A DNA stretch of 44,383 nucleotides. It comes from Paludibacter sp. GTDB lineage: Bacteria > Bacteroidota > Bacteroidia > Bacteroidales > Paludibacteraceae. Made by a program: the position numbers and the translations under genes. The notes beneath the pieces were generated by a model. The model did not search any database and had not been told where the DNA came from. It was given only the letters and a program-made list of their open reading frames with translations. Below are positions 1-44,383 of this stretch, in pieces. How positions within the stretch are numbered: position 1 is the first letter of the stretch; each line of letters starts with the position of its first letter. The DNA lies in the NCBI GenBank assembly GCA_017882285.1, contig JADGPS010000017.1, positions 1 to 44,383 of the forward strand. The letters are read 5' to 3'.

Positions 1-246
1 CATAGTAGATGACCTTTTAAAAGACAAACGCCCTCGAAAATATGAAATTCGAGATATATTTGATGGCATCTTCTATTTGCTTAAAACGGGCTGTCAATGG
101 CGTGTGCTTCCACTCTGTTTTCCACCTTGGGAAACAGTTTATTACTATTTCACTGTTTGGAAACATAAAGGAACCAACAAAAAATTAACAACCTACACAC
201 TACGCCTATCAGGGCATTATACTTATTTGCCAATATTTTACTTCTA
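1..246 (+). pseudogene. Truncated IS5-family transposase (N-terminal DUF4096-like part)
   Basis: Reading from base 2 without a start gives an open frame with the signature of the IS5/IS1182-type transposase N-terminal domain: KRPRKYEIRDIFDGIFYLL, then TGCQWRVLP, FPPWETVYYYF and W.HKGTN. Family resemblance is clear up to about base 178; after that the frame runs into unrelated AT-rich sequence and stops at 246. The DDE catalytic part is missing, so the copy cannot encode an active transposase. The real 5' end lies left of the window. The break next to a hairpin-repeat array suggests a rearranged insertion site. Confident about the family, less about the exact break point. Confidence 0.85.
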
Positions 247-264
247 ACCGTTATCAGGGTTTTC

Positions 265-287
265 AACCGCTGGCAGCGGTTTTTTTT
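265..287 (+). terminator. Rho-independent terminator
   Basis: AACCGCT and AGCGGTT form a 7-bp stem around the loop GGC, followed by eight T residues. No intact gene reads into it; it sits behind the truncated transposase and may be left over from a gene lost at this junction. Confidence 0.8.
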
Positions 288-295
288 ACTCGTTT

Positions 296-537
296 GACGG
301 AGTCGGAACTCTATCATCCCAGTCTCTTTCGGGATGTTGGAACTCCGATTCCGACAAATCAGAGAGCAGCTAGACGGAGTCGGAACTCCGTCATCCCAGT
401 CTCTTCCGGGATGTTGGAACTCCGATTCCGACAAATCAGAGAACAGCCTGACGGAGTCGGAACTCCGATATCCTGGTTACCTCCGTCAATCTACTCTTCG
501 TCGGAGTCGGAACTCCGACGTCCCGAATCCTGAGAAC
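296..537. repeat. 77-bp tandem hairpin repeats (two full, two partial units)
   Basis: Two complete units at 296-372 and 373-449 are nearly identical over 77 bp. Partial, diverged units start at 450 and about 501. Each begins with GACGGAGTCGGAACTC or a close variant. About 60 bp of each full unit is an imperfect inverted repeat: the left arm (373-397) matches the reverse complement of the right arm at about 19 of 25 positions, closing on CATCCC...GGGATG. A smaller hairpin GGAGT-CGGA-ACTCC is nested at the unit start. Short open frames here are repeat translations, not genes. Role unknown; it lies directly upstream of the promoter of the RRE/kinase/exporter cassette. Confidence 0.85.
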
Positions 538-567
538 ATTTATAGCATACAATATTAAAAAAAGTCT

Positions 568-575
568 TATCTTTG
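568..575 (+). promoter_or_regulatory. Bacteroidota -7 box for the RRE/kinase/ABC cassette
   Basis: TATCTTTG matches the Bacteroidota -7 consensus TAnnTTTG and lies 40 bp ahead of the ATG at 616, predicting a leader of about 33 nt. No clear -33 TTG is seen at the usual spacing, so activity may depend on other factors. Confidence 0.65.
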
Positions 576-615
576 CACATAGAGCGAGAAGATTAAACTT
601 TCATATAAGATAAAA

Positions 616-897
616 ATGGAAATCCAAACACTTTACCAGCTTAAATCGAAATTTGTTGCCCGTGAAGTAGGTAATGAATTAATTTTAGTTCCACTTACCG
701 GCAATGTGGCACAAATGAATGAACTGTTTACCCTGAATGAAACAGCCAAATTTATCTGGGAAAATAGTACTGAAGAAACCACAATTGAAGACATGGAGAA
801 CGCGATAACCGAAACATTCACTATCGACCGCGAAACCGCAATGAAAGACATCGAAAACTTTCTGAAACAACTGGAAAAGTTTCTAATAAAAAAGTGA
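616..897 (+). CDS. PqqD-like RiPP recognition element (RRE) protein
   Basis: The 93-residue protein has the size and pattern of the PqqD family: an N-terminal beta-rich part (FVAREVGNELILVPL), the LNETAKFIWE helix, then a helical region ending in a run of charged residues. PqqD-type domains are small winged-helix modules that bind the leader peptide of a ribosomally made peptide and present it to a modifying enzyme. It is the first gene of a tight operon: the next start is 11 nt after its stop. No radical SAM partner is present, so the usual PQQ role is ruled out locally. The start is supported by the -7 box at 568-575. The family call is secure; the substrate peptide is unknown and no precursor gene is recognisable nearby. 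Confidence 0.85.
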   Translation: MEIQTLYQLKSKFVAREVGNELILVPLTGNVAQMNELFTLNETAKFIWENSTEETTIEDMENAITETFTIDRETAMKDIENFLKQLEKFLIKK

Positions 898-907
898 AAT
901 TCAATCG

Positions 908-1792
908 ATGGTAAATCAACAAAACTCAATCAACCTCGTTATTGCCGGATTTCTGATGCGTCTTTTTTCAGACTCAGTGATTGAACTGGAAGAAGGTTAT
1001 CTGCCTTTTGTCGATCAAAGAGAAGACCGTGATGCAGAAGTAACGATGCAATGTTTTGGGGGCATTCCTTCCTCGCCGTTTCAACCGGACGAGCTGGTTT
1101 TCGAGGCTAAAAATGAACAGCAACGCTTCTACTCCATTTATAGAACCGGAAGAAATTTGGGATTTGTTATTTACAATCAGGAAAACATAGATGTAATACA
1201 ACAGATTGCTATGCTGGACGAGACTTTTTCGCATTGGAAAGTATATTCCGAAGCCACAGACACCAAAATTTCACCGCTTAAATACCCCTTGGGACCTATT
1301 GTCATGCACTACCTGACTCTAAAGACGAATGCAGTGATGATGCATGCCTCGTGTGCTTTCGATGGCAAAAATGCCAGGATTTTCACCGGGTTTTCGGGTG
1401 CCGGCAAAAGCACCATGTCGAAACTGTGGTCGGCAGCCGGAAATGGGATTGTCAACGACGACCGGCTTATTATCCGAAAACGTGAGAACGGCTATTCCGT
1501 TTACAATACACCGATGTATTACGCCGATATTCCCAAAGTGGCACCGCTGAGCGCGCTGTATATCATCAGTCATTCGCCTGAAAACAAGATGAATAAGCTG
1601 ACCGGCGCTATGGCAATTACGAAAGTGATGGCATTTTGCATTCAAAACAATTTTGAGAAACAATTTATACAGTCTCGTTTGAATTTTTTCAGTGAACTCT
1701 GTACGCAGATTCCCGTTTATGAGTTAGGATTTGTTCCAGATAATAATGTCGTTAATTTTATTTTAACCAATGAAAAAGGAGGAAATACATAG
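908..1792 (+). CDS. HprK-like P-loop kinase of RiPP-type cluster
   Basis: The 294-residue protein has the C-terminal layout of HPr kinase/phosphorylase relatives: HASCAF (about 146-151), the Walker A loop GFSGAGKST (161-169) and NDDRLII (183-189), resembling the paired aspartates of HprK. The N-terminal 130 residues match no domain I recognise. It is not a classical HprK: the HprK N-terminal domain is absent and no HPr/PTS genes are near. HprK-like kinases of this shape occur in lasso-peptide and other RiPP clusters, some phosphorylating the peptide, so peptide modification is the best inference. Its 3' end overlaps the next gene by 23 nt, implying translational coupling. Confidence 0.75.
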   Translation: MVNQQNSINLVIAGFLMRLFSDSVIELEEGYLPFVDQREDRDAEVTMQCFGGIPSSPFQPDELVFEAKNEQQRFYSIYRTGRNLGFVIYNQENIDVIQQIAMLDETFSHWKVYSEATDTKISPLKYPLGPIVMHYLTLKTNAVMMHASCAFDGKNARIFTGFSGAGKSTMSKLWSAAGNGIVNDDRLIIRKRENGYSVYNTPMYYADIPKVAPLSALYIISHSPENKMNKLTGAMAITKVMAFCIQNNFEKQFIQSRLNFFSELCTQIPVYELGFVPDNNVVNFILTNEKGGNT

Positions 1793-4016
1793 CCAGTTGT
1801 ACGGTATTGCCGAATCCTTGTTGGACGAAAATCACACCGTGAGTTTTCGTATGCAGGGAAACAGTATGTATCCGACTTTACAGGACGGTGATTTGGGGCG
1901 TGTTGAAAAATGCAGTCCCGATGAGTTGAAAATTGGCGATATTGTGGTGTTTAAAATGCATGATAAACTGATTGCTCACAGGTTGGTTGACATTTTTCAT
2001 CAAAATGATGTTAGAATGTATATGGCTAAAGGAGATAAAAACTACCAGAAAGATGCACCCTTTACATGCGAGGATTTGTTTGGAAAAATCACTTCATTTG
2101 AACGTAAAAATCGTTTCAAAAAATTAGAGAGTCCTGTCAGGAAATTTCAACGATTTACTACCCAATATTTCTCAAAAGTGCTTATACCCATTTATGATAT
2201 GCTGCTCCGGCTAACATCTCAGGTCAACAGACTTCATACGGGTTTTCAATCTTTAAGTACTAATGTATCGGTTATAGTAAAAAATTCCGGAAGTTTGTTT
2301 TTAATCAATTCGATTATTGCGATACTGCAGGGTGTCATTCCTTTTGTAATTATCGTATGCATCAAATTATTAATTGATCAACTTACCCGTTCAACCGGTA
2401 CTCAGAACCCACAACCTTTGGTTTTCATAACCCTTCTCATTGTTACCGCGCTGGTTTTCCTGATTAGTGCCGTGCTATCGGAAATCAACTCTTATTACTC
2501 AGAGAAATTGTCGCAATCGGTTACCCGCCGTGTGTACGAAAAATTACAGGGGAAACATGCTTCGCTGGACTTATCGAACTACGAAAACCCGGCAAAACAG
2601 GATAAAATCCATCGTGCTGTGCAGGAGGCATCCTACCGTCCGATAAAGATACTGAATGAATTGCTGTTGGGGATAAAATCGATAGCTTCCGCATTGTTTT
2701 TGGTTGGATTATTTATTTCTATTCGCTGGTATTTGGTTCTCATTTTGCTCGTCGCTATACTTCCTGGTATTCTTGTAAGACTAAAATTTTCAAAAGAATT
2801 ATATAAACTCAAAGAATTTCAGAGCACGAAAGAACGCGAAATGTACTATTACAACCGCATTCTCACAGGTTTCCCCTTTGCAAAAGAACTGAAACTGTTT
2901 GGGTTTTTTGATTTCTTCCGTCATCGGTTTTCTACAGCTCAGGATACTCTTTTTGAACAAAAAATTTCACTTCGCCAATCAGAACTCCGCATGGGAATCT
3001 TCGCGCAGGTTTTCGCAGTTGTACTGATATTTATCTCGTTGGGGTTTGTTTCGGTTCTCAAAATGAAGGGCGAACTTTCGATTGGAACTGTTGTCCTGTT
3101 TTTCTTTGCTTTTCAGCGCGGGTATTCGGTTTTAAACGACTTTTTCCGTTCCATCACGCAAATTGTAGAAGACAATACATTTCTGAAAGATTTTATTGAA
3201 TTCCTGAATATGCCAACACGGTTGAAAACTCAGTCTGAAACTGATTCGTTGTTTTCATTGAAAAAAGAAATCCGGTTTGAAAATGTTGGATTCCGCTACG
3301 AATCGAGCAAACGGGATGCGCTAGAATCGGTGAATATAACCATTCCTGCCGGTAAAACGGTGGCTTTCGTCGGTGCCAACGGTTCCGGAAAAACGACTAT
3401 GATTAAACTGCTTTGCGGTTTTTATGAGCCTGATACCGGAAGAATTCTGTTTGATAATGTTGATTCAGCCCTGATAGGACAAAAGGAAGTTTGCGCTAAT
3501 ATTACGGCTGTATTTCAGGATTTCGCGCTCTATAATATCCCGGCTATCGAAAATCTCGGGTTGGGCGATATCAGCACGCCTATCGATTTGGAAAAAGCAA
3601 AGAAGGCGGCTCAGGCTGCCGGAATTGATGAGGTTATTGAGCATTTGCCCGATGGTTACAATACGTTGCTTGGCAATCTGTTTAAAGGCGGCGAAGAACT
3701 GAGTATCGGACAATGGCAAAAAATGGCTATCGCACGGGCTTTTTACCGCGATTCGCCTTTGATACTGATGGATGAACCATCGAGTGCATTGGATGCGGAT
3801 GCTGAATTGCAAATTATTACCAGTTTAAAAAAGTTATCGCGCGAAAAAACGGCGGTTATCATCAGTCACCGACTCACCACGGTGCAATGGGCAGATCTGA
3901 TTTATTTCTTTCAGGAAGGTGAAGTGCTTGAATCGGGCAGCCATCACGAACTTATGGACTTAAAGGGGAAATATTATTCGTTGTTTCAAACGGCAAATAA
4001 ACGTATTGAAAAGTAA
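1770..4016 (+). CDS. Fusion: S26 (Sec11/SipW-type) peptidase + ABC exporter (permease-ATPase)
   Basis: The 748-residue protein has three parts. Residues 20-110 are an S26 signal-peptidase-like domain with GNSMYPTL (Ser32), GDIVVF, IAHRLV (His70) and KGDKNYQKD (Asp95), the Ser-His-Asp set of the ER/SipW type rather than the Ser-Lys of LepB. Residues about 175-460 form an ABC type-1 membrane domain. Residues about 500-748 are the ATPase: Walker A GANGSGKT (535-542), Q-loop Gln583, signature LSIGQ (644-648, Ile for the usual first Gly), Walker B LILMDEP (664-670) and His700. No membrane segment precedes the peptidase, so it should face the cytoplasm like the C39 domain of peptide-exporting PCATs. 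Role inferred: leader cleavage coupled to export of a modified peptide. It overlaps the upstream kinase gene. Confidence 0.85.
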   Translation: MKKEEIHSQLYGIAESLLDENHTVSFRMQGNSMYPTLQDGDLGRVEKCSPDELKIGDIVVFKMHDKLIAHRLVDIFHQNDVRMYMAKGDKNYQKDAPFTCEDLFGKITSFERKNRFKKLESPVRKFQRFTTQYFSKVLIPIYDMLLRLTSQVNRLHTGFQSLSTNVSVIVKNSGSLFLINSIIAILQGVIPFVIIVCIKLLIDQLTRSTGTQNPQPLVFITLLIVTALVFLISAVLSEINSYYSEKLSQSVTRRVYEKLQGKHASLDLSNYENPAKQDKIHRAVQEASYRPIKILNELLLGIKSIASALFLVGLFISIRWYLVLILLVAILPGILVRLKFSKELYKLKEFQSTKEREMYYYNRILTGFPFAKELKLFGFFDFFRHRFSTAQDTLFEQKISLRQSELRMGIFAQVFAVVLIFISLGFVSVLKMKGELSIGTVVLFFFAFQRGYSVLNDFFRSITQIVEDNTFLKDFIEFLNMPTRLKTQSETDSLFSLKKEIRFENVGFRYESSKRDALESVNITIPAGKTVAFVGANGSGKTTMIKLLCGFYEPDTGRILFDNVDSALIGQKEVCANITAVFQDFALYNIPAIENLGLGDISTPIDLEKAKKAAQAAGIDEVIEHLPDGYNTLLGNLFKGGEELSIGQWQKMAIARAFYRDSPLILMDEPSSALDADAELQIITSLKKLSREKTAVIISHRLTTVQWADLIYFFQEGEVLESGSHHELMDLKGKYYSLFQTANKRIEK

Positions 4017-4088
4017 TAAAATAAGGATTTAGTTGGCTTAAGCCACTCAGATTTTCATCAGTATCGGCAATTGATATTTAATGTTGCA

Positions 4089-4682
4089 CTAAAATATCTT
4101 GCCAATATCCAACACCAATTCACCAAACTCAATCATGGCATTAAACAACGCAATTTGCCGGTAATTTTTCAGGTCAGTCACAATAATATCTTTTTCAATC
4201 AATTTACCTTCAGCCAGTAATTCAGCACGGTTTACTCCGTAAACAAGTGGAATTCCCGGTGTAAACCAGTTTTCACCATCATAAAGTGCAATATTACAAT
4301 AGGATGTATCCGTCAATAATCCATTTTTAACTAATAATACATCATCGCAATCGTTCCGTTGAGCAAAAGCTGCATTCAGTCGGCTTCTGTCTTCCAGTTT
4401 GTAAAAGTGGCTTTCTATTTCTGTTTCTATTAATTTCAACGAACGGATTTCACGTCGCACATAAGGCATAAATTCCTGTAATTGTACATACATGTCGTAA
4501 ACAATACGGCATTTATACATACCTTCTTGTGGAAAAACGGTTTGAAACAGGTTTTCAACTAAATTAATTGGTTCCTCAGCAGGGTAACAGATTGCAAAGG
4601 CTTTGTTTACACGTTCCTGATGCAATTTAAGACGGTAAAAAACGCCATCTTTCAGCTTAATTGACTCCACGAATCGGTACAT
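4089..4682 (-). CDS. pabC: Aminodeoxychorismate lyase-like class IV aminotransferase
   Basis: The 197-residue protein has the class IV PLP fold pattern: the probable PLP lysine Lys95 in YKLEDRS, then DDVLLVKNGLLTDTSYCNIALYD, WFTPGIPLVYGVNR and a C-terminal NAMIEFGE. This matches the short PabC-like proteins of Bacteroidota, which release pyruvate from 4-amino-4-deoxychorismate to give p-aminobenzoate for folate. The gene overlaps the end of pabB by 26 nt, so the two are cotranscribed and probably coupled. No separate glutamine amidotransferase (pabA) is present in the window. Function is well supported by context; a related class IV activity is the main alternative. Confidence 0.85.
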   Translation of the reverse strand: MYRFVESIKLKDGVFYRLKLHQERVNKAFAICYPAEEPINLVENLFQTVFPQEGMYKCRIVYDMYVQLQEFMPYVRREIRSLKLIETEIESHFYKLEDRSRLNAAFAQRNDCDDVLLVKNGLLTDTSYCNIALYDGENWFTPGIPLVYGVNRAELLAEGKLIEKDIIVTDLKNYRQIALFNAMIEFGELVLDIGKIF

Positions 4683-5661
4683 ATACTTTCTGAATTAATT
4701 CTTCGTACTCTTTTTTCAAATCGCTTTGTGAGGTTATACCACCGCCACTTTTAAAGATCAGTTTATCACCGTCTTGCTCAATAAAGCGTATCATAACCGC
4801 CGAATCGAGGTTTTCACCATCAAACCAACCACAAATACCCGTGTAGAATCCGCGCTCATAACCCTCGGCCTGTTCAATGATTTCGAGGGTTTTTTGTTTC
4901 GGAGCTCCACAAATAGAACCGGCAGGCAACAAAGCAAACAAAATATCTCCCAATCGTTCCCGATAATTATCCGTTAAACATCCTGAAATTTCGGAACTCA
5001 CCTGTAATAAATCCTGTTTATTGGTAGTGATTTTATCAACATACCGGTAGCGTTTCACTTCCACTTGCTCCGCCACAAGACTCAAGTCATTTCGGATTAA
5101 ATCCACAATCGTAGCATGTTCAGCTTTTTCTTTCGGATCGTTTAATAGCAACGCTTCAGCATCGGGAATAGACGCATCAATCGTTCCTTTCATAGGATAC
5201 GATGAAATAATGCCTTTGTTTATCCGCACAAAAATTTCCGGTGAAAATACTGTGAACTTATTGTTGAGCCAAAGTTTATATTTGGCAGAACCAAGCTGAT
5301 ATAAATCTAATAATGAAAGGTTGGTTTGTACTTTGGTTGGTTGTGTCAGATTTGCCAGATAAGAGTTTCCTTTGTGGATTTGCTCCAACACATATTCGAA
5401 CTTTTGCCAGTATTCATTTAGACTTACAGGATGAACCTGCCAATTCAATAGTTGATTGGTTGATTGGTTAATCGGTTGATTCGTTGATTCGGTTTGAAAT
5501 CGGACAAATCGCTCATCCAATTCATCTTTCCCGATAACATAACCCTGTTCGGCTTTATAGTCAATTATAAAAAGAAAGGGTAAATGAGAAGCAGCCAACT
5601 TGTTGATTTTCTGAATGATTTGTTGCTTATCAAGTATATTATACGGGAAGTTTTGAGTCAT
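4657..5661 (-). CDS. pabB: Aminodeoxychorismate synthase component I
   Basis: The 334-residue protein carries the chorismate-binding motifs: SYPMKGTID, AEHATIVDLIRNDLS, LPAGSICGAPKQKTLEII and the C-terminal SGGGIT. It makes 4-amino-4-deoxychorismate from chorismate and is shorter than TrpE or E. coli PabB because the N-terminal region is reduced. The ATG at 5661 is chosen over one at 5688 because a -7 box (5686-5693) overlaps the latter. An unusual insertion, STNQPINQSTNQLLN, is encoded by an array of imperfect 8-bp repeats at 5451-5490; it lies in the variable N-terminal part and leaves the frame open. It is followed by the overlapping pabC. Confidence 0.9.
   Translation of the reverse strand: MTQNFPYNILDKQQIIQKINKLAASHLPFLFIIDYKAEQGYVIGKDELDERFVRFQTESTNQPINQSTNQLLNWQVHPVSLNEYWQKFEYVLEQIHKGNSYLANLTQPTKVQTNLSLLDLYQLGSAKYKLWLNNKFTVFSPEIFVRINKGIISSYPMKGTIDASIPDAEALLLNDPKEKAEHATIVDLIRNDLSLVAEQVEVKRYRYVDKITTNKQDLLQVSSEISGCLTDNYRERLGDILFALLPAGSICGAPKQKTLEIIEQAEGYERGFYTGICGWFDGENLDSAVMIRFIEQDGDKLIFKSGGGITSQSDLKKEYEELIQKVYVPIRGVN
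5451..5490. repeat. Five imperfect octamer repeats inside pabB
   Basis: Five consecutive 8-bp units read GTTGATTG, GTTGATTG, GTTAATCG, GTTGATTC and GTTGATTC. The unit length is not a multiple of three, so gain or loss of one unit would shift the pabB frame. The same octamer class appears on the other strand upstream of rlmN (20254-20293). Confidence 0.85.
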
Positions 5662-5685
5662 TTTGTAGTTTAAGTTCTGAAAACG

Positions 5686-5693
5686 CAAAGTTA
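5686..5693 (-). promoter_or_regulatory. -7 box for pabB-pabC
   Basis: On the minus strand this reads TAACTTTG, matching TAnnTTTG. It lies 25 bp ahead of the ATG at 5661 and overlaps the upstream ATG at 5688, so translation should begin at 5661. Confidence 0.65.
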
Positions 5694-5770
5694 CAGAAAG
5701 TTTTCAAAACAAAATTGTAAAAACAATATTGGGCTGACCTTCATCCACCCTGTCTTCAAAAAACCAGAAT

Positions 5771-6997
5771 TTATCTTTTCGACTTATTGCGATGAAATGA
5801 TCCTTTTCCTCCGATAAATTTTTTATGTCCGTAGCGGTGCAATTCGGGTTTATATTCGGGAACTTCGCCCAATTCAGGAGGCATAGGAATTTTATAAATA
5901 TCTTTTTCGAGGAAATCTTCTATTTGTTTAAATTTGTATTGTTCTTCTTCCGAAACAAAGGTAATAGACATCCCTTTGGCACTGGCACGCGCCGTACGTC
6001 CGATACGGTGAACATAATCTTCGGCATCGTGCGGTACATCATAATTAATGATTAACGAAATGTCGTCAATATCAATCCCACGCGAAACAATATCGGTCGC
6101 CACCAGAATACTTACACGGTTGCTTTTGAATTCATGCATAATATGATCGCGCTGTGACTGGTCGAGGTCGGAATGCATTTCACCCACCGAAAGTCCCATT
6201 TGGCGGAAAGTCTTGAAAAGTTCCTTTACTTTGAGTTTTGAACCTGAGAAAATAATAACTTTTGTTGCTTCCTGTTCTACAAACAAATGGCGTATGATAC
6301 CTTGTTTTTGGGCTTCGTAGCAAATATAAGCCGTTTGCATAATGCTTTCGGGCGGTTTTGAAACGGCAATTTTTACTTCTACGGGATTATTTAAAATGGT
6401 TTTTGCCAACTGCCGGATTTTGGGAGGCATAGTGGCCGAAAACATAAGGGTTTGACGGTTTTTGGGCAAGCGGTTTACCACTTGCATAATATCGTCGAAA
6501 AACCCCATGTCAAGCATACGGTCGGCTTCGTCGAGAATAAAGTATTTTACATGCGAAAAATCAATGTCATAGAGGTTGATATGCGAAAGTAAACGTCCGG
6601 GAGTGGCAATCACCACGTCGGCACCTTTTTGCAAACCACGTCGTTGTACATCCCATGCCTGCGAATCGTTACCGCCATACACCGCTACCGATGAAAAAGG
6701 GGTGTAATACGAAAAACCTTCCATTTGCTGGTCGATTTGCTGTGCCAATTCACGTGTTGGAGCCATGATAATGGCATTCACGAAGTTTTCGTTATGAGGT
6801 TCGGCTTGCAAATTATGTAAAAGAGGAAGAATAAAAGCGGCTGTTTTACCTGTACCGGTTTGCGCACAGGCAATTACATCGCGTTTTTGTAAAATTACGG
6901 GGATTGTTTGTTCCTGAACCGGAGTTGTTTCTTTAAAATTCATGGCTTGCAATCCGTCCAATACGGCATCACAGAGCGGTAGTTCATCAAATCTCAT
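5771..6997 (-). CDS. rhlE: DEAD-box ATP-dependent RNA helicase, RhlE-like
   Basis: The 408-residue protein starts with the Q-motif region (FKETTPVQEQTIP) and has AQTGTGKT (45-52), PTREL, TPGR, DEAD, SAT and HRIGRT in order, followed by a basic tail typical of RhlE-type helicases. These enzymes unwind short RNA duplexes in ribosome assembly and RNA turnover. The ATG at 6997 is chosen over one at 7051 because the -7 box at 7019-7026 lies between them and residue 1 then fits the family (MRFDELPL). It is a single-gene unit with its own promoter. The exact RNA target cannot be told from sequence. Confidence 0.92.
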   Translation of the reverse strand: MRFDELPLCDAVLDGLQAMNFKETTPVQEQTIPVILQKRDVIACAQTGTGKTAAFILPLLHNLQAEPHNENFVNAIIMAPTRELAQQIDQQMEGFSYYTPFSSVAVYGGNDSQAWDVQRRGLQKGADVVIATPGRLLSHINLYDIDFSHVKYFILDEADRMLDMGFFDDIMQVVNRLPKNRQTLMFSATMPPKIRQLAKTILNNPVEVKIAVSKPPESIMQTAYICYEAQKQGIIRHLFVEQEATKVIIFSGSKLKVKELFKTFRQMGLSVGEMHSDLDQSQRDHIMHEFKSNRVSILVATDIVSRGIDIDDISLIINYDVPHDAEDYVHRIGRTARASAKGMSITFVSEEEQYKFKQIEDFLEKDIYKIPMPPELGEVPEYKPELHRYGHKKFIGGKGSFHRNKSKR

Positions 6998-7018
6998 GGA
7001 TAATTTATTATTAAAATG

Positions 7019-7026
7019 CAAAGATA
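7019..7026 (-). promoter_or_regulatory. -7 box for the DEAD-box helicase gene
   Basis: The minus strand reads TATCTTTG, 21 bp ahead of the start at 6997, giving a leader of about 14 nt. It rules out the longer open frame starting at 7051. Confidence 0.7.
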
Positions 7027-7257
7027 CGCAATATAAAGTAAGGTTAAACACTGAATAGTTTGGAATAAACCAAATCGGGCTTTCAACTATTAAAATAACA
7101 CTATTAAAAACAAAACAGGTCTCTTTTTTTTATGCTCTCTCGATTTTCTAAAGAAATTCTATTTTTAATGAATCGTTAAATCGAATTTTAAAAATACACT
7201 TTACAAACCGGCGAACGAATGGTCGCAAGTTTGGATCATGTCATCCAGATTAAAAGG

Positions 7258-7291
7258 AAAACGCTTACAATATTTCAATTGTAAGCGTTTT
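7258..7291 (-). terminator. Terminator of ung (possibly bidirectional)
   Basis: AAAACGCTTACAAT (7258-7271) pairs perfectly with ATTGTAAGCGTTTT (7278-7291) around a 6-nt loop. It begins 7 bp after the ung stop on the minus strand and carries T-rich flanks on both strands. Confidence 0.85.
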
Positions 7292-7297
7292 ATTCTT

Positions 7298-7960
7298 TTA
7301 CCAGTTTATTTCTGATTGTCCGTTTTCTTTCAGGTATTTATTGGCTAATGAAAAATGATTATTCCCGATAAATCCGCGAAAAGCCGATAGGGGAGAAGGG
7401 TGAACCGATTTCAAAACCAAGTGTTTGTTCTGGTCAATAAATGCTCCTTTTTGTTGAGCATACGAGCCCCAAAGTATAAAAACCAACTGCTCTTTTTCAG
7501 TGGCTAATTTCCGGATAACGGCATCAGTAAATGTTTCCCATCCACGTCCCTGATGCGAACCGGCTATATGTGCCTGAACAGTAAGAGTGGCATTGAGCAA
7601 TAAAACGCCTTGTTGTGCCCATCGAATCAAATTTCCGCTTGACGGCATAGGTTTTCCCAAATCACGTTCTATTTCTTTGAATATATTGAGCAAGGAGGGA
7701 GGAAAATCCACTCCATCGTTAACCGAAAAACACAATCCATGTGCCTGACCGTCGCCATGATACGGATCCTGACCAAGGATTACAACTTTTACATTCTCAA
7801 ACGGACATTGATCGAATGCATTAAAAATAAGCGATGCCGGTGGAAATGTCAATCTGGTCTTGTATTCGTTACGCACAAAATCAGTCAATCGGACAAAATA
7901 TTCTTTATCAAATTCTTCTTGCAATGCATGTTTCCACGAGGGTTCTATTTTTACTTCCAT
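7298..7960 (-). CDS. ung: Uracil-DNA glycosylase, family 1
   Basis: The 220-residue protein has the two family-1 motifs: GQDPYHG with the water-activating Asp65, and HPSPLSA near residue 187 with the catalytic His. It removes uracil from DNA arising by cytosine deamination or dUTP incorporation, in the cytoplasm, as the first step of base excision repair. Length is normal for the family and nothing appears missing. It lies 61 bp downstream of the patB-like gene on the same strand and ends at a strong hairpin terminator, so it may be last in a unit with the two genes upstream. Confidence 0.95.
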
Positions 7961-8021
7961 AAATTACAAATTATACGAATTAAAACTAATTTCACGAATT
8001 AATATCGCGTAGCAAATACAA

Positions 8022-9200
8022 TCAATAACTCGAAGTAGCTATCGCTTCCTTCAATTGTTTCATTGCCTTTTCCAACACAATCCTCGGACAAGCTGCATTT
8101 AGCCGCAAATGATATTCACCGCCTGGACCGAAGATGGTTCCTTTGTTTAGTCCCAATCCTGCTTTTCGTACAAAGAAATCAAAAAGTTCATCGTCATCCA
8201 TTCCTAATTCTTTGCAATTGAGCCAAATTAAAAACGAAGCATCCGGTATCATTGGTTTAATTTGCGGAATATTAACTTTCAGAAAATCAACCACGAAATT
8301 AATGTTTGTTAGAACGTATTCAAGCATTTGTTTGCGCCAATCATTGCCTTTTTCAAAAGCTGCAATTGTTGCTGCATACGCAAAAATATTCCCGCCTGCT
8401 AATTCAGAAGCTTCCAGAAATTCCACAAAACGGCTTCGTATTTCGGCATTTGGAATAATATAGAAAGAACTGATAAGTCCGGGCATATTAAAGGTTTTGC
8501 TGGGTGCCATAAAGGTAAGACTTATCTGTGCAGCCGTTTCCGAAACTGTAGCAAACGGCACATGTTTATGTCCCTCAAAAACCATATCGGCATGAATTTC
8601 ATCCGAAACGACTATGATATTATGTTTTGCGCAGATTTCTGCTAATTTTCGGAGTGTGAAAGCATTCCATGCCCGACCACCCGGATTATGAGGATTACAA
8701 AGTATAAAAAGTTTGGTTCTTGATGTTATTTTCTTTTCCAAATCGTCAAAATCCATTTCGAATTTTCCGTTCACTATTTTGAGCGGATTGTTTATCAACT
8801 CCCGATGATTGTTTTTTACCACGTGAAAAAAAGGGAAATAGACTGGTGGTTGAACAATTACCTGATCGCCCGGCTGGGTAAGCGCCTGAACAGAAAATGA
8901 TAAACCGGGGACAATTCCGGGTAAAAAACCAATCCATTGACGCATAATATCCCAGTCATGCCTGTCTTTAATCCATTTAATTACGGTTGGATAATAATCT
9001 TCAGGAGGCATGGAATATCCTAAAATAGGATGTTTACAGCGTTCCCGAATGGCTTCGAAAATAAAATCGGGTGTGCGAAAATCCATATCGGCAACCCAAA
9101 GCGGCAAAACATTTTCGGTACCGAATAGCGCTTTACATCGTTCAATCTTAATAGCATCAGTCTTATGCCTGTCGATTATTTCGTCAAAGTTATAGTTCAT
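8022..9200 (-). CDS. PatB/MalY-type PLP C-S lyase (cystathionine beta-lyase-like aminotransferase)
   Basis: The 392-residue fold-type I PLP protein has the PatB/MalY pattern: PLWVADMDF near the N-terminus, CNPHNPGGRAW, VVSDEIHADMVF and the PLP lysine in APSKTFNMPG, ending with an arginine motif LRLNAACPR. Members cleave C-S bonds in cystathionine or cysteine conjugates, some acting as regulators. The start at 9200 (MNYNFDEII) is preferred over 9215 because it matches where family members begin. The gene follows the PafA-like gene by 69 bp. Precise substrate is uncertain. Confidence 0.88.
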   Translation of the reverse strand: MNYNFDEIIDRHKTDAIKIERCKALFGTENVLPLWVADMDFRTPDFIFEAIRERCKHPILGYSMPPEDYYPTVIKWIKDRHDWDIMRQWIGFLPGIVPGLSFSVQALTQPGDQVIVQPPVYFPFFHVVKNNHRELINNPLKIVNGKFEMDFDDLEKKITSRTKLFILCNPHNPGGRAWNAFTLRKLAEICAKHNIIVVSDEIHADMVFEGHKHVPFATVSETAAQISLTFMAPSKTFNMPGLISSFYIIPNAEIRSRFVEFLEASELAGGNIFAYAATIAAFEKGNDWRKQMLEYVLTNINFVVDFLKVNIPQIKPMIPDASFLIWLNCKELGMDDDELFDFFVRKAGLGLNKGTIFGPGGEYHLRLNAACPRIVLEKAMKQLKEAIATSSY

Positions 9201-9269
9201 ATTATTATTTACCATTTAATCATCCGCCAAAAGTCGGACATATTTTACATTTTACTATTGTCGTTTCAG

Positions 9270-10880
9270 CTATTTTGTTATTTCTTCAATCGGCTTTCCG
9301 ATACAGGCATTAGGCATCGGAATATCCATTATCCGCGATATCGTTGGAGCAATATCGGTTGTTTGATAGGATACTGAAACTGTTTGCGGTTTTATTTTCC
9401 AGCCATAAAAATACAGCGGTGTGTAGGAAACAATGGCGTTTGATTCACCAACCGGATTATTTTTATTGTCAACTTCCATCCAACCGGGTAACAAGGTGAT
9501 TATTATATCACCAACACAGTTTTTATTGGTTGAATTACGGAGCCGTGCCATTTCGGAGTTAGAATTTCCACCCATATTAAGTACTTGCATCGAAGGATAG
9601 GCAGCCTGAATCCCTTCAAATTCGAGCATAAATTCGGTAACGGTTTTCTGGAAATCAGTGTAATTCAACTTTTTCTCAGCAATTTTCTCTTTATTCAGAA
9701 AAATATTCTTTGCATAATAACCCGAAATCCACTTTTCCTGACCGTAAACAGCCATCAAATAAGTACTTAACAACGCCAACGAACGGTCGGCATTGAAATA
9801 TCCGGCAGGAATTTTATTTTCGCCCAGTTCGATTGGTGAATGAACTTGAGTTTGATTGCCAAACATAAAAACCAGGGTTTTATCCAAGCCCACTTTTGCA
9901 TCAATCTGCTGTAATATATTCTGAATATCTTTGTCGAGTCGGAGGTAAATATCTTCTTTTTCAGCCGATTGCAAAGCAGGAGTTTTTTCAAATGGAGTTT
10001 TTACAGTGAATTGCAATAACAGTATATCGGGATAAATGTCCGTTCCCAGCTGTTCTTCTTCCAGAATTTTCATTCCTAATTCCGACACCAAACCGTTGCC
10101 TGATGGCGTTCTTTTCAGAATTGAAGCTTGCGAATTTTTGTTTTGTTTGGTAGTTGGATCGTAAAAGAATCCCCATTTTTTGTCTTCGCGGTTTGGCTTG
10201 GATAAATAGGTGTTTATGTTGTAAAGCGGTCCCCAGGTTCGCGCCAGATAATTCTGGAAAACGCCATTCATGTTCATCTCATCTGCCCAATGCGAAAGTC
10301 CATCACTGTAATATCCGGTTGTAATCCATTTCATATTAATATCATCGATCCATGCCACGCTTTTGGCTGTGTGTCCGCCCAACATAATGGCTTCTTCGGG
10401 ACCTAAAGCAACTGCATAACTTTTCGATTTATTCGGATATGCCAGCATGATTTCATCAACAATCGTGCTGGAAAGCAATTTATGAGCCGACAAAGTTTGC
10501 CTGGTTCCAATGCCAATCTGATCGTCATCCTGAATGATGGATTGCATTTCGTCTTCTGCTCTGTTATAAAAATTATTTCCGACAATTCCATTATAAAAAG
10601 GTGTTGTTCCGGTCATTACAGTTGCAATATCCGAGGCATTTCCGGCTGAAACTATATTGTAGGAAACATTCCTGCAGTTTGCACCTTGTCCGATAATTTT
10701 TTTAAAACCGTTCGGGTCAAAATAGTTCCACAGCAAATCAATGTGTTTTTGTTGCAATCCATCCACCATAATACCAATTACCAAACGTGGTCGCTCAACG
10801 GAAGAAGGCTGTGCACAAAGACTCAGACTAAAAATGAAGAATAAAAGTGTAATGAAAATATTGCGAAGAAAAAATGTCAT
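9270..10880 (-). CDS. Secreted PafA-like alkaline phosphatase superfamily protein, catalytic residues lost
   Basis: The 536-residue protein has a signal peptide (hydrophobic segment, cleavage near CAQ at 23-25) and the layout of Bacteroidota type I phosphodiesterases/PafA: LVIGIMVDG (Asp40), MTGTTPFYNGIVGN, a basic central part, and TDIAPTISRIMDIPMPN at the end. However, key sites look changed. The nucleophile Thr position before the GPGHAS-like stretch is Val77 (IVSAGNAS). The metal motif D..GH is FTVKTP (291-296). The ADHG motif is FGNQTQ (340-345). The late His motif is VSYTP. The frame is intact, so this looks like a maintained non-catalytic protein rather than a decaying gene. The motif alignment was done by eye. 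Confidence 0.75.
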   Translation of the reverse strand: MTFFLRNIFITLLFFIFSLSLCAQPSSVERPRLVIGIMVDGLQQKHIDLLWNYFDPNGFKKIIGQGANCRNVSYNIVSAGNASDIATVMTGTTPFYNGIVGNNFYNRAEDEMQSIIQDDDQIGIGTRQTLSAHKLLSSTIVDEIMLAYPNKSKSYAVALGPEEAIMLGGHTAKSVAWIDDINMKWITTGYYSDGLSHWADEMNMNGVFQNYLARTWGPLYNINTYLSKPNREDKKWGFFYDPTTKQNKNSQASILKRTPSGNGLVSELGMKILEEEQLGTDIYPDILLLQFTVKTPFEKTPALQSAEKEDIYLRLDKDIQNILQQIDAKVGLDKTLVFMFGNQTQVHSPIELGENKIPAGYFNADRSLALLSTYLMAVYGQEKWISGYYAKNIFLNKEKIAEKKLNYTDFQKTVTEFMLEFEGIQAAYPSMQVLNMGGNSNSEMARLRNSTNKNCVGDIIITLLPGWMEVDNKNNPVGESNAIVSYTPLYFYGWKIKPQTVSVSYQTTDIAPTISRIMDIPMPNACIGKPIEEITK

Positions 10881-10924
10881 TATATAATTATGCATTTCGA
10901 ATTATGAATTAAAGCAACCCCTGT

Positions 10925-11020
10925 TCGGCGTAGGCTTCTGCCTACGTCAGCTTAGAAGGAAAGCTCCAGCTTTCTGTATTATACTATTCGGCTGAATTTC
11001 TATATTGAAGTTCAGCCGGT
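10925..11020. repeat. Cluster of three hairpins downstream of the HEPN/MNT genes
   Basis: Three inverted repeats lie in the 164-bp gap: CGTAGGC/GCCTACG (10929-10946), GAAAGCT/AGCTTTC (about 10959-10974) and CGGCTGAA/TTCAGCCG (10989-11018). None is followed by a convincing T-run. The first two have the look of dispersed intergenic palindromes of Bacteroidota; the third may help end the HEPN/MNT transcript. Confidence 0.65.
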
Positions 11021-11044
11021 TATCTATTTTTTTAGGATTATTTT

Positions 11045-11359
11045 TTAATTCGAATAAAGTGTTATACCTGTTTTCAGAATAGTAGATAAAAAGCCACTTC
11101 TATCGTCGTTACTTTGAAGTAAAACCGGTTCAATCCGGGTGTCAATGTTGCGGGTAAGTCGATTTATTTTCTTTGATATCTCAAGAAAATCCTGATCTAT
11201 CGTTATCATTATTACCGCAATATCTATGTCGCTGTTTTCGTTCCAATTTCCTTTTGCAAACGAACCAAATAGCACAATTTTAGTTGGATTTATTTGTTCA
11301 CCAACCAATTGAGCATATCTTTTGGCATTTTCTAAAGCTGTTTTTTGATCCACTGACAT
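11045..11359 (-). CDS. MNT-domain minimal nucleotidyltransferase (MntA-like)
   Basis: The 104-residue protein has the nucleotidyltransferase signature GS-x10-DxD: Gly32-Ser33 in FGSFAKG, then SDID with Asp44 and Asp46, and a third acidic position further on (IEPVLL). In HEPN/MNT (type VII) toxin-antitoxin pairs the MNT protein AMPylates and silences the HEPN RNase. Its start overlaps the end of the HEPN gene by 28 nt, so the pair is coupled. The domain call is secure; antitoxin function is inferred from context. Confidence 0.85.
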   Translation of the reverse strand: MSVDQKTALENAKRYAQLVGEQINPTKIVLFGSFAKGNWNENSDIDIAVIMITIDQDFLEISKKINRLTRNIDTRIEPVLLQSNDDRSGFLSTILKTGITLYSN

Positions 11360-11724
11360 AATTCTTCTGTTTTAGCGATTAATTCTTCACACTTTGTTTT
11401 GGTTAAAGATTTCAGCAATAAATCTTTATAAGTTGGATATCGGGCTTCAATATTCATTGGCACCAATGCTTCAATTAAATCTAACTGGTTTTCAGTAAAT
11501 TCCGACAACAAATCGCATTGCTCGGCTAATCTTTTCAAATTATGAACATAAGGCGGTGTCTCATCTTTTTTTTCAGTGAAATAAGCCTTTAAAATCTTCT
11601 CAACTGCCTGATGACACATAAAACCAACATACAAATAACGTTTGCCTTTAAGCATTGTTTTTGCAGTTTCCATATCGTAATCTGATATATCAATCCAATA
11701 TGCTACTTTTTCTGAGTAATTCAC
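11332..11724 (-). CDS. HEPN-domain protein paired with MNT
   Basis: The 130-residue all-helical protein has the HEPN pattern RYLYVGFMCHQAVEKILKAYF (29-49 region), PPYVHNLKRLAE and RYPTYKD. It is encoded directly upstream of, and overlapping, the MNT gene, the usual HEPN/MNT order. The RNase motif R-x4-6-H found in toxic HEPN proteins is not visible: the nearest pair is Arg29 and His38 with eight residues between. It may therefore be a weak or non-toxic member, or bind nucleotides or RNA without cutting. A -7 box lies at 11751-11758. Confidence 0.82.
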   Translation of the reverse strand: MNYSEKVAYWIDISDYDMETAKTMLKGKRYLYVGFMCHQAVEKILKAYFTEKKDETPPYVHNLKRLAEQCDLLSEFTENQLDLIEALVPMNIEARYPTYKDLLLKSLTKTKCEELIAKTEELCQWIKKQL

Positions 11725-11750
11725 GTTAAATCAGTTTATTGTTACGATTG

Positions 11751-11758
11751 CAAATATA
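11751..11758 (-). promoter_or_regulatory. -7 box for the HEPN/MNT pair
   Basis: The minus strand reads TATATTTG, 26 bp ahead of the HEPN start at 11724. It separates the pair from hisB, which ends only 19 bp upstream of the box. Confidence 0.6.
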
Positions 11759-11776
11759 CTGTTTTTTTTACACTAA

Positions 11777-12910
11777 CTAAAGAGCTCCTTTTGTGCTTGG
11801 CAATTCGTATCGGTAAATGTCGCGTTTTATCGCCATTTTAATGGATTTTGCCAGGGCTTTGAAAATGCCTTCAATTTTGTGATGTTCATTTTCTCCTTCG
11901 GCTTTGATGTTCAGGTTCATTTTAGCCGAATCACTGAACGATTTGAAGAAATGTTGAATCATTTCAGTCGGCAAATCGCCCACATATTCGCGCTTGAATT
12001 CCACATCGTAAACCAGCCAAGCTCTTCCGCCAAAATCCAAAGCCACCGAACACAAACAATCGTCCATTGGTAAGTAAAAGCCGTACCGTTCGATGCCGCG
12101 TTTATCACCTAATGCTTTACCGAAAGCTTCACCCAACGCAATGGCAGTATCTTCAATAGTATGATGTTCGTCCACTTCCAAATCACCTTTTACCCTGATG
12201 GCCAAATCAGAACCCGAGTGTTTCCCTATTTGTTCCAACATGTGATCGAAAAATTTTAAACCTGTATCAATGGAACATTTTCCCGAACCATCCAGATTCA
12301 ACTCAATCAGAATATCTGTTTCTTTGGTGGTTCTTTTCACAGTTGCAGTGCGTTCTCCGGCAAATAAAAATTCAGTAATGCTGCCCCAATTTGTGGTTTG
12401 TAGAACACAAAATTCAGAAAGTCCGTTATCTTTCAGAATATCCATGTCATTACTCATAAAAATGGCTTTGCAACCAAGATTTTTAGCCAATTTTATATCA
12501 GTAATCCGGTCGCCGATTACAAATGAACCTGCTAAATCATAATCGTCCGAGAAATATTCGGTCAACATATTTATTCCCGGTTTGCGGGTTGGCACATTAT
12601 CTTCGGGAAACGATTTATCAATAAAGATTTTATCGAATTGAATACCTTCATTTGCAAGGGTTTGAATAAATTTAACCTGTACTTTCTCGAAATTTTCCTG
12701 TGGATAAGCGTTAGTTCCCAATCCATCCTGATTAGTAACCATTGCCCACTCAAAATCGAGTTTGTGACGGATAAAATGCAGATTACGCAGCACGCCGGGT
12801 AAGAATTCCATTTGTTCCAACGTGTCAATTTGAAAAGTCACTGGTGGTTCAACGATGATTGTTCCATCGCGGTCGATGAAAAGTACTTTCTTCTTGATTT
12901 TATCAGCCAT
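11777..12910 (-). CDS. hisB: Bifunctional histidinol-phosphatase / imidazoleglycerol-phosphate dehydratase
   Basis: The 377-residue protein joins an N-terminal HAD phosphatase (FIDRDGT with Asp13 and Asp15, residues 1 to about 185) to an imidazoleglycerol-phosphate dehydratase with two metal-binding motifs, DEHHTIED and EHHKIEG. It catalyses the sixth and eighth steps of histidine synthesis. Length and motifs are complete. No other his gene is in the window, so it is detached from hisG/D/C unless these lie elsewhere. Its upstream gap holds an inverted-repeat element (12922-13062), and no clear TAnnTTTG box was found there. Confidence 0.94.
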
Positions 12911-12921
12911 AATTATTTAAT

Positions 12922-13062
12922 ATTACCCCTAACCCCTAAAGGGGGATTAAGTATGTGTGTTCTTAAAATTTTATATTTGAAAATGAACATGTAAAAATAA
13001 TATATTTTTCTGAATAATAGAGACGGAACAAATATAATCCCCCTTTAGGGGTTAGGGGTAAT
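12922..13062. repeat. 141-bp element bounded by perfect 27-bp inverted repeats
   Basis: The arm at 12922-12948 is the exact reverse complement of the arm at 13036-13062. Each arm contains a nested hairpin CCCCT-AA-AGGGG. About 87 bp of AT-rich sequence lies between them, with no coding sign. The right arm runs into uvrA and encodes its last five residues (ITPNP) and stop codon. No convincing target-site duplication was seen. It resembles a small non-autonomous palindromic element and may also act as a transcription stop. Confidence 0.85.
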
Positions 13063-15897
13063 TTCCTTCTTCAAAAACCGTCCTGTTTCACTTGTCGGAT
13101 GATTAGCTACTTCCTGTGGTGTTCCGCTACAAATCACCTTTCCACCAGCTGAACCACCTTCAGGACCAATATCGATAATATAATCAGCTACTTTGATTAC
13201 GTCCATATTGTGTTCGATGATAATCACCGTATTTCCTTTGTTCACAAGCCGATTTAACACTCCAAGAAGCACGCGAATGTCTTCGAAATGTAATCCGGTA
13301 GTTGGTTCGTCCAGAATATAAAGCGTTTTTCCTGTATCGCGTTTTGATAGTTCGGTGGCTAACTTTACACGCTGACTTTCTCCTCCCGATAACGTGGTAC
13401 TCGATTGTCCGAGTTTGATATATCCTAAACCTACATCCTGCAGAGTCTTGATTTTATGAAGAATAGATGGTTGATTTTCAAAAAATTCAACAGCCTGATC
13501 GATGGTCATGTTCAGCACATCGGCAATGGATTTCCCTTTGAATCGCACCTCCAGGGTTTCTTTGTTGTAACGTTTGCCATCGCAACTTTCGCAGGGAACA
13601 TACACATCCGGCAAGAAATTCATTTCAATGGTTTTATATCCGTTTCCACCACATACTTCGCACCGGCCTCCGGCTGTATTAAACGAAAAACGTCCGGGTT
13701 TGTATCCACGTATTTTGGCTTCGGGCAATGTCACAAAAACGTTTCGGATATCTGAAAAAACACCGGTATATGTTGCAGGATTCGAACGTGGAGTCCGTCC
13801 AATAGGCGATTGATCCACTTCCACTACCTTGTCTATATTTTCCAGTCCATCAATACTGTCGTAAGGCAATGGATCCTGCAGCGAACGGTAAAAACTCTGA
13901 CTCAGAATTGGTTGCAGTGTTTCAGTTATCAAGGTCGATTTTCCGCTGCCTGAAACTCCGGTCACACAAATCATTTTCCCCAACGGAAACGAGACATTAA
14001 TTTTTTTCAGGTTATTGCCTCGAGCTCCACGGAGGATTATGGTATTTCCGTTTCCGGGATGTAGTTTCTCAGGTATTTCAATGCGTTTTTTCCCGTTTAG
14101 ATAAGCCGAAGTCAACGTGTCGGCTTGAAGCATTTCGGCAGGTGTACCGGCAAAAACCACTTCACCACCCAATTGTCCGGCGTGCGGACCCAAATCGACC
14201 ACATAATCTGCAGCTAACATCATTTCTTTATCGTGTTCCACTACAATAACAGAGTTTCCTGTGTCGCGGAGTTGTTTCAACGAACGAATAAGTCGTTGAT
14301 TATCTCGTTGATGCAACCCGATACTTGGTTCATCCAAAATATAAAGTACGTTCACCAACTGAGATCCGATTTGTGTCGCCAACCGGATGCGCTGACTTTC
14401 ACCACCCGAGAGCGATTGAGAACTGCGATTCAACGAAAGATAGGTCAATCCTACATCCAGCAAAAATTGCAGGCGCGTACGAATTTCTTTTAGAATTTCA
14501 ACTGCAATGGCTTTTTGTTTCTCAGATAGAAATGATTCAACCTTTTCTAACCATTTTGATAATTCAGCAATGTCCATGGCAGATAGTTCGGCAATATTCT
14601 TATCATGCATGCGGAAATGCAACGATTCTTTGCGCAACTTGGCACCGTTACATTCGGGGCAAACAATCGACTTGGAATATTGATTTGCCCATTTTTGTTC
14701 GGTTGCGGAAGCTCCTGTTTCTGCTTGCATTTCGATGTATTTCAAAATACCTTCGTAACTCAGAAAATAATTGGTTCCAATAGATTGATTTTTAATATGT
14801 AACCTCTCTTCAGTTCCATTCATTATTTCGTCCATTGCCTCTTCAGGAATTTCGGCAACAGGCGTTTTAATCGTGCAATCGTATTTTTCGAGTATCGCTT
14901 CGATTTGCCAGAAAATGGTGCTGCTTTTGTGCTTGCCAAGCGGCGAAATGGCTCCATTATAAATGCTTAGGTTTTTATCCGGTACAATTTTTTCCATGTC
15001 AATCTGGTTCACATAGCCAAGTCCTTTACACCGGGGACAAGCACCGTGTGGCGAATTGAATGAAAAATTGTGCGGAGCCGGTTCGTCGTACGAAATACCA
15101 CTCGTGGGACACATTAACATTTTACTGAAATAACGTGCTTCCTCTTTGTCTTTTTCAAGAATCATCACGATGCCATTGCCTTGTTGCATAGCCTTTTGCA
15201 TCGATTGTTTCAATCGGATACGGTCTTTTTCAGAAACCAATAACTTGTCAATTACTACTTCAATGTCGTGGTTTTTGTACCGATCAACTTTTAATCCATG
15301 TGTTGCTTCGCGAATTTCACCATCAATCCGAACATGCAAATAACCCTTTCTGCGTACCTGTTCAAACAATTCTTTGTAATGTCCTTTACGTCCACGAACC
15401 AATGGAGCCAACAGAAAAGTTTTCTTTCCTTCGTATTCTTTCAAAATCAAATCCACAATCTGATCTTCGGAATATTTTACCATTTTTTCGCCGGTAACGT
15501 ATGAAAAAGCTTCGCCGGCACGGGCGTAAAGCAAACGCAGGAAATCGTAAATTTCGGTGGTGGTTCCTACTGTGGAACGGGGATTTTTATTGGTGGTTTT
15601 TTGCTCGATAGAAATTACTGGACTCAAACCAGTGATTTTATCAACATCAGGGCGTTCCATATTCCCTAAAAAACTACGGGCATAAGCCGAGAAAGTCTCG
15701 AAATAACGGCGTTGTCCTTCAGCAAAAATTGTGTCGAAAGCGAGAGATGATTTACCACTGCCACTGAGTCCGGTAATCACGGTCAGTGCATCGCGTGGTA
15801 TGGAAACATCAATGTTTTTTAAATTGTGAACCCGTGCGCCAATCACTTCTACATACTCTGAAGCGTCGAGGGATTGTATGTCGGAATTTGTTATCAA
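13045..15897 (-). CDS. uvrA: Excinuclease ABC subunit A
   Basis: The 950-residue protein has two ABC ATPase modules with Walker A loops GLSGSGKSS near the N-terminus and GVSGSGKST in the second half, two LSGGESQR signatures, zinc-binding Cys pairs (CPRCKG, CPECNG, and [11 protein letters not shown] with CESCDG) and the [17 protein letters not shown] stretch. It recognises bulky DNA damage in nucleotide excision repair with UvrB. Size is normal. The last residues ITPNP come from the right arm of the inverted-repeat element, so the original C-terminus was probably replaced. A good -33/-7 promoter lies at 15920-15950. Confidence 0.97.
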
Positions 15898-15919
15898 AAC
15901 GGATTTATTTTAGAACCTG

Positions 15920-15950
15920 CAAAGATACGAATTTCTAAACGAGCGGGCAA
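15920..15950 (-). promoter_or_regulatory. Promoter of uvrA (-33 TTG and -7 box)
   Basis: On the minus strand TTG (15950-15948) is followed after 20 bp by TATCTTTG (15927-15920), a good match to the Bacteroidota -33/-7 arrangement, 22 bp ahead of the uvrA start. Confidence 0.75.
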
Positions 15951-16037
15951 GGAATTTTAGTTTTGAATAATTTGATAAGAGTTTATTGAAAATTTCCAAC
16001 TATTTGTCTTGTGATGATTCATGTTTTTAAAACAAAT

Positions 16038-16066
16038 AAGCCTCCCAAAAATCAGTTGGAAGGCTT
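16038..16066 (-). terminator. Terminator of the tRNA-Lys pair
   Basis: On the minus strand AAGCCTTCC pairs with GGGAGGCTT (one G-U pair) and is followed by a T-rich stretch. It starts 9 bp beyond the 3' end of the second tRNA. Confidence 0.75.
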
Positions 16067-16075
16067 TTATTTATG

Positions 16076-16148
16076 TGATCTAGCTGGGGCTCGAACCCAG
16101 GACCCCATCCTTAAAAGGGATGTGCTCTACCAGCTGAGCTACTAAATC
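16076..16148 (-). tRNA. tRNA-Lys (anticodon TTT), second of the pair
   Basis: 73 nt without CCA. Acceptor GATTTAG pairs with CTAGATC (one T-G pair), D stem GCTC/GAGC, anticodon stem CATCC/GGATG around loop CTTTTAA (anticodon TTT), T arm CTGGG-TTCGAGC-CCCAG, discriminator A. It is identical to the upstream copy and ends just before a terminator. Confidence 0.95.
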
Positions 16149-16181
16149 ATCAAACTTTGTTAGCTGCTTTTTGATAACGAG

Positions 16182-16254
16182 TGATCTAGCTGGGGCTCGA
16201 ACCCAGGACCCCATCCTTAAAAGGGATGTGCTCTACCAGCTGAGCTACTAAATC
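16182..16254 (-). tRNA. tRNA-Lys (anticodon TTT), first of the pair
   Basis: Same 73-nt sequence as the copy at 16076-16148, 33 bp away, with all stems intact. It is nearer the -7 box at 16273-16280, so both are probably made as one transcript. Confidence 0.95.
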
Positions 16255-16272
16255 GTTTTTCAAAAGCGGTTG

Positions 16273-16280
16273 CAAAGATA
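16273..16280 (-). promoter_or_regulatory. -7 box for the tRNA-Lys pair
   Basis: The minus strand reads TATCTTTG, 18 bp ahead of the first tRNA. The remaining gap to 16446 shows nothing else I recognise. Confidence 0.65.
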
Positions 16281-16446
16281 CTGCTTTTTTTCAAAACTAC
16301 AAATCCTGTTTCAAATAAAAACGGGATTATTTGCTTTATAGGTTGTAAGTCACATAATTACAAAAGATTATGGAAAACAAAATCATCGTCTGAATCAAAT
16401 ACAATGAAATCATATTTTACTTTCAAATAAATAATTCAATTTCGAT

Positions 16447-16501
16447 TATCTTTGTAAATTCAACAAAATCACGCGAAACTATGCAAAATATTGTATCTTT
16501 G
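16447..16501 (+). promoter_or_regulatory. Two tandem -7 boxes ahead of the CorC/HlyC gene
   Basis: TATCTTTG occurs twice, at 16447-16454 and 16494-16501. The second lies 37 bp ahead of the TTG start. The paired boxes suggest two start sites 47 bp apart. Confidence 0.65.
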
Positions 16502-16538
16502 CACTCTCGAATCAATCTAATTTTCAACAAACTAAAAC

Positions 16539-17792
16539 TTGGATAATTTTACATTCATTCTTTTGACGCTACTCTTCTCCGCTTTTTTCTCGGGGTTAGA
16601 AATTGCTTTTGTCACTTCAAACAAGCTACGTTTTGAGTTGGACAAGAAGCAGCCTAATCTCACATCGTCTATTTTGTCCATTTTTTATCGTCATCCACAG
16701 CAATTTATCTCTACCATGTTGGTCGGAAATAATATTTGTCTTGTAATATACGGTTTACTTATGGCCACTGTGATGAAAGACCCTTTGGAAAAAGTATTTG
16801 GAAATCAGTTTCTAATTACATTTATTCAGACCATTGTAGCAACTGTTATTGTGCTTTTTACCGGAGAATTTTTACCAAAAACCATATTTCGCATAAATCC
16901 TAATTTGTGGTTGCGTATTTTTTCGTGGTTATTGTTTTTCTTTTATGTCTTTTTATATCCGGTTTCGCGTTTTAGTACATGGATTTCGATGGGAATTTTG
17001 AAAACTTTTGGATTAAAAGTAAGTCGGAAAACTCAGGAAAATGTTTTTTCGAGAATCGATTTGAATTTTTTAATTCAGGAAAGTATTGAAAATCCTGAAA
17101 GTGAAAAAGAAATGGAAAATGAAGTGAAAATTTTTCAGAATGCACTGGATTTCTCTAAAGTGAAATTGCGAGACTGTTTTGTGCCGCGTACTGAAATTAT
17201 TGCGCTTGATTACGAAGCCGATGTTGAAACCTTGAAGCAAACATTTATTGAAACCGGATTTTCTAAAATCCCTATTTACAGAGGTGATATTGATAATATT
17301 ATTGGTTATATACATTCTTCCGAAATGTTTGAACACCAGAAAGATTGGAAGAAGCAAATCAATCAGATACCCATTGTTCCCGAAAATATGGCCGCTCAAA
17401 AGCTTATGAAACTCTTCATGTCACAAAAAAAGAGTATTGCCGTGGTGGTAGATGAATTTGGCGGAACCGCCGGAATTGTGACACTTGAGGATATCATGGA
17501 AGAAATTTTTGGAGAAATTGAAGATGAACACGATAGTCACGATTATATTGCCGAAAAAACAAATGAAAATGAGTTTTTATTCTCCGGACGATTAGAAATA
17601 GAAACTATTAACAGCCAATTTAATCTGAATATACCCGAATCGGATGCCTACGAAACCATTGCAGGATTTATTTTGCACAATCATCAACATTTTCCTAAAC
17701 TGAATGAAGTGATTCGTATTGAGCAATTTACAATAAAATGTATGAAAGTCACGAATAACCGGATTGAATTAGTGAAAATGATGATAAATTGA
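16539..17792 (+). CDS. CNNM/CBS-domain membrane protein, CorC/HlyC (GldE-like) family
   Basis: The 417-residue protein begins with an integral-membrane CNNM (DUF21) domain (segments near 5-25, 60-80, 95-115 and 125-145), then paired CBS domains (about 200-330; VPRTEI...KIPIYRGDIDNIIGYIH, VVVDEFGGTAGIVTLEDIMEEIFGEI) and a C-terminal CorC/HlyC domain. Relatives act in Mg/Co transport or, as GldE in Flavobacteriia, in gliding. No gliding genes are seen here. The start is a TTG at 16539: no in-frame ATG exists between the promoter boxes and the first membrane segment. A perfect 20-bp palindrome follows the stop. Confidence 0.88.
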   Translation: MDNFTFILLTLLFSAFFSGLEIAFVTSNKLRFELDKKQPNLTSSILSIFYRHPQQFISTMLVGNNICLVIYGLLMATVMKDPLEKVFGNQFLITFIQTIVATVIVLFTGEFLPKTIFRINPNLWLRIFSWLLFFFYVFLYPVSRFSTWISMGILKTFGLKVSRKTQENVFSRIDLNFLIQESIENPESEKEMENEVKIFQNALDFSKVKLRDCFVPRTEIIALDYEADVETLKQTFIETGFSKIPIYRGDIDNIIGYIHSSEMFEHQKDWKKQINQIPIVPENMAAQKLMKLFMSQKKSIAVVVDEFGGTAGIVTLEDIMEEIFGEIEDEHDSHDYIAEKTNENEFLFSGRLEIETINSQFNLNIPESDAYETIAGFILHNHQHFPKLNEVIRIEQFTIKCMKVTNNRIELVKMMIN

Positions 17793-17797
17793 AGAAG

Positions 17798-17817
17798 AGA
17801 CAAGACATGTCTTGTCT
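17798..17817. repeat. Perfect 20-bp palindrome
   Basis: AGACAAGACA is followed directly by its reverse complement TGTCTTGTCT, 6 bp after the preceding stop codon. No T-run follows, so it is either a dispersed palindromic repeat or a transcript-end hairpin. Confidence 0.75.
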
Positions 17818-17941
17818 GAGAAGCTTAAAAAAACACAGAAAAATTTAGAAATTATACGGGCATAAACTTTTTTTTTGTATATTCGTGCCCTCAAATTTGT
17901 TGAAAAAAATAGTAACTAAAAATATAAATTTATTTCAAAAA

Positions 17942-20056
17942 ATGGCAACATTAGAAAAGATTAGAAGCAAAGGAGTTTTACTTGTGGTAGTAGTGGGACT
18001 TGCATTATTATCCTTTATTGTAGGTGACTTCCTGAAAGAAGGGTCAACTTATTTTAACAAGTCAAAAGAAACGGTTGCAAAAATTGTTGGTGAAGATATC
18101 AATATCAAGGAATATTCCGCTGCCATTGATCAAATGACCGAAGTGTACAAAATTGAAACAGGAAAAACCGAATTAAACGATGAAATGATGACTCAACTTC
18201 GTCAATCGGTGTGGGAAAGTATGGTAAATGAGAAAATTCTGGATGCCGAAGCCAAGAAATTAGGGTTGGCAGTTAGTCAGGATGAACTTTCAGACCGATT
18301 AATTGGAAATAATATTCACCCCTTGATTCTTCAACGCCGTTCGTTTGCCGGCGAAAACGGTCAATTCAGTCGTCCGCTTTTAGTTCAGTTTTTGAATAGT
18401 TTAGAAGAAAATCCGACTAATCAGGAAATGAAACAACAAATTGACAAAGCAAAAAGCTATTGGAAATTTTGGGAAAAAACAGTGAAAAACAGCATTTTAC
18501 AGGAAAAATACAATGCATTAATTTCAAAAACGATAACTGCCAACAGTTTAGATGCAAAATCAAGTTATCAGGATAAGAAAACCAGTGTTGACGTGGCTTA
18601 TATCGCTCAACCTTATTTTTTAATTCCCGATTCGTTGGTAAAAATAAGCGATAGTGATATAAATGATCGATACAACAAACAAAAAGAACAATACAAGCAA
18701 GAAGCTAATTGTGCCCTAAGTTTTGTGACTTTTGACATCAAACCATTGAAAGAAGATTACAAAGAAGCTGAAAGCTGGATTAATAAGCTGGTTCCTGAAT
18801 TTAAAACAACCGACGATATTGTTGGTTTGGTGAATTCAAATTCAGATATAATGTATGATGGACATAATTATTCTGAAAAAACAGTTCCCGTAACATTAAA
18901 AGACTTTGCATTTGATGGAAAAACCGGAGATGTTTATGGTCCAACTTTCGTAAATGATACGTATACAATGGCTCGCATTGTGCAATCGGGCATTATGCAA
19001 TCTGATTCAGTAAAACTGCGTCACATTTTCTTGCTAACAAAAGATGAATCAAAAACCGACAGTTTGATTGCTGCCATTCATGGTGGTGCTGATTTTGGTG
19101 CTTTAGCCAAGAAGTATTCAGCTGTAAAACAAACTGCTGCTAACGGAGGTGAAATTGGTTGGTTGCAAGAAGGAATGCAGGGTGTTGAAAAAGAAATTAC
19201 AGTTCAGGCTTTCAATAAGTCTAAAGATGAAGTGTTTACTATAAAGAATGCACAAGGTACTCAAATTATGCAAGTGATGGATAAAACAGTACCTCGAAAC
19301 AAAGTAAAACTGGCAATTCTGGAACGTAAAATAGTTCCTAGCAGCAAGTCGGTGAGCAAAATTTTTAATGACGCAAAAGAATTTGCAATAGATTTGAAAG
19401 CAGATAATTTTGAGAAAAAAGCCAAAGAAAAAGGGTATGTGGTTCATCCAGTAACCGATATTTTGCAAAGTACCGATAAAATTGCCGACATACCTCAGTC
19501 CAGACAAATTATCCGTTGGGGATTTAAAAGCAGCAAAAACGATGTTTCTGATGTGTTCGAATGTGGAACTAAATTTGTTGTGGCAATGACCACCGAAATA
19601 AACAAAAAAGGCTATCGCTCGGTTGAAAAAGTAAAAGATCAGTTGAAAGCGGAAATTATAAAAGATAAAAAAGCGGAATTGATGATTAAAAATCTCGCTG
19701 GTCAATTAACAAAAACTCCTACTCTCGAAGGTTTGGCGGCGTTTATGAAAGACTCGGTTAAAACTGCTGCTTCTATAAATTTTGCAACGTATCAGTTTGG
19801 TTCTGCAGGTTTTGAACCATCTGTTATTGGTAAAGCAACCGCTTTAACATTAGGTAAAGTTTCTGCTCCGATCAAAGGAAATGCAGGAGTTTATGTGGTT
19901 CGTACTTCGAACAAAAAAGAAAATCCACAACCTTTTGATGTAAAAATGGAAAAAATGCAATTGAATAGTCGCATGAGTTATTCGTTGCCTTACATGATTA
20001 TTCAAGACTTGAAAGACAAAGCCGATATTACTGACAATCGCTTGAATTTCTTCTGA
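17942..20056 (+). CDS. ppiD: Membrane-anchored peptidyl-prolyl isomerase, PpiD/SurA type
   Basis: The 704-residue protein has a short cytoplasmic N-terminus (MATLEKIRSKG), one membrane anchor (about 11-30, VLLVVVVGLALLSFIVGDF), a SurA-type N-terminal chaperone region, and a parvulin domain (LRHIFLL...GADFGALAKKYSAVKQTAANGGEIGWL). It should help fold outer-membrane and secreted proteins in the periplasm. The ATG at 17942 is chosen because it places the anchor right after the MATLEKIRSKG start typical of Bacteroidota homologues; a GTG at 17885 would add 19 unlikely residues. A weak -7-like TATATTCG lies near 17877. A terminator follows at 20084. Confidence 0.9.
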   Translation: MATLEKIRSKGVLLVVVVGLALLSFIVGDFLKEGSTYFNKSKETVAKIVGEDINIKEYSAAIDQMTEVYKIETGKTELNDEMMTQLRQSVWESMVNEKILDAEAKKLGLAVSQDELSDRLIGNNIHPLILQRRSFAGENGQFSRPLLVQFLNSLEENPTNQEMKQQIDKAKSYWKFWEKTVKNSILQEKYNALISKTITANSLDAKSSYQDKKTSVDVAYIAQPYFLIPDSLVKISDSDINDRYNKQKEQYKQEANCALSFVTFDIKPLKEDYKEAESWINKLVPEFKTTDDIVGLVNSNSDIMYDGHNYSEKTVPVTLKDFAFDGKTGDVYGPTFVNDTYTMARIVQSGIMQSDSVKLRHIFLLTKDESKTDSLIAAIHGGADFGALAKKYSAVKQTAANGGEIGWLQEGMQGVEKEITVQAFNKSKDEVFTIKNAQGTQIMQVMDKTVPRNKVKLAILERKIVPSSKSVSKIFNDAKEFAIDLKADNFEKKAKEKGYVVHPVTDILQSTDKIADIPQSRQIIRWGFKSSKNDVSDVFECGTKFVVAMTTEINKKGYRSVEKVKDQLKAEIIKDKKAELMIKNLAGQLTKTPTLEGLAAFMKDSVKTAASINFATYQFGSAGFEPSVIGKATALTLGKVSAPIKGNAGVYVVRTSNKKENPQPFDVKMEKMQLNSRMSYSLPYMIIQDLKDKADITDNRLNFF

Positions 20057-20083
20057 TAAATAAAAACAAAATTTAAAATATTG

Positions 20084-20121
20084 AAAACGGGATGAGTAAT
20101 TTCATTCCGTTTTCTTTTTTT
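20084..20121 (+). terminator. Terminator of the ppiD-like gene
   Basis: AAAACGGGATGA (20084-20095) pairs with TCATTCCGTTTT (20102-20113, one G-T pair) and is followed by a T-rich tract, 27 bp after the stop. Confidence 0.85.
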
Positions 20122-20134
20122 CGGTAAGTTTGTG

Positions 20135-20142
20135 TAACTTTG
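20135..20142 (+). promoter_or_regulatory. -7 box for the rlmN transcript
   Basis: TAACTTTG matches TAnnTTTG and lies 148 bp ahead of the rlmN start, so the leader would contain both simple-repeat arrays at 20156-20293. Confidence 0.6.
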
Positions 20143-20155
20143 CGGGAGACAGAAA

Positions 20156-20293
20156 GAACAAAGAACAAAGAACAAAGAACCAAGAACAAAGAAAAAGAAT
20201 TAAGAATCGCAGAACCTGAAACACAAAATTAGGAATCCAATGCCTTGTCAATAAACCGATCAACTAATTAACCAATTAACTAAATAACTAATG
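20156..20293. repeat. Two simple-repeat arrays upstream of rlmN (7-mers, then 8-mers)
   Basis: Five heptamers GAACAAA (one is GAACCAA) fill 20156-20190. Five imperfect octamers of the AACTAATT/AACCAATT type fill 20254-20293, and the last one contains the rlmN start codon. The octamers are of the same class as those on the opposite strand inside pabB. Confidence 0.8.
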
Positions 20294-21334
20294 AACAAAA
20301 TACCACTCGCAGGTAAAACGTTGGAAGAATTAAAAACGATTGTCTCGGAATTGGGGATGCCGTCATTTACAGCGAAACAAATTTCGGAATGGGTGTACAA
20401 GAAACGTGCATTTAGTATTGATGAAATGACCAATATTTCGGTAAAAAACAGAGCTTTACTCAACGAAAATTACGAAATAGGCCGAACATTACCAGTTCAA
20501 ACTAATGAATCGGAAGATGGAACAAAAAAATATTTGTTTAAAACCGAAAGTGGACATTTTATTGAAACGGTTTATATACCTGAAGAAGATCGGGCTACGC
20601 TTTGTGTTTCGTCGCAAGTTGGTTGTAAAATGGGTTGTTTATTCTGCATGACCGGCAAGCAAGGCTTTATTGCTCAACTCACTGCAAATGAAATCATGAA
20701 CCAGATCATGTCTGTTCCTGAAGCTGAAAAGTTGACAAATCTGGTTTTTATGGGAATGGGTGAGCCTTTTGACAATACACTTGCCATGCTTCGAACGTTG
20801 GAAATTCTGACTGCCGATTATGGTTATGCATGGAGTCCTCGAAGAATAACAGTTTCGTCAATTGGTTTGATTCCGGGAATGAAAGTTTTTCTGGAAAAAT
20901 CGAATTGTCATTTGGCTATTAGTTTACACTCGCCGTTTTCACAGGAACGTTTGCAATTAATGCCTATTGAAAAGACTTATCCATTGAGTAAAGTCCTTGA
21001 TGAACTGCGAAAACATGATTTCAGCAAGCAACGGCGCGTTTCGTTTGAATATATTTTGTTTGACGGCGTGAACGATACCATGCGACATGCTGTTGAATTG
21101 GTCAAAATTCTCAGAGGGATTGATTGTCGTGTCAATTTGATTCGTTTTCATGCTATTCCTGAAGTGGATTTGAAAAGTTCAAGTGCTGAAAAGATGACTT
21201 TCTTCCGTGATTATCTGACAAATAACGGTGTAACTTCTACCATTCGACGATCTCGGGGAGAAGATATTTTTGCTGCTTGCGGTATGTTGTCGACTTTGGA
21301 AAAAGAGAAAGATCAAGCTCCAGAACTCATTTAG
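20291..21334 (+). CDS. rlmN: Dual-specificity 23S rRNA A2503/tRNA A37 C2-methyltransferase
   Basis: The 347-residue radical SAM enzyme has the iron-sulphur motif CKMGCLFC (Cys112, Cys116, Cys119) and the C-terminal RRSRGEDIFAACGML with the catalytic cysteine. It methylates C2 of adenosine 2503 in 23S rRNA and of A37 in some tRNAs. Length and motifs are normal. The start codon lies inside an octamer repeat array. The next gene starts 30 bp after the stop on the same strand, suggesting cotranscription with the amidase gene and pdxA. Confidence 0.95.
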   Translation: MNKIPLAGKTLEELKTIVSELGMPSFTAKQISEWVYKKRAFSIDEMTNISVKNRALLNENYEIGRTLPVQTNESEDGTKKYLFKTESGHFIETVYIPEEDRATLCVSSQVGCKMGCLFCMTGKQGFIAQLTANEIMNQIMSVPEAEKLTNLVFMGMGEPFDNTLAMLRTLEILTADYGYAWSPRRITVSSIGLIPGMKVFLEKSNCHLAISLHSPFSQERLQLMPIEKTYPLSKVLDELRKHDFSKQRRVSFEYILFDGVNDTMRHAVELVKILRGIDCRVNLIRFHAIPEVDLKSSSAEKMTFFRDYLTNNGVTSTIRRSRGEDIFAACGMLSTLEKEKDQAPELI

Positions 21335-21364
21335 GTAAACAAAAATTTTTCTTGAAACAAAAAA

Positions 21365-24300
21365 ATGAGACGTTTTCTGCCTATAATTTTAATTTTCTGT
21401 TTGTTAACCATTGGAACAAACAAAAACATCTATGCACAGAAAAATCTTGAGATTCAGATTTCCGATTCTTTGACTGTGATTGCAAACAGCTTCACGAATC
21501 TGGGGAGAATTAATGTGGTAGGTATTAGTGCAAATGAAAAAACCAATACTTTGCATATTTCAGTTGGCGACAAATTTGAAAATATCCCATTCCGACCCGA
21601 AAGTGTAAAACGAATCTACAAAGCAATTTCAACTGTTACGGCTCGAAAATATTCGGGTTATAGCATTGTTTGTCAGGTTGATAATCAGAAAATTGAGGAT
21701 TTAATTCCGAATTTTTATCGCACCGGAAATCTTGATACTACTCGACAATTTTATGTTCCGGTTCTTTCACAACCACTCGTAAAAAACACTTCTCGTCCGT
21801 TTGAAATTCAAAATGGTTTGGAAAACAGACATATTGCTTTGTGGCAAAGTCATGGAAAATATTATGATCAGAAACAAGCACGGTGGGTATGGCAGCGAGC
21901 CCGTGTTTTTCAGATAGTGGAGGATTTATATACTCAATCGTATGTATTGCCCTATTTGGTTCCTATGCTTGAAAAAGCTGGTGCCAATGTGTTACTTCCC
22001 CGCGAACGTGATACCCAAATCAATGAAGTAATCGTAGATAATGATTCCAATGATAAGGCTTCGCGTTATCGTGAACAAAATGACCAAAAAAAATGGAAGA
22101 AAGGAGATGATACAGGTTTTGCCAATACAAAGAAATCCTATTTGCAAGGCGAAAATCCTTTTACTTTTGGAACTTACAAGGAAATACAATCAATTAATAA
22201 CTCGGATGAATCAAGCCGCGCAGAATGGATTCCGAATTTTCCCGAATCAGGTCGTTATGCCGTTTATATTTCCTACAAAACGCTCGAAAACAGTATTTCC
22301 GATGCTCATTATACGGTATATCATAAAGGTGGAAAAACTGAATTTTCGGTAAACCAAACTATGAATGGCGGAACCTGGTTGTATCTCGGTCATTTTTATT
22401 TTGATAAAGGCAGGAATAATCAAAACAAAGTGGTTTTGACTAATTTAAGTTCCGAAGAAGATAAAATGATTACAGCCGATGCCGTAAAATTTGGTGGTGG
22501 CATGGGAAATATTGCCCGAAGTCCAAATGAAACCGGTTTTACCATGAACCAGAAAAGCTCGGATAGTATCACCGTGCAACAAATTCTAACAAATCCTGTT
22601 ATTGCTTATGAACCTGAAATAAGTCATTATCCGCGCTATACCGAAGGAGCACGATATTGGTTACAGTGGGCGGGTGTGCCGGACAGTATTTACAGTCGAA
22701 CCAAAGGACAAAATGATTATTCCGATGATTTTCAATCGCGCGGTTTTTGGGTAAATTATCTAATAGGCGGATCTTCTGTTTCTCCCTACACCAAAGGGTT
22801 GAAAGTCCCTGTAGATTTGGCTTTGGCTTTTCACAGCGATGCCGGAACCACTATCAATGATTCCATAATAGGAACCTTAGGAATCTGTACTATTCATAAT
22901 TCGGATGTAAAAACAATTTTTCAAAATGGGGTTTCACGTTGGGCTTCGCGTGATTTAACCGATATTATTCAAACACAGATTGTAAAAGATATTCGGAAGC
23001 AATTTGCTCCTGAATGGACGCGTCGCGGGTTGTGGAACAAATCCTACAGCGAATCGCGTGTGCCGGAAGTTCCCACAATGTTGCTGGAAATACTTTCGCA
23101 TCAGAATTTTGCAGATATGCGTTATGGTCTCGATCCACGTTTCCGTTTTACGGTTAGTCGTTCCATTTACAAAGGAATGCTGAAATATATTTCTTCGGCT
23201 GATAAAGTGGATTATGTTGTTCAGCCGCTTCCGGTAGAACAATTTAGTTGTCATTTTGTAGATAAAACGAAGTTGGAACTGCATTGGATGGCTGTAAATG
23301 ATAGTTTAGAACCAACAGCAAAGGCTGAACAATACGTGCTTTACACCCGAATTAATGATGACGATTTTGATAATGGAGTATTGATAAATTCAAATAGTAC
23401 AATTTTTTCAGTTCAACCCGGTAAGATTTACAGTTTTAAAATTACGGCTGTAAATAGAGGTGGCGAAAGTTTTCCTTCAGAGATTCTCTCGGCTTATCGT
23501 GCACCCAACGAAAAAGGAGAAGTACTGATTGTCAATGGATTTGATCGCTTAAGCACTCCTGCTAATTTTGTGATCGATAGTACTTATGCCGGATTTTTAA
23601 ATGATATAGATGCCGGTGTACCCTATATGACTGATATTTCATTTGTTGGCAAACAATATGAATTTAAACGTAACTCACCCTGGATTAATGACGATTCTCC
23701 CGGTTTTGGAGCCAGTAATGCTAACTTCGAAACAACAGTGATTGCCGGAAATACTTTTGATTATCCTTTTATTCACGGAAAAGCAATAAAATCAGCCGGA
23801 TATTCATTTGTATCTTCAAGTGAAAAAGCAGTATTAAAAGGTGATATTGATTTGAATCAATACAAAACGGTAGATTTGATTTTGGGTAAACAAAAGCAAA
23901 CTTTCGTAGGAAATGCTAAAAAAGCACCTGAATTTAAAACTTTTCCATTAGCTTTGCAGCAATCAATTCAGTCATATTGTCAAACGGGTGGTAATCTGAT
24001 GGTTAGTGGAGCTTATATTGGTTCCGATGTAAGTGAAACAGCAAATTTTGTTCGTGAAGACCAACAATTTCTTGAAAATACATTGAAATTAAAATTTCGG
24101 ACGTCACATGCAAGTGTTGGCGGAGATGTAAAAATAGTGAGTTCGCCTTTTAGAACTTTCAGAAAATTTGATTTCAGCTATTTTGATCAACCGAATTCGA
24201 CTTCCTATTATGTTGAATCGCCTGATGCGATTGAACCAACTGGAGAAGGTGGTTTTACTATTTGCAGGTATGAAGAAAATAATCTGAGTGCAGCAGTGGC

Positions 24301-24415
24301 ATTTTCAGGTTCGTATAAAATATGTACATTTGGATTTCCTTTTGAAACAATTCAATCGGAAAAAGACAGAAGTAATTTAATGGAATCTGTACTTTCATTT
24401 TTTGCTTCTAAATAA
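21365..24415 (+). CDS. Secreted amidase_3-type protein with inserted golvesin domain and FN3 module
   Basis: The 1016-residue protein has a signal peptide (cleavage near YAQ, 23-25). An N-acetylmuramoyl-L-alanine amidase (amidase_3) fold is visible in pieces: SHGKYYD (His163), a zinc-ligand Glu186, GANVLLPRERD, FHSDAG (His490) and PTMLLEILSH (Glu575). Between RERD and FHSDAG lies a golvesin/xanthan-lyase-like beta module (about 285-380, EWIPNFPESGRYAVYISY...ADAVKFGGG). An FN3-like segment (about 625-705) and an unassigned C-terminal region (about 715-1016) follow. It probably acts on the cell wall or a related surface polymer. Homologues are often labelled xanthan lyase, a name not supported by the catalytic part seen here. 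It lies between rlmN and pdxA in one likely operon. Confidence 0.8.
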   Translation: MRRFLPIILIFCLLTIGTNKNIYAQKNLEIQISDSLTVIANSFTNLGRINVVGISANEKTNTLHISVGDKFENIPFRPESVKRIYKAISTVTARKYSGYSIVCQVDNQKIEDLIPNFYRTGNLDTTRQFYVPVLSQPLVKNTSRPFEIQNGLENRHIALWQSHGKYYDQKQARWVWQRARVFQIVEDLYTQSYVLPYLVPMLEKAGANVLLPRERDTQINEVIVDNDSNDKASRYREQNDQKKWKKGDDTGFANTKKSYLQGENPFTFGTYKEIQSINNSDESSRAEWIPNFPESGRYAVYISYKTLENSISDAHYTVYHKGGKTEFSVNQTMNGGTWLYLGHFYFDKGRNNQNKVVLTNLSSEEDKMITADAVKFGGGMGNIARSPNETGFTMNQKSSDSITVQQILTNPVIAYEPEISHYPRYTEGARYWLQWAGVPDSIYSRTKGQNDYSDDFQSRGFWVNYLIGGSSVSPYTKGLKVPVDLALAFHSDAGTTINDSIIGTLGICTIHNSDVKTIFQNGVSRWASRDLTDIIQTQIVKDIRKQFAPEWTRRGLWNKSYSESRVPEVPTMLLEILSHQNFADMRYGLDPRFRFTVSRSIYKGMLKYISSADKVDYVVQPLPVEQFSCHFVDKTKLELHWMAVNDSLEPTAKAEQYVLYTRINDDDFDNGVLINSNSTIFSVQPGKIYSFKITAVNRGGESFPSEILSAYRAPNEKGEVLIVNGFDRLSTPANFVIDSTYAGFLNDIDAGVPYMTDISFVGKQYEFKRNSPWINDDSPGFGASNANFETTVIAGNTFDYPFIHGKAIKSAGYSFVSSSEKAVLKGDIDLNQYKTVDLILGKQKQTFVGNAKKAPEFKTFPLALQQSIQSYCQTGGNLMVSGAYIGSDVSETANFVREDQQFLENTLKLKFRTSHASVGGDVKIVSSPFRTFRKFDFSYFDQPNSTSYYVESPDAIEPTGEGGFTICRYEENNLSAAVAFSGSYKICTFGFPFETIQSEKDRSNLMESVLSFFASK

Positions 24416-24455
24416 TAAACAGTTTGAATATAGATAATCTAATTTACCTAAATTT

Positions 24456-25526
24456 ATGGAAGCAGATAAAATAATTATTGGCATTACACACGGTGATATT
24501 AACGGCATTGGTTATGAAGTTATACTAAAAACTATGGCTGACAATCGAATGTTGGAAACTTTTATTCCGGTTATTTACGGTTCACCTAAAGTAGCCGCCT
24601 TTTATCGGAAAACACTTGATATTCAGGGACTAAATTTGAATATTGTAAATTCAATTGAGGAGATAAATGTAAAGCGCGTCAATATAATAAATTGTGTTGA
24701 CGATGAAATAAAAGTAGAATTAGGAACTTCAACCGAAGAAGCCGGAAAAGCTGCTTTTGAAGCATTGGAATGTGCCAGCGAAGACTTGAAAAAAGGAGCT
24801 TTACACGCGTTGGTAACTGCTCCAATTAACAAAAAGAATATTCAATCGCCGGCTTTTCATTTTCCGGGACATACTGAATACCTGGAGAAAAAGTTTGGAG
24901 ATAATACACCGGCTTTAATGATGTTGATAAACGATGTCATGCGTGTGGCGGTAGTTACAGGTCATGTCCCGGTGAAAAGTGTTTCATCTGAACTGACTGA
25001 AAAACTGATACTTGAAAAACTGATTGTTTTGAATAATTCATTGAAGAATGACTTTTCCATCACTCGCCCACGAATAGCTGTACTTGGATTAAATCCACAC
25101 GCCGGTGACGAAGGCTTACTTGGTGATGAAGAACAACGAGTAATTATTCCTGCATTGAAACAGGCTGAAACGCTTGGAATTATTTGTGTTGGACCTTATT
25201 CGGCTGATGGATTATTTGGCTCTGGAAACTTCAATAAGTTTGATGCCGTACTGGCAATGTATCACGATCAGGGATTAATTCCCTTCAAAACCGTTTCGAT
25301 GGATACCGGAGTAAATTTTACCGCCGGATTACCGATTATTCGTACTTCGCCTGATCATGGAACTGCTTATGATATTGCAGGACAAAATATAGCGTCCGAA
25401 GAATCTTTCCGTCAGGCTTTGTATCTGGCTTATGATATTTATCAAAATAGAATGAGGAACAAAGAAATCAGTGCCAATCCGCTTAAAACAGAGCAACGTG
25501 CTGAACGTGGCGGAAGAGTGGAGTAG
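24456..25526 (+). CDS. pdxA: 4-hydroxythreonine-4-phosphate dehydrogenase
   Basis: The 356-residue protein has the PdxA metal-binding histidines in GHTEYLEKKFG, NPHAGDEGLLG and AMYHDQGLIPFK, plus ITHGDINGIGYEV at the N-terminus and RTSPDHGTAYDIAG. It oxidises 4-phosphohydroxy-threonine in the DXP-dependent pyridoxal phosphate pathway. Complete length. It is last in the rlmN/amidase/pdxA run, 40 bp after the amidase gene, and is followed by a strong terminator. Confidence 0.95.
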   Translation: MEADKIIIGITHGDINGIGYEVILKTMADNRMLETFIPVIYGSPKVAAFYRKTLDIQGLNLNIVNSIEEINVKRVNIINCVDDEIKVELGTSTEEAGKAAFEALECASEDLKKGALHALVTAPINKKNIQSPAFHFPGHTEYLEKKFGDNTPALMMLINDVMRVAVVTGHVPVKSVSSELTEKLILEKLIVLNNSLKNDFSITRPRIAVLGLNPHAGDEGLLGDEEQRVIIPALKQAETLGIICVGPYSADGLFGSGNFNKFDAVLAMYHDQGLIPFKTVSMDTGVNFTAGLPIIRTSPDHGTAYDIAGQNIASEESFRQALYLAYDIYQNRMRNKEISANPLKTEQRAERGGRVE

Positions 25527-25567
25527 TTACACAGTTTTCAGTGAACAGTTATCAGATATGAAACAAG

Positions 25568-25603
25568 AAAAATCCGACGTAATCTGCACCGGATTTTTGT
25601 TTT
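25568..25603 (+). terminator. Terminator of pdxA
   Basis: AAAAATCCG (25568-25576) pairs with CGGATTTTT (25590-25598), then GTTTT. It starts 41 bp after the pdxA stop and separates it from the convergent gene ending at 25621. Confidence 0.85.
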
Positions 25604-25620
25604 ATTAGAAATAAATCAAT

Positions 25621-26154
25621 TTAAAATTTTACCCGCATGGTCATTCCAACAGGTGTTATTAATTGATTATTGATGGAAAGCTGAGTTACATAAGGTGCCA
25701 TTTCAAAATTAACGGATGAAGTTTTTCTCAGACTTCGGATATACATGTTATTTACCTTCGCTACATTCACAGCATCGACGATGGACCAGATATCGACGGC
25801 TGCCATAGCCCCCATACCAACAAAGAATAAGCCTAAACCTACTCCTGCACCTGAACTATTTCCATCAGAAGCAGAACCCATCAATACGATGGAACCAACT
25901 ACAGCAACCAGCCCACAAGCTGCCGAACCACCTAAAAAACCCAGTCCGCGTCCAACTTCACCACTTAACATCTGTCCCAAACCCGGCACAAAGAAAGAAC
26001 ACACACCACTGATTACCGGATTGTAGGGATCACCTACTTCGGGAATGTACTGATGATAATCGTACGTTAATTTATTGATACTATACCGTTGTGCATTTGA
26101 ACTGGTTGCAACTAAACCAACCATAATAATCGATAATAAAATAGTTTTTTTCAT
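25621..26154 (-). CDS. Small membrane protein with PGLGQ-type (TM2/DUF5683-like) segment, unknown function
   Basis: The 177-residue protein starts with a signal peptide (MKKTILLSIIMVGLVATSS, cleavage near NAQ). Two glycine-rich hydrophobic segments follow (about 45-75 and 85-115); the first includes FFVPGLGQMLSGEVGRGLGFL, similar to the PGLGQ.Y.G...G motif of TM2-like and DUF5683 proteins. The C-terminal 50 residues are soluble. No function can be given. The start at 26154 is chosen because of the signal peptide and the -7 box at 26201-26208. It is monocistronic. Confidence 0.7.
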   Translation of the reverse strand: MKKTILLSIIMVGLVATSSNAQRYSINKLTYDYHQYIPEVGDPYNPVISGVCSFFVPGLGQMLSGEVGRGLGFLGGSAACGLVAVVGSIVLMGSASDGNSSGAGVGLGLFFVGMGAMAAVDIWSIVDAVNVAKVNNMYIRSLRKTSSVNFEMAPYVTQLSINNQLITPVGMTMRVKF

Positions 26155-26200
26155 TTCTAAAAAGTTTAATTGATATAATAGTTCACGTAAAATATTTGTA

Positions 26201-26230
26201 CAAAGATAAATATATTTAGTTAAGGACAAA
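26201..26230 (-). promoter_or_regulatory. Promoter of the small membrane protein gene
   Basis: The minus strand has TTTG (26230-26227), an 18-bp gap, then TATCTTTG (26208-26201), 46 bp ahead of the start at 26154. Confidence 0.65.
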
Positions 26231-26261
26231 ATAATTATTCAATTTATTTTTCACTTTTTTT

Positions 26262-26304
26262 TATAAAAAAAAGTGCATCTAAAAATTAATTTCAAATGCA
26301 CTTT
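26262..26304 (-). terminator. Terminator of pheS
   Basis: On the minus strand AAAGTGCAT (26304-26296) pairs with ATGCACTTT (26278-26270), followed by a run of T residues. It lies 21 bp after the pheS stop. Confidence 0.85.
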
Positions 26305-26325
26305 AAGAAGTTGATATAGACATTA

Positions 26326-27345
26326 TTAATATGCCGATTCAAATTGCTGCAAGAAACGCACATCGTTTTCGGAGAACATACGGAGGTCTTTTACCTGGTA
26401 TTTCAGGTTGGCAATGCGTTCCACGCCCATGCCAAAGGCATAACCGGAAAAAATTTTGGAGTCAATTCCGCAGTTTTCCAATACATTTGGATCAACCATG
26501 CCGCAACCGAGAATTTCGACCCATCCGGTGTGTTTGCAGAACGGACAGCCTTTTCCTCCGCAGATATTACACGAAATATCCATTTCGGCACTTGGTTCGG
26601 TGAATGGAAAATAAGAAGGACGCAAACGGATATCGGTATTTTCGCCGAACATTTCTTTGGCAAAATACATCAATGCTTGTTTCAGATCTGCAAACGACAC
26701 ATCTTTGTCGATATACAATCCTTCCACCTGATGGAAAAAGCAGTGTGCACGGTACGAAATGGCTTCGTTGCGGTAAACACGGCCGGGAAACAACATCCGA
26801 ATAGGTGGTTTTTGATTGGTCATGACCCGCGATTGAACTGACGAAGTATGGGTACGAAGCACTACATCAGGATTTTGTTCGATAAAGAAAGTGTCCTGCA
26901 TGTCGCGGGCAGGATGTTCGGGCGAAAAATTCAGTGCACCAAATACATGCCAGTCGTCTTCAATTTCTGGTCCTTCGGCAATTGTAAAACCGATACGTGA
27001 GAAAATGTCAATTATTTCGTTTTTAACCAACGAAAGCGGATGACGCGTTCCGAGTTTTATCGGGTCGGCACTTCGCGTTAAATCTGTTTTATTGTCTGTA
27101 TTTTCATTTCCGCTAAATGCATCTTTCAATTCGTTTATCTTGTTTTGAGCTGTGTTTTTGAGTTCGTTGAGCAATTGGCCAACATCTCGTTTATCTTCGT
27201 TTGCCACGTTTCTGAAATCGTTGAAAAGTTCAGAAATTTGACCTTTTTTACTCAAATATTTAATACGTAGCGCTTCCAGTTCATCCTGGTTTGCAGCGGC
27301 CAGTTGGTTTACTTCTTCCAGCAGTTGATTAATCCGATTTTTCAT
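26326..27345 (-). CDS. pheS: Phenylalanine-tRNA ligase alpha subunit
   Basis: The 339-residue protein has an N-terminal coiled coil (about 1-90) that binds tRNA, then the class II synthetase core: HPARDMQDTFF, motif 2 FPGRVYRNEAISYRAHCFFHQVEGL, the CNICGGKGCPFCKHTGW insert, and motif 3 FAFGMGVERIANLKY. It charges tRNA-Phe together with PheT. No pheT lies next to it, so the subunits are encoded apart, as in many Bacteroidota. A -7 box at 27435-27442 gives a leader of about 80 nt. Confidence 0.96.
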   Translation of the reverse strand: MKNRINQLLEEVNQLAAANQDELEALRIKYLSKKGQISELFNDFRNVANEDKRDVGQLLNELKNTAQNKINELKDAFSGNENTDNKTDLTRSADPIKLGTRHPLSLVKNEIIDIFSRIGFTIAEGPEIEDDWHVFGALNFSPEHPARDMQDTFFIEQNPDVVLRTHTSSVQSRVMTNQKPPIRMLFPGRVYRNEAISYRAHCFFHQVEGLYIDKDVSFADLKQALMYFAKEMFGENTDIRLRPSYFPFTEPSAEMDISCNICGGKGCPFCKHTGWVEILGCGMVDPNVLENCGIDSKIFSGYAFGMGVERIANLKYQVKDLRMFSENDVRFLQQFESAY

Positions 27346-27434
27346 TTTTTTTATTCTTTTACTGGCGCGATTAAGCTTGTTTTCAGCTATTTTGTATATT
27401 CATTAACGGGTAATTCCATTTGTCAATTAGCTTG

Positions 27435-27442
27435 CAAAAGTA
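27435..27442 (-). promoter_or_regulatory. -7 box for pheS
   Basis: The minus strand reads TACTTTTG, matching TAnnTTTG, 90 bp ahead of the pheS start. No attenuator could be made out in the leader. Confidence 0.5.
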
Positions 27443-27536
27443 ATCATTTTTTACCAAAATAAGATCTTCAGGTTGCAAAAATGAAATGTGTTCAAAAAAA
27501 AAGGATTACAAATCGTTTTTTATCTGAATTTTACCT

Positions 27537-27544
27537 TATATTTG
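27537..27544 (+). promoter_or_regulatory. -7 box for the DUF2461 gene
   Basis: TATATTTG lies 22 bp ahead of the ATG at 27567, giving a leader of about 15 nt. Confidence 0.65.
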
Positions 27545-27566
27545 TCAAACGCTAATTTATTTCAGT

Positions 27567-28241
27567 ATGAGCATTGATAATATCCTCCAATTCCTGAAAG
27601 AATTGAAAATCAACAATAACCGTGAATGGTTTGCCGAAAACAAAGCTAGGTATGATCAGGTTCGAATAGAATTTGAAAAAATCAGTTCCGATTTAATAGT
27701 GGAAATATCCAAATTTGATGAAGATATCAAACATGTTGAAGTAAAAGATTGCGTTTTCCGTATTTATCGGGATATTCGCTTTTCGCTTGATAAAACACCC
27801 TATAAGACACATTTTGGTGTGTTTATAGCTGCTGCAGGTGGAAGAAAAAGTCAACATGCGGGATATTATTTACATCTTGATCCTACAGGTTCTTTCGTAT
27901 CCATGGGTGTTTGGTGTCCCAATCCGAATATGCTGAAAGCGTTACGACAAAGTGTGTATGATAATATTGAAGAACTGAATGAAATCAGAAAAAACCCGGA
28001 GTTCTCGCAGTATTTTACTGATTTTTTCGAAGAAGATAAACTCAAATCTGTGCCAAGCGGTTTTCCAAAAGATTTTCCCGATGCCGAATTACTTAAACTG
28101 AAACATTATCTGGTTGATTATCAATTGAAAGATTCAGATTTTAAATCGGAAAATTTTATTACTCATATTGCCGGAATAATGAAATGTGCGTATCCTTTTA
28201 ATCGATTTTTGAATTATACGATCGACGAAACAAATTCATAA
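27567..28241 (+). CDS. DUF2461 family protein (TIGR02453)
   Basis: The 224-residue protein has the family pattern: an N-terminal FLKELKINNNREWFAENKARYD, VFRIYRDIRFSLDKTPYKTHFGVFI in the middle, then YYLHLDP and GVWCPNP. Length is normal. The biochemical role of the family is not known. It is soluble, with no signal peptide or membrane segment. The next gene on the same strand starts 50 bp after the stop, so the two may be cotranscribed. Confidence 0.85.
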   Translation: MSIDNILQFLKELKINNNREWFAENKARYDQVRIEFEKISSDLIVEISKFDEDIKHVEVKDCVFRIYRDIRFSLDKTPYKTHFGVFIAAAGGRKSQHAGYYLHLDPTGSFVSMGVWCPNPNMLKALRQSVYDNIEELNEIRKNPEFSQYFTDFFEEDKLKSVPSGFPKDFPDAELLKLKHYLVDYQLKDSDFKSENFITHIAGIMKCAYPFNRFLNYTIDETNS

Positions 28242-28291
28242 TTCATAATTAATAATTAAACTGTTTACTGATAACTTTTCACTGAAAATAT

Positions 28292-28738
28292 ATGATTTTA
28301 GACACGTTGGGGAATGCCGGATTGTACGAATCAGTCCATCCCCGTTTCAAACAGGCTTTCGATTTTTTACGTAACTCAGATTTAGATTCACTTCCGTTTG
28401 GAAAAATTGAATTAGATGGTTCTAATTTGTTTGTCAGTGTGGTTGATATCATTGGAAAAACGGCTGAAGTAGCACGCATGGAGACTCACAATCGCTATAT
28501 TGATATTCAAGTTCCCGTTACGGGCACTGAAACTATGGGTTGGATTGCAGTGAATAACCTAAAAGAAGTAACTCAACCATACGATGCCGAGAAAGATATA
28601 GCTTTTTTTGGAGATAAAGCATCTAATTTTTTATCGGTTCAGCCGTATGAATTCGTGATATTTTTCCCTGAAGATGCGCATCAACCCGGAATTTCCACAG
28701 GACAACATAAAAAAGTGATTGTAAAAGTGTTGGTGTAA
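28292..28738 (+). CDS. YhcH/YjgK/YiaL family (cupin-like) protein
   Basis: The 148-residue protein has the family's conserved points: ETHNRYIDIQVPVTGTETMGW, a central acidic stretch and FFPEDAHQPGI with the likely metal-binding His residues. Family members include NanQ/YhcH (sialic acid related), TabA and YiaL, thought to bind small sugars or sugar acids. No sialic acid genes are near, so the substrate is unknown. Confidence 0.88.
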   Translation: MILDTLGNAGLYESVHPRFKQAFDFLRNSDLDSLPFGKIELDGSNLFVSVVDIIGKTAEVARMETHNRYIDIQVPVTGTETMGWIAVNNLKEVTQPYDAEKDIAFFGDKASNFLSVQPYEFVIFFPEDAHQPGISTGQHKKVIVKVLV

Positions 28739-28811
28739 TTTTCAGTTCTTTTGATGTTGAAATTCTATTGTTTTTGACTGAACTGTTATAAAAAAAATAA
28801 ATTTTTAGCGC

Positions 28812-30812
28812 ATGAAAGATCTATCTATTTTAAAATCCGATCCGTGGCTGGCACCTTTTGCCGGTGCAATCAGCGGACGTTACGAGTATTTTGAAAGTGT
28901 AGAGAAAAAATTGGTTCCCGAAGGTCAATCTTTATCAGGATTTGCTACCGGTTATCTATATTTTGGATTACATCGGTTGGCTGATGGTTGGATTTTCCGC
29001 GAATGGGCGCCCAATGCTACCGCCATTTTTATGATTGGTGATTTTAATAACTGGCAACGTCATCCCGATTATCAACTAAAGAAAATGCAAAACGGCATCT
29101 GGGAAGTTCGTTTGCCCGATTATGCCATTGCGCATTCTCAACTGTATAAATTATTGGTTGAATGGGAAGGTGGGAGTGGCGAAAGAATTCCGGCATGGGC
29201 ACGAAGAGTTGTTCAGGACGATACAACCAAAATTTTCAGTGCGCAGGTTTGGAGTCCTTTTCAGCCTTACAAGTTTAAAAACGCCAAATTTATACCAAAA
29301 ACGGATCCTTTGTTGATTTACGAATGCCATATCGGAATGTCAAGTTCCGAGGAGAAAGTATCAACCTACGAAGAGTTTCGCACAAGTGTATTGTCCCGTA
29401 TTTCACGCGCCGGTTATAACTGCATTCAAATCATGGCCATTCAGGAACATCCATATTACGGCTCGTTTGGCTATCATGTTTCAAGCTTTTTTGCCGCTTC
29501 TTCCCGTTTCGGTACGCCCGAAGAACTCAAACATTTAATTGACGATGCTCATGAGTTAGGAATTTCCGTTATTATGGATATCATTCATTCACATGCAGTT
29601 CGCAATGAGATAGAAGGATTGGGACGTTTCGACGGAACACCTTACCAATATTTTCATGGTGGCTCGCGTCGCGAACATCCGGCATGGGATTCGCTTTGTT
29701 TCGATTATGCAAAACCCTCCGTACTTCATTTTTTGCTTTCCAATTGCAAATTCTGGTTAGAAGAATATAAGTTTGACGGCTATCGGTTCGATGGCATAAC
29801 TTCCATGTTGTATCGCAGTCATGGGTTGGGCGAAGATTTCAACGGCTATGAATCTTATTACAATATGAATCAGGACGGTGATGCTATTTGTTACCTGACG
29901 TTGGCAAATAAATTGATACACGAAGTGAATCCGAATGCCATTACCATTGCTGAAGAAGTGAGCGGAATGCCCGGATTAGCAACTAAAGTAGAAGATGGTG
30001 GAATTGGTTTCGATTACCGCATGGCTATGGGAATCCCTGATTTCTGGATTAAAATGATCAAGGAAGTAAAAGACGAAAACTGGAAAGTAGGTCATATTTA
30101 CTGGGAATTGACCAATCGGCGTGCCGACGAAAAAACCATCAGCTATGCCGAAAGTCACGATCAGGCTTTGGTGGGCGATAAAACCATTATTTTTCGCCTG
30201 ATTGATGCCGAAATGTACTGGCACATGCAACGCGGCGATAATACCTTGACGGTCGACCGTGGTGTGGCATTGCACAAAATGATTCGACTTATCACGGCTA
30301 CCACTATTAATGGTGGGTACCTGAACTTTATGGGAAATGAATTCGGACATCCCGAATGGATTGATTTTCCGCGTGAAGGCAATGGTTGGTCGCATAAATA
30401 TGCCCGTCGTCAATGGGAGCTGGTTGATAATGAAAAGTATTTATATAATGCTCTGGGTGAATTTGACCGCGCCATGATAGCCCTGATAAATTCAGTTTCG
30501 GAATTTAACGAAACTCCTGTTCAGCAATTATGGAGCAAAGAGGATGATCAGGTGTTGGCTTATCAGCGAGGTGATTTGGTGTTTGTATTTAACTTCAATG
30601 GTTCAAAATCATTTACCGATTACGGCATTTTGGCTGATAAAGGAAGTTATAAAATTGTGCTTAATACCGACGAAAGCATTTTTGGAGGTTTTGACCTGAT
30701 TGATGAAAGTATTGACCATATTACTTTGCCCGATCCGACAGAAACTTCAGGCAAAGAATGGTTGAAACTCTATATCCCTGCACGTACGGCTTTTGTGTTG
30801 AAGAAACAATAG
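28812..30812 (+). CDS. glgB: 1,4-alpha-glucan branching enzyme, GH13 (eukaryotic-like type)
   Basis: The 666-residue protein has a CBM48-like N-terminus (REWAPNATAIFMIGDFNNW, 63-81) and a GH13 core: nucleophile Asp327 in GYRFDGIT, acid/base in AEEVSG (Glu381), and ESHDQ with Asp450. It makes alpha-1,6 branches in glycogen. The length and lack of a long N-terminal extension fit the eukaryotic-like branching enzymes common in Bacteroidota. Its last 189 bp (30624-30812, about 62 codons and stop) are repeated at 43794-43982 with five differences, on the far side of the sugar-utilisation locus. The gene itself is intact. Confidence 0.95.
   Translation: MKDLSILKSDPWLAPFAGAISGRYEYFESVEKKLVPEGQSLSGFATGYLYFGLHRLADGWIFREWAPNATAIFMIGDFNNWQRHPDYQLKKMQNGIWEVRLPDYAIAHSQLYKLLVEWEGGSGERIPAWARRVVQDDTTKIFSAQVWSPFQPYKFKNAKFIPKTDPLLIYECHIGMSSSEEKVSTYEEFRTSVLSRISRAGYNCIQIMAIQEHPYYGSFGYHVSSFFAASSRFGTPEELKHLIDDAHELGISVIMDIIHSHAVRNEIEGLGRFDGTPYQYFHGGSRREHPAWDSLCFDYAKPSVLHFLLSNCKFWLEEYKFDGYRFDGITSMLYRSHGLGEDFNGYESYYNMNQDGDAICYLTLANKLIHEVNPNAITIAEEVSGMPGLATKVEDGGIGFDYRMAMGIPDFWIKMIKEVKDENWKVGHIYWELTNRRADEKTISYAESHDQALVGDKTIIFRLIDAEMYWHMQRGDNTLTVDRGVALHKMIRLITATTINGGYLNFMGNEFGHPEWIDFPREGNGWSHKYARRQWELVDNEKYLYNALGEFDRAMIALINSVSEFNETPVQQLWSKEDDQVLAYQRGDLVFVFNFNGSKSFTDYGILADKGSYKIVLNTDESIFGGFDLIDESIDHITLPDPTETSGKEWLKLYIPARTAFVLKKQ
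30624..30812 (+). repeat. Direct repeat, left copy (3' end of glgB)
   Basis: 189 bp, ending exactly at the glgB stop codon, matches 43794-43982 in the same orientation without gaps and with five substitutions (184/189 identical). The two copies start 13,170 bp apart and enclose the polysaccharide utilisation locus. Confidence 0.95.
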
Positions 30813-30839
30813 GACGACTTCATCTAATTTATAATTGCG

Positions 30840-30878
30840 ATGCAGTTGATCATTTATATGATTGACTGCATTTATTTT
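30840..30878 (+). terminator. Terminator downstream of glgB
   Basis: ATGCAGTTGATCAT (30840-30853) pairs with ATGATTGACTGCAT (30858-30871) through a 4-nt loop with two G-T pairs, then TTATTTT. It lies outside the duplicated segment, so it came with or was created at the island junction. Confidence 0.8.
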
Positions 30879-30902
30879 AAATGTAATTTATCAGATTAAA
30901 TC

Positions 30903-33590
30903 TTATTCAATTTTTATCAATCGAACATAATCCAGCATTGCCTGGTTCACCTCGATATTCATATTCTCATTTTCAGGCATAAATTCCAGTTTCAGATGAT
31001 GGACTCCCTTTTTCAACCATACTCTCATGGAGTTACTGTATCCCCAGTTTGACCATTCACCTATACCACGTTGTGGGAAGATCTGGGCACCCAACCGAAC
31101 ATCGTCAACAAAGAGCGTCCGTATGGCACATTTGTTTTCTGTGTTCGTTGGTCCGTTTCCATTGGCATAGCACCAGTCAATGGCATATAATCCTTCTGCA
31201 GGAGCTTCAATGTCCATGCTGACGGTCCGGTTTATTGTCCGGCTGATTTCTACAAATCCATTACCCGAATAACCATGGTAGGGCAGGGTGGATGGTGTCA
31301 GGTATTTTTCAACTTCATAAACCTGAATGGTTGAATCGGGATATATCCTGACAGGTTCACTGGCAAAGGAAGCAATCCCGTTTTTATCAATGGCCTGTAC
31401 CTGAAACTCACCTGACTCACCTGATGGTATAGTATAAGAAGTAGCAGTCGTTTCTGCCCGTAGTTGTACGTTTTTCAGTATCCTGTAATTCGTTGCACCT
31501 TCAATAACTTTCCAAAGCAATTTCCCGTTCTCATAAATAGCTATTGGAGTTACCGGTGAAAATTCATTTTTAACCAGATGGATAGGCTGTTTATCCAATT
31601 CGTTATTGGCAAGTGTGATTTTTACAGTATGTTTACCTGTTAGGGCAGTAGATATAACAAACGTTTTTTGTACTTTCCCATCCAGTTCAAATGAAGCTAT
31701 TTTATTTCCATACCCGTTCATATCTATGTCAAGGTTGGCTTTGCGGTAGCGAAAATTATTCAGTCTCCTGTTAGCTGACATAATTTTAGGAACAAAAGGT
31801 TCAAACCTCAACCCGTTTTCTTCAAAGCGGATTCCGAAAATTACTTTGTGAATGATACTGATATTGCCCGACAGGCTCCATAACATATTGCTCGAATTGA
31901 TCTGTGTACCTGCCCAGTCACCATTATCTGCCACCATGTTTTCTTTGTTTGTCAGGAACATGGCAGCACCCCGGTAAATGGAGGCAATACTGTGGAGTAC
32001 ACTTTCTTCGTTTCCGGTTTTGGCTCCTGCCCATAGCCAGTAGGTTTGTACAAACGGCCACACGGCATTGTTGTGATATGGCGGAATATCCCCTATCTGA
32101 GGAAACACGCAGGGAATGCCATAATCAACTACCGGGACATTTTGTACCACTTCCTTTTGACGTGCTGCATCGGCTACGTCAAAAACCACACACAATGCTT
32201 CGCCCAGGGCTTCAGAACTCGGTGAAAGAATCTGGTAATTTCGTCCGTACAGGTATTGCCCGTAATATTTCTTTTCAGGGTTCCATAGCCGGGAATTGAT
32301 ACTTGATTTAAGCTCTTCTGCTAATTGGGTATATTTTTTACCGGTAAGTTTATCATTCATCAATTCGACCATGCTGCCTGCCACTTTCATTGCCTGGTAA
32401 TGGAGTGCATTAGTACCGAGGTTTTTGCTTTCAAAGATATCCGCAGGTTGCATCCAACACGGGTAAGTTTGTTCCCGCCAGTCAAGGAAGGATGATTCCC
32501 CTTTTACCAGACCTGTTTCGGTGTCATGATCGACCATGATATCATCTTCGATAGAGTTTTTGATAATCGGGTATACTTTTTTAAGCCAGTCCCGGTCACC
32601 GGTCACTTTATAGATTTCCCAGGCAGCCACCGCCCATATCATCCGGTCGGTGGAAGCTGGCCATGCACCACCTGTCCCTGTATCCTGAATGATGCGTCCG
32701 TTGGTATTTACTTTCCGCATCAGGCTGTTTTGAGATACTTTAGGCTGCATATACGCCATGGAGAGAATGATGCTGTAGCTCACGTCCCTGGTCCATACTC
32801 CGGGCCAGGATATTCCTGTGCGCAAGGTGCTGTCCTTTTCGATGGCTTTCTGCATTTCCTCTACCGACAAATTATAAATGGCTGATTCCAGGATATTGGG
32901 CGATTGGTATTGAGGAAAAGCCCCAATGTCTTTTATCAGTTTCCACGTTTTTAATTTAACGGCTTCTTCCTTTTGCGGGTTAAGTTTCAACACGACTTCA
33001 TAGATCCCATCCCCATCCGGATCGGTAAGCTCCAGATCTTTATGATAAGTCAGGTTATCAAAATTCCACACCATGGGAACTGTATTGCCGACTACATATA
33101 CACTTTTAAAGTCTGCTTTGTATAGTTTGGTGCCGTTGAAATTGGTATAATACCCGGACTTTTCAAACTGAGCAAGGACAGGACGCATATCGAGCCTTAT
33201 TTTCAACTGGGTATTTGGTTTTAAATAGGTATTGGCCGGTACAGGTTGTTTGTCTGTGTATTGTGTTCCAAAAGTGATGACAGGTGTTTCACAACTTTCC
33301 TTACTCAGGCATACAAATTCATGGTTTACTCCCGGAAGCATCTCATTATCCAGTCCGTTGATGGAGAACTTAAACGAAATACGCGGACTCTTAAATGCTG
33401 TCACCTGACTCTGGTAATCCGATTGCATTTCATTGGGTGACAAGGATGTGGCGGTAAAGTTTCCTTGAACAACATGATTGGTGAAAACACTGAAAGCAGG
33501 GGAAGAGTAAATTGGTTTGTTATTTTGTGCCGATAAAATAGTAGCTAATCCCAAAAACAGGATATTGAAATAAGATATTTTCTGTTTCAT
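30903..33590 (-). CDS. Secreted six-hairpin (alpha/alpha)6 glycoside hydrolase with C-terminal CBM-like domain
   Basis: The 895-residue protein has a signal peptide (cleavage near SAQ), an N-terminal beta-rich region including a DPDGDGIYEVVLKLNP strand pattern, and an (alpha/alpha)6 core marked by WPGVWTRDVSYS, GGAWPASTDRMIWAVAAWEIY, SFLDWREQTYPCWM and NNAVWPFVQTYWLWAGA. The last about 150 residues look like a CBM6/35-type module. Aromatic-acid clusters of this kind line the active site in six-hairpin glycosidases such as GH15 and GH63. I cannot name the family. Context suggests an alpha-glucosidase or glucodextranase-like role. It has its own -7 box (33616-33623). The ATG at 33590 is preferred over 33605 on leader length and signal peptide. 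Confidence 0.75.
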   Translation of the reverse strand: MKQKISYFNILFLGLATILSAQNNKPIYSSPAFSVFTNHVVQGNFTATSLSPNEMQSDYQSQVTAFKSPRISFKFSINGLDNEMLPGVNHEFVCLSKESCETPVITFGTQYTDKQPVPANTYLKPNTQLKIRLDMRPVLAQFEKSGYYTNFNGTKLYKADFKSVYVVGNTVPMVWNFDNLTYHKDLELTDPDGDGIYEVVLKLNPQKEEAVKLKTWKLIKDIGAFPQYQSPNILESAIYNLSVEEMQKAIEKDSTLRTGISWPGVWTRDVSYSIILSMAYMQPKVSQNSLMRKVNTNGRIIQDTGTGGAWPASTDRMIWAVAAWEIYKVTGDRDWLKKVYPIIKNSIEDDIMVDHDTETGLVKGESSFLDWREQTYPCWMQPADIFESKNLGTNALHYQAMKVAGSMVELMNDKLTGKKYTQLAEELKSSINSRLWNPEKKYYGQYLYGRNYQILSPSSEALGEALCVVFDVADAARQKEVVQNVPVVDYGIPCVFPQIGDIPPYHNNAVWPFVQTYWLWAGAKTGNEESVLHSIASIYRGAAMFLTNKENMVADNGDWAGTQINSSNMLWSLSGNISIIHKVIFGIRFEENGLRFEPFVPKIMSANRRLNNFRYRKANLDIDMNGYGNKIASFELDGKVQKTFVISTALTGKHTVKITLANNELDKQPIHLVKNEFSPVTPIAIYENGKLLWKVIEGATNYRILKNVQLRAETTATSYTIPSGESGEFQVQAIDKNGIASFASEPVRIYPDSTIQVYEVEKYLTPSTLPYHGYSGNGFVEISRTINRTVSMDIEAPAEGLYAIDWCYANGNGPTNTENKCAIRTLFVDDVRLGAQIFPQRGIGEWSNWGYSNSMRVWLKKGVHHLKLEFMPENENMNIEVNQAMLDYVRLIKIE

Positions 33591-33615
33591 ATTGTTTACT
33601 TTCAATTCTTCATTG

Positions 33616-33623
33616 CAAAGTTA
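33616..33623 (-). promoter_or_regulatory. -7 box for the six-hairpin hydrolase gene
   Basis: The minus strand reads TAACTTTG, 25 bp ahead of the ATG at 33590, suggesting this gene is expressed separately from the susC-to-GH66 genes. Confidence 0.6.
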
Positions 33624-33704
33624 GTGTAAATAATTAGCAATTTTTAAGAACTCGTGTTATTTGATTCTTTATTTTCCTGACAATTAACAAACATATTATT
33701 TAGA

Positions 33705-35474
33705 TTAATATTCAACCACAACCATATCCCAATACCTTAACTCAGGAAGTATAAAACTGACTTTATTATTCAGTTGGGTAAAATTCAAACTTCGTGAAGT
33801 TCCACCAACAAAGTCGGGTGTGGCGACCCATATTTTCCTGACTGTTTTATCTGTTGTCAACACCATTTTTGCATCCTTTATCAATGCCGGCATAACTTGA
33901 ATTCCGTCATTATCCCTCCAAAGTTGAGTCGTTGAATTTGAAAAGTTTATAAAGTGTATGACTTGTGAATTATCGTATTTCTTACCAAATATTCCCACAT
34001 ACCCTGAAGATGCCGGCCAAACAGCAACGGACATTTTAGTATCGGCAGAAGAAATGTCAACAGTATTAAATGTACCCCCATCACGCAATAAATTTTGATA
34101 AGCCACCAGAAAATCATAATAATTAACCAACGATTTTTTCAGATCATCTTTCATGGTCAGATAATTATTCGGAAAATATTCTTTACAAAGCATGTGTTCT
34201 CCCAATTCAAGATGGTCGCCACCGAAAGCAAAAATAACAGCATTGGCCATTAATACTGATGGGGTGTTGAAATATCCCGGACTATTAGCCTTATCATAAT
34301 TCATGTATGCAGCAAGTACTGTATTTTTAGAGTTATTGCTTAATGCATTATTTTGTTTGATGATATTTACCAAATCATTATAACTGTCTGAAGGACTCCA
34401 AACCTCTGAATATAAAAAATCGCTTGTTGACGTGGCAATCCCCTGTTGACCATACTGAGCAACAGCATTCATAACATTATATTTATCAGGTATTGCCGTC
34501 TTAATAATATCAATATACGATTTAAACGATGCAGCCAGATTCATTGATGTACCATCATATTTGAAACGTAGGCCTCTGTCACCCAACTGATCCATATGAT
34601 ATCCATCGAAGGCAAGGAACTTATATACATTTTTAGTCTCTGCAATCATATAATTTTGCCAACCGGTATTTGATGGGTCTAACAGATATAAATTACTGAT
34701 AAAAGGTGATGGAAGTGAAAGAATATCGCGATTAGTATGCGTATTGTCATTATAAATGTACCATTCTTTATTAACTCCATCAACATCGGCATTATTCCAT
34801 GCTCCATAGACGAGGTCATAGAACATGGTTTTCATGTTGTAATTATGGGCAACTTTGATATATTTTTCAATAGTATTAAAATAAATATCCCTGTTCCCGA
34901 TATCTTTCCAGTTAGTAGCAGGTGTCAAGCCGGTTAAAGGCAGTGGTTTGTGATGTTTATTTTGCCAGTCGTAGAATTGTAAACCGTTAATATGATATCT
35001 GTTCAAATTATTGACAACAGCATTTATTGAATCATCAGATATTTGATCGAATTTAGATAGAAAACCGTAACGGGGAAACTTTTTCCAATCAGACGACACA
35101 TCAATTCCGATAGTTGCATAAATAGTTTCAACATTGTTGACAGATGAGTATACTTCAGCAATATATCCGCGATAATCATCAGCAGGTGTTTGCCAATTCC
35201 AGGTTGAAGCAGTCACCGGAAGATCCGAAAGTACGGTGTTCAGAAACTTATACCTGACTTTGACCGAAACCGAAAGTTTGGCATAGTCTATTGTAAAATT
35301 GACAGCTTCCCCAGGTTTATAGCTTACTTTATCGGTAGAGATTGATACATTGTTATAATTCGGAGTGACAACATTTGCCGGAGCATCAGGGATGATTTCC
35401 GGCTCATTTGCTTTACAACTATAGGTTGCGAAGATCAGAAATAATGCTGTTAAATATATTATTTTGGTTTTCAT
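33705..35474 (-). CDS. GH66 dextranase-type surface lipoprotein
   Basis: The 589-residue protein has a lipoprotein signal with Cys20 (FATYSC) followed by an acidic stretch (KANEPEI) that resembles a surface export signal. The catalytic core has RYGFLSKFD, HINGLQFYDWQNKHHKPL, a likely nucleophile Asp295 in DGYHMDQLG and acid/base Glu357 in YSEVWSPSDSY; spacing fits the GH66 enzymes (dextranases and cycloisomaltooligosaccharide glucanotransferases). GH66 acts on alpha-1,6-glucan. No long inserted CBM35 of the glucanotransferase type was seen, so endo-dextranase is more likely. The start at 35474 gives a clean signal peptide. It follows the SusE-like gene across a hairpin at 35551-35585. Confidence 0.88.
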   Translation of the reverse strand: MKTKIIYLTALFLIFATYSCKANEPEIIPDAPANVVTPNYNNVSISTDKVSYKPGEAVNFTIDYAKLSVSVKVRYKFLNTVLSDLPVTASTWNWQTPADDYRGYIAEVYSSVNNVETIYATIGIDVSSDWKKFPRYGFLSKFDQISDDSINAVVNNLNRYHINGLQFYDWQNKHHKPLPLTGLTPATNWKDIGNRDIYFNTIEKYIKVAHNYNMKTMFYDLVYGAWNNADVDGVNKEWYIYNDNTHTNRDILSLPSPFISNLYLLDPSNTGWQNYMIAETKNVYKFLAFDGYHMDQLGDRGLRFKYDGTSMNLAASFKSYIDIIKTAIPDKYNVMNAVAQYGQQGIATSTSDFLYSEVWSPSDSYNDLVNIIKQNNALSNNSKNTVLAAYMNYDKANSPGYFNTPSVLMANAVIFAFGGDHLELGEHMLCKEYFPNNYLTMKDDLKKSLVNYYDFLVAYQNLLRDGGTFNTVDISSADTKMSVAVWPASSGYVGIFGKKYDNSQVIHFINFSNSTTQLWRDNDGIQVMPALIKDAKMVLTTDKTVRKIWVATPDFVGGTSRSLNFTQLNNKVSFILPELRYWDMVVVEY

Positions 35475-35550
35475 TAGCGTAATTGATTCTTTTATCAAAC
35501 AACTTTAGAATTTGAAGTGTTTTTGATAGTTTTAAAATCACAAATTATTA

Positions 35551-35585
35551 AGGGGTTGCTCTGTGTTTTTTACAGAGCAACCCCT
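35551..35585 (-). terminator. Intercistronic hairpin between SusE-like and GH66 genes
   Basis: AGGGGTTGCTCTGT (35551-35564) pairs perfectly with ACAGAGCAACCCCT (35572-35585) around a 7-nt loop. The minus-strand side continues with TTAATAATTTG, a weak T-run, so it may be a partial terminator or an RNA-stabilising element that lowers GH66 expression relative to susC/D/E. Confidence 0.75.
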
Positions 35586-35601
35586 ATCTGAAACTAAACA
35601 A

Positions 35602-37047
35602 TTATTGTTTTACAAAGCTTATTGAGAGCGTTTCAATATTGACCGTAATTAAATAATTTCCGGCTGATGTTATACTCCATTTATTGTCGTCTGCCTGGCC
35701 TCCGATATGTCGGTACATGTGTGTATTATCAGTTCTCTCATACATATCCTGACCCCAATCGGAATTCTGGTTTACAGGGAATTTAAAATCACCGGCAACC
35801 ATAGGTCCATTGTAAATAAATATGCAGCCATCGGTGGCATCTTCAGTCATTTGAATGGCACTGGTAATTGTCCAGCCAATAGGTGTTGCATCACCAACCA
35901 TATAGAGTTTCTCCCGATAAATACTAATCGAATTGTTCAGCAAATTAAGTGTGATCGTGTAATAACCTTTCTTGGCTATCGTCCATTTATTATCATCAGC
36001 ATCACCACCGTGATGCAGGTACATATGTGTATCATCCACTTTCATAAACATATCCTGTCCCCAATCGGAATTCAGGTTTACCGGGAATTTAAAATCGCCG
36101 GCTTTCATAACGCCTGTATAAGTGAAAATGAACGGATTTGTAGTGTTTTGAACCAATGGGGTTGAATGTGAAATATCCCAACCGTTTGGTGACGCATCAC
36201 CTACCATATAAATGGTGCTATAAGGCGGTAAGTCAGCTTTGTTGATCGATACGGTTAAATCCAAGAGACTGACTGTTACTTTGTAAACAGCTGCCTCAGT
36301 TATATTGAACAAATTGTCGGCTTGTCCTGCATCAGTTCGTAAAATAAGTTGAGAATCACTGTTGCCTTTATTATACGATGGAAGAATTTGTCCCAAGGTA
36401 GTAATAAACTTTAAAGAACCTGTATTTAATGAACCCGTATATACAAAAACTGTTGGATCATTCTGAGGAGTTAATGCCAGTGCATTATTTACATCTGTTC
36501 CTTTTGGAGATGCACTTCCAAACAAATACAATGTTTTGCTTACCGGTTTATAGCTTGTCACCGAAATGGTTACAATATTTGAAATGTCATTAACTACCGG
36601 ATCAGAATAAACTGTAGCGATAACCCGTGCTTCTAAATCTGTAACTGAACCTGGAATAACACCCCATTTTGTCAACAAACTGTCATTTAATGCGCCCACA
36701 TTAAAACTGTTGATATATATTCCTTTTCCCATATTCAGGCTGATAGGTTTAGAAAAATTATTTCCTTTTTTATCAACCTGAAGATTATAGGATATCGAAG
36801 ATCCTGTACCATGATTTGTACCCGTTGTCCATGTCAAATCAACGGCTCCATTATTAATATCTTTCTGTTTTAAGACCAAACTTGTTTTTGAAACAGATAG
36901 TGCAAGTGGTCCTGATTTTACAATATTGTCAGGCAATTCTTCCTGACATGCTGAGAATAAAAAGACAGCCAAAATTGATATCAGCATTGTTCCTGTATAT
37001 TGTTGGAGCTTTTCTTTTAAAATACTCCAAAGATTTAGTTTTTCCAT
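35602..37047 (-). CDS. SusE/SusF-like outer-membrane glycan-binding lipoprotein
   Basis: The 481-residue protein has a lipobox ending at Cys34 (FSACQEELPD, with an acidic export-type signal), an N-terminal SusE-type beta domain (about 45-165), then three carbohydrate-binding beta-sandwich modules (about 172-270, 278-378, 380-481). The last two are clearly duplicated: each has YMVGDA.P.GW, AGDFKFPVN.NSDWGQDM and the DDNKW motif with aromatic binding residues. It should bind glucan at the cell surface for the SusC/D pair. It sits in the usual place after susD, 35 bp downstream. Confidence 0.88.
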   Translation of the reverse strand: MEKLNLWSILKEKLQQYTGTMLISILAVFLFSACQEELPDNIVKSGPLALSVSKTSLVLKQKDINNGAVDLTWTTGTNHGTGSSISYNLQVDKKGNNFSKPISLNMGKGIYINSFNVGALNDSLLTKWGVIPGSVTDLEARVIATVYSDPVVNDISNIVTISVTSYKPVSKTLYLFGSASPKGTDVNNALALTPQNDPTVFVYTGSLNTGSLKFITTLGQILPSYNKGNSDSQLILRTDAGQADNLFNITEAAVYKVTVSLLDLTVSINKADLPPYSTIYMVGDASPNGWDISHSTPLVQNTTNPFIFTYTGVMKAGDFKFPVNLNSDWGQDMFMKVDDTHMYLHHGGDADDNKWTIAKKGYYTITLNLLNNSISIYREKLYMVGDATPIGWTITSAIQMTEDATDGCIFIYNGPMVAGDFKFPVNQNSDWGQDMYERTDNTHMYRHIGGQADDNKWSITSAGNYLITVNIETLSISFVKQ

Positions 37048-37082
37048 ATTGTTTTTTCGATTATTTTATAGTTAAACAAAGA

Positions 37083-38588
37083 TTAATATCCTGTATTTTG
37101 TGTTAGATTTGGATTGGCATCCCGCTCTTTTTGGGGAACAGGGAATATCAAATATTTCGAACTCATATTTAATCTTCCTATTGAATGTAGAAAATCAATA
37201 CCATATTGTCCTTTATTTATCCGTATCAAATCAAACCAGCGTTGTCCTTCAAAGGCCATTTCCATTCGGCGTTCGTGCAGTATTTTTTCCCGTAGGGTAG
37301 TCTGATCCAGTCCGGTTACATTCAGTAACCCCGCTCTGACCCGCACTTTATTTAATGTGGCATTTGGATCAGTAGCCAGTAATTGTGCATCTGTGGTTCT
37401 GCCCAGTTCATTCAAAGCTTCTGCTTTCATTAGCAGAATGTCAGCATATCGAAGTACCGGAAAACCTGCAGGGACGTTTTCTGGACTACTGGCAATTGAT
37501 ATGGGGACTAAGAATTTCCGTAAATTAAATCCTGTCGTTGAAAAAGTTTTCTGATAGTTTATACCATCAAACTTCGGGCAACCTTCATAAAGAACTGTTA
37601 CGTCTTTACGCATATCTCCGGCTTCGTATGAATTTACAAATTCCTGTGTGGGTTGATCCCAACCATATGCTCCTGCAACCATATTCGAAGCGCGGGGCCC
37701 GGTAAATACGCTTACCCACGACGATTGATTTTCATTTGCCCAAAAACTATATCCGCCATTGGCTGTATATTGAATTTCAAAAAGGGATTCTTTTGTATTC
37801 TTGTTTGTCCAATCAAAATTATCTGCATAATTCGCATTCAGCGAATAACCCAATGCTGTTACCGAATCACAAAGATTTACAACATGTTGCCAGTTATTCC
37901 CCTGGCATAAATATACTTTTGCCAGCATCCCGATAGCTGATCCTTTTGAGGCGCGGCCTACATCGGCTCCTGAATATTGTTCACGGGGAGGCAACAGGGT
38001 AATGGCATTATTCAAATCCGATATAATCTGACTGTTCACTGTTGCCTTTGAAGTCCTGAAAGGACGAAGATCACCTCCCGGTTCAACAGGTTGAAGTACC
38101 AATGGTACATCTCCAAAAAATTCTGTCAGAATGAAATAGTAGTGTGCACGAAGGAAATATGCTTCTCCTAAAACCCTGTTTTTGACGTTCTCACTGATAG
38201 TCATTCCAGGAACTTTCTGTAGAATTATATTGCAACGTAAAATTCCGGGCCATGGTCCCCGCCACATATCAAGTACACCCTGATTGTCGGTTGAAGTCAC
38301 AAAGTTTTCTTCATCCTGCGTTTCAATGCCATCGGTACCACCTCCGCCACCGGTAATACTGTTACCGGCCATAATGTCGGTTGTCCACATGCGCATATTA
38401 TATAATTTAGGCCATTGCAACGGTTGATAAGCTCCATTAATAGCTCCAATGGCATCAGCTTCGGTCTGAAAGAAATTTGATGTATTAATTGTATCTTCAG
38501 GAGCTTTGTTCAGAAAATCGCTGCTGCATGCTGTGATAAATAACGCCATGACAGCTATAGTGAAATATTTATTGAGTTTCATATTCAT
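37083..38588 (-). CDS. susD: SusD/RagB-type glycan-binding outer-membrane lipoprotein
   Basis: The 501-residue protein has a lipobox (FITACSSDFLNKAPED), the SusD N-terminal signature NTSNFFQTEADAIGAINGAY, and the C-terminal block LREKILHERRMEMAFEGQRWFDLIR, ending VPQKERDANPNLTQNTGY. It forms the lid on the SusC transporter and helps deliver oligosaccharide. It lies 14 bp after the susC stop, the standard pairing. The first Met (38588) or the third codon (38582) may be the true start. The symbol names the family, not proof of starch use. Confidence 0.94.
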   Translation of the reverse strand: MNMKLNKYFTIAVMALFITACSSDFLNKAPEDTINTSNFFQTEADAIGAINGAYQPLQWPKLYNMRMWTTDIMAGNSITGGGGGTDGIETQDEENFVTSTDNQGVLDMWRGPWPGILRCNIILQKVPGMTISENVKNRVLGEAYFLRAHYYFILTEFFGDVPLVLQPVEPGGDLRPFRTSKATVNSQIISDLNNAITLLPPREQYSGADVGRASKGSAIGMLAKVYLCQGNNWQHVVNLCDSVTALGYSLNANYADNFDWTNKNTKESLFEIQYTANGGYSFWANENQSSWVSVFTGPRASNMVAGAYGWDQPTQEFVNSYEAGDMRKDVTVLYEGCPKFDGINYQKTFSTTGFNLRKFLVPISIASSPENVPAGFPVLRYADILLMKAEALNELGRTTDAQLLATDPNATLNKVRVRAGLLNVTGLDQTTLREKILHERRMEMAFEGQRWFDLIRINKGQYGIDFLHSIGRLNMSSKYLIFPVPQKERDANPNLTQNTGY

Positions 38589-38602
38589 TTTATTTTTTGT
38601 GA

Positions 38603-41600
38603 TTAAATACCAAGGTTAACGCCAATACTATAAGTCCGTGTAACAGGATAAACATTGTTATCAATACCATTTGTTCCCACTTCAGGGTCAATTCCACTGT
38701 ATTTAGTTAATGTAAACAGGTTTTTAGCAGAAAGGTAAAATCTGGCAGTCGAAATATGAATCTTTTTCATCACACTCACAGGAATTGTATAACCCAGAGT
38801 TACATTCTGAATTCTCAGATACGATCCATCTTCAATATATCTGTCCGATTGTCTGGTGTTTTTATTTGGATCGTTAAACACGGCTCTTGGCATGCTATTA
38901 CTTGTCCCTTCGCCTGTCCATCTGTTTAAGGTTGCTATGGTTTGGTTCTGTGCTATGGACATGGCTTCATTCCAAAGTCTGTTTGCATTGAAAATCTTGT
39001 TTCCTGCCACTCCTTGCAAAAATATACTCAAATCAAAACCTCTGTATGCAAATGTATTGTTCATGGCGAAAATGAAAGTTGGATTTGGACTTCCCAGAAA
39101 CGTACGGTCCTTATCGTTGATTACCCCATCATTATTCAAATCTTTGAATCGGATATCACCAGGCGAAGTACGGCTGTTTGGATTACTTCCCGGAACCTGG
39201 GAAGCATGGCTATCAACCTCTGATTGATTCTGAAAAATTCCATCGGTCACAAATCCGTAAAACTCATTGATTGGAACGCCCGCCTGTAATAATGCCAGGT
39301 TGTAATTCAACCCAATGCTTCCCGTTGACATGGGTACCGTATCGTTTATGCTTACTACTTTATTCTGGTTATAGGACAGGTTAAAGGAAGTATTCCAGGT
39401 GAACTTTCCGGTTAAATTTTTAGTATTTATCGTAATCTCGATCCCTTTATTTTCCATATTCCCTGCATTAATCGACGGAACTAAGATATCAGAGTACCCG
39501 GTTGAAACAGGTACTGACATTGGTACCAACATTTTATCGGTCTGTTTTAGATAGGCATCTACGGTAACATCAACCCTCTGATTGAATAAGGTGGCATCAA
39601 AACCGATATTGGATTGTTTTTGACCTTCCCATTGGATGAATGGATTCGGCATAACGGTTGGTGCTATTGCAGAAACTAATTTATCATTGAAATTGTATTT
39701 TACGGTATTAAGGGAAGATGCGAAAGAATAATTCCCTATATTCTGATTTCCTGTAACACCATATCCTGCACGGATTTTCAGGTCATTTACAAACGTAACG
39801 TTTTTAAAGAAGTCTTCCTGTGAAAGACGCCATGCAATAGATGCAGAAGGGAATAATCCGTATTTGTTTCCCGAACCGAAGCGTGAAGAACCATCCCGTC
39901 GAATAGTTGCTGTAACCAGATACTTATCATTGTATGCATAATTTACACGACCCATCAATGAAAATAATGATGAACTATAGGTTGACCCATCAATTGTTGG
40001 TTGATCGAGACCATTTCTCAACTGTTGTGTTACATTGCTTTGAAAATCTTTTAATGATGCATTAATAAAGTTATTGCGGTTTTCCTGTGCACTGGTACCG
40101 GCCATCACTCCAATACGATGCTTGTCGAAGGTATGTTCATACGTAATTGTATTATCCCATAACCAGGTCAGGTTTTTATTATATTGTTGCCACAAATACG
40201 AACTTGAATTAACGTTGGAATCCCAGATATAATTAGGTGCCCATGTGCGTGAATCCCAAAAATTGGCCTGTAATCCGAAGGTTGATTTTAATTTCAGGTC
40301 TTTTATTATCTCCAGTTCGCCAAAGACAGAACCAATCAAATTATAGCCATTGGTTGCCTGGTCAACTGTTTTAGCCAATCCAATCGGATTTACGATATCA
40401 CCTGCATTTATTGGCAGTCCAATCGGACCTGAATAGTTCCCGTTTGCACGATAAATCGGTTGAGTAGGTAAAGCCAGCATGGCATTTTGAATGCTGTAAT
40501 TTCCGCTTGTCTTGATATCGTGATTAAGAGTCAGGCTATTTCCGAAGTGCAGGTATGAAGTAATTTTGTTATCCGTATTCAACTGGAAAGTGTATCGTTT
40601 GTATCCGGTATTGATAACAATTCCTTCTTGATCAAAATAATTGCCGGATACATAGAATTTGTTTTTTTCATTTCCTCCGGAATAATCTAATGAGTAATTT
40701 TGCATGGGTGCAGTATTGAAAAGAGCTCCTAGCCAATCAGTTCCTGTGCCAAGACTTGTCGGGTCCACGAATTCAGGATTCAGAGCTACTCCTGCGTTGT
40801 TCAGCATGTCATTATGTAATGAGGCAAATTGGGATGCATTAAGCATCTTGATCATGTTGGTTGGATTTTGCAATCCATATGAATAATTGAAATTCAGCCG
40901 GGAGTTACCAGTGCTTTCACCGTGCTTTGTAGTAATAATAACAACACCATTTGCACCACGGGCTCCGTAAATAGCACAGGCAGATGCATCTTTCAGTACC
41001 TGAATAGATTCAATATCATTCATATTCAATTGATTCAAACCTCCATCGATAGGGAGACCATCGATTACTACCAACGGATCATTATTATTGATAGTCCCTG
41101 ATCCACGAATACGGAATGAGGCATCAGTACCCGGAACACCCGATGAAATCACCTGTACACCGGCTGCACGTCCCTGCATGGCATCGCTCACACTGGGAAC
41201 AGGCAATGATTTCAAATCGCTGCTTTTAATGGTGGCAACCGATCCTGTCAAGTCTTTCTTGCGTTGGGTTCCATACCCTACGACCACCACCTCATCTAAT
41301 GTTTCTGTTCCTTCTTTCAATTCAATTCGAAGGTTTTGTTCATTGGATGTTATTTCGCTCGAATTATAACCAACATACGAAAAAATAAAGACCGGGTTTT
41401 TTACAGATGCTACCGGAATAGTAAATTTTCCGTTTATATCTGTCATTGTGCCGGTGGTTGTTCCTTTAATCAGGATACTTACACCGATCAGAGGTTCTCC
41501 CTTTACATCGACGACAATGCCGGAGACAGTTTTACCGGTAGTTTGAGCAACTACATTGGGCAGGGCAAATAGCATGCAACAGAAAAAGAGCATGCCAATT

Positions 41601-41626
41601 AGACTTCTTTTCAAATTGACCATCAT
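38603..41626 (-). CDS. susC: SusC/RagA-type TonB-dependent transporter
   Basis: The 1007-residue protein has a signal peptide ending near VVAQ, a CarboxypepD-like N-terminal domain (TVSGIVVDVKGEPLIGVSILIKG), the TonB-box region EVVVVGYGTQRKKDLTGSVA, a plug domain (MQGRAAGVQV, IRGSGTINNNDPLVVIDG) and a 22-strand barrel ending in YPVTRTYSIGVNLGI. It imports oligosaccharides across the outer membrane with energy from TonB. Starts at 41683, 41626 or 41623 are possible; 41626 gives a normal signal peptide and lies about 100 bp after the -7 box at 41730-41737. Confidence 0.95.
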   Translation of the reverse strand: MMVNLKRSLIGMLFFCCMLFALPNVVAQTTGKTVSGIVVDVKGEPLIGVSILIKGTTTGTMTDINGKFTIPVASVKNPVFIFSYVGYNSSEITSNEQNLRIELKEGTETLDEVVVVGYGTQRKKDLTGSVATIKSSDLKSLPVPSVSDAMQGRAAGVQVISSGVPGTDASFRIRGSGTINNNDPLVVIDGLPIDGGLNQLNMNDIESIQVLKDASACAIYGARGANGVVIITTKHGESTGNSRLNFNYSYGLQNPTNMIKMLNASQFASLHNDMLNNAGVALNPEFVDPTSLGTGTDWLGALFNTAPMQNYSLDYSGGNEKNKFYVSGNYFDQEGIVINTGYKRYTFQLNTDNKITSYLHFGNSLTLNHDIKTSGNYSIQNAMLALPTQPIYRANGNYSGPIGLPINAGDIVNPIGLAKTVDQATNGYNLIGSVFGELEIIKDLKLKSTFGLQANFWDSRTWAPNYIWDSNVNSSSYLWQQYNKNLTWLWDNTITYEHTFDKHRIGVMAGTSAQENRNNFINASLKDFQSNVTQQLRNGLDQPTIDGSTYSSSLFSLMGRVNYAYNDKYLVTATIRRDGSSRFGSGNKYGLFPSASIAWRLSQEDFFKNVTFVNDLKIRAGYGVTGNQNIGNYSFASSLNTVKYNFNDKLVSAIAPTVMPNPFIQWEGQKQSNIGFDATLFNQRVDVTVDAYLKQTDKMLVPMSVPVSTGYSDILVPSINAGNMENKGIEITINTKNLTGKFTWNTSFNLSYNQNKVVSINDTVPMSTGSIGLNYNLALLQAGVPINEFYGFVTDGIFQNQSEVDSHASQVPGSNPNSRTSPGDIRFKDLNNDGVINDKDRTFLGSPNPTFIFAMNNTFAYRGFDLSIFLQGVAGNKIFNANRLWNEAMSIAQNQTIATLNRWTGEGTSNSMPRAVFNDPNKNTRQSDRYIEDGSYLRIQNVTLGYTIPVSVMKKIHISTARFYLSAKNLFTLTKYSGIDPEVGTNGIDNNVYPVTRTYSIGVNLGI

Positions 41627-41729
41627 TTTGTTATTTAAGGTTACTATAAATTCTTGTTGTACGAAAAACGTTTGTTCAAACACTTAAATGATTCTAAGTT
41701 TTTAATTGAAAATTCGACTTTCGACGATG

Positions 41730-41737
41730 CAAATATA
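41730..41737 (-). promoter_or_regulatory. -7 box for the susC-susD-susE-GH66 transcript
   Basis: The minus strand reads TATATTTG, about 104 bp ahead of the chosen susC start. It is the likely target of the SusR-like regulator. The rest of the 243-bp gap holds only the susR terminator. Confidence 0.6.
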
Positions 41738-41867
41738 TATGCTTTCATCACACCCTGTTTTCATTGAAATTAAAATGTAGTCAGAATGACAGACCATTAG
41801 CATTATACCTATGGATAACAAACAGATAGAACTTTACAAATTCAAAAAAAAGTAGTGCTTTTAGAGT

Positions 41868-41909
41868 AAAAAAAGAGGTCTTCAGGCTTATTTTAACCCT
41901 GAAGACCTC
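41868..41909 (-). terminator. Terminator of the SusR-like gene
   Basis: On the minus strand GAGGTCTTCAGG pairs perfectly with CCTGAAGACCTC (41909-41898 and 41886-41875) and is followed by TTTTTTT. It starts 18 bp after the stop, so susR is not cotranscribed with susC. Confidence 0.88.
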
Positions 41910-41926
41910 ATCTAATAGTATGTTTT

Positions 41927-43573
41927 TTATTTTGTATTTGTTCCAATCCGCATAACATTTGATTCAAACTCATCACGCGGTCCTGCAGATTTGTTTCTGA
42001 GTTTCGTTCTGTAATTGTAAATGGTGGATAAAGAATAACGTAGAAAATGCGATATTTTTACACTGTCGGTAATTCCCAGACGAATCAAAGCAAATATCCG
42101 TAATACTGTGTTGAGCAGTTCTCCCTGTTTCAGTTGTGTTTCCTCATTATCAATCAATAAACGGGTAAAGTCTTCAACAAAGGTTGGAAAAAGCTGAAGA
42201 AAAGTACTGTCGAAGTTCGTATAAAACTCTTTTAGCTCATCCTCTATAAACTGTTTCGATTTGATGGCATGCAATAAATCATCTATTTTTCCGGCTGCAG
42301 CGGTTTTGTTGAGCAAACGCCGGTAATCATCCAACTTATCAATATAAGCAGAGCACTGATCCATATACCTGCCAATATATTCTTCTTTAATCAGATTGGC
42401 TTCCTGTAATGTATCGTTCGTGTCTTTCAGTTGATAGTTGATGGCCGACAATTCATGATTCAGGGTGTTTAATTGGTCGTTGGCTGTGCTTAGTTTTTTT
42501 CGTGCTATTGCTAATTTTTTCATTTGCCTGTACACGAAAAATACAGCTATCATAAGCAAGAAGGAAAGAATGCTAATGCTGATAAGTGAGATTAACATCA
42601 ATCGTTGGTGCGATTCGGTTTGATGTTGATAAGCTTTATCAATAATCGGCACCATTTGGGAAATTTCAAAAGTTCGCAAACGGGCATTACAAAACAAAGC
42701 ATCATCAAGCGAACGTCTAATGTATTTATACGCTCTGTCTACATCTCCATCTTCATACAACGAAAATGCCAGCAATCTCAACGATATATATTCTTTTGTT
42801 GCCGATTGTAAATCGTTAATAGACGAAACTGCCAGCCATTTTTTTTCTAAGTCCCTTTCGTGTTTACCATGATAGGCTAACGCTATACTATAGGCAATAA
42901 TGGCCCGGTCATGTATACTCTCTTTGATGGTTGGAAAATAATCCAATAACAGTTTAAGTGCTTCATCGTACTGCTTGTTGACTATCAGTTGATCCGATTT
43001 TACCATGACATGCGTTCCTGAACCCGGTGGATTAGTGACTAACAATGAATCACGGTATGCGTCTGTTATTTCCTGATATTGTTTTTTTTCCTGACTCGTC
43101 ATAGTGTAGTCCGCCATAAAACCATAAACCGTCCTGTAAATGTGGAAATAATAAGCTTTTAAGTCGGGGTAATCCCTGACATTTACGACGTTCAGAATAT
43201 CCATGCTTTCCTTATACATTCCGGTAATTCCCATAATGGAAGCCAGATTTAATTTGACTTCTGTCAGATCACGTTTATTATTCAGTCTTTCGGCAATTTG
43301 AAGTTTTTTTTGGGCATAAACAAGTGCTGAATCCGATTTATATAGTTTGTACTCATCATATAGTTGTCCGCAAATAACATAGTGTTGCTGATCGGAAATT
43401 GCCATTTTCAGCAAATCTTTCAGTTTATTCAGCTTCTCCTCTTTCAGGTTCGAGTATACCTGGTAATTTTCAACAGTTTTGTCCAATACATGTAATAATG
43501 AATCCATTTCACTTTTTCCAAATAAGAATAGAGGGAACAGTGAACAAATTGAAATAACAAACCATCTTTTCAT
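41927..43573 (-). CDS. SusR-like membrane regulator (TPR-type sensor, TM segment, C-terminal HTH)
   Basis: The 548-residue protein has an N-terminal signal/hydrophobic segment (about 5-18), a helical TPR-like region (about 60-300) expected outside the inner membrane, one membrane segment (about 326-348, [21 protein letters not shown]), a coiled coil (about 350-400), and a DUF6377-like C-terminus ending in a LuxR-like helix-turn-helix (about 485-528, [43 protein letters not shown]). This is the layout of SusR, which senses alpha-glucan oligosaccharide and activates the sus operon. It is encoded divergently in role but on the same strand, upstream of susC, with its own promoter and terminator. 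Confidence 0.85.
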
Positions 43574-43595
43574 TAACGAGAAATTTTATTTCTGC

Positions 43596-43603
43596 AAATA
43601 TAT
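43596..43603 (-). promoter_or_regulatory. -7 box for the SusR-like gene
   Basis: The minus strand reads TATATTTG, 22 bp ahead of the start at 43573. Confidence 0.6.
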
Positions 43604-43716
43604 GAGAATATTTTTAGTTTATTGTATCAATGTGAAGATATTTACCAATTTAAAAATCTACAAATGATTAAAAAAAGAATTTTCATCAAGAATTATTACA
43701 ATTTTAAAATTAGAAA

Positions 43717-43742
43717 GAGGATGTCTTGAGTGAGACATCCTC
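43717..43742 (-). terminator. Hairpin at the right edge of the locus
   Basis: GAGGATGTCT (43717-43726) pairs perfectly with AGACATCCTC (43733-43742). On the minus strand it is followed by TTTCTAATTTT, so it would stop transcripts entering the locus from the right. It lies 52 bp before the duplicated glgB end. Confidence 0.7.
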
Positions 43743-43793
43743 AATTCTTCCGGATATACTCATTATTTGTACAAATCTTCGAACACGTTGTTG

Positions 43794-43982
43794 GGCATTT
43801 TGGCTGATAAAGGAAGTTATAAAATTGTGCTCAATACCGACGAAAGCGTTTTTGGAGGTTTTGACCTGATTGATGAAAGTATCGACCATATCACTTTGCC
43901 CGATCCGAAAGAAACTTCAGGCAAAGAATGGTTGAAACTCTATATCCCTGCACGTACGGCTTTTGTGTTGAAGAAACAATAG
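43794..43982 (+). pseudogene. Duplicated 3' end of glgB (direct repeat, right copy)
   Basis: These 189 bp match 30624-30812 (184/189 identical, no gaps) and end at the same stop codon; the flanks then differ completely on both sides. The five differences against glgB are three silent changes plus Ile to Val and Thr to Lys, more like drift in a working gene than decay of a fragment. An ATG at 43767 opens a 71-codon frame through it, but no promoter or start region supports translation. Read as the displaced or donor 3' end of glgB left when the utilisation locus was inserted. Confidence 0.93.
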
Positions 43983-44048
43983 AATTAAGAGCTAAGAATC
44001 AAGAACCATGAAGAATTCCCGGCAGTGATAGTTGGGAGTACAAGAGTC

Positions 44049-44100
44049 AAAACATAAAACCTCAAAGAGCTGTAAGGCCTTTGAAGTTTTGTGTTTTAGG
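44049..44100 (+). terminator. Terminator downstream of the duplicated glgB end
   Basis: A 19-bp imperfect stem joins 44049-44067 with 44079-44097 (two mismatch or wobble positions) and ends in a T-rich tail. It may be the original glgB terminator, now 13 kb from the intact gene. Confidence 0.75.
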
Positions 44101-44111
44101 AACCATCCTAA

Positions 44112-44327
44112 TTATCTATAGAAATTTTCCATGTCTGCCCCATCAAAATCGTAAAAAAATTGTGCCAGTTTATTTGTAACGCTTTCTGCAAATTTTTCCC
44201 CTTTTTCAGCACTGGCTGCCTTGGGGTTTCCTATTCCGGTATCGACGGTAACTTTAGTCCAGTTTCGTGGAATCCATGCTTGTTTATGGCTGTAGTTTAA
44301 ATATGCGTTGTAATTAATGTTTGGTAT
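44112..44327 (-). pseudogene. C-terminal remnant of a creatininase-family protein
   Basis: The minus-strand frame encodes about 71 residues with the C-terminal pattern of creatininase-family amidohydrolases: AWIPRNWTKVTVDTGIGNP, KAASAEKGEKFAE, then VTNKLAQFFYDFDG to a TAA stop. An in-frame TAG lies just upstream (44328-44330), and no start codon or metal-binding N-terminal part is visible. Either the gene is broken here or a frameshift separates it from sequence beyond the window. Too short to be functional as seen. Confidence 0.65.
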
Positions 44328-44383
44328 CTATCATTTATCAATCTATACCTATTTAAAGAGAATATATCTTCTGTAGAACCGTT

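Follow-up and report, generated by a model that had tools for sequence, protein, structure and literature searches.

A predicted dextran locus that has long been linked to glgB elsewhere in the genus was probably acquired by a chromosome that lacked it, through one crossover in the 3' end of glgB and most likely by way of a circular molecule. The window analyzed here is the whole of contig C121 (44,383 bases) from a 143-contig, 3.18-Mb draft genome (G000), the only genome found for its species. By glgB, its nearest named relatives are Paludibacter and Bacteroidales metagenome assemblies, and the comparison set consisted of 48 genus genomes, G000 among them.

The recipient would have been a chromosome of the locus-free type, in which glgB faces genes for a creatininase and RsmD, and the incoming piece would have carried the end of a near-identical glgB, six locus genes and the tail of the next gene. 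This piece would have entered through a single homologous crossover within the 3' end of glgB, and the likeliest form of the incoming DNA would be an end-joined fragment, that is, a circle of about 13.17 kb. The circle is favored because its integration by one crossover would produce a complete glgB followed by the locus and then a second, truncated glgB end ahead of the native downstream genes. The observed parts of this explanation are the repeat of the glgB end, the native context on the right, a left junction common to relatives and an abrupt new joint on the right; the direction of transfer, the circle and the donor are what we infer. An earlier, sequence-only reading of this DNA had proposed entry by recombination through glgB 3' homology, which fits; the locus does lie between glgB and its native downstream neighbors.

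Movement of sugar loci between Bacteroidota without mobile elements has mostly been inferred from mosaic genomes, according to the part of PMC8845570 used here. A locus with its entry scar, together with empty-site and donor-type arrangements in relatives, provides a direct case of one-sided core-gene recombination, and the partial-gene scar offers a signature for screening other genomes. The event itself is of a known kind, and this is a new case of it with an unusually clear scar.

The repeat and the locus between its copies

The features of the region are as follows.

28812..30812, plus strand: glgB, intact 1,4-alpha-glucan branching enzyme, 666 aa
30624..30812, plus strand: left repeat copy, the 3' end of the intact glgB, 189 bp
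30813..30902: glgB-locus spacer with the hairpin 30839-30872 inside, homologous to the spacers of G043 and G019, not that of G048
30903..33605, minus strand: glycoside hydrolase with Bac_rhamnosid6H, MGH1-like and GDE_C matches
33705..35498, minus strand: GH66 endo-dextranase (NCBIfam EndoDexBT3087, 817 bits, cutoff 730)
35602..37047, minus strand: SusE/F-like surface glycan-binding protein
37083..38588, minus strand: SusD homologue (Pfam)
38603..41683, minus strand: SusC homologue, TonB-dependent transporter (NCBIfam cutoff passed)
41927..43573, minus strand: SusR-family regulator, DUF6377 (NCBIfam SusR_regulator, 624 bits, cutoff 480)
43717..43742, minus strand: terminator-like hairpin
43763..43793, minus strand: possible 3' end (last codons ...NNVFEDLYK stop) of a gene truncated at the right joint
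43793..43794: right joint, where glgB similarity starts abruptly
43794..43982, plus strand: right repeat copy, a glgB 3' fragment in native downstream context
44115..44287, minus strand: creatininase-family gene, C-terminal part, interrupted by an insertion sequence
44288..44383, minus strand: insertion sequence end, IS1595-like according to a relic in G021 whose match is below the cutoff

The final 189 bp of glgB are found again at 43794-43982 as a direct repeat with 184 of 189 positions identical (97%) and a spacing of 13,170 bp, and a TAG stop terminates both copies, in agreement with the sequence-only reading. The two copies are the sole direct-repeat family of at least 30 nt in 27000-44383. 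A search of the whole window for direct repeats of at least 35 nt (seed 14) returned, besides this pair, only tandem tRNA-Lys genes (16075-16148 and 16181-16254, identical and on the minus strand) and a 77-bp unit in a tandem pair at 296-449 (92% identical). Also toward the start of the window, 908-1792 and 1770-4016 hold an ABC-transporter-domain protein with a peptidase S24/S26-like N-terminal match and, preceding it, a protein with a short PEPCK_ATP match.

The copies differ at 30662, 30678, 30713, 30722 and 30739, with three silent differences and two replacements (Ile/Val and Thr/Lys). At the Thr/Lys site the right copy encodes Lys, the residue present in 19 of 27 relatives, none of which has Thr; six of the 27 rows are out of register at the extreme end of glgB. 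The right fragment is not simply a decaying copy, because its Lys is the common state and Thr is absent from the relatives. The silent differences had been taken to point to another glgB allele; three of the five are indeed silent, which is a weak argument by itself, and the common Lys is a firmer one.

The final 73 bp are the same in both copies, whereas G043, G019 and G048 differ from them at 12, 12 and 13 positions, respectively, and end glgB with another stop codon. Therefore, in the immediate donor, which is unsampled, the end of glgB would have been almost the same as in G000, and the linked locus presumably entered the gene pool of the species at an earlier time. The identical 73-bp tails make it unlikely that a G043- or G048-type genome was the direct donor in the final step. 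The haplotype postulated for the donor, a near-identical glgB with the locus, was not seen in any genome compared.

Among the matches listed for the 48 genomes, a second high-identity glgB piece occurs only in G000, the two glgB rows in G019 being halves at contig ends. Among 118 stretches of at least 8 kb, some of which overlap or share a genome, four besides the window have direct repeats of at least 100 bp at 90% identity or more, and none of these repeats is a partial glgB copy. In L066 and L146 the repeats fall between genes or within short ORFs; in L098 the repeat is 760 bp long and lies inside two large ORFs of a dextran locus. In L142, from another Paludibacter, an ORF 3' end and a neighboring short ORF with a like C-terminus share a 190-bp, 95% identical direct repeat (18502-18691 and 20832-21021, 2.3 kb apart), probably as repeated C-terminal domains.

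Six open genes with matches to family models lie between the two glgB copies, all on the minus strand, in agreement with the complete SusR/C/D/E-GH66-hydrolase locus reported earlier. By these matches, they are predicted to form a dextran PUL of the Bacteroidota kind, with SusR, SusC, SusD and GH66. No match to GH31, GH97 or GH65 was found among the six genes, nor was an integrase or other mobility gene, as had also been noted before; the family searches covered these six minus-strand genes only. Foreign base composition is not evident either, with a G+C content in 2-kb windows of 0.36-0.41 over the locus versus 0.33-0.41 elsewhere in the window.

Hairpins with T-rich tails are present at both edges of the locus, at 30839-30872 on the plus strand and 43742-43717 on the minus strand, as had been stated, but the region has 10 such sites versus 10.3 expected from shuffling, and a terminator proposed at 44049 is not among the sites of the hairpin scan. 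For the gene possibly cut before 43793, no match was obtained by short tblastn or regular expression over the loci of relatives, and it was not found among the SusR neighbors of 15 genomes as far as their flanks reach.

Native context and the abrupt joint on the right

The right copy is followed by a spacer, the C-terminal part of the creatininase gene and the insertion-sequence end. The last 96 bases of the window (44288-44383) also terminate contigs C108, C37 and C35 of G000. The N-terminal part of the creatininase (residues 1-201) is found at 20053-20655 of contig C104, near a contig end and beside rsmD; G000 has no further match to the creatininase gene. An 8-bp duplication (44280-44287) is common to both creatininase flanks at the insertion sequence. 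Beyond rsmD, C104 continues with DUF3822, a RelA/SpoT gene and ribE, which is the gene order after glgB in relatives. The right copy thus sits in the native downstream context of glgB, the incoming locus is linked to the left end, and the joint at 43793/43794 is the new one. The alternative that the rsmD side was imported is less likely, given the single rsmD match in G000.

The multi-copy insertion sequence breaks the G000 assembly at the ends of C108, C37, C35 and C104, and its relic in G021 matches DDE_Tnp_IS1595 at 24.8 bits, below the cutoff of 27. Movement of the locus by an insertion sequence or as a composite transposon was rejected, given that there is one such end only, 305 bp past the right copy and with its own 8-bp duplication. 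A plain tandem duplication of the locus was also rejected, since the right copy is followed by native downstream sequence and not by the locus spacer.

An arrangement with homology on one side and an abrupt joint on the other is also what a linear piece would leave if it recombined through glgB at one end and was joined illegitimately to the glgB of the sister chromosome at the other (homology-facilitated illegitimate recombination, HFIR, or interchromatid bridging), the five differences having arisen later. One-sided joining has been described in transformable bacteria (PMC3240628, PMC5361080), and in pneumococcus sister chromosomes are described as becoming bridged (PMC3784515), as far as the parts of these papers used here go. 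This course of events has some standing, although it is unlikely. The HFIR products described are insertions with a deletion, and a decaying fragment should show more replacements, whereas in the right copy the frame is still open and the common Lys is retained.

The E. coli study of PMC3240628 ascribed its duplications to a circle. After conjugation, the PCR product of 56 of 60 exceptional integrants indicated partial duplication of the target gene end, and 109-950 bp were duplicated in the 14 integrants sequenced. The authors' account is one crossover of a circular molecule that is missing part of the homologous end; the remaining four clones were one-sided linear joinings with deletions. 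The outcome resembles that in G000 in that the target gene end is duplicated beside the inserted DNA. In E. coli, however, the substrate was a laboratory plasmid construct, while in G000 it is a natural 13-kb chromosomal locus for which the circle is postulated (PMC3240628, in the part of the text used here).

Empty sites and the shared left junction

A strong glgB match is present in 44 of the 48 genus genomes and a match of any kind in 47, the remainder being at paralogue level; rsmD is matched in 47 of 48. In a tree of five proteins from 28 genomes, not every genome having all five, G000 groups with G062, G059, G018, G022, G015, G045 and G016 (bootstrap 94), apart from G043, G019 and G048. 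When glgB is left out, support for the G000 clade is 55, and a grouping of G000 with the species that carry the locus at glgB is rejected (AU p 0.0007). Residues 1-600 of the glgB product alone give a poorly resolved tree that also rejects this grouping (p 0.018).

The sequence-only reading had called for a search for empty sites in related strains, and they were found: in six of the seven other species of the G000 clade, a single contig carries glgB facing rsmD, and the locus is not between them. The distance from glgB stop to rsmD stop is 126 bp in G062, 76 bp in G045, 115 bp in G015 and about 0.1 kb in G016, and the two genes are 823 bp apart in G018 and 2,653 bp apart in G059. In G022, the seventh species, the region is broken by contig ends. 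In a neighboring group, 8,747 bp separate glgB and rsmD in G005, and in G009 and G007 the genes are on different contigs. Overall, what lies between glgB and rsmD varies among these genomes.

G043 and G048 each have the same locus next to glgB on a single contig, oriented as in G000, and in G019 the hydrolase gene is beside glgB with the remaining locus spread over several other contigs; in all three, rsmD is on a different contig. Among 80 named glgB loci, many with flanks cut by contig ends, the locus was found within the examined flanks only in G043 and G048. Without gaps, the 90-bp spacer of G000 is identical to that of G043 at 55 of 90 positions and to that of G019 at 56 of 90, versus null means of 27.8 and 26.0, and these values were reached by none of 5000 dinucleotide shuffles in either comparison. 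Identity to the G048 spacer is 23/87, and local scores are at chance against the spacers of six species that lack the locus at glgB, as they are against the spacer to the right in G000. Since the junction is common to G019, G043 and G048 and its spacer is homologous in two of them, the left junction was not formed in G000 but arrived with the locus. The insertion had been placed exactly at the 3' end of glgB; rather, the copies cease to be similar after the stop codon because each is followed by a different spacer, and the new joint is that at 43793/43794.

A shared left junction might also mean that the locus has stood beside glgB since the ancestor of the genus, the right fragment being a later local duplication or homogenized by gene conversion. 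Old divergence of this kind would give the spacer identity of about 61% to G043 and G019 and the identity of about 70-81% between the locus proteins and those of G043 and G048. Such vertical descent is nevertheless improbable, given that the locus is absent between glgB and rsmD in the six clade species with both genes on one contig, and that the right fragment precedes native downstream genes.

An error of assembly is less probable still. The assembly is a draft, and a 73-bp identical end could confuse some assemblers, such that a path through it linked the chromosome with DNA from a circle or from a second strain. No repeat able to cause a misjoin was seen at the 43793/43794 joint, however, and both flanking orders occur separately in other species.

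Distribution of the locus and comparison with known systems

A GH66 gene of the locus type is present in 15 of the 48 genus genomes, in two of them at 46-50% identity. In 11 of these 15 it is not beside glgB, being on another contig in ten and in a genome without a strong glgB match in G052; in G059 the GH66 locus is beside a DnaK gene. The locus has moved about among species, and the earlier suggestion that a glucan locus makes metabolic sense beside a glycogen gene is not borne out by this distribution. Two plasmid records carry a GH66, at most 47% identical.

The evidence for a single common origin of the glgB-linked locus is mixed. In a tree of the locus core genes, the four glgB-linked loci are not united (AU p 0.038), but a grouping of G000 with G043 and G019 is not rejected (p 0.14). 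A tree of the hydrolase unites the four with a branch support of only 45.

The e14 element in icd of E. coli is an example of an element that restores its target gene. A mobile element that attached at the glgB 3' end and restored it, with its own or a borrowed integrase, had been offered before and would resemble such elements in the gene-end duplication with silent differences, but it is the least credible source of the repeat, with no integrase among the six genes of the insert, no second glgB end beside the glgB-adjacent loci of G043 and G048 (in the 3.5-4.9 kb beyond SusR), and the locus at other sites in other species.

Large chromosomal transfers with homologous recombination have been documented in B. 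fragilis (PMC5729914), and exchange of PULs by homologous recombination between core-gene "nodes" has been proposed for Bacteroides ovatus and B. xylanisolvens (PMC8845570), again as given in the parts of these papers used here. As in G000, a variable locus lies between core genes without mobility genes, and core-gene homology is proposed as the means. The exchange proposed there, however, would involve two flanking nodes, with no scar mentioned in that part of PMC8845570; G000 has the 189-bp partial duplication of glgB and an abrupt right joint, which do not correspond to a two-sided replacement. With regard to a donor-like feature in the flank, a tree of glgB residues 1-600 does not place G000 among the species with the locus at glgB, and the 3' copies are 97% alike, the donor allele being unsampled.

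Tentatively, and with rather little confidence, the interval after glgB could be regarded as a recombination node at which one-sided crossovers lead to the gain of whole glycan loci, and possibly to their loss via the 189-bp repeat, with partial-gene scars left behind. If that is true, a genome-wide reading of such scars could distinguish recipients from donors and allow PUL gains to be dated in uncultured Bacteroidota. In a narrow literature search, no publication was found on a glgB island with repeats, and none had Paludibacter and the utilization of dextran or other polysaccharides as its subject, judged by title and the start of the abstract.

The gene order SusR-SusC-SusD-SusE-GH66 is the same in the locus of G000 and in FjDexUL of F. 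johnsoniae. The GH31, GH97 and GH65 genes of FjDexUL, as described in the part of PMC10316084 used here, are absent from the G000 locus, which has a hydrolase of the Bac_rhamnosid6H/GDE_C type instead. The GH66 of G000 passes the NCBIfam cutoff for the BT3087 endo-dextranase of the B. thetaiotaomicron dextran locus.

Dextran loci elsewhere in the genus vary in content. A GH31 gene adjoins SusR in G048 (L059:15178-17580) and in G045 (L099:461-2866), where the window has only the possible gene tail. The glgB-adjacent hydrolase gene of G048 matches in two pieces (L059:2759-5017), and its GH66 stretch contains two stops. The dextran loci of G022 (L098, 8743-19014) and G018 (L097, 6830-15512) have extra large ORFs between GH66 and SusE.
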